A DNA stretch of 31,503 nucleotides from a virus. Numbering within the stretch: the first letter of the stretch is position 1; each line of letters begins with the position of its first letter. Under the pieces are notes generated by a model that was given only the letters and a program-made list of their open reading frames with translations, was not told the DNA's origin and did no database searches. The translations under genes were made by a program, and so were the position numbers. The stretch lies in the IMG/VR virus record IMGVR_UViG_3300027847_000690, positions 1-31,503 of that record; one strand, 5' to 3'. This document shows, in pieces, positions 1 to 31,503 of this stretch.

Positions 1-35
1 AACGTCAGAGGAAAGAAATCTCCAGAGACTTCCAT
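1..35 (-). CDS. Start of a further gene, cut by the window edge
   Basis: An ATG at 35-33 follows the galE stop codon (42-40) by four bases and opens a frame beginning MEVSGDFFPLT that is still open at position 1. The tight spacing matches the style of the rest of the operon. A GAGGGG run lies directly against the ATG, closer than an ideal ribosome binding site. Too little is present to suggest a function, and a different start outside the window cannot be excluded. Confidence 0.4.
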   Translation of the reverse strand, partial: MEVSGDFFPLT

Positions 36-39
36 CCCC

Positions 40-1065
40 TCACCGGTACCCATCTGGGTTCTGGCTGCGCCAGCGCCAGGAATCTGTGCACATCTCGACA
101 AGATCCCGATCAGCCTTCCAACCCAAAAGCTCGAAGGCGAGAGCCGGATCGGCGACGCTAGATGCCACGTCGCCAGGTCGCCGCTCGCGATCACTCGTGG
201 GAACTGGGTGCCCCGAAGCGTGACGCACTGCCTCGACCACTTCCATCACGGAGTATCCACGGCCGGTCCCGAGGTTCACCGTCGTCACTGCGGGCAGGTC
301 GTCGAGGGATTCGATCGCGGCACGATGGCCCGAGGCGAGGTCGGTGACGTGGATGTAATCGCGGACCCCGGTGCCGTCCGGGGTATCCCAATCCCGCCCC
401 CAGATCGTGATGGAATCCCACTTGCCGCAGGCGACCTCGAACAGTCGGGGTACGAGATTGTTGGGCGTACCTTGAGGGTCTTCGCCGATGGTTCCGCTCG
501 GGTGGGCGCCGACCGGGTTGAAATACCGCAACAGCACGACATGCCAGTTGTCGTGGGCGGTGGCCACGTCCACGAGGATGTCCTCTATATGGGCCTTGGT
601 TCGTCCGTAGGGGTTGGTGGCCAGGATCGGGTGGGATTCGGTGATGGGCAGGAACTGGGGGTCGCCGTACACCGTGGCCGATGAGCTGAAGACGATCCTC
701 GTGGTGCCATGAGCGCGCATCGCTTCGAGCAGATTGAGAGTCCCTCCGACATTGTTGCGGTAGTACTCCATTGGTTTCTCGACTGACTCGCCGACGGCTT
801 TGAGACCAGCGCAATGGATTACCGCGTCGAGTGGAGCCTTGGAGTCAACGGCGCATGCGAATACGAAGTCCGTAGCAGCGGCATCGCACAGGTCCACATT
901 GTGGAAGGTGGGGCGAGAGCCAGTGATGGTCTCGATTCGATCGACGACAACCGCCGAACTGTTATCGAGATTGTCGAGCAGCTCGACGTCGTGCCCGGCA
1001 TCGATCAGGTCGACAGCTATATGGCTCCCGATGTAGCCCGTACCGCCAGTGATGAGAACGCGCAT
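40..1065 (-). CDS. galE: UDP-glucose 4-epimerase (GalE-type SDR)
   Basis: Extended short-chain dehydrogenase of 341 residues, the normal length for GalE, so apparently intact. The NAD-binding motif GGTGYIG is at residues 7-13. The catalytic set is Ser129 (in FSSSATVYG), Tyr153 and Lys157 (YGRTK), and the substrate-loop signature RYFNPVGAHPSG follows. The family interconverts UDP-glucose and UDP-galactose, and some members act on UDP-GlcNAc/GalNAc; the sequence alone does not separate these. Start at ATG 1065-1063, preceded by an AGGGGGA ribosome binding site 20 nt after the upstream gene. It is the last complete gene of a small-gene operon that starts at the promoter-like repeat 2286-2329. 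That repeat is shared with the operon carrying the nonulosonic-acid genes, which suggests a common role in sugar-nucleotide supply. Other SDRs such as PseB are less likely because the GalE signatures are so complete. Confidence 0.93.
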   Translation of the reverse strand: MRVLITGGTGYIGSHIAVDLIDAGHDVELLDNLDNSSAVVVDRIETITGSRPTFHNVDLCDAAATDFVFACAVDSKAPLDAVIHCAGLKAVGESVEKPMEYYRNNVGGTLNLLEAMRAHGTTRIVFSSSATVYGDPQFLPITESHPILATNPYGRTKAHIEDILVDVATAHDNWHVVLLRYFNPVGAHPSGTIGEDPQGTPNNLVPRLFEVACGKWDSITIWGRDWDTPDGTGVRDYIHVTDLASGHRAAIESLDDLPAVTTVNLGTGRGYSVMEVVEAVRHASGHPVPTSDRERRPGDVASSVADPALAFELLGWKADRDLVEMCTDSWRWRSQNPDGYR

Positions 1066-1085
1066 GTGACTATCCCCCTACAGAG

Positions 1086-1268
1086 TCACGAGCAGGCCCC
1101 CTGGGCTTGGATGCAGGCATCGTATTCGAGGTTGCCCACGATGACGATGATCGCCACGAGCAGAGTCCCCCACAACCACGGCAACACCCGCTCCCAATCG
1201 ACACCCGTCGGACGGGTGTATTCAGGGACAGCGGCATCACCTCGATGGTGCAGTCCTGGTTCGCTCAT
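1086..1268 (-). CDS. Small single-pass membrane protein
   Basis: 60 residues. A hydrophilic N-terminus (MSEPGLHHRGDAAVPEY) is followed by one hydrophobic segment at about residues 29-46 (LPWLWGTLLVAIIVIVGN) and a short acidic tail containing two cysteines. Start at ATG 1268-1266, which overlaps the upstream stop as ATGA; the longer open frame to 1661 is a shadow of the neighbouring gene. A holin-like or other accessory membrane role is possible, but nothing decides it and no lysin is adjacent. Directly upstream of galE. Confidence 0.75.
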   Translation of the reverse strand: MSEPGLHHRGDAAVPEYTRPTGVDWERVLPWLWGTLLVAIIVIVGNLEYDACIQAQGACS

Positions 1269-1639
1269 ATCCCCGACTCCTTGATGACGTCTCGGAACTG
1301 TTCGGCCACCATGTTGATGTCCTTGATCTGGTCCTGCAAGCCGAGGACTTTCTGCGTGGCCCAGTTGTCCCAGGTCTCGATGCCCCGTGCAGTGGCGTAG
1401 TAGCCGGAGACGATTGTGCGTCCCTTGGATGTCTCGACGGTCCGAGCCCACAACTGCTTCCAGCCGCCGCTTAAATAGTCGACGGAGACGACAACCCGAG
1501 GGTCCGGCTTCTGGCTGACCTCGACCATCTTGATGGCCTCGGCTCTCCCTATGATGATGGCTTCTCTGAGGTGGTCCTGGTAGTCGACGGAGACGTCTTG
1601 CTGCCTGCCGTTCATGACGTAGTTGATGCGGTATCTCAT
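1265..1639 (-). CDS. Hypothetical phage protein, 124 aa
   Basis: Not recognised. The sequence begins MRYRINYVMNGRQQDVSVDY and is a mixed alpha/beta, soluble protein without transmembrane segments or cysteines. A run RVVVSVDYLSGGWKQLWART in the middle suggests beta strands, and the C-terminal third (LGLQDQIKDINMVAEQF) looks helical. Start chosen at ATG 1639-1637 because it overlaps the upstream TGA as ATGA, matching the neighbours; an in-frame ATG five codons upstream (1654) is less likely. Part of the five-gene string leading to galE. Confidence 0.75.
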   Translation of the reverse strand: MRYRINYVMNGRQQDVSVDYQDHLREAIIIGRAEAIKMVEVSQKPDPRVVVSVDYLSGGWKQLWARTVETSKGRTIVSGYYATARGIETWDNWATQKVLGLQDQIKDINMVAEQFRDVIKESGI

Positions 1640-1824
1640 GGCGTGAACTTCCATGAACCAACCCGGTTCCCGTTGACGTCGATGATGGATTGGGTGCTGT
1701 CGACGTCGTAGTTGTCGGGGTAGGTCTCGATGGTGTTGGCTATGTCTCGCAGTATGTCGGCGGCGTGTCCCGCTTCGGACATTGCTGCGTTGCCCATGTC
1801 GATGCTGAGGGTGAACTCTTTCAT
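1636..1824 (-). CDS. Hypothetical small phage protein, 62 aa
   Basis: Begins MKEFTLSIDMGNAAMSEAG. Not recognised; an N-terminal beta strand followed by a helix (HAADILRDIANTIETY) and a C-terminal beta hairpin (IIDVNGNRVGSWKF) is a plausible reading. The ATG at 1824-1822 overlaps the upstream stop as ATGA. The larger open frame to 1953 only extends into the neighbour's coding region. Function unknown. Confidence 0.72.
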   Translation of the reverse strand: MKEFTLSIDMGNAAMSEAGHAADILRDIANTIETYPDNYDVDSTQSIIDVNGNRVGSWKFTP

Positions 1825-2021
1825 GATGTGGTGCTCCGATGTTCGTCGAGATCGTCGAGTGCGTTCTGGGTATCGACCCAGGCGTCCTGGTCGTCGTGAA
1901 TGTGGTTCGGCCAGAGGGCGCCGTTGCCCATGCTCCCGCCGCAGACTGAGCATTCGTCCATGACGATGTCGAGGCGGATGCGGTCCCGTGTGGCTTGTCC
2001 GAGGAGGCTCTGAGCGGTCAT
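1821..2021 (-). CDS. Small protein with a CxxC pair, 66 aa
   Basis: Begins MTAQSLLGQATRDRIRLD. A CSVCGG knuckle lies near residue 25 with histidines (NHIHDD) downstream, so half of a zinc site is possible, but a second cysteine pair is absent. Start at ATG 2021-2019 in an ATGA overlap with the upstream gene. Rich in Asp toward the C-terminus. No family recognised. Confidence 0.68.
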   Translation of the reverse strand: MTAQSLLGQATRDRIRLDIVMDECSVCGGSMGNGALWPNHIHDDQDAWVDTQNALDDLDEHRSTTS

Positions 2022-2281
2022 CGTGTCGCTCCTACCAGATCTTCGTCGGTCATGTGATATTGGCGGTAGGCCAGCATGGCGTCTTCTGGGCGACCACCGC
2101 CGCAGACGTAGCTGGAACCCCATTCGGCGGCAGCGGCTGCTGCGTGCTCGGCTTCGTCGCATACCTCGAAGTATGCGAGATCATCGGCATCTTCGAGGAT
2201 GGCGATCCCTTCGGCGTTGATCCAATAGGTGCGACCTGTGCGAGTGGTGATCTCGGTGAGAGTGAGCGTGGTGCTGGGCAT
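2018..2281 (-). CDS. First gene of the galE operon, hypothetical, 87 aa
   Basis: Begins MPSTTLTLTEITTRTGRTYW. The first half looks like a beta hairpin (RTGRTYWINAEGIAILED); the second half is Ala-rich and acidic. No family recognised. The start at ATG 2281-2279 is supported by alignment with the second copy of the upstream element at 14754-14797: in both places the -10-like TACGGT is exactly 7 nt before the ATG, and no Shine-Dalgarno sequence is present, as expected for a leaderless mRNA. A longer TTG-started version beginning MVSYHS would run through the promoter and is rejected. Confidence 0.75.
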   Translation of the reverse strand: MPSTTLTLTEITTRTGRTYWINAEGIAILEDADDLAYFEVCDEAEHAAAAAAEWGSSYVCGGGRPEDAMLAYRQYHMTDEDLVGATR

Positions 2282-2285
2282 GGAC

Positions 2286-2329
2286 ATAACCGTATCATGT
2301 GAGTGGTACGAAACCAACCTCAGGTGGAA
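2286..2329 (-). promoter_or_regulatory. Promoter-like repeat, copy 1 (leaderless type)
   Basis: A 44-nt block 38/44 identical to 14754-14797. Read on the minus strand it has a -35-like TTGGTT (2317-2312), a 17-nt spacer and a -10-like TACGGT (2294-2289, fits TANNNT). The ATG of the 87-aa gene follows after 7 nt, so transcription would begin at or one base before the start codon. The block also contains the upstream gene's stop codon (2322-2320). Promoter function is inferred from conservation and spacing. Confidence 0.7.
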
Positions 2330-2505
2330 AAGAATCTTCCAGACGCCGTGGTTTTCTTACACTTCCGACAACGCAAACGGAACGGAGCAGTCACCAACTC
2401 AGCGAGCAGAGCCCCACACGGTGGGTGCTGACACAGCAGAGGCTCCAACGTGAGCTGAGGCGGCGCCTGAGGAGGAGACGTGGACGTCCCGTAGAGATCA
2501 GGCAC
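2320..2505 (-). CDS. Com-like zinc-ribbon mini-protein, 61 aa
   Basis: GTG start at 2505-2503, overlapping the preceding stop by 8 bp. A Pro-rich N-terminus is followed by a four-cysteine knuckle, C25-x4-C30 and C46-x2-C49, with GALLAE after the first pair and RLRCRKCKKT around the second. This resembles the phage Mu Com family, small zinc-binding translational activators that act on RNA. The resemblance is by pattern only, and another zinc-ribbon role is equally possible. The stop codon lies inside the promoter-like repeat. Confidence 0.65.
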   Translation of the reverse strand: MPDLYGTSTSPPQAPPQLTLEPLLCQHPPCGALLAELVTAPFRLRCRKCKKTTASGRFFST

Positions 2506-2956
2506 TGTCCCAGATATTCAGTCTGAAAGAGAACTCGTAACGGTTCAGCGCATCCCGGTCTTCGAGATACGGCGGCGACCACGCATCGATCGAGTGGATC
2601 ATCCCATGCACCCCACCGGACACCGTCGAGTTCGGCGGATACTGGACCAACAAATCGTGGACGGTATGAGCGAGCGCTGACGCTGCCGTCGGGATCGGAT
2701 CGGCACCAGCCCCGGCAGTCGAGCGGACCATCACACCGACTTGAGGTCGGCTGAACGCAGGACCTCCACCGTTAGGCACAAACCGGTTGACTGCCGGGAA
2801 CCCGACGATCGGGACGAGCGCCACGAGCGGCAGAGACGTCGAAGGGTTCGCAGCCTCGGCAGGCATCTGCATCACGAACAGGTTCGAGCCCCGTGTGACC
2901 TTCGTCGAATTGGTGTCCAGGTAGAGCGCCAGGTCTTCAATCAGCCCAGTCGACAT
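2498..2956 (-). CDS. Probable tail terminator / tail completion protein
   Basis: 152 residues beginning MSTGLIEDLALYLDTNSTK. Small alpha/beta protein with strands ending in PQVGVMVRSTAGAG, a helix HTVHDLLVQ, and a C-terminal RYEFSFRLNIWDS. This order (helix-rich start, central beta, final beta pair ending in a polar residue) is typical of minor capsid/tail terminator proteins that cap the tail tube at the head interface. Position supports it: it directly follows adaptor, stopper and gp10-like genes, the usual connector order. It overlaps the upstream zinc-ribbon gene by 20 bp. The exact role (terminator versus another connector) is inferred. Confidence 0.72.
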   Translation of the reverse strand: MSTGLIEDLALYLDTNSTKVTRGSNLFVMQMPAEAANPSTSLPLVALVPIVGFPAVNRFVPNGGGPAFSRPQVGVMVRSTAGAGADPIPTAASALAHTVHDLLVQYPPNSTVSGGVHGMIHSIDAWSPPYLEDRDALNRYEFSFRLNIWDSA

Positions 2957-3158
2957 TGTTGGTCCCCTCCTTCATTACGATCTCGTTGAGTTGGCCGCAT
3001 CGTAAGCACCGAGTCTCGGCGTGTATCTTGTTCTCGCTGCTTGCGTCTCCCCGATGGTACTTGAGGAGGATCTTCGGTCGGCCAGGGACCCACTCGCCGG
3101 AAACCCAGCGACCCCCACAATCAGCGGAGATGCAGCGCACCTCGATCCATTCACTCAT
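2937..3158 (-). CDS. Zinc-ribbon protein, 73 aa
   Basis: Begins MSEWIEVRCISADCGGRW. Two cysteine pairs, C9/C14 and C51/C54 (TRCLRCGQLNEI), frame a basic middle with strands, a classic small zinc ribbon. Start at ATG 3158-3156, overlapping the gp10-like gene's stop by 8 bp, with GGAGG immediately before it. The longer frame upstream (to 3380) is a shadow. A nucleic-acid-binding role is likely; the specific function is unknown. It sits unusually among connector genes. Confidence 0.72.
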   Translation of the reverse strand: MSEWIEVRCISADCGGRWVSGEWVPGRPKILLKYHRGDASSENKIHAETRCLRCGQLNEIVMKEGTNNVDWAD

Positions 3159-3669
3159 CCTCCAACCATCCCACGATTGTCGCTGAGAGGTGAGATGTGA
3201 ACGGGCCAGCCATGTGCCGGTCGAACGGGCCAGACAGGTACAGGGCGTTACCGACGGTGTGCCGGTAGGAGAGGTTGTCGTGTTGGACCTGAGCGTAAGC
3301 GGACGCAGCGCCACCGAACCCGAGAGCCAGCGAGATGCCTTGCCCGTTGATGACCGGTTCTCCGACGTTGGCTGATGCACGCAAGACCCCGGTGTCGACG
3401 GGGACCTCCATGATTGCTTCGTTGATGATCTCGTTCGCTTCGATCCACAGCGCTGCAGCGAGCATCTCGGGTGCTTCCTCGGCGAGTATTTCGAGGTTCT
3501 CCATGATCTCCTCGTCGCCGACCATGGTCATCGAGACACCCCATCGCAGATCTCCGTAGGTCTTCTTGGCTCTCTTCCTGGCCTTGCGACGTTTCTTCTT
3601 CCGTCGTGTCTGGGCTTTGTTGCTGTTGCTGCGTATCGGGTTCCTGGATCTGCCGTGTCTTGGAGCCAT
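3151..3669 (-). CDS. HK97 gp10-like head-tail connector / minor capsid protein
   Basis: 172 residues. The C-terminal ~125 residues show the family pattern PVDTGVLRASANVGEP, then LGFGGAASAYAQVQHDN and LSYRHTVGNALYL, typical of the gp10-like connector family found between head and tail genes. The N-terminal ~45 residues are extremely basic (RRKKKRRKARKRAKK) and lie outside the usual domain; they might bind DNA or the portal. Start at ATG 3669-3667 in a TGATG overlap with the preceding mini-gene, with GGGAGGAA upstream. A second in-frame ATG near 3531 would remove the basic arm, so the arm depends on the start choice. Confidence 0.75.
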   Translation of the reverse strand: MAPRHGRSRNPIRSNSNKAQTRRKKKRRKARKRAKKTYGDLRWGVSMTMVGDEEIMENLEILAEEAPEMLAAALWIEANEIINEAIMEVPVDTGVLRASANVGEPVINGQGISLALGFGGAASAYAQVQHDNLSYRHTVGNALYLSGPFDRHMAGPFTSHLSATIVGWLEDE

Positions 3670-3788
3670 CAGCGACGGTTCCTCCCACGGTTATCAGCGC
3701 CACGCCCCCGGTTCCCTTTACGTTTCCCGGTGGACTTCCCTCGGTTCGATCGAGAAGCCCGCCGAGAACTCTGCCGGTTGTCAGCCAT
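3669..3788 (-). CDS. Very basic 39-aa mini-protein
   Basis: Starts at ATG 3788-3786 and ends at TGA 3671-3669, with TGATG overlaps at both ends that join it exactly to its neighbours. About a third of its residues are Arg or Lys (MADNRQSSRRASRSNRGKST..., ending GRNRR), with no hydrophobic core, so it is probably disordered. The perfect fit into the coupled gene string is the main support. Its basic character matches the basic N-terminal arm of the next protein. Function unknown; a role in nucleic-acid contact during packaging is only a guess. Confidence 0.6.
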   Translation of the reverse strand: MADNRQSSRRASRSNRGKSTGKRKGNRGRGADNRGRNRR

Positions 3789-4132
3789 CACTTGCCCATA
3801 TACAGCACTTGATGATGGGTGTTGCCGTACTCGTCGGCCAACGTGTCGACCCTCACAACAGGCGCATGGTTCGAGCCGTTAGGCAGAGTGACCTTGTCCT
3901 GGACTGTTAGCCCCGTAGACGCCACCCAAACAATCCCGGTGTACGACAACGACTGATCGAAGTCAAGTCGCACGGAACCGTTCTTGGCCGTGTACCTACA
4001 CGAATAGGTCGAGGCGCCCGTCGAGAACTCTTTGACGCCGTACAGCGACAGCGACGTCGAGGTCGTCGGCGTGGCAACCGTCAACGTCTGCTTCATCAGC
4101 CCCTTCAGCGAGGCGTCGAGAGCGGCACTCAT
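3788..4132 (-). CDS. Probable head-closure (stopper-type) connector
   Basis: 114 residues beginning MSAALDASLKGLMKQTLTV. Mostly beta after a short N-terminal helix, with TYSCRYTAKNGSVR, YTGIVWVASTGLTVQDKVTLPNG and a final HHQVLYMGK. This is the layout of small beta-barrel head-closure proteins that sit below the adaptor. It overlaps the adaptor gene stop as ATGA. Assignment rests on size, predicted strand content and its place between adaptor and gp10-like genes. Confidence 0.7.
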   Translation of the reverse strand: MSAALDASLKGLMKQTLTVATPTTSTSLSLYGVKEFSTGASTYSCRYTAKNGSVRLDFDQSLSYTGIVWVASTGLTVQDKVTLPNGSNHAPVVRVDTLADEYGNTHHQVLYMGK

Positions 4133-4572
4133 GTCGACGTCGATGTCTCGAAGCGTCCTGTCCCAGGAAGATTGACATTCGGATGGTCGAACTGGCCCTT
4201 GGTGAACGCCGGTGTAGGAATGTCGGAGTCTCGTCTCTGAGACTCCATGTCAGCGACGGAGATCCCACCTGCGTACGGCAGCGCTGACAGCGACCCGGAG
4301 TATCGCAGCGAGCGTTGAACCTGACGCAGATCCAACGCCCGTGCAGACCCTGAGATCGAAATGTCGCCGACGGTCTTGTCGACCAGGCGACCCGAAGCGA
4401 TGATCTGATCGATTGCTCTAGCACCGGCCTCGTAGTTCCCGCCAGCGACCGAGATCAGGTAGTTGATCTCAGCGTCATTCAGGAGCTGGTCTGTGGTGTC
4501 AGTATCACCGATGAGGAAACGGACAGTCGCCAGATTAGACGCCGCCGGATCGCCTGCATAAGTCCAAGCCAT
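4129..4572 (-). CDS. Head-tail adaptor protein (gp6-like connector)
   Basis: 147 residues beginning MAWTYAGDPAASNLATVRF, followed by LIGDTDTTDQLLNDAEINYL, a very recognisable adaptor-protein opening in actinophages: a small helical bundle that binds the portal ring. The C-terminal part is Ser/Asp-rich and extended. Start at ATG 4572-4570 with AAGGA five bases upstream; the frame opens 30 bases earlier but without a good start. It begins the connector series adaptor, closure, gp10-like, terminator that runs to 2498. Confidence 0.82.
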   Translation of the reverse strand: MAWTYAGDPAASNLATVRFLIGDTDTTDQLLNDAEINYLISVAGGNYEAGARAIDQIIASGRLVDKTVGDISISGSARALDLRQVQRSLRYSGSLSALPYAGGISVADMESQRRDSDIPTPAFTKGQFDHPNVNLPGTGRFETSTST

Positions 4573-4580
4573 GATGATCC

Positions 4581-4922
4581 TTATGGTCGAGCGGTCAGCC
4601 AAGCATTGACGACAGTGTCAGTTGACCCTTCAGCAGTCTCAAGAAGGCGGGCATGTCCGACGGTGAAACCGGCAGTCGAATTGAAGAACCGTCCGGCAGT
4701 CGAGAACGTCGTCGCAGCCGACAGGGCAACCCACACATTGCCGTCGAGAGAGCCCTGTATCTGAGCTGACGCTGTGCCAGTTCCGGCAGTCGTCGGCATG
4801 CAATAGGCCGTGAAGTTCGAGTAGCCGCCGTTGAGAACGAACGCTGTACCAGCCCCAGTGGACGTAGTCGCCCGCAAAGACTGGACCGGTCCACCGTTGT
4901 AGTTGATCGCTGTGCGTGCCAT
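4581..4922 (-). CDS. Small beta-rich virion protein, 113 aa
   Basis: Begins MARTAINYNGGPVQSLRATT. Rich in Gly, Ala, Thr and Ser with alternating hydrophobics and the motif IQGSLDGNVWVALSAATTF. That motif looks like a beta-sandwich strand pair seen in phage decoration or minor head proteins. No basic DNA-binding features. It lies eight bases upstream of the adaptor gene. Structural role inferred from composition and place. Confidence 0.7.
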   Translation of the reverse strand: MARTAINYNGGPVQSLRATTSTGAGTAFVLNGGYSNFTAYCMPTTAGTGTASAQIQGSLDGNVWVALSAATTFSTAGRFFNSTAGFTVGHARLLETAEGSTDTVVNAWLTARP

Positions 4923-4940
4923 TCGTCCAGTGTGCCAGAG

Positions 4941-5333
4941 TCAGTCCCCGGTTGTGGGCATGTAGAACGGCGATCTTGATGTGCCGTTGGCGAAGTAAGG
5001 CCAGCCGGGTAGCTGCTCCAACAACCTGTCGGGGACCGGCAAGAACTGGGAGGTGTTGTCCCCGAACGTTGTTATCTCCAACCAGTGGTGCCCTTCTGGT
5101 AGGACGCTCAAGCCCGCTCTGGGCTCGGCGACTCGCCCCTCAACTAGCCAGCGGCGGCACTCGTGGCACAGCTCAGAGACCCCAAGGTCGTCGCAGTCAC
5201 GCAAACATCGCCAGCATTCACCGCTCGTTGACACCCTAGTGAACTCGTCCTCAACGGATTCCTGTGTGGGATTGTCGAGCAACTCAACGACCTGGTCGAG
5301 GAACTCTGCCGCACGGTCAAACGCTCTACTCAT
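4941..5333 (-). CDS. Cys-rich putative zinc protein, 130 aa
   Basis: Begins MSRAFDRAAEFLDQVVELL. The N-terminal 35 residues are helical and acidic. Five cysteines cluster at 40, 43, 47, 56 and 59 (GECWRCLRDC...LCHECRRWL), enough for a zinc knuckle. The C-terminal half (HHWLEITTFG ... FYMPTTGD) carries no recognised motif. It overlaps the end of the double-HTH gene by 8 bp, so the two are probably co-translated and may work together. Function unknown. Confidence 0.72.
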   Translation of the reverse strand: MSRAFDRAAEFLDQVVELLDNPTQESVEDEFTRVSTSGECWRCLRDCDDLGVSELCHECRRWLVEGRVAEPRAGLSVLPEGHHWLEITTFGDNTSQFLPVPDRLLEQLPGWPYFANGTSRSPFYMPTTGD

Positions 5334-5673
5334 CGGCTCGCCTGTCTCCGTCGATCTTCGCCACTATCTGTACACACCGTGCGGGGCTCAAACCGAACCG
5401 GGCGGCGAGCGCCCTGAAGGTCAGACCCTCCTGGCGTGCCTCCCACACTTCCTGGTTCCTTACCTTGAACGTGGGCCGTACCCAGGTTGGTGTCCGCTCC
5501 GGTGGCTTCCCGCCGTGGTCGACGACCCAACGGTCTGCCGATCGATGCCGTTTCTGGACCTCGAACACGATCGTCTGGCATCGAGGCGAAGACAATCCGA
5601 ACTGGGCACCGACCGTCTTGTATGTCAGACCGCTTTGGCGTGCCTCCCATATCTGTTCGTCCCGTGTGTTCAT
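5326..5673 (-). CDS. DNA-binding protein with two tandem helix-turn-helix units
   Basis: 115 residues. Residues 4-42 and 72-110 are clear duplicates: both contain WEARQ-x-GLT, then FGLS-x2-RC and IV, at the same spacing. Each has the length and pattern of a homeodomain-like/sigma-region-4-like HTH (GLTYKTVGAQFGLS and GLTFRALAARFGLS), with a basic Pro-containing linker between them. Start at ATG 5673-5671, chosen because the longer frame overlaps the preceding gene by about 75 bp. A two-HTH protein could bind a direct repeat or bridge two sites. Target unknown; its position among head genes is unusual for a regulator. Confidence 0.82.
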   Translation of the reverse strand: MNTRDEQIWEARQSGLTYKTVGAQFGLSSPRCQTIVFEVQKRHRSADRWVVDHGGKPPERTPTWVRPTFKVRNQEVWEARQEGLTFRALAARFGLSPARCVQIVAKIDGDRRADE

Positions 5674-5684
5674 GGCGTTGGCTC

Positions 5685-6911
5685 TCACGACGTTGGCTCG
5701 GGGACAGCGTCCTGCGATGACAGCGATGCTGTCTTGCGATCGATCCCAGGCATCGACCAACGGTTCAGCCAGTACTCCTGCTCAGCGAAGTTGCCGTTCA
5801 GATATGCGACCCGACCGTCGAGCTGCCCGAGCTGGTTGACGATCTGGGAACGCTGCACAGCCAACGAGTCGATCTCTTTCCTGGCTTCGACCTGGCGGAG
5901 CTTCAACATCTGTTGCATCGGACCGTCGTCCTCGATGCCGTACAAGGCTGCGGTCTTCAACAGGTCCGACGAGTTCCCGATAGTGATCTTGTAACCGAGG
6001 CCTGTGAGGAGACCAATGATCCACTCACAGCTCGGACGCTGAGCCCCATACTCGGTCTCTTGGGCCATGTCGACACCGAACACACCGATCTCAGGGTGAG
6101 GTGGTCGTGGTCCCAGGACCTCAGTTGGATCGTCGCCGTTGTCACGGATGACCTGAGCGTCTCGGAGCCACTTGACGTACACGTCCAACGAGTCGCGCAT
6201 CTCCAACCCGGCGAGGCCGAGCATCCACGAAATCGAGTTCGTCCAATACCGCACACCGCCGTATGCAGCGACGATCGACTCGTGAGGGAACCGGACCGAC
6301 CCGACGATCTCAGGGTTCGGGGTCTTCATGTAGATCACACGTTCGGTCTGTTTCGCCAACCAGTCGACGTGTCCGGTGTTGTCACCGACACCGATCGTTT
6401 CTGTGGCGTGGACATCGAACCAGCGTTCGCATCGATCCCAGTCGATGTCTTCCATCATGTGGAGGTTGTTGAGGCCCCACACTTCGACGCCTGGTGTCTT
6501 GTCTCCCCAGTCGGCTTCGAGGCGTCCGTTGGTGAACCCGATGATGGAGATCTTGTGGGGCTCGACGTCGTGCGGCCGGTATGTGCCGGGCTCGCCTGGG
6601 GTGTCCTTGCGTAGCTGCTGAGGGGTCGCATTGAACATCTCCACTTCGGTGACGCTAGGCGTGGAGTGCTGGTTGCTCCTGTGTCGCTTCATCCCCATCT
6701 CTGAGAGGGTCGTGAAGTCACACTCGGAGCATTGCAGCTCGACCGGTTCAGTCGCCTCAGGCATCGTCGCGGACTCCCTACCCGCACCCGGAGCGAGGAT
6801 CTCGATCTCGACCCCATCCGGGAGGACGAGATCCTCGACGTTGAAAGCGTCGGAGTTGTAGTCGATCCCGGAGGAGTTCGTGAAGGTCGCTTTGGGTGTG
6901 GTGTCAGTCAT
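5685..6911 (-). CDS. Zinc-finger plus Rossmann-like protein, possibly DUF115/Maf-related
   Basis: 408 residues. Residues 61-82 form a C2H2 finger (C61, C64, H77, H82; spacing 2-12-4). From about 120 a Rossmann-like domain begins with HKISIIGFTNGRLEADWGD, then VEVWGLNNLHMM, ERWFDVHA, YWTNSISWMLGLAG, and IGVFGVDMAQETEYGAQRP. A charged helical tail follows (340-385). The G-x-N/D start, the TNSISWML helix and the GVFGVDMA strand recall DUF115 proteins, which include Maf enzymes linked to transfer of pseudaminic or legionaminic acid. This resemblance is remote and by eye; similar proteins occur in phages without such sugars. Placement among head genes suggests a virion or virion-modifying role. 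No strong ribosome binding site. Confidence 0.75.
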   Translation of the reverse strand: MTDTTPKATFTNSSGIDYNSDAFNVEDLVLPDGVEIEILAPGAGRESATMPEATEPVELQCSECDFTTLSEMGMKRHRSNQHSTPSVTEVEMFNATPQQLRKDTPGEPGTYRPHDVEPHKISIIGFTNGRLEADWGDKTPGVEVWGLNNLHMMEDIDWDRCERWFDVHATETIGVGDNTGHVDWLAKQTERVIYMKTPNPEIVGSVRFPHESIVAAYGGVRYWTNSISWMLGLAGLEMRDSLDVYVKWLRDAQVIRDNGDDPTEVLGPRPPHPEIGVFGVDMAQETEYGAQRPSCEWIIGLLTGLGYKITIGNSSDLLKTAALYGIEDDGPMQQMLKLRQVEARKEIDSLAVQRSQIVNQLGQLDGRVAYLNGNFAEQEYWLNRWSMPGIDRKTASLSSQDAVPEPTS

Positions 6912-6941
6912 GGCAGCACCATAACTGACACCTGCACCAGG

Positions 6942-7337
6942 TTAGGCGTGTGTGGTCGCAGCGATCGTGTAGGCATTTAGGATGCCAGCGGTCGAGAGCT
7001 GGACCTGGAGCGCCGAGTCGACATACCAGGCAGCGGTAGACCCGCCGATCAGCGGAACGAACACTGTGTCGTTCAGCTCGGTCGAAGCCGAGATCCGATT
7101 GAACGTCGAGTTCAGGAACACCGTCGCCGACGAACCGGTCTGAACCTCAGCGTTCGAAGACGTCAAGATCAGCATCTTGTGTGTCCCCGCCGCTGAAGGC
7201 GGATCGAGAGTGAAGATCCCGGCGGCACATACGGACGTGCCGTAGCCAACCAGGTTGGTACCGGTCGAACCGGTCTCCACAAAATCGACTGTCCCAAACC
7301 TGTGGAACACTGGCTTCTGACGCTTGGCATTAGACAT
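6942..7337 (-). CDS. Small beta-rich virion protein, 131 aa
   Basis: Begins MSNAKRQKPVFHRFGTVDF. After a short basic N-terminus it is rich in Ser, Thr, Ala and Gly with alternating hydrophobics (HKMLILTSSNAEVQTGSSA, SALQVQLSTAGILNAYTIA), as in beta-sandwich decoration or minor head proteins. Start at ATG 7337-7335 with GAGGG upstream; the longer frame to 7424 runs back into the SAP-like gene. Position three genes after the capsid-decoration pair supports a head role. It resembles the 113-aa protein at 4581 in composition only. Confidence 0.72.
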   Translation of the reverse strand: MSNAKRQKPVFHRFGTVDFVETGSTGTNLVGYGTSVCAAGIFTLDPPSAAGTHKMLILTSSNAEVQTGSSATVFLNSTFNRISASTELNDTVFVPLIGGSTAAWYVDSALQVQLSTAGILNAYTIAATTHA

Positions 7338-7353
7338 GGCATAACCCTCTATC

Positions 7354-7767
7354 TCAGAGACTGGAAGCGGAAACGATCGCCCCGATGATCTCGTCCTTGG
7401 TCTGCGACTTCGCAGCCGGAACACCTCGGAGCTGAGCCCATTCGAGAAGCTGACGTTTCGTCATGGACACCAGGTCAGGCTCGCCAGAACCCTCTGCTGG
7501 TTCACTCATACCGTCATCGAAAACCGATGGCGGCTCATTGACTTCTTCTGCTTCGCCTGTGTGTGTCGAAGGTGTCGACGCAGGAGCCGGTGTGCCGCCC
7601 GCTGCGTCACCCTGAACCAGCTCACCTCGACGCTGGTTCACGAGCTGCTGGGCTCGGCCTTGGGGGAGACCCATAGGGGCAAGGTCGACAACGTCGCCAG
7701 GCTCATAATCGACGCCACGGAGGCGAAGAGGACGGTCGACTCGGAACATCTGAATGGTGTCAGTCAT
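7354..7767 (-). CDS. SAP/HeH-like protein in the head cluster, 137 aa
   Basis: Three parts. Residues 1-52 are a small domain (MFRVDRPLRLRGVDYEPGD ... GRAQQLVNQRRGELV) similar to phage head-assembly proteins. Residues 53-100 are a disordered Pro/Ser/Glu linker. Residues 102-133 are a helix-extended-helix/SAP-like unit (MTKRQLLEWAQLRGVPAAK ... KDEIIGAIV). SAP/HeH motifs usually bind nucleic acid; in phages this architecture is common just after the capsid gene. A head-tail connection or DNA-contact role is an inference. Confidence 0.72.
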   Translation of the reverse strand: MTDTIQMFRVDRPLRLRGVDYEPGDVVDLAPMGLPQGRAQQLVNQRRGELVQGDAAGGTPAPASTPSTHTGEAEEVNEPPSVFDDGMSEPAEGSGEPDLVSMTKRQLLEWAQLRGVPAAKSQTKDEIIGAIVSASSL

Positions 7768-7793
7768 GTCCCGAGTCTAAACCGTGCCGCAAC

Positions 7794-8756
7794 TCAAGCC
7801 GTGAAGCCGGAGATGAACGTGCCGAGCGCACCGGACACAACCTTGTGTGCCCACTCCGACTCGATCTCGACCCTGGTGGCCTTCTGAGTCGGTAGCTCCA
7901 ACGTGGATATGGTCCGGCCTTCAGCGCCTTGCACATCGCCGGTCCACACGAACGTCAAGCCCGCAGTAGGCGACATCAGACCCGGATTCGGGTCGACGTA
8001 GCAGAGCAAAGCGTCGTTCGTGTTGACCCGAGCCATGCTGGCAGCGATGCCCTGTTGTGCAGTGTTGTAAGTCGCACCCGAAACGTGGATGTTGTCGAGA
8101 TCCAACAGTGCAGCCACGTCGGCCTTGGTCGGAGCGGCCGCACCGGAGGTCTGGCCCCGGTCGACACGCCCAACAATGTCCGGGTGGAGCCGAAGCTTCA
8201 ACCAGCCCTTCGAGGTGGTGACAAGAGTCCGAGGTTCGAACCCTGTGTTCGTCTGGATGGTGAGCTTTTGATCGCCTATGAACCCGATCGGGTCAGACGA
8301 GGCAGAGCCCATCTCCTCGAAGTCCGTGCCGCCAGTCACTGTGGTATCCCACGGTGTGCTGGTCATGAAAGTGGTGTGCCAGTCACGCTCACGCTTGATC
8401 AGCTCTTGCTGAGTCAGGATGCGAGTGGCGTCCTGCAGCGGATTGTGAGCTGCGTCAGCGTTCGCTTGAACCCGACGACCGATGTCCATATGGAGAGCGA
8501 ACAACTGTGTCTGGTACGAATCAGTCGACACGGTGTAATCGATACCGGCTGATTCGGTGCCATCGGCACGCTGTCTCATTGAATCTCGGAAGAAGTCAGC
8601 CAAAGCGAATGTGGCGTACTTGTCGGACTGCTTGGTAACAGGCATCCTCGGGAACACCTGGTCGGCCACATAGGCCGTCAGGGACTGGAGGTAGCCCACG
8701 GAGAAGCCAGTCAGTAATGAACTGACATGGACCTCGCTCGCTTGTGGAGATGGCAT
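7794..8756 (-). CDS. Major capsid protein (HK97 fold)
   Basis: 320 residues beginning MPSPQASEVHVSSLLTGFS. Features of capsid-E/HK97-type proteins are visible: an N-terminal arm, VADQVFPRMPVTKQSDKYAT leading into the extended loop, a central stretch where RERDWHTTFM precedes the spine, NTGFEPRTLVTTSKGWLKLR, and a beta-rich C-terminal domain (TISTLELPTQKATRVEIESE, HKVVSGALGTFISG). Start at ATG 8756-8754 with AGGAAGG six bases upstream. Neighbours (protease, scaffold, decoration upstream) confirm the assignment. Length fits a capsid protein without a large pre-cleaved delta domain; scaffolding is separate. Confidence 0.88.
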   Translation of the reverse strand: MPSPQASEVHVSSLLTGFSVGYLQSLTAYVADQVFPRMPVTKQSDKYATFALADFFRDSMRQRADGTESAGIDYTVSTDSYQTQLFALHMDIGRRVQANADAAHNPLQDATRILTQQELIKRERDWHTTFMTSTPWDTTVTGGTDFEEMGSASSDPIGFIGDQKLTIQTNTGFEPRTLVTTSKGWLKLRLHPDIVGRVDRGQTSGAAAPTKADVAALLDLDNIHVSGATYNTAQQGIAASMARVNTNDALLCYVDPNPGLMSPTAGLTFVWTGDVQGAEGRTISTLELPTQKATRVEIESEWAHKVVSGALGTFISGFTA

Positions 8757-8803
8757 TTGTGCCTTCCTATCTTGGTGTCATGCGACCCGTGGGCCGGGTT
8801 GGA

Positions 8804-9187
8804 TCAGGTGGTTCCGATGTTGTCGAGCCTCACGGAGAGAACTCGGTTGGCTGCGCCGGACGAACCGCCGACGATCTTGCCGACGGTGTAGGCACCAGCA
8901 GTCGTGACAGCACATCGACCAGCAGTCGATACGGCCACCATGTTGCTAAGCGCCTGGGTGGACGCCTCAGCCTCGACCATCGCTATGGAACCCATCGGGT
9001 AGATCGGCAACGCACGAGGCGTAGTCGACCCAGTCGAAGACTCCATCGTCACGCCGTCGATGTGACTGGCAGCGGTGGCGTAAGCCAGCTTGCCGGTGGA
9101 GTTGATTGACACGAAGCGGTACCGGCGTAGACCAGTAGTCGCATCGAAGCTCCAAGCGTCTTGCCCCATCTTGTGTTCGAAAGCCAT
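8804..9187 (-). CDS. Capsid decoration protein (DUF2190-like)
   Basis: 127 residues beginning MAFEHKMGQDAWSFDATTG. Small beta-rich protein with VSINSTGKLAYATAASHIDG and VAVSTAGRCAVTTAGAYTVG, typical of decoration proteins encoded directly before the capsid gene. Such proteins bind the outside of the mature capsid and stabilise it. Start at ATG 9187-9185 with a strong AGGAGG about nine bases upstream, consistent with high expression. Ends in LSVRLDNIGTT. Confidence 0.8.
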   Translation of the reverse strand: MAFEHKMGQDAWSFDATTGLRRYRFVSINSTGKLAYATAASHIDGVTMESSTGSTTPRALPIYPMGSIAMVEAEASTQALSNMVAVSTAGRCAVTTAGAYTVGKIVGGSSGAANRVLSVRLDNIGTT

Positions 9188-9239
9188 TTCAGTTTCCTCC
9201 TCGACCGATCAGGTAAACCCTGTCTTGCCGATAGTTGAA

Positions 9240-10019
9240 TCAGGACTCGTCGTGGGCCTTTTGGACCAACTCAGAATTGGAATCGGACAGTTCGAGCAGA
9301 GCGACATACTTCGAGATGCCCTTCTCCAAGCCGATCTTCTCGGCCTGTGCCATGAGCGCAGCCTCAGCCCCATCGACAGACGCAGAGCCGGTAGCCCCGG
9401 CCTCAGCGCCGAGGGTCTCCAGGGCCTTGTCAGCCTGAGCGCCTGCAGCCTTGAGGACCCGCTCGACGAGCTTCGACTCGTCAGAGTCATCAGCCGTAGC
9501 GTCAGCGACAATGGCGAGAACCTTGCCGATGTCGTCTGAAGTTTCGGTGAGCCCTGACATATCGGCCTTGGCGACAGCAACGAACTTCTCTTGGCGTTTC
9601 TCGGCCTTGAGGAGAGCGACCTCTTCGGATGCCTTGACGCCCTTAGCGAGCTGCTCTTGAAGTTCCGGTGGGAGACCCTTCATCAGGTCCTCCACTGACT
9701 CTTCTTCCTCAGGTGCCTCGATGACACCATCGGCAGCGTCGACAACCTCGGCAGGGCTCATCTCCCCAATGGCCTTAGCGACAGCAGCAGCGATAGCTTC
9801 CTCAGTCGGCTCAGCCGTAGTGGCCTCATCGATCTTGGCTTGGAGTTCAGCGAACGCTTCCTGGGTCGCCTCGTCGGCGTCTTCGAGTACAAACATGGTG
9901 GTCTCCTTGTCGAGAATCGCCGGTATGGCTTTGAACATCGTGATGACAGCGCCTGGGTTCTTGCCCTTCCAGGTGCGGTCGACGTTGGTGATAGTGAGAT
10001 CCCTCAAGATTCGGGGCAT
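9240..10019 (-). CDS. Capsid scaffolding protein
   Basis: 259 residues, strongly Ala/Glu/Asp-rich and predicted almost entirely helical with coiled-coil stretches (EDADEATQEAFAELQAKIDE, ELQEQLAKGVKASEEVALLK, SKYVALLELSDSNSELVQK). Acidic, low-complexity helical proteins between protease and capsid genes are normally assembly scaffolds that are cleaved and expelled. Start at ATG 10019-10017 in a TGATG overlap with the protease gene, with GGAGG eight bases upstream, which fits coupled expression. Confidence 0.85.
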   Translation of the reverse strand: MPRILRDLTITNVDRTWKGKNPGAVITMFKAIPAILDKETTMFVLEDADEATQEAFAELQAKIDEATTAEPTEEAIAAAVAKAIGEMSPAEVVDAADGVIEAPEEEESVEDLMKGLPPELQEQLAKGVKASEEVALLKAEKRQEKFVAVAKADMSGLTETSDDIGKVLAIVADATADDSDESKLVERVLKAAGAQADKALETLGAEAGATGSASVDGAEAALMAQAEKIGLEKGISKYVALLELSDSNSELVQKAHDES

Positions 10020-10504
10020 CAGACGACCTCCGCTGAGTTAGCTGTGCCCTCGATACTGAACTCGGTCTTCTCAGTCCGGGAACGCTCGAACGCTTCAGCA
10101 TCAGGAATATGGAATCCACCGAACCAGCCTCTCGGCATGTGCTCGTGGAGTGCCTTGCGGAGAGGCTTGATCACATCGCCTGTCACAGGGTCGACAGACA
10201 TCGCATCGAGGATGTCGTCAGAGAACGTGATGGATGTGATCAGCTCACCGTCAGCGACGCCACCGTCGTGTTCCTCACCGGAACCTCGGGCAGCTTTCGT
10301 GAACTCGTGTGCGGCCTTGGCGAGTTCCTCGACTGGGATGATGTCGCCGTCAGCGTCGATTATGGCTTCGCCGTCAGCGAGCGCACCAACTGAGAACCAT
10401 CCGAAGATGTTCTGGTCGGGGACAGAGGCCTTCGCTACTTGGTAGCTGCCTCCGAGCTGCACAGGCTTGTTCACGGGAACCTTCGATCGATTGATTCGAT
10501 CCAA
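10019..10504 (-). CDS. XkdF-like prohead serine protease
   Basis: 161 residues from the earliest start. Family signatures are clear: IFGWFSVGALADGEAIIDADG (about 33-53), IIPVEELAKAAHEFT, HMPRGWFGGFHIPDAEAFE, and EFSIEGTANS near the end. These match the XkdF/peptidase S78_2-type maturation proteases that process scaffold and capsid in the prohead; Ser in the SIEG region and His in GEEHDGG are the likely catalytic residues. Start is uncertain: TTG at 10504 gives the full frame, but GTG at 10474 has a better spaced GAAGG site and would give 151 residues. The immediate downstream scaffold gene fits. Confidence 0.82.
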   Translation of the reverse strand: MDRINRSKVPVNKPVQLGGSYQVAKASVPDQNIFGWFSVGALADGEAIIDADGDIIPVEELAKAAHEFTKAARGSGEEHDGGVADGELITSITFSDDILDAMSVDPVTGDVIKPLRKALHEHMPRGWFGGFHIPDAEAFERSRTEKTEFSIEGTANSAEVV

Positions 10505-10571
10505 GGCTCTCAGAGGGGCTCGATAGGACTTGATGCAGAGAGTACATGTCTCTCAGCCTGATGTGGGATAT

Positions 10572-11042
10572 CTACCCGGCAGCTCGGTGCATGACACAAC
10601 CCACCCCGGCGATATCCCATGCCGAGCGGCAGTGCTTCAGCACACCCGTGCCTTTCTTCTCTCGTTCCCCGATCAGTTCACCTGGGTACGCAGCCAGAGG
10701 CGCTGAGCCGTGCCCCCCTGGTTCAACGATGTACACAGGGACAGGCCAGGGCCAGGCGCCGATAGCGCCATAGACCACAGCCGTGTCGAGGAGCCCCCCC
10801 ACGTTGATCATCCCCATGTGCGGGTTCGGTTCGGTCAGGCCTTCCAAAGCGATCGCATCGATCTGGTGACCGTCACCCAACTCGAACAATGTTTCCCGCA
10901 TCGCTGCCCCGTACTCGTGGATGGGTTCGTCGTCGTCTCTGATACCGAGCACGTTGACGATCACGTCACCTGTGTGGGCTCGGAGGACCATACCGGTCCA
11001 CTTGCCCCCAGGGTCGACGCCCAACACTGTGAGATCGCTCAT
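10572..11042 (-). CDS. RuvC-like Holliday-junction resolvase / RNase H-fold nuclease
   Basis: 156 residues. The N-terminus LTVLGVDPGGKWTG (Asp10) is the classic first RuvC strand; IDAIALEGL gives Glu67; and HCRSAWDIAGVG provides the final acidic residue Asp143. RuvC-like phage enzymes cut branched DNA before packaging. ATG 11042-11040 overlaps the synthase stop as ATGA; a TTG two codons earlier is less likely. The gene is followed by a 67-bp non-coding gap before the protease, which may mark the end of the cassette. Specific substrate not deducible. Confidence 0.8.
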   Translation of the reverse strand: MSDLTVLGVDPGGKWTGMVLRAHTGDVIVNVLGIRDDDEPIHEYGAAMRETLFELGDGHQIDAIALEGLTEPNPHMGMINVGGLLDTAVVYGAIGAWPWPVPVYIVEPGGHGSAPLAAYPGELIGEREKKGTGVLKHCRSAWDIAGVGCVMHRAAG

Positions 11043-12109
11043 CCCCAATAGTCCGCTTCCTCGACAAGCGCACCTTTCTTTGCGTCTCGGCGTAGACGTT
11101 GCCCTACCAGCTTGGTGAAGTGTTCAGCGCCGACACCTGAGGCTGGGTCTGGGCCTGGTCTCAGGGCGACAAGCCAGTCTGACTTGATGGTGATGCCGCC
11201 TATGGCGTTGACGTTTTCTGTCCAGTACAGACAGCGACGTGCCCCCTTGATCGCAGCCTTCTCACCTTCGTGTGGCCGTTCGGGCCTGTGGCCGTGGGAC
11301 GCCTGCCAGGCTCGGGACGAGGCCTCGACGAACCATCCAAGACTGTCCGAGTCAAGTCCGATCTCGTAATCCGGGTTCTCCCAGTCAGGGTTCGGTTTGT
11401 AATCCGAAGGGAAGGATCGGGTCGGGATGACGTGCTTCTCAATCATCGCAGCGTCGAGAGCGGCGAGCGGTCCAGCCGACCAGGTCCCGAGGGTGTGGTC
11501 GGAGTAGCCGATGTCGACACCGTCGGGGAGTAGCGTCTCTAGCCAGTCCATCCGATTGAAATACGCCTTCTCCGGTTGTGTCGGATACTGGAGTGAGCAG
11601 GCCAGCACGGTGTCGCATGGGCGCAACCCAAGGACCTCGCTTGCCCACACGATGTCTGTGGCTGTGGCCCCGCCGGTGGAGAGAACAATCGGCAGGGTCG
11701 TCCGGCGTGCCGCTATCAACAGTTGCTCGTTGGTGATGTCACCTGATGCGATCTTGATGGCATCAACCCGGACAGCCTGACAGAACAGGACAGCACCCAC
11801 GTCGAACGGAGTGATCAGGAACTTGATGCCGATGTCTTCGCAGTGGTTGCGTAACCCAATGATCTGGATAGGCGTCAGAGACCCGTTGTCGGCGAACACC
11901 TGCTGCTGGCTGCGACCATCGCCGTGCTCCCAATACTTCTCCGCTGCCGGAGAAGCAATCAGCTCCGGTGTCAGCATCTGAATCTTGAAGCCCCAGCATC
12001 CGGCTTCTTTGGCTTCGTCGGCCATGACCTTCGCCAGGTCCAGGTCCTCTCCGAAACATTGGCCTGCCTCGGCGACGACCTTCGGTCCGACCCATGTGTC
12101 CCAGTTCAT
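11039..12109 (-). CDS. Nonulosonic-acid synthase (NeuB/PseI/LegI family)
   Basis: 356 residues, full family length. The N-terminal TIM barrel carries IKIASGDITN (118-127), IVLSTGG (141-147), CSLQYPT (171-177), GYSDHT (201-206) and IEKHVI (223-228), the standard NeuB signature set. A short SAF/antifreeze-like C-terminal domain follows (ALRPGPDPASGVGAEHFTKL ... LVEEADYW). The family condenses phosphoenolpyruvate with a hexosamine to give a nine-carbon acid (sialic, pseudaminic or legionaminic). The adjacent PseG-like domain favours pseudaminic-type substrate, but residue-level specificity cannot be read by eye. Overlaps the upstream mini-gene and the downstream RuvC gene as ATGA. Confidence 0.9.
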   Translation of the reverse strand: MNWDTWVGPKVVAEAGQCFGEDLDLAKVMADEAKEAGCWGFKIQMLTPELIASPAAEKYWEHGDGRSQQQVFADNGSLTPIQIIGLRNHCEDIGIKFLITPFDVGAVLFCQAVRVDAIKIASGDITNEQLLIAARRTTLPIVLSTGGATATDIVWASEVLGLRPCDTVLACSLQYPTQPEKAYFNRMDWLETLLPDGVDIGYSDHTLGTWSAGPLAALDAAMIEKHVIPTRSFPSDYKPNPDWENPDYEIGLDSDSLGWFVEASSRAWQASHGHRPERPHEGEKAAIKGARRCLYWTENVNAIGGITIKSDWLVALRPGPDPASGVGAEHFTKLVGQRLRRDAKKGALVEEADYWG

Positions 12110-12288
12110 GGTGCTGCCTTTATGTCACCGTGCATTCGGTCCCTCATTCCTGTCCGGTGGTGCTGATGCTCAGCCAGTGAGATCCGCGGTCCTTCGCCTC
12201 GACGGCGTCGATGCTCTAGGCAGCGCATCATGTCACGGCTATCGATGCACGGCAGATTCTCGATGTGGTATTCGTCGTCGTCATCCAC
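12106..12288 (-). CDS. Small charged protein upstream of the synthase, 60 aa
   Basis: GTG start at 12288-12286, overlapping the preceding 35-aa frame by 8 bp; the stop overlaps the synthase start as ATGA. Begins MDDDDEYHIENLPCIDSRD and continues with a run of Arg (HRRRRGEG) and many His. Unrecognised. No good ribosome binding site, so it probably depends on coupling. Two perfectly fitting overlaps are the evidence that it is a gene. Confidence 0.55.
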   Translation of the reverse strand: MDDDDEYHIENLPCIDSRDMMRCLEHRRRRGEGPRISLAEHQHHRTGMRDRMHGDIKAAP

Positions 12289-12388
12289 GGGAATTGATCC
12301 ATTGACTGAGCGAGTCCACGGGCTTCGGTCCGGGGATCAAGTACAAGTCGGCGCACCATGATGGTGAGCGTCTGTATGACACCATCAT
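12281..12388 (-). CDS. 35-aa mini-gene between the sugar genes
   Basis: ATG at 12388-12386 overlaps the stop of the 550-aa gene as ATGA, and TGA at 12283-12281 overlaps the next start by 8 bp. The peptide (MMVSYRRSPSWCADLYLIPG, then PKPVDSLSQWINSRG) has a coding-like composition with three Trp/Cys residues and an amphipathic C-terminal helix. No family recognised. It may serve mainly to carry ribosomes across to the synthase. Confidence 0.55.
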   Translation of the reverse strand: MMVSYRRSPSWCADLYLIPGPKPVDSLSQWINSRG

Positions 12389-14037
12389 GTCACCTCGAAC
12401 TCGACTGGCGGACGACGGCGACGCTGTTCCTTAGCCGTCTTCAATATCTCATCACGTATCCGATCCAAACCGTGACCGTCAACACCCTCTTGGAGGAGTG
12501 TCGACGCCTCAAGCCGAGCCGATACCGGGATGAGCTTGGCAACACAGTCCATGTATGTCAGCGACCGGGTCTCGGTGAGCGCCCCTGGCGGTGCCTGGTT
12601 CTCGTTCGCTTCTCGGATGTTCACCGGGATCGAGACCGTCGGCACACCCACATGTGCAGCTTCGTATGCGGTTCGGCCTCGACCGGTGATCACCACATCA
12701 CTGTTCCACATCTCGTAGCTGATCGACGGGTCCTCCAAGACTTCGACACGGGGGTGCAGCTCGGAGCGTTTCACGTCTGAGCCCGGCCCGATGACTGCCA
12801 CAACCGAAACATCGTTGAGCGTCTTAGCAGCCATGAGAGCGTTGCAAACACCGGGAGTCATGTTCGCTGCGTCGGTCCCTCCGAACAGCACCAGGATGCG
12901 TCCCAGCTTCTCTCTGATCGGATAGGGCGGCAGGTACTTGAACTCGTCGCGCACATCGATCCACAGTGGGCCTGATGTCCCGATCGGGAACGTGTACAGG
13001 CCGTTGATTGGTTGGGTGTTCGCATCGACCATCAGGGATTCCAGCCGGACAGTCTTACGAGGCCATTTCGCTGTGATGTCCCGAGTGTCTGTCGTGTCGA
13101 GGGTGTCGAGGACGACAGTGTCGAAGTTGGCCCACAGCATCGAGAGTTCCTCGGCGGTCAGGTTCCCGTGCCGCCATATCCCCGGAACGAGTTTACGCAT
13201 ATCAGGTGGTGTGTCCCAGAAGTACACATCGACCTCAGCGAACGGTGACAGAGCCGAGGCGATCTCGGCTCCTCGGCGTACGTGCCCTGAGCCCATGTCG
13301 TGGTCACCGGCACAGACGATCGCTATCGAGGAGCGTTCCAGGACTAGCTCAGCGGCAGCCATGTCGGCTGGGGTATCGATATCGAGGCCTTCTTCGTTGG
13401 GGATCACGTACGGGTCATGTGCATCGCCGATCATCCAGACAGCGTCACCGTAGTAGCCGTCCTGGTGAGGCCAGTCCCGACATATTTGTAAACCGCCGGA
13501 CTCCCGGAACCGAAGTTCGGACTCGTAGAGGAACTGCCGGTTCACACGGCGCATCGGGTGAGGTCCGTCCTCGGTCCAGGTGTGTGATGTATCAGCGACC
13601 ATCGTCATCGCCGAATCGATGTGGTCGTTCTCAACGAACCATTGGATCATGTCGGTGATCGTCTGCGCCCGGAGCGTCGGCGAGGTGACCTGGTGGACAG
13701 CGACCATGTCCCAGTAGTCGTCTCGGCCTTGTTCCATGACCCATCGCACGAGTTCGTCGAGGGTCTGGTTCGCCATCGCCTGGGAGAGGGGCCGTTCGAG
13801 GACAGCGATCGGTGCGCCGGTCTGAGACCAGAGCTGGGTTCTAGCGGCGACCTCAGGGTCGTTGGTGACGACCAGGATCGAGATCTCCACGTCGAGTTCT
13901 TCGACGGCCTCAGCGACCACTAGGAGCTTCTCAATAGCCCATGCGATCAGGGGCACACCGGCCACTGATCGCACGTTCTTTCTGTGGACCCCGAGCGAGC
14001 CTGCTCGACAGGGGACAATAACCAGGAGCTTCTGCAT
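12385..14037 (-). CDS. Two-domain CMP-sugar synthetase / UDP-sugar hydrolase (PseF-PseG-like fusion)
   Basis: 550 residues, two domains. Residues 1-~232 are a nucleotidyltransferase of the NeuA/PseF type: VPCRAGSLGVHRKN (R11-A-G-S, K20-N21), VHQVTSPTLRA, and GLDIDTPAD (218-225). Residues 236-~545 are a GT-B fold of the PseG type: GSGHVRRGAEIA (249-260, His252 equivalent to the catalytic His), VVLDTLD, ILVLFGGTDAANMT (381-394), and VVITGRGRTAYEAAHVGVPT. In characterised pathways PseG removes UDP from a 2,4-diacetamido sugar, PseI condenses with PEP, and PseF activates the product with CMP, so this protein covers the steps before and after the neighbouring synthase. Both halves look intact. Other UDP-sugar hydrolases/GT-B enzymes are possible for the C-terminal half. 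Confidence 0.85.
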   Translation of the reverse strand: MQKLLVIVPCRAGSLGVHRKNVRSVAGVPLIAWAIEKLLVVAEAVEELDVEISILVVTNDPEVAARTQLWSQTGAPIAVLERPLSQAMANQTLDELVRWVMEQGRDDYWDMVAVHQVTSPTLRAQTITDMIQWFVENDHIDSAMTMVADTSHTWTEDGPHPMRRVNRQFLYESELRFRESGGLQICRDWPHQDGYYGDAVWMIGDAHDPYVIPNEEGLDIDTPADMAAAELVLERSSIAIVCAGDHDMGSGHVRRGAEIASALSPFAEVDVYFWDTPPDMRKLVPGIWRHGNLTAEELSMLWANFDTVVLDTLDTTDTRDITAKWPRKTVRLESLMVDANTQPINGLYTFPIGTSGPLWIDVRDEFKYLPPYPIREKLGRILVLFGGTDAANMTPGVCNALMAAKTLNDVSVVAVIGPGSDVKRSELHPRVEVLEDPSISYEMWNSDVVITGRGRTAYEAAHVGVPTVSIPVNIREANENQAPPGALTETRSLTYMDCVAKLIPVSARLEASTLLQEGVDGHGLDRIRDEILKTAKEQRRRRPPVEFEVT

Positions 14038-14068
14038 GCCTGCACCATACGATGCGGCTGCCCCACGC

Positions 14069-14281
14069 TCAGCGGAGGGACCTCCTGATCGTGAGGTTCC
14101 CGTCTCGGGTCTTCAGGATCGATACCCGGTTCCCGGTCCGATTCCCGGCTCGGCGAATCCTCGATGACAGGTTCACCCGTTCGCCGGGCCTGGCGTGGGT
14201 GAGCACGAGGATGTCCTCGGCCTGGGCCATGCGGGCGACGTCGGCGGGTCGGGCTTTGGCTTCATCGTAGGAGGTGATCAT
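14069..14281 (-). CDS. Small basic protein, 70 aa
   Basis: Begins MITSYDEAKARPADVARMA, continues DILVLTHARPGERVNLSSR and ends in an Arg-rich tail (RRAGNRTGNRVSILKT, RDGNLTIRRSLR). Start at ATG 14281-14279 with GGAGGG upstream; overlaps the previous gene by 20 bp. The frame extends to 14347 without a good start. Possibly a nucleic-acid-binding protein on charge alone; no family recognised. It directly precedes the sugar genes after a 31-bp gap. Confidence 0.7.
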   Translation of the reverse strand: MITSYDEAKARPADVARMAQAEDILVLTHARPGERVNLSSRIRRAGNRTGNRVSILKTRDGNLTIRRSLR

Positions 14282-14507
14282 CGGCGCATCCCTCCTCCAC
14301 CTCGAAGCGCTCCCACCGGGCTTCACGTTCCGCCTGCTGGGCCTCACGAGCCTTAGCCTTGACGATCATTTCGTTGAGGAGGGTCTTGACCTTGGCATTC
14401 CGCTTTGCTGCGTACTGATCGCGGCGGCGGGCAAGCTTGGACTGGCGGGCAATTTCGGCGAGGTCTTCTTCCGCCCGGTAGATGTCTGGTGTTGGTGTGT
14501 TGTTCAT
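14262..14507 (-). CDS. Helical charged protein, 81 aa
   Basis: Begins MNNTPTPDIYRAEEDLAEIA. Almost entirely helical with Lys/Arg/Glu repeats (RQSKLARRRDQYAAKRNAK, KAKAREAQQAEREARWERF), probably a coiled coil. ATG 14507-14505 overlaps the preceding stop as ATGA. The longer frame to 14567 is a shadow of the neighbour. Function unknown. Confidence 0.7.
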   Translation of the reverse strand: MNNTPTPDIYRAEEDLAEIARQSKLARRRDQYAAKRNAKVKTLLNEMIVKAKAREAQQAEREARWERFEVEEGCADDHLLR

Positions 14508-14749
14508 CGGTGGTCTCCAGAGTCGATGTGGCTTAGGCATCCATCGTGAAGCTGGGCTGCGTCCCATTCGCCAGCCCAGAAGAAGGAGTCTTGCTCGAAG
14601 GCATTCTCCAGGTAACCGTAGTATCCGCTGCGATCAGTCTCGTTGCCGACATAGGTCACGTCTGGGTCGGGGAGGTTCGAGAAGTCGAGGGCTTCTCTCC
14701 ACTGGGTCCAGGTTTGGCCTGCGCTGTTGATGTGTGTGGTGGGTTCCAT
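14504..14749 (-). CDS. First gene of the sugar operon, hypothetical, 81 aa
   Basis: Begins MEPTTHINSAGQTWTQWREA. Acidic, aromatic-rich (YYGYLENAFEQDSFFWAGEW), no motif recognised. ATG 14749-14747 is fixed by the promoter-like repeat: -10-like TACGGT lies exactly 7 nt upstream and no ribosome binding site is seen, implying a leaderless message. This arrangement is identical to the gene at 2018-2281, although the two proteins show no clear similarity. Confidence 0.75.
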   Translation of the reverse strand: MEPTTHINSAGQTWTQWREALDFSNLPDPDVTYVGNETDRSGYYGYLENAFEQDSFFWAGEWDAAQLHDGCLSHIDSGDHR

Positions 14750-14753
14750 GTAG

Positions 14754-14797
14754 ATAACCGTACACAGTGAGTGGTACGAAACCAACGTCAGGTAGAA
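14754..14797 (-). promoter_or_regulatory. Promoter-like repeat, copy 2 (leaderless type)
   Basis: 38/44 identical to 2286-2329. Minus-strand -35-like TTGGTT (14785-14780), 17-nt spacer, -10-like TACGGT (14762-14757), then 7 nt to the ATG. It contains the stop codon of the upstream gene (14790-14788), as copy 1 does, and the intergenic length (38 nt) is the same at both sites. It would drive the small genes, the nonulosonic-acid genes and perhaps the capsid genes. Confidence 0.72.
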
Positions 14798-15117
14798 GAA
14801 ACCTGAGAATTGTTTTGCTGAGCCTTCAACCGGTCCTCTTTCATCGCAGCCAAGATCAGCTTCGCACTCACACGAGCCGACGCCTCCCGCTTCGCTTTCG
14901 CCTCCTGAAGAGGAGTCCGAGGGACACGCTTCCCCTTCGGGACCTTGTGCAGCACAGGCACCGGACGTTCGCCGCCTTGGACAGGGGCAGGGCCAGGCGG
15001 CTTTCCCATCGAATCAGAGAACTGCTCAGCGAGCACAGCAACGAAGTCGTCGATCTGCTCGTCGGTCTCCAGGTTGGAGCCCTTCGTGAAGATCCTGTTA
15101 TGAGGTTTGTCAGGCAT
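14788..15117 (-). CDS. Hypothetical protein, 109 aa
   Basis: Begins MPDKPHNRIFTKGSNLETDE. An N-terminal helix (QIDDFVAVLAEQFSDSMG) is followed by a Pro/Gly/Val-rich linker and a Lys/Ala-rich helix (QEAKAKREASARVSAKLIL). ATG 15117-15115 overlaps the upstream stop by 8 bp. The stop lies inside promoter repeat copy 2. Unrecognised; the basic C-terminus could bind nucleic acid. Confidence 0.72.
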   Translation of the reverse strand: MPDKPHNRIFTKGSNLETDEQIDDFVAVLAEQFSDSMGKPPGPAPVQGGERPVPVLHKVPKGKRVPRTPLQEAKAKREASARVSAKLILAAMKEDRLKAQQNNSQVSST

Positions 15118-15433
15118 TGGCTTGCTCGTCTTCTAGTCGTCTGATCTCGATCGAGGACACAGACTGGTCGATCCTGAACTCGTCGCGCATGATGCCCTCA
15201 TAGTTGTCGGCTGCGTCCATGAAGAGCTGGAACTCGGCGTTCTCTTTCTCGCCGGTCCCCCCGAACATTGCTTCGACCACATCGAAGTACATGGCACCGG
15301 AGTAGCGGCCGTCAATGATCTCACCTCCGCCGCCGAGCCGGGTCTGGAAGATCTCGGACGCTTCGTCGTAGGTGATCTGTGGGATCGACTGCGGTTCGGA
15401 CAGCTTCCAGAAATGTGTCAGGTCTTCAGTCAT
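15110..15433 (-). CDS. Hypothetical acidic protein, 107 aa
   Basis: Begins MTEDLTHFWKLSEPQSIPQ. Acidic alpha/beta protein with GRYSGAMYFDVVEAMFGG in the middle and VSSIEIRRLEDEQANA at the end. Start at ATG 15433-15431, an 8-bp overlap with the preceding gene; the frame opens further upstream only as a shadow. No family recognised. Confidence 0.7.
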   Translation of the reverse strand: MTEDLTHFWKLSEPQSIPQITYDEASEIFQTRLGGGGEIIDGRYSGAMYFDVVEAMFGGTGEKENAEFQLFMDAADNYEGIMRDEFRIDQSVSSIEIRRLEDEQANA

Positions 15434-15593
15434 CGTCAGGTACCCGTCCCAGTCCGTGAGCGCGACGGAACCTGTTGTGCTCGACCCGCAGTTCAGCCCA
15501 GAACTCTGGGGCATCGTTCTCCAACCCGGCTGGGTCGTCTCTCATCCACCGGTTGATGATCTCCAAGATGATGGGGTTCTGTGGTACGGCCAT
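15426..15593 (-). CDS. Small helical protein, 55 aa
   Basis: ATG 15593-15591 is one base after the previous stop (15597-15595), and the gene's own stop overlaps the next start by 8 bp. Begins MAVPQNPIILEIINRWMRDD and continues PAGLENDAPEFWAELRVEHN, then FRRAHGLGRVPDDD. The sequence reads like a short helical adaptor with acidic and basic faces. Unrecognised, but its coding-like composition and coupling make it convincing. Confidence 0.65.
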   Translation of the reverse strand: MAVPQNPIILEIINRWMRDDPAGLENDAPEFWAELRVEHNRFRRAHGLGRVPDDD

Positions 15594-15594
15594 G

Positions 15595-15846
15595 TCAGCC
15601 TCCTGTTGCTTCGGATTCCCCGAATGAGATCGGGCCTGTCGGGTTGGTACACCACTCAGCGTAAGGGCGGTCGTGTCCGAGGAGAACCATCACCTCGATC
15701 GCCATGGCAGCGTCAGCGACCCAGGCAGTGGCACCACGTTGGATGATCTCCAATGCCGTGTATGGACCGAATGCTTCGGTGGAATCGACCATCCCAGGTT
15801 TCCCTATGAACAGCTTCGGGGTTACAGCTCTCGACGTGTCAGTCAT
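15595..15846 (-). CDS. Hypothetical protein, 83 aa
   Basis: Begins MTDTSRAVTPKLFIGKPGMV, then a helix/strand middle (YTALEIIQRGATAWVADAAM, AIEVMVLLGHD). ATG 15846-15844 has an excellent GGGAGGAGG ribosome binding site six bases upstream, so the longer frame to 15906, which overlaps the giant gene, is rejected. It follows the giant gene by 38 bp. No family recognised. Confidence 0.75.
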   Translation of the reverse strand: MTDTSRAVTPKLFIGKPGMVDSTEAFGPYTALEIIQRGATAWVADAAMAIEVMVLLGHDRPYAEWCTNPTGPISFGESEATGG

Positions 15847-15884
15847 GTGGCCTCCTCCCACCATTGTACGACAAGGGTGAACCA

Positions 15885-18800
15885 TCAGAATCTCGACGGC
15901 CCCCAACCGCCTCGGACCACGATCGCTCGGAGTGGCCTGCCTTGGAGCAGAGCTGCTGTGGCCCTGTGGTGGCCTGACAGGATCAGCGCTGTTTCCCCGT
16001 CCCGAATGTAGATGACTGGCATCCTGTTCCCTGCGTTGTCTGCATCAGCGAACAGAGCACCACCGTCACGGTTGGCCGGGTCCATGTAGTACCTCACGCC
16101 TGGGCTCGTCACGCTCGGCTGTGTGGCTGACAGCATGCGAGGGTCGACCAGCTCGACTGGGCCTTGCTGCCTGATGGCGTCAACGACCAGGTGCTGTTCA
16201 CGATCATGGAACTTCCGGGAGCGTCCTGCCCGAGGGAACGGAATTGCCTGAACCGGAGACCCATCTTCGGGGAACAGGGCCTCCATGTCGTCTCGCCCAT
16301 ACAGCCTGTCGAGGTCCTTATTGATGGAGATGCCGAGGTCGGTCACCTCATCGACGAGGGGTGCGTGGGTTGGGAGGTTCAGAGCGTTGAACGCTTCGGG
16401 GGTCATCGACCAGCGACGGCCTGTCACCTCGTGGTAGCCGGGGCCGTACCAGCGGACCGGAATGTCGATGTCGAGGTCCATGGCGACAGCGATCCTGTGG
16501 TGGCCTTCAGAGATCTCTGGGATGCCGGACTTGGGCACAAAGATCTGGACTGGGACGATTGCTCCTTGTTCCTCGATGGCGTCGTAGAGCCCTGACCGTT
16601 TCGCCTCGGCGAGCTTGTCGGGCATGATCCGTTGGAGCCAGTTGAGCTGCGACGAGGCATCCCTCTTCACGAACGCAGGTGATGACAGGTCCGCTCCGAG
16701 GGCAGTCTTCGGGAACCTGACCTTGGGGTCATCGGAGAGCTGCCATATGGGGAGTGGCACTGCTGTCGGTTCGATGAACTCATCCCCAGACCCAGGGCGA
16801 GGGAGCCCTGTGGTCGGGTCGAGCCCTCGGCGGAGTGGATCATCGAGGATGAGGAGCCCGGACTGGGGATCGATGTCTGGACCGAACAGGGCGGCCTGTG
16901 GCGACCTGGCATACAGCGGATCGTCATATCGGCGAGGTCGGAACATACGGGTGAACTTGGCATGCAGCGGATCGGCAGCTCGGCCACGTAGAGCCTTCGA
17001 CCCGTCCCATTCGACGTTGGCGGTCTTCATGAACGGAACGAACTCGTCGATCTCGTCGAGGAGCCGAACCAAGTTCTCACCGTGCAGCTTCACGTACTCT
17101 TCGGCGGCCCGCAAATTGTCGATATTGACGTCTGAGGCGGAGACACCCAACATGTCGGCGAGCTGTTCACTGGACTCCTGTGTGGTGTTCCTGCTATTCA
17201 GGAACTGGAGGAGAACCCTCGCTGTCTCCCCCTCGTCTGGGGTGTACCCGTACTTGACCCAGGTGTACGCACCGTTGAGTTCGCCACCGGAGACAGCGTT
17301 GACTGTCATCCTGCGATATCCGGCGTCGGCGTAGCGTTGCTCCCAGATCCGCAAGGCGTCTGTGCCGATGCCTTGGCCTTGGATCGCATCGTCGAGGAAT
17401 AGAGACTCGTTGTGGACCTTGCCGTTGAGGAACAGGCGGCGGTGGAACGTTCCGACCTCAGTGCCAGCCTCGTCAATCAGACCACCAAAGACATTGATCA
17501 CTCTGTGGTCCCCGCCGCTGTCTGCAGCATGCACAGACCATTGCATCGTCTTGCCGTTCCGTTCGATTGCCACTTCGAAGATGTCACGACCGAGCCTCTC
17601 CGCCATGGCGAGTAAGGACTCTGCTCCCGGCACCGTAACGACCTCGCTTACCTCTTTGATCTCCGCATGGCGTGCCGGTGGCTCGATGAACTCCGGTGCT
17701 GAACCTGGTCGAGGGCCAGGGATGTCAGCGTCCACTCCGAACGGGTCGAGGCGTTGAGCAGGGCGAGAGGGGATAGAGATCTTCTTCGAGCCACTCCAGG
17801 CGGCATGGTCCTTCGCCCAGTCGCCGAACCCTGGAATCTCATCGAATGCCCGTTGGATGTCTTCGCCGTGGAGGTCAGCGAACATGGCTGCGACCTCAGA
17901 GTTGGTGAGAGCGTCAAGCCCATCCTCGTCGAGCCCGAGGAGGTCTTCCATCTGTCGGACTCTCACCGAATCCCCTCGGAACAGGTTGAGAGCCTTCATC
18001 TCTGGGCCTCGATGAGCGAAGTCCTCGAAGTAGAAGAACTCGTCGAGGAGTCGGTCCATCGTCCCATCGTCAGGTGTGTATCCGTAGCGGCCCCAGGTGT
18101 AACCGCCGTTCATGTTCTCGCCTGACACGGCGTGGACACGCATCGTGTGGTAGCCCTCACGCCCGAAGTTGACTTCCCATTGCTGGAGCAGCCCAGTGCC
18201 GATGCCTTCCCCTTGGATGTCTTCGGTGAGGGTGAACAGGTCGTTGTAGATCGTCCCGTCAGCGTGGATGGTTCTGGAGAACCCACCGAACGAGGTGCCG
18301 AACTCATCAACGACATCACCTGAGACGTGGACCCTGTTCTTGGAGCCCAACCATGAGACCCGGCCAGGCTGCGCCGAGAACGTCCCGGAGTCGCGGTCCA
18401 GTTCAGCGTGGAACAGTGTGTCGGCGAACTCCATGAGGTCAGTGTCAGGGTCAGCGGCCCGAGCAGCGATCAGCTCCTCATGGATCGCCGGTGGATCGGC
18501 GGCGTCTTCGATCATCGCTGCACGCCGGGCCTGAGCTTCGACCGCGATCCTCTGATCTCTAGCGATGATCGAGTCAGTGAGTTCGTCGATCTGACGGTTG
18601 ACCCTGTTCTCAGCGAGGGTCGAGATGATGCGCCCTGGGTCATCGGACCAATGGGTGACCCCTGGGATCTCAGACAGCGGCCGATGTTCCTGCGTCAGAT
18701 GTATCCGAGTGCGGCGCTCGTGAAGGAGGACCAGAGCGTCGTCGAGGGACTGGCCCATCTCTGTGGTGGGCATCGGATTTGCGATCGTCAGCTCATCGAA

Positions 18801-21800
18801 CAGTTCCTGGGGGAGTCTCGTCGTGTCGCCGCTCAGAGCGAACCAGTGCCTGTCGAGCATGTCCCGGCGGAGCCTCTCGACCTCAGCTTCGGTCTCCCGG
18901 AATACGTTGCGCTGCGCTGCGTTCAGCTCATGCACCGGGACACGGCCCAGGTTGTCGCCACCCAGATCGGCGAACTCTTCGAGGAGCCCCAACAGATCAT
19001 CGGTCTCGTCTCGCAGGTCATAGCCGAGCCGTTCGACGGTGAGCTTGGTGTCCAGCTCCATACGGGTCAGCCGGGTCACGTCTTCGAAGTCGATGTCGAC
19101 GATCTCGCCGGTCGTGAGCCTCATCTCACCCATACCGAACACCCGATGTCCCATCACCTCACCCACCTGGTCGGCCCCTCGGACGATCGGGCGGAGAGGC
19201 AGAATGGCGATGTTCTCTGGTGCCAAGTTCGCGAAGAACTCGGCGTTGTTGTTGTGGAACATGACGTCGGTCTTGCCGCCGCCCTCTTCTCGGACACGGG
19301 CGAAGATGCGGTAGAAGTCGAGGCGCTCAGCGGTGTCATGCATCGGGTAGCGCTGGGTGAAATCTCTGATGACTGTGTCATCCATCAGGATCGCTGTCGT
19401 TGTGCCCTTGGTGTTCTTCACATGCTCACGCACCACCACCTCCCACGCATCGGCGTCCAGCTCGTCGCTCAACCCCAGCACCGTTCTCTCCCCGGAGATG
19501 AACTCACGCACCTCATGGAGCCCGTCGAACAGCTCCTCAGCTTGGGCTCTGTCCACAGTGACCGAGATGGTGTCTGTCGCTGTGCCCCCGATGCCGGTGC
19601 CGCCCTCGATCGAGTCACCCAGCTCCTGACGGGTACGCAGCACACCGTCAGCTTCGATCTTGTCGAACGAGGCAGTGACATGGAACATGTCCTCAGGTAG
19701 CGGCTCCCACTCGAAGCCATCAACCCGGTTCACCGCCGGGTCAGGCCATCTGACGGCTGCGTCCTCAGGAGAGATCTTCCCTGTGGCTATGGCGTCTCGC
19801 ACGTCGGCGGTGTGAGTCTGGGATCTGGCACGGTTCATTGCCTGCGCTTCGTCGAGGGCTTCTCGTGCGGCGTCCTCGGCTGCTGTCCCGTCTGCCTTCA
19901 TCCTCTCGGACATCGCATCACCGAATGACTGCTCGTTGAAGTTGTTCGGTGATTCACCTGGCAGACCGTCGTCGACATCCCATCGTTGGGGACGTTGACG
20001 TGGCTCGATGAACTCTTCGCCTGACCCGAAACGGGGTCCCCCAGTGAGAGGGTCGATCCGGTCGAACTGTTCCTGCAACTCTCGATCAACATCGAACGCC
20101 GGGCGGGGGCTGTCTTGGGCTCGGAGCGATGCGACCGCCCGATCCAAGTCGCCGGTCCCATCGAACACATCGTCGAGCCGCTTCAGTGCAGCCTCAGCAT
20201 CATCGAAAGCCCCGAGCGCCTCGAACTCTTTCAGGCGCACCGCACGCAGACGCAAGTCAGGGATGACCGCTGTCCTCGGAATGATCGTCGCCAGCTCACC
20301 GGACTCGATACGGACTTGCTCCCACAGGATCGCCTGGAACCCGTTGAACGTCAGGTCGTCCAGCTCTGGGTCGGCAGCTTTGAGTTTCAGCCATGCCTGC
20401 TTGAACTGTTCATGCATCCACAGGTAGCCGCCCTCGTCACCACTCACACCGAGGTCGATGTTCTTGGGACCCTTCTGGAGGATGTCCTGAGCTGACAGTT
20501 TCTTCGGTTCGCCCTTCGCTGTCAGACCACGCACCAGATCGCCTGGAGTGTGTCCTGGTGTGTCGATCCATATACCGCCTGTGTGTTCAGCCATCGTGGC
20601 TGTGATCGGGTTCTCACCGCCGACAGTGAACCGGTGATCTCCGCCGACGATGCGATACATCCATGTGTCGAGGGTGATGAACCGATCGTCGAATGGGGAA
20701 TCGAAGTTCCAGTAGAACGAGGATCGCTTCACACCGTGGGTCATCATCAGAGCGCCCGGTGCAGGTGAGCGCCATGCGTCGATCGCTAGCTGCAGGTTGT
20801 CCGACGACATGATCGAGTAGCCGTCCTCAGTCATGATCGGGTGCTTGCCTGCCAGGAACCTGGAGTGGATCTGAGACGGTCGCCACATGCCAGGTTCCGG
20901 AACGAACTCTTCGAGGTCGCCACCTGGGAGGAACCTGACCGACTTCTTGTGACGCAGCCAGTCTGAGATCATCTCAGCGGTGATCTCGAACTGTTCGTTG
21001 CGGGCCATGACGGTGACCATGCGGTCAGCGAGAAGTTTGTTGCGTCCATAGTCGAGGAGAGGCGACATCGCTGAGGTGGCAGCGGCGTGGCCCTCGAACG
21101 TCGACGGAACACCGAAGGGGAGATCGGCGATCTCATCGTTGATTATCCGAGTGAAGTCGCTCATCCGTCCAGCTTCGGTGACATACCATGCCTCGTGAGA
21201 TACGACGTCGACCCGTTCCCACATCGTGGCCACGGCGTCTTGGCTGATCTCGCCCGCAGCGACGGCGTCTATCCCCCAAGTCTTCTCGACTGCCTTGACT
21301 CGCTTCGCCCGGTCCGCTGTTGTCATCGTCGGGTTGTTCCAGCCCAGCGACGCAGGGTTGTGGGCTTTGCCTTGCTGAGCGAGGGCGACAGCTTCAGGGT
21401 TGCCGTCCTGGTGGAGCTTGCGGAGTGTCAGCATCGCCTCGTCGATCGCACCCAGAGTCTGCTCAGCTTCCCTCATCGCCACCCTGCGGGTCTCCCGGAC
21501 TTGGGGTTCCCTCCACATCCCCTGGTTGATGTCGAGCTGTGCACGGCGTCCCGTGTTGGGTTTGAAGTCGTACTGCCGATACCACTTCGTGAGCCTCGTC
21601 TTCGATGTGCCCATCGACCCATCGACAGTGAGGAACACGCGGCGCTGTTGTGAGTCGGCGATGTCGATCAGGTCACGCATGAACGCCGATCCGATCCCGG
21701 TGCCTCGAAGCTCTGGGTCTTTGTGGCGGACCATGTTGAGGATGATCGCATCGCCCTCATGTCGGTCGGTGCCCTTGCCGACCATCGGGATGTCGATCTT

Positions 21801-24800
21801 GATGTCGAGATCCGGGTACCTGTCGTCCAACAGGATCTGCATCGGATGTCTTGGAGGCTTACCTTTCGGTTTCGGTTTGGCTGCCGTGCGGCCTGACCCT
21901 TCGAGAGGGAGACCGAACGGGTTCAGCGGCTGGTTGTACGGGTACGGCAAATCGTCGAAGCCGTCTTCGAGACGTGGCATCGTCGCCGTCGGGAACCACT
22001 CCGAGTCCAACTCGATCTCGATCGGATCGAACCCTTGCAGCCCGTCCTCGTCGAGGTACCGCCACGAATAGTCCGTTGGTCGTTCATACAACGTGAACGT
22101 ATCCAGGTCGAAGTAGGCGATCTGGTTCTCGGCGGCGGACATCGCACGGGCAGTGTCATGGGAGTCGTGGATCTTGACAACATCGAGATACAAACGGCGC
22201 TGTGCGTCGTCAGTGTTGATCCATACCCCTACCGAGTGACCGTCCTGGAGTCTCTCTCGGACGTCGTCCCGTCGCAGCCACACCTTCAAGGCGTCGCTCA
22301 TCGACTCTTCGTCCCAGCCTCGTGCGGGTGGGAGGAAGATCCCCTCGTGTGCAGCGAAAGCGACAGGCTTGCCCTCAGAGGCGAACACTCGTCGGGTCGG
22401 GTCCCATGTCAGACCGTCGCCTGTGATCGCTTTGTGTGCGAGGAGGTCGAGGAGTTCGTCGGTCGCTTCGACATCGACCGCTTCTCTGGCTCGGCGTGCC
22501 ATGTCCACGATCTCGTCATGGACCTGGCGGAAGTCAGCCATCGTCCCGAGGGTTTCATGTCCACCGAACTGGTCGGGGAGCAGCTCCTCTAGCCGGTCAA
22601 TGAAACGGGTTTCTTCGTCAGTGAATCGTGGGAGACCGCCACCAGTCGGGATACGAACCGGGATGTCTTCGACCTTCTCCAAGGTGATGGTGACTTCCTC
22701 CAGCCAAGTATCGAAGTCGAGTCGCCACGGTGGGACATTGCCGTCTGCTATCTGTGGGAGGAAACCTCGGGCCATACGTTCATCGGCGTCGGACTCCCTG
22801 AGCAGGATCGCTTTCGCCATGTCGTCATCGAACTCGCCTCCGATGATTGCCAGGGTGTCTATGTCGTCGACTCCTTCGATGAGATCCACGACGTTGTTGC
22901 GGGCAGGTAACCGTTGCTGGCCTCGTGACCCTCGGACCACAGACCCGAGGTCGGCACGGCGTTGCTGCTGGTCGAGCCACCAGACGATCTCTTCACCTGG
23001 GCGCACACCGGGCACCAGGTCAGCGACCCGTTCAGCGAGGAGGTCTGGGGCGGCGCCCACGATCCGGCCTGTGGGGACACCATCGACTCGGTCTATCCGG
23101 GCGACCGCACCGATGTTCTTGAGTTGGCGGCGTTCCTTGTCGGTCAGCTCGAACCACCACTCCCATTCTGAGGCGATGGGTTCCTTGGTGACCGGATCAA
23201 CCTGACGTAGCCGGGTGCCGCCTGGGACTTGTTCAGTGATCGACGGTGGCGGCGGGGACATCCTCGGACCGAGCGCCCCGAACACCCGTTCGAACTCTTC
23301 GTCGATGTCTTTGATGGCTTGGCGTGCCTGGCCTCGGACGTCTCCGACCATCCCAGCGAAGATCTCTTCTGCCCGGCGGCGTTCACCCAAATCGAGGAGA
23401 GCGTCAACGGTTTCGTTCATGATGTCGTCGGTCAGGTTGACCAGCGGGACAGGGCCGATCTCTCCGAACGGTGTCGGCCCTGATAGCAGCTCGAAGATCG
23501 CATCGGCGTCGCCGTGGATCAGTGCGTCGTCGATCTGGTCAATCTGGTGGTGGATACGCAACTGGTCGAGAGGCAACCGCCTATCGAAACCGCCGAATGC
23601 GTTCTCTATGGTGGACACGAGACGTACCTGGGCTGCTGCCAGCTCATATGTCGCCCATGCAAGGAACTCTTCGTCGTTGAGACCTGGCGGTGTGGTAGCA
23701 GTCCTCAGTGTGGGCCTGACGGGAACGTGGCCGAGCCCTGACCATCGGAAGTATTCGACGTCGGCCATGTCATCGACGATCGCTCGGGCAGCACGAGGCA
23801 ACCCCTCCCTAACGAAACGGGCTCGGCCTAGAGCCCATGCCTGCTCGGCGAGATCCTGCAACGAATCGGCTTGTATGCCTGCGAGGCGAGCGATCCGCAT
23901 CAGGGCACTGGTCAGGGCTACGGAGTTGCTTGGGATCTCTGGGACACCGCCTCGGCGTAACGCCATGTTGAGGGCCTTGAACCCGATCGCTCGCTTCGCC
24001 CGGTTCGTGATGAACAGGAACAGCCATTCGTTGTCGTCGTCCAGCTCGAACTCGTCGAACTCATACAAGTCATCAAGGTTGGTTGTCAGCTCAGCGAGCT
24101 TCACCACGTCACCGTCACGGGCAGCTTTACGGATCGCATCGAGGTGTTTCTGTTGGGTCTTTGAGAGACGTTTCCCGGTGAGCTTGTCGATCAGTCTCGA
24201 CGGAGCCGAGATCAGTTTGCCTCGTGCGTCCAGGAGTGGCTGCACCCGTTTCATGACACCGTCGAGCCCGCCGTCCTTGATGGACTGAACCCAATGCGAC
24301 GGACGCATCTTGTCGAGCGCACTCTTGTGTGTCTCCATGAACTCGTTGATGGCGGCAGTCGTATTGTCTTTGGCTCCAGGCCAGTACTTGTCTGCCACCA
24401 CTAAAGCGATCGCCTTATCAGGGAACAGCATGTAGGCGATCCCGAGCTGCTTCATCGATGGCATCGACAGGTTCGAGAAAGCGTCCTTGACTTTCGACAG
24501 GCCCGACTTGATACCGGCGAGGAGCTTCTCCCACATCGACTGCGGTTCGAGGCCAGGCACCGAGCCTTTGATCGGGACGAAAGCGATAGTGCAACGGCAA
24601 CGGGAATGGATCGGCGGGTAGTCCGCTGCCATCGTCTTACCTGGACGCAGGAGATTTCCGAGACCACGAAGCGCCGACTTGAACGGTCCCTCGATCGAGA
24701 TGGTCTGACCGTCGAGAGGCGCACATATGTCGCAAGTCCTGTCGTCGTACGTTGTGACCCAAATCTTCTCCATCCCTTCGGGGATGTAGCCGTCTCGTTG

Positions 24801-25673
24801 GCCTTGGCGGACAGACTCGATGCGGCCACCGTTCGCTGCCCGCATAGTCTCGGTACGAGAGATTGTCTCAGCTCGATGCTTGATCGCTCGGGTCTCGTAC
24901 TGGTCGCCCATCCTCCAGACCTCTTCGTCGGTCATTCCCTCTTTCAGTTTGGTGCGACCTTGGAGCCTGTACCTGCGTGCCCGGCTGTACTGTTTCTGGT
25001 CCCCTTGAGACATCGCTGTGATCGGGTCACGTTTCGATTGGGCCTCGAACGACGACCGGTCTTGGGCTCGCATCCCAGCTTCGACGAGGTTGCGGTGCGC
25101 TCGGGCCTGTCGCCGGTCCATACCGATCTCGCTTCGGACCAGACGCTCGACCTCTCTACGGGACATGTCACCGTTCACGCCTCTCGTGATGCCCTCACCG
25201 ATGTTGTCTCTCGCCGACTGGCGCATCCCCCGTATCTGGCTGCCTGCGTTCTTTCGTGCAGCGTTCACAGTGTGAGGGTCAGTGATGTCGAGACGGGGAG
25301 ACAGGTCCACTGAGGCTGTGTCCATGATGTTCAGATGGATGTCCGTCAGATGGTCTCCTTGTCCATCTGCTTTGAGTATCGAGTAGCCCTTCGTGAACGT
25401 CGTCTGAGGGACCGGTAGCAGCTCGTCCTCGACGGCCTCGAACGCAGCCAACACAAACCTGCGAGGGTCACCCGACTTCCAGGCGTCCCGGAACAGCTCA
25501 GGGGTGATGAACGCTTTCAGGTCGGCTTGTGCTCCGGTGATCCAGCGGACCATCGTCGGGATCGACTTGTCAGCGGCCTCATGGATCGCTACGACCTCAG
25601 GGCCTTCTCGTTCTGCTACCTCATCGGCGAGCTGGACATGTTTGGCGACTCGTGTCGTCCAACCCACCGTCAC
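15885..25673 (-). CDS. Giant MuF-headed polyvalent virion protein, 3262 aa
   Basis: One uninterrupted frame of 9.8 kb. Residues ~150-365 are the MuF (Mu gpF-like) head domain: ISRTETMRAANGG, TTYDDRTCDICAPLDGQ (near 310) and HSRCRCTIAF (near 356). Further modules by eye: ~1150-1190 GVWINTDDAQRRLYLDVV...NQIAYFDL; ~1290-1375 GNAT-like with LRGTGIGSAF; ~1640-1675 GVKRSSFYWNF...ITLDTWMYRI, faintly like helix-hairpin-helix glycosylases; ~1990-2140 FHVTASFDKI...DTISVTVD, ADP-ribosyltransferase-like; ~2426-2632 and ~2691-2896 duplicated GNAT-like units; ~3000-3070 and ~3150-3262 ParB-like, with EGHHRIAVAM and SGHHRATAALLQG. Linkers with GSG-x-EFIEP recur at ~1888, ~2661 and ~2965. MuF fusions of this kind are described as polyvalent proteins packaged in the head and delivered with the DNA. 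Overlaps the portal gene as ATGA. The MuF call is strong; individual downstream domains are tentative. Confidence 0.88.
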   Translation of the reverse strand: MTVGWTTRVAKHVQLADEVAEREGPEVVAIHEAADKSIPTMVRWITGAQADLKAFITPELFRDAWKSGDPRRFVLAAFEAVEDELLPVPQTTFTKGYSILKADGQGDHLTDIHLNIMDTASVDLSPRLDITDPHTVNAARKNAGSQIRGMRQSARDNIGEGITRGVNGDMSRREVERLVRSEIGMDRRQARAHRNLVEAGMRAQDRSSFEAQSKRDPITAMSQGDQKQYSRARRYRLQGRTKLKEGMTDEEVWRMGDQYETRAIKHRAETISRTETMRAANGGRIESVRQGQRDGYIPEGMEKIWVTTYDDRTCDICAPLDGQTISIEGPFKSALRGLGNLLRPGKTMAADYPPIHSRCRCTIAFVPIKGSVPGLEPQSMWEKLLAGIKSGLSKVKDAFSNLSMPSMKQLGIAYMLFPDKAIALVVADKYWPGAKDNTTAAINEFMETHKSALDKMRPSHWVQSIKDGGLDGVMKRVQPLLDARGKLISAPSRLIDKLTGKRLSKTQQKHLDAIRKAARDGDVVKLAELTTNLDDLYEFDEFELDDDNEWLFLFITNRAKRAIGFKALNMALRRGGVPEIPSNSVALTSALMRIARLAGIQADSLQDLAEQAWALGRARFVREGLPRAARAIVDDMADVEYFRWSGLGHVPVRPTLRTATTPPGLNDEEFLAWATYELAAAQVRLVSTIENAFGGFDRRLPLDQLRIHHQIDQIDDALIHGDADAIFELLSGPTPFGEIGPVPLVNLTDDIMNETVDALLDLGERRRAEEIFAGMVGDVRGQARQAIKDIDEEFERVFGALGPRMSPPPPSITEQVPGGTRLRQVDPVTKEPIASEWEWWFELTDKERRQLKNIGAVARIDRVDGVPTGRIVGAAPDLLAERVADLVPGVRPGEEIVWWLDQQQRRADLGSVVRGSRGQQRLPARNNVVDLIEGVDDIDTLAIIGGEFDDDMAKAILLRESDADERMARGFLPQIADGNVPPWRLDFDTWLEEVTITLEKVEDIPVRIPTGGGLPRFTDEETRFIDRLEELLPDQFGGHETLGTMADFRQVHDEIVDMARRAREAVDVEATDELLDLLAHKAITGDGLTWDPTRRVFASEGKPVAFAAHEGIFLPPARGWDEESMSDALKVWLRRDDVRERLQDGHSVGVWINTDDAQRRLYLDVVKIHDSHDTARAMSAAENQIAYFDLDTFTLYERPTDYSWRYLDEDGLQGFDPIEIELDSEWFPTATMPRLEDGFDDLPYPYNQPLNPFGLPLEGSGRTAAKPKPKGKPPRHPMQILLDDRYPDLDIKIDIPMVGKGTDRHEGDAIILNMVRHKDPELRGTGIGSAFMRDLIDIADSQQRRVFLTVDGSMGTSKTRLTKWYRQYDFKPNTGRRAQLDINQGMWREPQVRETRRVAMREAEQTLGAIDEAMLTLRKLHQDGNPEAVALAQQGKAHNPASLGWNNPTMTTADRAKRVKAVEKTWGIDAVAAGEISQDAVATMWERVDVVSHEAWYVTEAGRMSDFTRIINDEIADLPFGVPSTFEGHAAATSAMSPLLDYGRNKLLADRMVTVMARNEQFEITAEMISDWLRHKKSVRFLPGGDLEEFVPEPGMWRPSQIHSRFLAGKHPIMTEDGYSIMSSDNLQLAIDAWRSPAPGALMMTHGVKRSSFYWNFDSPFDDRFITLDTWMYRIVGGDHRFTVGGENPITATMAEHTGGIWIDTPGHTPGDLVRGLTAKGEPKKLSAQDILQKGPKNIDLGVSGDEGGYLWMHEQFKQAWLKLKAADPELDDLTFNGFQAILWEQVRIESGELATIIPRTAVIPDLRLRAVRLKEFEALGAFDDAEAALKRLDDVFDGTGDLDRAVASLRAQDSPRPAFDVDRELQEQFDRIDPLTGGPRFGSGEEFIEPRQRPQRWDVDDGLPGESPNNFNEQSFGDAMSERMKADGTAAEDAAREALDEAQAMNRARSQTHTADVRDAIATGKISPEDAAVRWPDPAVNRVDGFEWEPLPEDMFHVTASFDKIEADGVLRTRQELGDSIEGGTGIGGTATDTISVTVDRAQAEELFDGLHEVREFISGERTVLGLSDELDADAWEVVVREHVKNTKGTTTAILMDDTVIRDFTQRYPMHDTAERLDFYRIFARVREEGGGKTDVMFHNNNAEFFANLAPENIAILPLRPIVRGADQVGEVMGHRVFGMGEMRLTTGEIVDIDFEDVTRLTRMELDTKLTVERLGYDLRDETDDLLGLLEEFADLGGDNLGRVPVHELNAAQRNVFRETEAEVERLRRDMLDRHWFALSGDTTRLPQELFDELTIANPMPTTEMGQSLDDALVLLHERRTRIHLTQEHRPLSEIPGVTHWSDDPGRIISTLAENRVNRQIDELTDSIIARDQRIAVEAQARRAAMIEDAADPPAIHEELIAARAADPDTDLMEFADTLFHAELDRDSGTFSAQPGRVSWLGSKNRVHVSGDVVDEFGTSFGGFSRTIHADGTIYNDLFTLTEDIQGEGIGTGLLQQWEVNFGREGYHTMRVHAVSGENMNGGYTWGRYGYTPDDGTMDRLLDEFFYFEDFAHRGPEMKALNLFRGDSVRVRQMEDLLGLDEDGLDALTNSEVAAMFADLHGEDIQRAFDEIPGFGDWAKDHAAWSGSKKISIPSRPAQRLDPFGVDADIPGPRPGSAPEFIEPPARHAEIKEVSEVVTVPGAESLLAMAERLGRDIFEVAIERNGKTMQWSVHAADSGGDHRVINVFGGLIDEAGTEVGTFHRRLFLNGKVHNESLFLDDAIQGQGIGTDALRIWEQRYADAGYRRMTVNAVSGGELNGAYTWVKYGYTPDEGETARVLLQFLNSRNTTQESSEQLADMLGVSASDVNIDNLRAAEEYVKLHGENLVRLLDEIDEFVPFMKTANVEWDGSKALRGRAADPLHAKFTRMFRPRRYDDPLYARSPQAALFGPDIDPQSGLLILDDPLRRGLDPTTGLPRPGSGDEFIEPTAVPLPIWQLSDDPKVRFPKTALGADLSSPAFVKRDASSQLNWLQRIMPDKLAEAKRSGLYDAIEEQGAIVPVQIFVPKSGIPEISEGHHRIAVAMDLDIDIPVRWYGPGYHEVTGRRWSMTPEAFNALNLPTHAPLVDEVTDLGISINKDLDRLYGRDDMEALFPEDGSPVQAIPFPRAGRSRKFHDREQHLVVDAIRQQGPVELVDPRMLSATQPSVTSPGVRYYMDPANRDGGALFADADNAGNRMPVIYIRDGETALILSGHHRATAALLQGRPLRAIVVRGGWGPSRF
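16985..17600 (-). repeat. Duplicated ~200-aa GNAT-like module, copy B (within giant gene)
   Basis: Encodes residues ~2691-2896. Parallels copy A at 17776-18395 segment by segment: FGGLIDEAGTEVGTFHRRLF, DDAIQGQGIGTDALRIWEQR, MTVNAVSGGELNGAYTWVKY, GYTPDEG, a helical tail with KLHGENLVRLLDEIDEF, and closing W-x-GSK. IQGQGIGT fits the acetyl-CoA-binding motif A of acetyltransferases. Confidence 0.75.
17776..18395 (-). repeat. Duplicated ~200-aa GNAT-like module, copy A (within giant gene)
   Basis: Encodes residues ~2426-2632. Matches copy B at 16985-17600: DEFGTSFGGFSRTIHADGTI, TEDIQGEGIGTGLLQQWEVN, MRVHAVSGENMNGGYTWGRY, GYTPDDG, a helical tail with DLHGEDIQRAFDEIPGF, and closing W-x-GSK. Divergent at the residue level, so the duplication is old or the copies were acquired separately. 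Confidence 0.75.
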
Positions 25674-27052
25674 TCCACATCCGGGTCTTCTTCGTCTTGC
25701 CTCTCATCGTCGCCTAACGGGGTATCAACCGGTGGTGGCTTAGTTGCCTCGAACGGTTCCTCATCGTCTGCTGTTTCAGCGACAGCATCGAAGCCGAGCA
25801 TCGTACGCAGCGAGTTCTCCATCTCGTGGTTCGGGAACCAGCCCATCCCAGCGGTCGCCGTCGCAGCGATCACCGAAGCCATCTTCTCCATGTCTCGGTC
25901 GCCGATCTCGCCGATAGTGATCTTGGGGAGATCCTCGGTGGACATGCCGTTGAGGCGGAACAGGCGAGGCACCTCGTGTGCGTTGAGGGTCGCCCCGATC
26001 TCTTCGACAAGGGCACGCATAGCGTTCTCTGCGACAGCTTTCTTGGTACCTGCCAACGCCAACGACCCGACATTCTCGTGACCCAACAGGACCACGTCCT
26101 GCAACGTCGAGATCGCCATGTCCTGCTTGTATGACATGACGACCGCTCGTGTGTCGATCATCTTTGCGCCCGGTGACTTCAGTAGCTCCAAGCTGAATGT
26201 TTCGTTGCCTGTCTCGGGATCACGGAAGAACGGGGCGACGATCCCTTGCTGAGAGTTCACCACCAAGTTAGAGACGATCTGTTTCCATTCAAGGACCGCT
26301 GCCTGGTCGTCGCCGTTGGTGGACTTGATCAGCTCCGGGGGGAGCTTCACCATCGGGACACCCACTAGGTCACGTTCAATGCCGATCAGTTCGAGTTCCT
26401 CGACACGGTCCTTGCGGTACCACGACGTGTAAGCGTTACGGAGGACTGAGCGGCCCTCAGGGTTGTTCTTACGGATCGACGTCCGGTACAGGACCGACTT
26501 CGACATTGGGATGAACACGGCCTCGTTGAAGTTGCCGGTCCTTTGCCACATGCCGAGAATGCCACCGTGCTCGTCGATCTCCCAACGGTCCAATGTGTCC
26601 TGTGCTCGGAGCGAGAACTTGCGCCAGCCAATCATCCCATCGGAGTGCTTCGATCGGGATGCCCCGGCGGTGCCTTCACGTTTCTTGTAGACCGTTTCGA
26701 AGAACGCCCAACCGAACCCGACCTTGGACAGGGCCTCGGTCACGAAGTCGTCCCAGGACATCGACATGTCGTTCATGTTTTCTTCGAGGAACTCGGCTCG
26801 TGCCTGATCGTCGGGGGTGCCTTCGCCACCTGGTGTCACCGACCATGACACTGCACGCAACGTCATCTCGATTGCTGCGAGGATCGCCCCGACAGTGGCG
26901 TCATTGTCGAGCATGGTCCGCAGGACTGCCGCACCGGCTCTGCCCTGTAGTTCCTTGTGCCACTCTTCGGTGATGGTGCCCCTGTTGTGGGAGAGGCCTG
27001 ACACACCGAGTTCGGCGAACGCCCCGCCGTAGGACTCTGGATCTGTGGGCAT
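25670..27052 (-). CDS. Portal protein (DUF935/Mu gp29-like)
   Basis: 460 residues beginning MPTDPESYGGAFAELGVSG. Portal features: GRAGAAVLRTMLDNDATVGA and the helical wing IEMTLRAVSWSVTPG (about 50-75), GFGWAFFETVYKKREG, IGWRKFSLRAQDTLDRWEID, the stem region ERDLVGVPMVKLPPEL, and a helical C-terminus ending in an acidic tail. The portal ring is the DNA entry point and binds terminase and adaptor. The immediately following MuF gene is the usual partner. ATG 27052-27050 lies just after AGGGG; the 68-bp gap upstream separates it from WhiB. The DUF935-type subfamily is a best guess. Confidence 0.85.
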   Translation of the reverse strand: MPTDPESYGGAFAELGVSGLSHNRGTITEEWHKELQGRAGAAVLRTMLDNDATVGAILAAIEMTLRAVSWSVTPGGEGTPDDQARAEFLEENMNDMSMSWDDFVTEALSKVGFGWAFFETVYKKREGTAGASRSKHSDGMIGWRKFSLRAQDTLDRWEIDEHGGILGMWQRTGNFNEAVFIPMSKSVLYRTSIRKNNPEGRSVLRNAYTSWYRKDRVEELELIGIERDLVGVPMVKLPPELIKSTNGDDQAAVLEWKQIVSNLVVNSQQGIVAPFFRDPETGNETFSLELLKSPGAKMIDTRAVVMSYKQDMAISTLQDVVLLGHENVGSLALAGTKKAVAENAMRALVEEIGATLNAHEVPRLFRLNGMSTEDLPKITIGEIGDRDMEKMASVIAATATAGMGWFPNHEMENSLRTMLGFDAVAETADDEEPFEATKPPPVDTPLGDDERQDEEDPDVE

Positions 27053-27120
27053 CCCCTGGAGAGTACCGCTGATATCCAGCGACGGGGTCTACCTGGTGTC
27101 GGCCACGTCGATGCTTCGGC

Positions 27121-27372
27121 TCATCGTCCTCGTCGGATGATTCGGCGTTGCCGCTCTGAGAGCCCACCCCAGATCCCGAACTTCTCCGGTGCTGTCACTC
27201 CGTATTCGCCGCATGGTTCCCGGACTGGGCACTCATCGCAGATGGCTTTGGCTGTCTCCGATTTCTTGCCTCGCTCAGGGAAAAAGATCGAGGTCTCCAT
27301 GCCTCGGCAGTCTCCGTCCTCGACCCAGCTTCCGGGTCTCGGGTGGGGTCTCTTGTCGTGGCCTCGTGACAT
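27121..27372 (-). CDS. WhiB-family Fe-S transcription factor
   Basis: 83 residues with all WhiB hallmarks: four cysteines C22, C45, C48, C54 (DCRG, AICDECPVREPC) that bind a 4Fe-4S cluster, FFPE after the first cysteine, GEYGV, the GIWGG turn (66-70), and a basic DNA-binding end (SERQRRIIRRGR). WhiB proteins work with the primary sigma factor in Actinobacteria, and phage copies (for example TM4 WhiB) can alter host WhiB regulation and septation. Start at ATG 27372-27370 in a TGATG arrangement with the preceding orphan frame. This is the strongest indicator of an actinobacterial host. Confidence 0.93.
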   Translation of the reverse strand: MSRGHDKRPHPRPGSWVEDGDCRGMETSIFFPERGKKSETAKAICDECPVREPCGEYGVTAPEKFGIWGGLSERQRRIIRRGR

Positions 27373-27488
27373 CAGCGGTGAGCCTCTCTGTGTAGACGGT
27401 CGATCTCAGCAGCACACAACGCCGCAGCAATGAGAAGCTGCTTACGTCGGTCCTCGGTCGGACTGGTGGACCCAGCGTTAGAAACCGG
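27372..27488 (-). other. Coding-like orphan frame without a normal start codon
   Basis: Between the zinc-finger/HTH gene and whiB, a 38-codon frame lies between a TGA at 27491-27489 and a TGA at 27374-27372 that overlaps the whiB ATG as TGATG. Its translation (AGSTSPTEDRRKQLLIAAAL, then CAAEIDRLHREAHR) looks strongly like real protein and resembles short actinophage helical proteins. There is no ATG or GTG; only TTG at 27419 (15 residues) or ATT at 27431. It is the +1 frame of the preceding gene, entered right at that gene's TAA. Possible explanations: +1 frameshift, rare start codon, decayed gene, or an indel error. Confidence 0.45.
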
Positions 27489-27996
27489 TCATGGTCCCGG
27501 CCCCCGCCGGTAATCGGTACTGCCAAAGCTGCGAACGGGTCGGGTGCTGGCGGCGCTCCACCGGCCACCCATAGTCGGACCTGAGTTCCCGAACTCGCCG
27601 CAATCCTTCGGACCCACCGCACTCCCCAGTTGCCAGGTTTGGGGCGTCGACCCAGGCGGGCGATTCCGTCAGTAGCGCTTTCAACACTTCCATCACCCGG
27701 ACCCCGGTGGGGGTTGTGCGGCGGGCGGCCTCCTTCGATGTCCACGGGTCGGGGCGACGATGCTCCACCTGGGCAGTCAGGGAGATGGCTTGCTCCAGCT
27801 CAATCGCCAGGCGTTCGAACTCGGCATCGTCGATTAGTGCTCGGCCGCGGTGTATGAGTTCTCGGATGAGTCCTTGGAAGTCGGGCGCTTTCCTGACGCG
27901 ATGCATGACGCACACCCCGTTGATCAGGTCCCGTCCGCATGTTTCGCAGCGCGGCGGCGGGGTGGCGGGGAACATCTCATTCATGGTGGCGCTCAT
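27478..27996 (-). CDS. Zinc-finger / winged-helix DNA-binding protein, 172 aa
   Basis: Residues 17-32 hold a zinc knuckle (C17, C20, C29, H32: RCETCGRDLINGVCVMH). A helical region follows. Residues 83-93 (DPWTSKEAARR) and the next 70 (VRVMEVLKALLTESPAWVDA, GGSEGLRRVRELRSDYGWPV, SQLWQYRLP) form the winged-helix pattern common in phage HTH proteins. ATG 27996-27994 overlaps the upstream stop as ATGA. Probably a regulator; it precedes whiB, separated by the orphan frame that may extend it by frameshift. Confidence 0.78.
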   Translation of the reverse strand: MSATMNEMFPATPPPRCETCGRDLINGVCVMHRVRKAPDFQGLIRELIHRGRALIDDAEFERLAIELEQAISLTAQVEHRRPDPWTSKEAARRTTPTGVRVMEVLKALLTESPAWVDAPNLATGECGGSEGLRRVRELRSDYGWPVERRQHPTRSQLWQYRLPAGAGTMTGF

Positions 27997-28214
27997 GGTT
28001 TGGCTTTTCGTTTCGCTGCTTTCAGATGTTCCCGATATGTGTCCAGCCCTTTGTGTTCAGCTCGCAGGTTCCGTTTCAGCATCCCGATCACCATCGGGTT
28101 CGTCTGGGCCGGGATTTGTTCACGTAGCCACTCGATCAGATTCTCCTGTTCGTCGATCCACTGCTCGTAGATCTTCGCTCGTGTCACCCACACATCGACG
28201 ACGTCGCTGCTCAT
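27993..28214 (-). CDS. Small helical protein, 73 aa
   Basis: Begins MSSDVVDVWVTRAKIYEQWI and is helical throughout, with a basic C-terminus (EHLKAAKRKAKP). A long amphipathic helix (DEQENLIEWLREQI) could form a coiled coil. ATG 28214-28212 overlaps the upstream stop as ATGA. No family recognised. Confidence 0.75.
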   Translation of the reverse strand: MSSDVVDVWVTRAKIYEQWIDEQENLIEWLREQIPAQTNPMVIGMLKRNLRAEHKGLDTYREHLKAAKRKAKP

Positions 28215-28426
28215 CGGATCGCTGCCGTAGCAGTGTCACAAACTTCGGTCAGTTCCTGGATGCACGCCGACACCCGCAACATCGTGACAGGCACGATGTT
28301 GCGTGCCTCGGCGTCGTCGAGCGCTGGACGCAACCCCTCTTCCAGATCGCTGACCACGACACCCAGCAGGTTGAGCCTGTCAGTCACCTTGGCCAGCACA
28401 TCTAGGACGTCTTGTTTGGTGCTCAT
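28211..28426 (-). CDS. Small helical protein, 71 aa
   Basis: Begins MSTKQDVLDVLAKVTDRLNL. Two helices with heptad-like hydrophobics (LLGVVVSDLEEGLRPALDD and TMLRVSACIQELTEVCDTAT). ATG 28426-28424 overlaps the membrane peptide's stop as ATGA, and its own stop overlaps the next start the same way. Unrecognised; may pair with its neighbour as a coiled coil. Confidence 0.75.
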   Translation of the reverse strand: MSTKQDVLDVLAKVTDRLNLLGVVVSDLEEGLRPALDDAEARNIVPVTMLRVSACIQELTEVCDTATAAIR

Positions 28427-28575
28427 TCGATACCCCCTGTCTCATGCTTGATGTAGTCAATGCGTTGCTGCGGCGTCATGTTCATTCCGTAAAAGATGCC
28501 GCACTTGAGTCCGAACCGGTACCCGAGATAGTGGAACAGGACCAGGCAGAAGACCGCTATCAGAATGTCGATCAT
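28423..28575 (-). CDS. 50-aa membrane peptide
   Basis: ATG 28575-28573 with GGAG about eight bases upstream. MIDILIAVFCLVLFHYLGYR gives one N-terminal hydrophobic segment, followed by FGLKCGIFYGMNMTPQQRID and a charged tail. Its stop overlaps the next start as ATGA, so it heads the small-gene string ending at whiB. A single short membrane helix with a soluble tail could act as a membrane anchor or toxin-like peptide; nothing specifies it. The strong hairpin 28594-28634 ends 18 nt upstream of the ATG. Confidence 0.75.
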   Translation of the reverse strand: MIDILIAVFCLVLFHYLGYRFGLKCGIFYGMNMTPQQRIDYIKHETGGIE

Positions 28576-28919
28576 GTGTTGCTCTCCAAGGGAGTCGTCC
28601 CCTCAGTCGGGTAACAACCGGCCGAGGGGACGACATTCGTTTCCTTGAGTTGATGACATCGAGTTGCCTGCATCTCTGCAGACGATGTCTATGTCACAAG
28701 TGCCGCCATCGGGACGGCACACATCCCAACATAGCCGACCGGTGTTTCACCAAATACCGAGAGCCCCGTCCAGGCGGTGGGACCTGATCCGAGGCTCTCA
28801 GATTTACACTCCCCGGCTTCCCTCAGGTGAGGTGAGGTGAGGGTCATCGGATCGTTGTGAGGGACAACCCGAGCCGCAGCTCCATCGCCCAATGCACACC
28901 ATAGTCGAGGGGTGTGTCT
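28576..28919. other. 344-bp non-coding region after terL, rich in inverted repeats
   Basis: No convincing gene. Beside the hairpin at 28594-28634 it holds GTGCCG/CGGCAC (28700-28720), GAGAGCC/GGCTCTC (28759-28799) and CCCTCA/TGAGGG around three GGTGA units (28820-28843). This could be a terminator cluster, an RNA element, or part of a packaging site; the sequence does not decide. A promoter for the following small genes should lie here, but no clear one is seen. Confidence 0.55.
28594..28634 (-). terminator. Strong stem-loop between terL and the small-gene string
   Basis: Arms GTCGTCCCCTC and GAGGGGACGAC are a perfect 11-bp inverted repeat. Inner pairing (one G-U, one mismatch) extends the stem to about 17 bp with a 7-nt loop. 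No U-tract follows on the minus strand, as is common for actinobacterial terminators; the plus strand has a weak T-rich tail. It could end terL transcripts, or act as an RNA processing or stability element, since the next ribosome binding site follows directly. Confidence 0.5.
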
Positions 28920-30353
28920 CTACTTTGTGATCGAGATCGGAGCGATGCTGTAGTCCGGTGGTGGCCGCTTCGGTGAGTTCGCCCAGAAACACGACAACGT
29001 GTCGACGATGTCATCATGTGCGTGTTTCTCGTCCTCCCTGAACTCAGTCAGCTCAGACGTCATCGCCTGGAAGTCCCACTCCAAACCTGACGTCGGGTCG
29101 GCCTCGTCGGTGAGGGTTGGCATCAGGACAGACACACGGCCCTGCTCGATTGACCCTGCGACCGGTTGGGCACGATCGGCTTTCTTGCCTGTCGGCCTGG
29201 CGCCGGTGACACGGGTCACACCGTCGAGGTGTCTCGCTATCTCCTCGATCTGGGCTTTCCCGCCGGAGCCGCCTTCCTGCTCGACGAACACCTTCACACC
29301 GCCATGGTATGCGAGGTTGTCTCGGAGGGCTGTAGCGAGGATGCGGTCGTTGCGTGCACCTGAGCGTGCCCTGAACCGAGCGACATGCTCGATGCAGTAC
29401 AGGCGTTTCACCGGGTCCACTGAGACGAGTGTGCCAACAGTCCAGTCAGGGTCAGGGTTGTCCTGGGTCTTCTCGGTCGAGGCCAGGTCCCAGCAGCGGG
29501 CACGGAACCTGCGGCCCTTCGGGATCGTATGTGCCGGTACCAGCAGCGACGTGTCGAAGAAGTCACCGAGGCCTTCGAGCAGCTCGCCTTCTAGTTCCTG
29601 ACGGCCGAGGCGTGTGCCCTCGTACATGTCGACCACTTCAGCCTTGAAGACGGCTGACAGATTCACGAGGTTGTCTACCGTCGACATGCGGGTTTCGATC
29701 CATGTCGGCTGGGAAGCGCAGCGTTCGACGATGGCCTTCACCAGCGCTACAGGTTTCGGTGTCCCTGTGATCATCACCTTGGCGCCTTCAAGGCGAAGCC
29801 CGGCCACGAGGTTGAACCAGGTTGTGTCCGCCTGGAGTCCCAGGTCGGCGTCCTTGAACTCCGCTATCTCATCGGCCCAGGCACGATTCCACTGGGGGCC
29901 TCGCAGACCGCCCGGTTTCTCTGAGGTGTGGACCTTCAGGTATGAGCCGTCTCCGAGCTTCAGTTCACCGATGGAGCGGTTCCAGTGGAAGTCCTTGCCG
30001 AATGGCATGAGCCGTTCGGGGAGCACGGCCAGCAGCCCTGACTCGCCTTCGACCATGACGTCACGGCCATCAGCGAACGTCTGCGCTACGAGGGCGACAC
30101 GGATGGGTCCGAACTCTTCGATCTCCTCACGTACCCACTCGGCCGCTGAGCGTGTCTTCCCTGAGCCACGTCCTGCACGTAGGAACCAGACGAACCAGTC
30201 GACGTCCGAGTTGCGGAGGGTCTGCTCAGGTCGCGGGTCCCAGCCTTGTTTACCATCGCGGGCACCGACAGATTCAGCTACCTCGGCGTAAGCGGCGGCG
30301 TCTAGGTCAGCGACCCACTTCTCGATCTGGCGCCACTTCGCTCCGTCATCCAT
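28920..30353 (-). CDS. terL: Terminase large subunit
   Basis: 477 residues. ATPase domain: Walker A GRGSGKTR (61-68), Walker B AWADEIAE with D161/E162, and the coupling motif ITGTPK (195-200). Nuclease domain (RNase H-like): ARCWDLAS with D289, KVFVEQEGGSGGK with E358/E360, and the final HDDIVDTLS with D447, D448 and D451. The complete motif set shows an active packaging motor and headful or cos-cutting nuclease. ATG 30353-30351 overlaps the small-subunit gene by 8 bp. Ends before the 344-bp structured non-coding region. Confidence 0.93.
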   Translation of the reverse strand: MDDGAKWRQIEKWVADLDAAAYAEVAESVGARDGKQGWDPRPEQTLRNSDVDWFVWFLRAGRGSGKTRSAAEWVREEIEEFGPIRVALVAQTFADGRDVMVEGESGLLAVLPERLMPFGKDFHWNRSIGELKLGDGSYLKVHTSEKPGGLRGPQWNRAWADEIAEFKDADLGLQADTTWFNLVAGLRLEGAKVMITGTPKPVALVKAIVERCASQPTWIETRMSTVDNLVNLSAVFKAEVVDMYEGTRLGRQELEGELLEGLGDFFDTSLLVPAHTIPKGRRFRARCWDLASTEKTQDNPDPDWTVGTLVSVDPVKRLYCIEHVARFRARSGARNDRILATALRDNLAYHGGVKVFVEQEGGSGGKAQIEEIARHLDGVTRVTGARPTGKKADRAQPVAGSIEQGRVSVLMPTLTDEADPTSGLEWDFQAMTSELTEFREDEKHAHDDIVDTLSCFWANSPKRPPPDYSIAPISITK

Positions 30354-31077
30354 CCGTCGTCACCGCTGGGATGGCGTGAGCCCGCCTCAGAGCGTCCTCC
30401 GAGATCGCTTTGAGGACCATGCGCCGCTCGTCGGGGGTGAGACGCAGCATGTCCACAGGAGCCGACTGGAGGACAGAGACCTCGGGCTCCTGCCTGTGTG
30501 TCGTTGTGCCCCACACCCGGCCCAGCGACTCGACCACCCTGCGGATCTCGATCGACACCTGCAGACGTCGAGTGTGTCGAGACTCCTCCATGTTCTCCGC
30601 CTGAGCATGGAGACGCATCCTCTCATCTGGCTCGTCAGTCACCCCGGCCAACAGTCGGATCTCCTCGATGCGGGTCGCCATGTCCTCGATCGTGCCCATC
30701 TCACGGAGGTGTCCGGCGAGTTGGGTGTTCAAGATCGAGTCCTGCTTGTCCCGGTGGTACTGGGACTCTTTCGGGTTGCCATGCCGGATGTGGGCTCGCT
30801 CCGAAGCACGCCGTACGGAGGTGGCGTTGGCGTAGATCTGGGTGCCGTCGTCGTCTACGAGGGTGCGTGCGACCTGCGAAAAGTTCGCTCCCCGCAGGAT
30901 CATTCCCCATGCTTGGTCTTCGTGGTGGTGTTGGCGGATGATGTCTGTGCCTGGTTGTCCGTCTATGGCTTGTCGCCGTTGGTCTTTGTGTGCTTTGCAT
31001 TGGTCGCTGCCTGGGAGTGAGGTGCGTTTGCAGCGGGTGCCTTTGGTGGTGAGGGCTTGGCAGCGGGTTTGGGCCAT
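30346..31077 (-). CDS. terS: Probable terminase small subunit with N-terminal zinc motif
   Basis: 243 residues. The N-terminus TRCQALTTKGTRCKRTSLPG plus SDQCKAH supplies C6, C16, C27 and H30, a small zinc-binding motif seen at the start of various phage proteins. An HTH-like DNA-binding region follows (AWGMILRGANFSQVARTLVD, TSVRRASERAHIRHGN), then a long helical oligomerisation stretch (REMGTIEDMATRIEEIRLLA) and a C-terminal tail that would contact TerL. Called by position directly before terL and by this layout; small subunits are too variable for certainty. From about 30900 upward the sequence is unusually G+T-rich on the plus strand, so the N-terminal part has different codon use. Confidence 0.7.
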   Translation of the reverse strand: MAQTRCQALTTKGTRCKRTSLPGSDQCKAHKDQRRQAIDGQPGTDIIRQHHHEDQAWGMILRGANFSQVARTLVDDDGTQIYANATSVRRASERAHIRHGNPKESQYHRDKQDSILNTQLAGHLREMGTIEDMATRIEEIRLLAGVTDEPDERMRLHAQAENMEESRHTRRLQVSIEIRRVVESLGRVWGTTTHRQEPEVSVLQSAPVDMLRLTPDERRMVLKAISEDALRRAHAIPAVTTDG

Positions 31078-31078
31078 G

Positions 31079-31495
31079 TCAGTGTCCGGGGTTGATGTTG
31101 GTGTCGAGTTGTTCGTCGGTGGCTCTGGTGGGTCCGCTTGTTACTGCTCCGTGGAAGACTTGCATTTCGTGGATTTTGTGTGCCCAGTCGAATGCTGTGT
31201 TGTTGATGTCGGTGGCTGAGCGGTTCCAGTTGGTGAAGGTGGCTGCTTCGACGGCGAGTTCGAGTGCTCTGTCGAGGTTGTCGATTTGGGGGATGATGCA
31301 GAGCCCTGTGTGTAGGTGGGAGACGGTGTACCTGTTGGGTGAGTAGCTGACGGGGTCGGATTCGGAGCCTGATGCCATGAGGCTGTGGTGGACGCAGAGC
31401 CCTCCGCCTGTGATCCAGCCTTCGATTTGGCTTGTGTGGGTTTCTCCTTCAAGGTCCATGGTGGAGATGTTGAAGACGTGCGGTGGGTCGTCCAT
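31079..31495 (-). CDS. Hypothetical phage protein upstream of terS, 138 aa
   Basis: Begins MDDPPHVFNISTMDLEGETH and includes GGGLCVHHSLMASGSES, TVSHLHTGLCIIPQID and a helix ALELAVEAATFTNW. The layout (short beta domain followed by WTVSH-type strand and helices) recalls small actinophage proteins of unknown function. The stop (31081-31079) is one base before the terS ATG. ATG 31495-31493 is the first in frame, but no stop precedes it in the window, so the gene may start further upstream. A/C-rich codons set it apart from the rest of the window. Confidence 0.7.
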   Translation of the reverse strand: MDDPPHVFNISTMDLEGETHTSQIEGWITGGGLCVHHSLMASGSESDPVSYSPNRYTVSHLHTGLCIIPQIDNLDRALELAVEAATFTNWNRSATDINNTAFDWAHKIHEMQVFHGAVTSGPTRATDEQLDTNINPGH

Positions 31496-31503
31496 GTGTT
31501 CAT

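Follow-up and report, generated by a model that had tools for sequence, protein, structure and literature searches.

Nonulosonic acid genes and a sialyltransferase-fold gene in the head operon of an uncultured phage

Nonulosonic acids (NulOs) mark surfaces across life. Bacteria such as Campylobacter, Helicobacter, and Caulobacter make CMP-pseudaminic acid through a pathway that includes PseG, PseI, and PseF, and the Maf and FlmG flagellin O-glycosyltransferases attach NulO directly to serine or threonine (PMC7591256). Among viruses, the spike protein of Halorubrum pleomorphic virus 1 (HRPV-1) bears 5-N-formyl-legionaminic acid, though the virus encodes no pathway genes, and synthesis of the sugar is attributed to its archaeal host (PMC6137143). 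In mycobacteriophages, the glycans on capsid proteins, which make up a glycan shield, have been linked to phage glycosyltransferases (Freeman et al. 2023, cited in PMC11256854). The literature we searched held no report of a tailed phage making its own nonulosonic acid for its capsid.

Here we analyze a 31.5-kb stretch of DNA (hereafter the window), a linear fragment of the genome of an uncultured, probably actinobacterial phage, in which genes predicted to make a CMP-activated NulO lie among head genes. Our data suggest that this phage probably encodes a virion glycosylation module embedded in its head operon.

Gene order and integrity of the locus

The features considered are as follows.

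40-1065, minus strand, GalE, UDP-glucose 4-epimerase (TIGR01179, 400.8 bits against a cut-off of 262.3)
5685-6911, minus strand, sialyltransferase-superfamily protein, a probable CMP-nonulosonate transferase by its predicted fold
7794-8756, minus strand, major capsid protein (MCP; phrog_1005, PHROG match E 1.3e-71)
8804-9187, minus strand, head decoration-like small protein (weak match to phrog_673; homologue at the same place in contig L018)
9240-10019, minus strand, scaffold-like protein (by position; homologue in L018)
10019-10504, minus strand, head maturation protease (PF14550 over cut-off; PHROG hits)
10572-11048, minus strand, RuvC-like protein overlapping the end of the synthase gene (PF02075 sub-threshold, E 0.022; 55% homologue in L019)
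11039-12109, minus strand, NeuB/PseI-type synthase, 356 aa
12385-14037, minus strand, fused CMP-transferase/PseG-like enzyme, 550 aa
15885-25673, minus strand, MuF-domain protein of 3262 aa, upstream of the cassette (PF04233 E 1.1e-11, plus GNAT domains)
25670-27052, minus strand, portal protein (PF06074 E 3.5e-28)

The sugar genes sit inside the head operon, which runs portal, MuF, small ORFs, CMP-PseG fusion, NeuB, RuvC-like, protease, scaffold, decoration, and MCP. A first-pass annotation had placed both enzyme ORFs between MuF and the head genes, as we also find, and had overlooked a fourth component, the sialyltransferase-fold gene just downstream of the MCP gene. The SDR gene at 40-1065 was considered as a PseB and rejected, since it is GalE; it is a possible accessory for UDP-Gal/GalNAc supply, and its membership in the system is uncertain.

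Across window positions 1501-14420, another IMG/VR contig (3300031605_000110) has 99.992% identity and the same arrangement. We rejected a chimeric assembly or artefact because this contig and related phages repeat the gene order, and host contamination is ruled out on the same grounds. The codon-position GC of the sugar genes matches that of the portal and terminase genes and composition is uniform, giving no indication that they arrived recently. A genome scan (using only two short patterns) returned no cellular NeuB above 35% identity, and this lack of a close cellular NeuB, together with uniform composition, speaks against recent acquisition from bacteria.

Predicted synthesis of a CMP-activated nonulosonic acid

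The synthase belongs to the NeuB family (PF03102, E 1.2e-40, 140 bits against a cut-off of 22.1) and scores below the equivalog cut-offs of both TIGR03569 (NeuB; 151.6 of 399.65 bits) and TIGR03586 (PseI; 126.8 of 340.25 bits). Its matches in the PDB include Neisseria SiaC and Bacillus SpsE. The active-site motifs of NeuB enzymes are present (AEAG, KIQ, STG, GYSDH, EKH, and RPG), with ASGD at residue 121, GYSDHT at 201, EKH at 224, and LRPG at 316 within an antifreeze-like C-terminal lobe. The seven NeuBs linked to a fused enzyme formed a single clade (support 100/100) in which no cellular member was sampled.

Residues 1 to ~236 of the fused protein correspond to a PseF/NeuA-like CMP-nonulosonate cytidylyltransferase, and residues ~237-550 to a PseG-like UDP-sugar hydrolase. 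The N-terminal domain exceeded the PF02348 cut-off (27.1 bits against 22.6), fell below that of the PseF equivalog TIGR03584 (32.9 of 205.7 bits), and carries the CTP/Mg motifs RAGS..RKN (from residue 11) and DIDTPAD (at 219). The C-terminal domain scored below the PseG equivalog TIGR03590 (58.1 of 153.55 bits, E 1e-15) and contains the GxGH catalytic histidine (GSGH ending at H252), R-x-EF, and GG-x-D (GGTDAAN at 386). For a profile of this domain with its phage relatives, the best solved structure was C. jejuni PseG (3hbm/3hbn, E 6.4e-8), with profile positions 3-225 aligning to 3hbm, annotated "UDP-sugar hydrolase". A scan with the PseG domain recovered no phages beyond those already found, and PHROG searches returned no family for the fused enzyme, the synthase, or the 5685-6911 protein. 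AF2 modelled the 550-aa fusion poorly (pLDDT 59.5), and the Foldseek matches of that model, GT-B glycosyltransferases, indicate the general fold only.

These profile matches and motifs uphold the earlier assignment of a PseG-like and CMP-transferase fusion and a NeuB/PseI-like synthase, with every motif then named (H252, GGTDAAN, RAGS..RKN, ASGD, GYSDHT, and EKH) in place, and the assignments support the proposal that the set would cover the last three steps to a CMP-activated acid. The PseG-like domain makes the label "pseudaminic-type" plausible; against it, the synthase scored higher as NeuB than as PseI, both below cut-off.

In the route we propose, the starting compound would be a UDP-activated amino sugar of host origin, and the PseH product UDP-2,4-diacetamido-2,4,6-trideoxy-hexose is the likeliest candidate. 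Homology and intact motifs predict three steps: removal of UDP by the C-terminal, PseG-like half of the fusion, addition of phosphoenolpyruvate by the NeuB-type synthase to yield a nine-carbon nonulosonic acid, and activation of this product with CMP by the N-terminal half of the fusion. No PseB, PseC, PseH (as the first reading had reported), or NeuC-type gene was found in the window, a 31.5-kb linear fragment, nor was PseB, PseC, or PseH found in 46 kb of a relative (G001); both stretches may be fragments. A host source for the substrate is a reasonable assumption.

A sialyltransferase-fold protein downstream of the capsid gene

The AF2 model of the 5685-6911 protein (pLDDT 80.7) resembles sialyltransferases. 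The top five Foldseek matches in the PDB were all of this kind (best E 3.4e-4, with low global TM scores of 0.31-0.39), and VIA ranked Cst-I first (Z 9.6), with Cst-I/II scoring Z 8.6-9.6 over 153-169 residues (rmsd 3.5-4.0), human ST8SiaIII scoring Z 7.4, and an MptE-type HPPK (8.7) and a thiamine pyrophosphokinase (8.3) following closely. As modelled, the protein has the GT42/GT29 sialyltransferase fold, and we consider it a probable CMP-nonulosonate transferase. Residues conserved in the predicted domain are N39, H59, E178, Y179, and Q182.

Its sequence matched neither PF06002 (CST-I) nor any other glycosyltransferase family, and PF06002 does not place it in GT42; the transferase profile found no solved structure by sequence. 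Two other members of the family, L296 and L145, have weak, sub-threshold PF06002/PF01973 matches, that of L296 (a homologue in a related phage) being a weak match to CST-I at the sequence level. One scan placed the family in more than 400 stretches of viral contigs, and it is to date unannotated or, possibly, misannotated. A Microcystis phage homologue is annotated as a methyltransferase (a NeuB search of that phage gave no match). The window protein and its homologues may be a new CMP-sugar transferase family.

The methyltransferase annotation, like the absence of a glycosyltransferase family match in the window protein, would suit a methyltransferase-like or non-enzymatic head protein, leaving a host transferase to transfer the NulO. 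This seems very unlikely, as sialyltransferases led both structural comparisons with methyltransferases far lower, two family members touch PF06002 and PF01973, and the family is statistically associated with NeuB (see the next section). The protein also has an N-terminal C2H2-like zinc finger (residues ~59-82, a weak match). Phage enzymes that glycosylate DNA are known, and such a finger might guide the sugar onto phage DNA, but we find this scarcely credible: no base-modifying genes were recognized in the window, the linkage is to head genes, and in L138 the zinc finger sits on a separate small head-region protein.

Linkage to head genes and comparison with known systems

The transferase family lies 622-943 bp downstream of the MCP gene in 13 of the 15 contigs holding both (L018 and L134 counted as one contig). 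NeuB was present in 24 of 79 transferase loci, compared to 2 of 80 MCP-matched control loci of similar total length (p about 1e-6), and in all six loci where MCP and the transferase occur together and the sequence extends 3.7 kb or more upstream of MCP. L134, L138, L140, and L155 are four other, divergent phages with the order fused enzyme, NeuB, protease, scaffold, MCP, and transferase. Phages in which NeuB is linked to a fused enzyme have capsids that group separately from those of 78 capsid-matched contigs. At the equivalent position, NulO genes are also found, independently, in three further phages of this capsid family.

The slot between MuF and scaffold could instead be a general accessory site, with the NulO genes as moron cargo unlinked to the virion. 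Related Arthrobacter phages fill it with RNA ligase, nuclease, and RNase genes, and the NeuBs found there in L089, L074, and L042 are of other lineages. We nonetheless judge cargo of this sort quite improbable, given that the same kind of gene enters the slot repeatedly, that a CMP-transferase accompanies NeuB wherever contig completeness could reveal one, and that the sialyltransferase-fold gene shares the contig. In the L042 phage (66 kb; also the source of L296), the stretch from MuF to protease contains PseB-like, PseC-like, CMP-transferase, NeuB, and NeuC-like genes, and a transferase homologue lies downstream of the capsid gene. A point against virion coating is the L019/L136 phage, whose NulO genes are remote from its head genes and whose transferase is 6.7 kb from MCP.

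The CMP-activated sugar might also be used on the infected-cell surface (capsule, teichoic acid, or S-layer glycan) for receptor masking or phage exclusion, with the head-gene position reflecting late expression only. Known nonulosonic acids are mostly cell-surface sugars, and GT42 enzymes in Campylobacter act on lipooligosaccharide. Prophage-encoded enzymes in Acinetobacter alter capsule NulOs (PMC12053666). A cell-surface role is nevertheless unlikely here: among the cassette genes of the window and its relatives we recognized no flippase, polymerase, or membrane-anchored transferase, a late surface change would bring little benefit, and the linkage conserved across several phage lineages is to capsid genes. 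The first-pass annotation had left virion coating and cell-surface change side by side; the capsid-adjacent sialyltransferase-fold gene, head-gene linkage, and phage-only NeuB clade favor coating.

From the head-gene setting, the probable transferase, and recurrence in relatives, we conclude that the phage probably covers its own virion with this sialic-acid-like sugar. The sialyltransferase-fold protein would act while the particle assembles, moving the sugar onto a head protein, whether by direct attachment to serine or threonine, as Maf does on flagellin, or by adding it to a pre-existing sugar. Candidate acceptors are MCP and the decoration-like protein (8804-9187), and the outcome could be an acidic sugar coat serving adsorption, camouflage, or stability. 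The evidence leaves evenly balanced the broader proposal that several tailed-phage lineages carry a heritable capsid sialylation module, combining CMP-nonulosonic acid synthesis with a dedicated sialyltransferase-fold enzyme in the head operon. A phage that both synthesized a nonulosonic acid and placed it on its capsid would tie phage assembly to recognition of the sialic-acid type, which would bear on adsorption, mucus/particle binding, and lectin or immune recognition.

The cassette shares three enzyme families and their reaction order with the CMP-pseudaminic acid pathway, but its CMP-transferase and hydrolase are fused, PseB/C/H were not found in the window, all domains score under equivalog cut-offs, and the genes occupy a head operon. 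As with Maf and FlmG, a cytoplasmic transferase would place NulO onto a self-assembling structural protein, and two family members weakly touch PF01973, the group to which Maf-type domains belong; the window protein, however, has no significant sequence match to them and would act on a phage head protein. By predicted fold its best match is GT42 Cst-I/Cst-II, from which it differs in having no PF06002 match and an extra zinc finger and C-terminal helix. HRPV-1 is a prokaryotic virus whose particle bears a nonulosonic acid, as is proposed for the window phage; unlike HRPV-1, the window phage encodes predicted NulO synthesis genes. Mycobacteriophage capsid glycosylation, as described in PMC11256854, does not include phage-made CMP-nonulosonic acid.

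Sugar enzymes within the head operon

Gene order in the window places the sugar genes between the portal/MuF and capsid genes, as the first-pass annotation had proposed:

Genes of the window, from high to low coordinates (minus strand)
28920-30353 (-), terminase large subunit
25670-27052 (-), portal
15885-25673 (-), MuF-domain protein, 3262 aa
between MuF-domain gene and fused enzyme, small ORFs
12385-14037 (-), fused enzyme, 550 aa
11039-12109 (-), synthase
10572-11048 (-), RuvC-like gene, overlapping the NeuB gene end
between RuvC-like gene and major capsid protein (MCP), protease, then scaffold, then decoration protein
7794-8756 (-), MCP
between MCP and 408-aa protein, two small proteins
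5685-6911 (-), 408-aa protein (putative transferase)
between 408-aa protein and GalE, tail-type genes
40-1065 (-), GalE

The proposed enzyme families also held: the NeuB/PseI-like synthase had a NeuB-family profile match and the C-terminal lobe, and domain profile matches in the 550-aa protein identified a PseF/NeuA-like CMP-transferase fused to a PseG-like hydrolase. Among PDB structures, the profile of the latter domain matched C. jejuni PseG best, and the GxGH, R-x-EF and GG-x-D stretches line up between the two; low identity is normal for PseG-type enzymes (Caulobacter FlmD and C. jejuni PseG share 22%; PMC7591256). Since no domain of either protein reached NCBIfam equivalog cut-offs, the exact sugar is not fixed by sequence. 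Named phage records held no match to the fused enzyme and only three, all distant, to NeuB. A viral-contig scan found at least 511 stretches encoding NeuB relatives, with a CMP-transferase match nearby in 58 of the best 80 loci.

We infer an actinobacterial host from a WhiB gene at 27121-27372 (PF02467, E 1.2e-21) and the Arthrobacter-phage relatives of the portal and capsid proteins. Because the record is a linear contig of 31.5 kb (related Arthrobacter phages are ~60 kb), the genome is probably incomplete. The MuF-domain protein, perhaps a polyvalent, injected protein, has two GNAT acetyltransferase domains, and a stretch at its C-terminus looks like ParB by eye. A 55% identical homologue of the RuvC-like gene lies near the nonulosonic acid (NulO) genes of a related phage (L019:15-338).

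A probable sialyltransferase-fold protein downstream of the capsid gene

The 408-aa protein, overlooked by the first-pass annotation, belongs through its C-terminal part (~290 residues) to a phage family that has no Pfam or PHROG name. The five top Foldseek matches in the PDB to its AlphaFold2 model (13 sequences, pLDDT 80.7) were all sialyltransferases, namely C. jejuni Cst-I/Cst-II and a Pasteurella enzyme (best E 3.4e-4; global TM low, 0.31-0.39). VIA gave Z 8.6-9.6 over 153-169 residues against Cst-I/II and 7.4 against human ST8SiaIII, with archaeal HPPK (8.7) and thiamine pyrophosphokinase (8.3) as close runners-up. At the sequence level, family members at loci L296 and L145 had sub-threshold matches to PF06002 (CST-I) and PF01973. 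The modelled protein thus likely has a sialyltransferase-superfamily fold, with putative activity.

N-terminal to this domain lies a C2H2-like zinc finger (residues 59-82); in related contig L138 a C2H2 finger sits instead on a small protein (L138:8244-8483) between MCP and transferase. Named phage records held one transferase match. A homologue in a Microcystis phage (PP496355.1:34781-35584), annotated as a type 11 methyltransferase, adjoins terminase genes.

Linkage and descent of the cassette

Scanning viral contigs with the transferase family yielded 79 loci, a window-identical copy being left out; within the available sequence, 24 had a NeuB-profile match and 20-21 a CMP-transferase match. 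Among 80 control loci of similar total length, found via the window's capsid family, NeuB occurred in two (one being sister phage L134) and the transferase in one. The NeuB enrichment (24/79 versus 2/80, Fisher p 8e-7) persisted with the closest kin removed (20/72 versus 1/79, p 1.3e-6), though the comparison is rough, since the control represents one capsid family only, whereas other phages account for most of the transferase loci.

Fifteen contigs contain both MCP and the transferase; in 13 of them the transferase lies 622-943 bp downstream of MCP, the exceptions being L136 (6.7 kb apart) and L074 (transferase upstream of MCP, directly after NeuB). Six loci with both genes also extend at least 3.7 kb upstream of MCP, and all of these carry NeuB. 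The order fused enzyme-NeuB-protease-scaffold-MCP-transferase recurred in L134 (whose contig starts within the fused-enzyme gene), L138, L140 and L155 and, as far as MCP, in L020. In L136, an asparagine-synthase-like gene (12224-13750; MCGLI start, by eye) adjoins a methyltransferase-like gene and a terminase.

Seven NeuBs are linked to the fused enzyme (window, L018, L019, L020, L138, L140, L155). A mixture-model tree built from 45 NeuB sequences groups them in one clade (100/100), which includes no cellular NeuB from this sample. The NeuBs of L089, L074 and L042, from the same slot between MuF and scaffold genes, were placed elsewhere in a 108-row tree. In the capsid tree, NulO and transferase phages fell in clades apart from 78 other contigs, L168 being an exception among transferase-only contigs; one clade (support 99) united the window, L134, L136, L137, L138 and L140. 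Together these trees indicate that some lineages have inherited the cassette over a long time and that NulO genes entered the slot more than once. Between its MuF and protease genes, the L042 phage (66 kb, contig G008) carries PseB-like, PseC-like, CMP-transferase, NeuB and NeuC-like genes together with a B12-binding radical SAM gene; a homologue of the transferase follows downstream of its capsid gene.

Proposed pathway and known systems

Gene presence, families, motifs, gene order and co-occurrence were observed. Hydrolysis by the PseG-like domain, condensation by the synthase and CMP activation by the CMP-transferase domain are predicted. Beyond this, we infer that the host would supply the precursor sugar and that the NulO would be moved onto a head protein, giving a sugar coat that may serve some function. 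Cst enzymes act on galactose, and GalE as a source of a Gal or GalNAc acceptor sugar is speculative. Some actinobacteria could provide the substrate, given that an Ilumatobacteraceae genome (L127) encodes aminotransferase, PseG-like and NeuB/PseI-like genes in a row. Maf and FlmG enzymes glycosylate flagellin at Ser/Thr with nonulosonic acids (PMC7591256); by analogy a single cytoplasmic transferase can suffice, so the lack of other glycosyltransferases would be no objection to virion glycosylation.

We found no published account of a tailed phage whose head operon encodes both CMP-NulO synthesis and a transferase, an absence that is weak evidence because most subscription journals were outside the search. 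Capsid glycosylation is on record for mycobacteriophages (Freeman et al. 2023, as cited in PMC11256854). HRPV-1 bears a legionaminic acid, attributed to a host pathway (PMC6137143).
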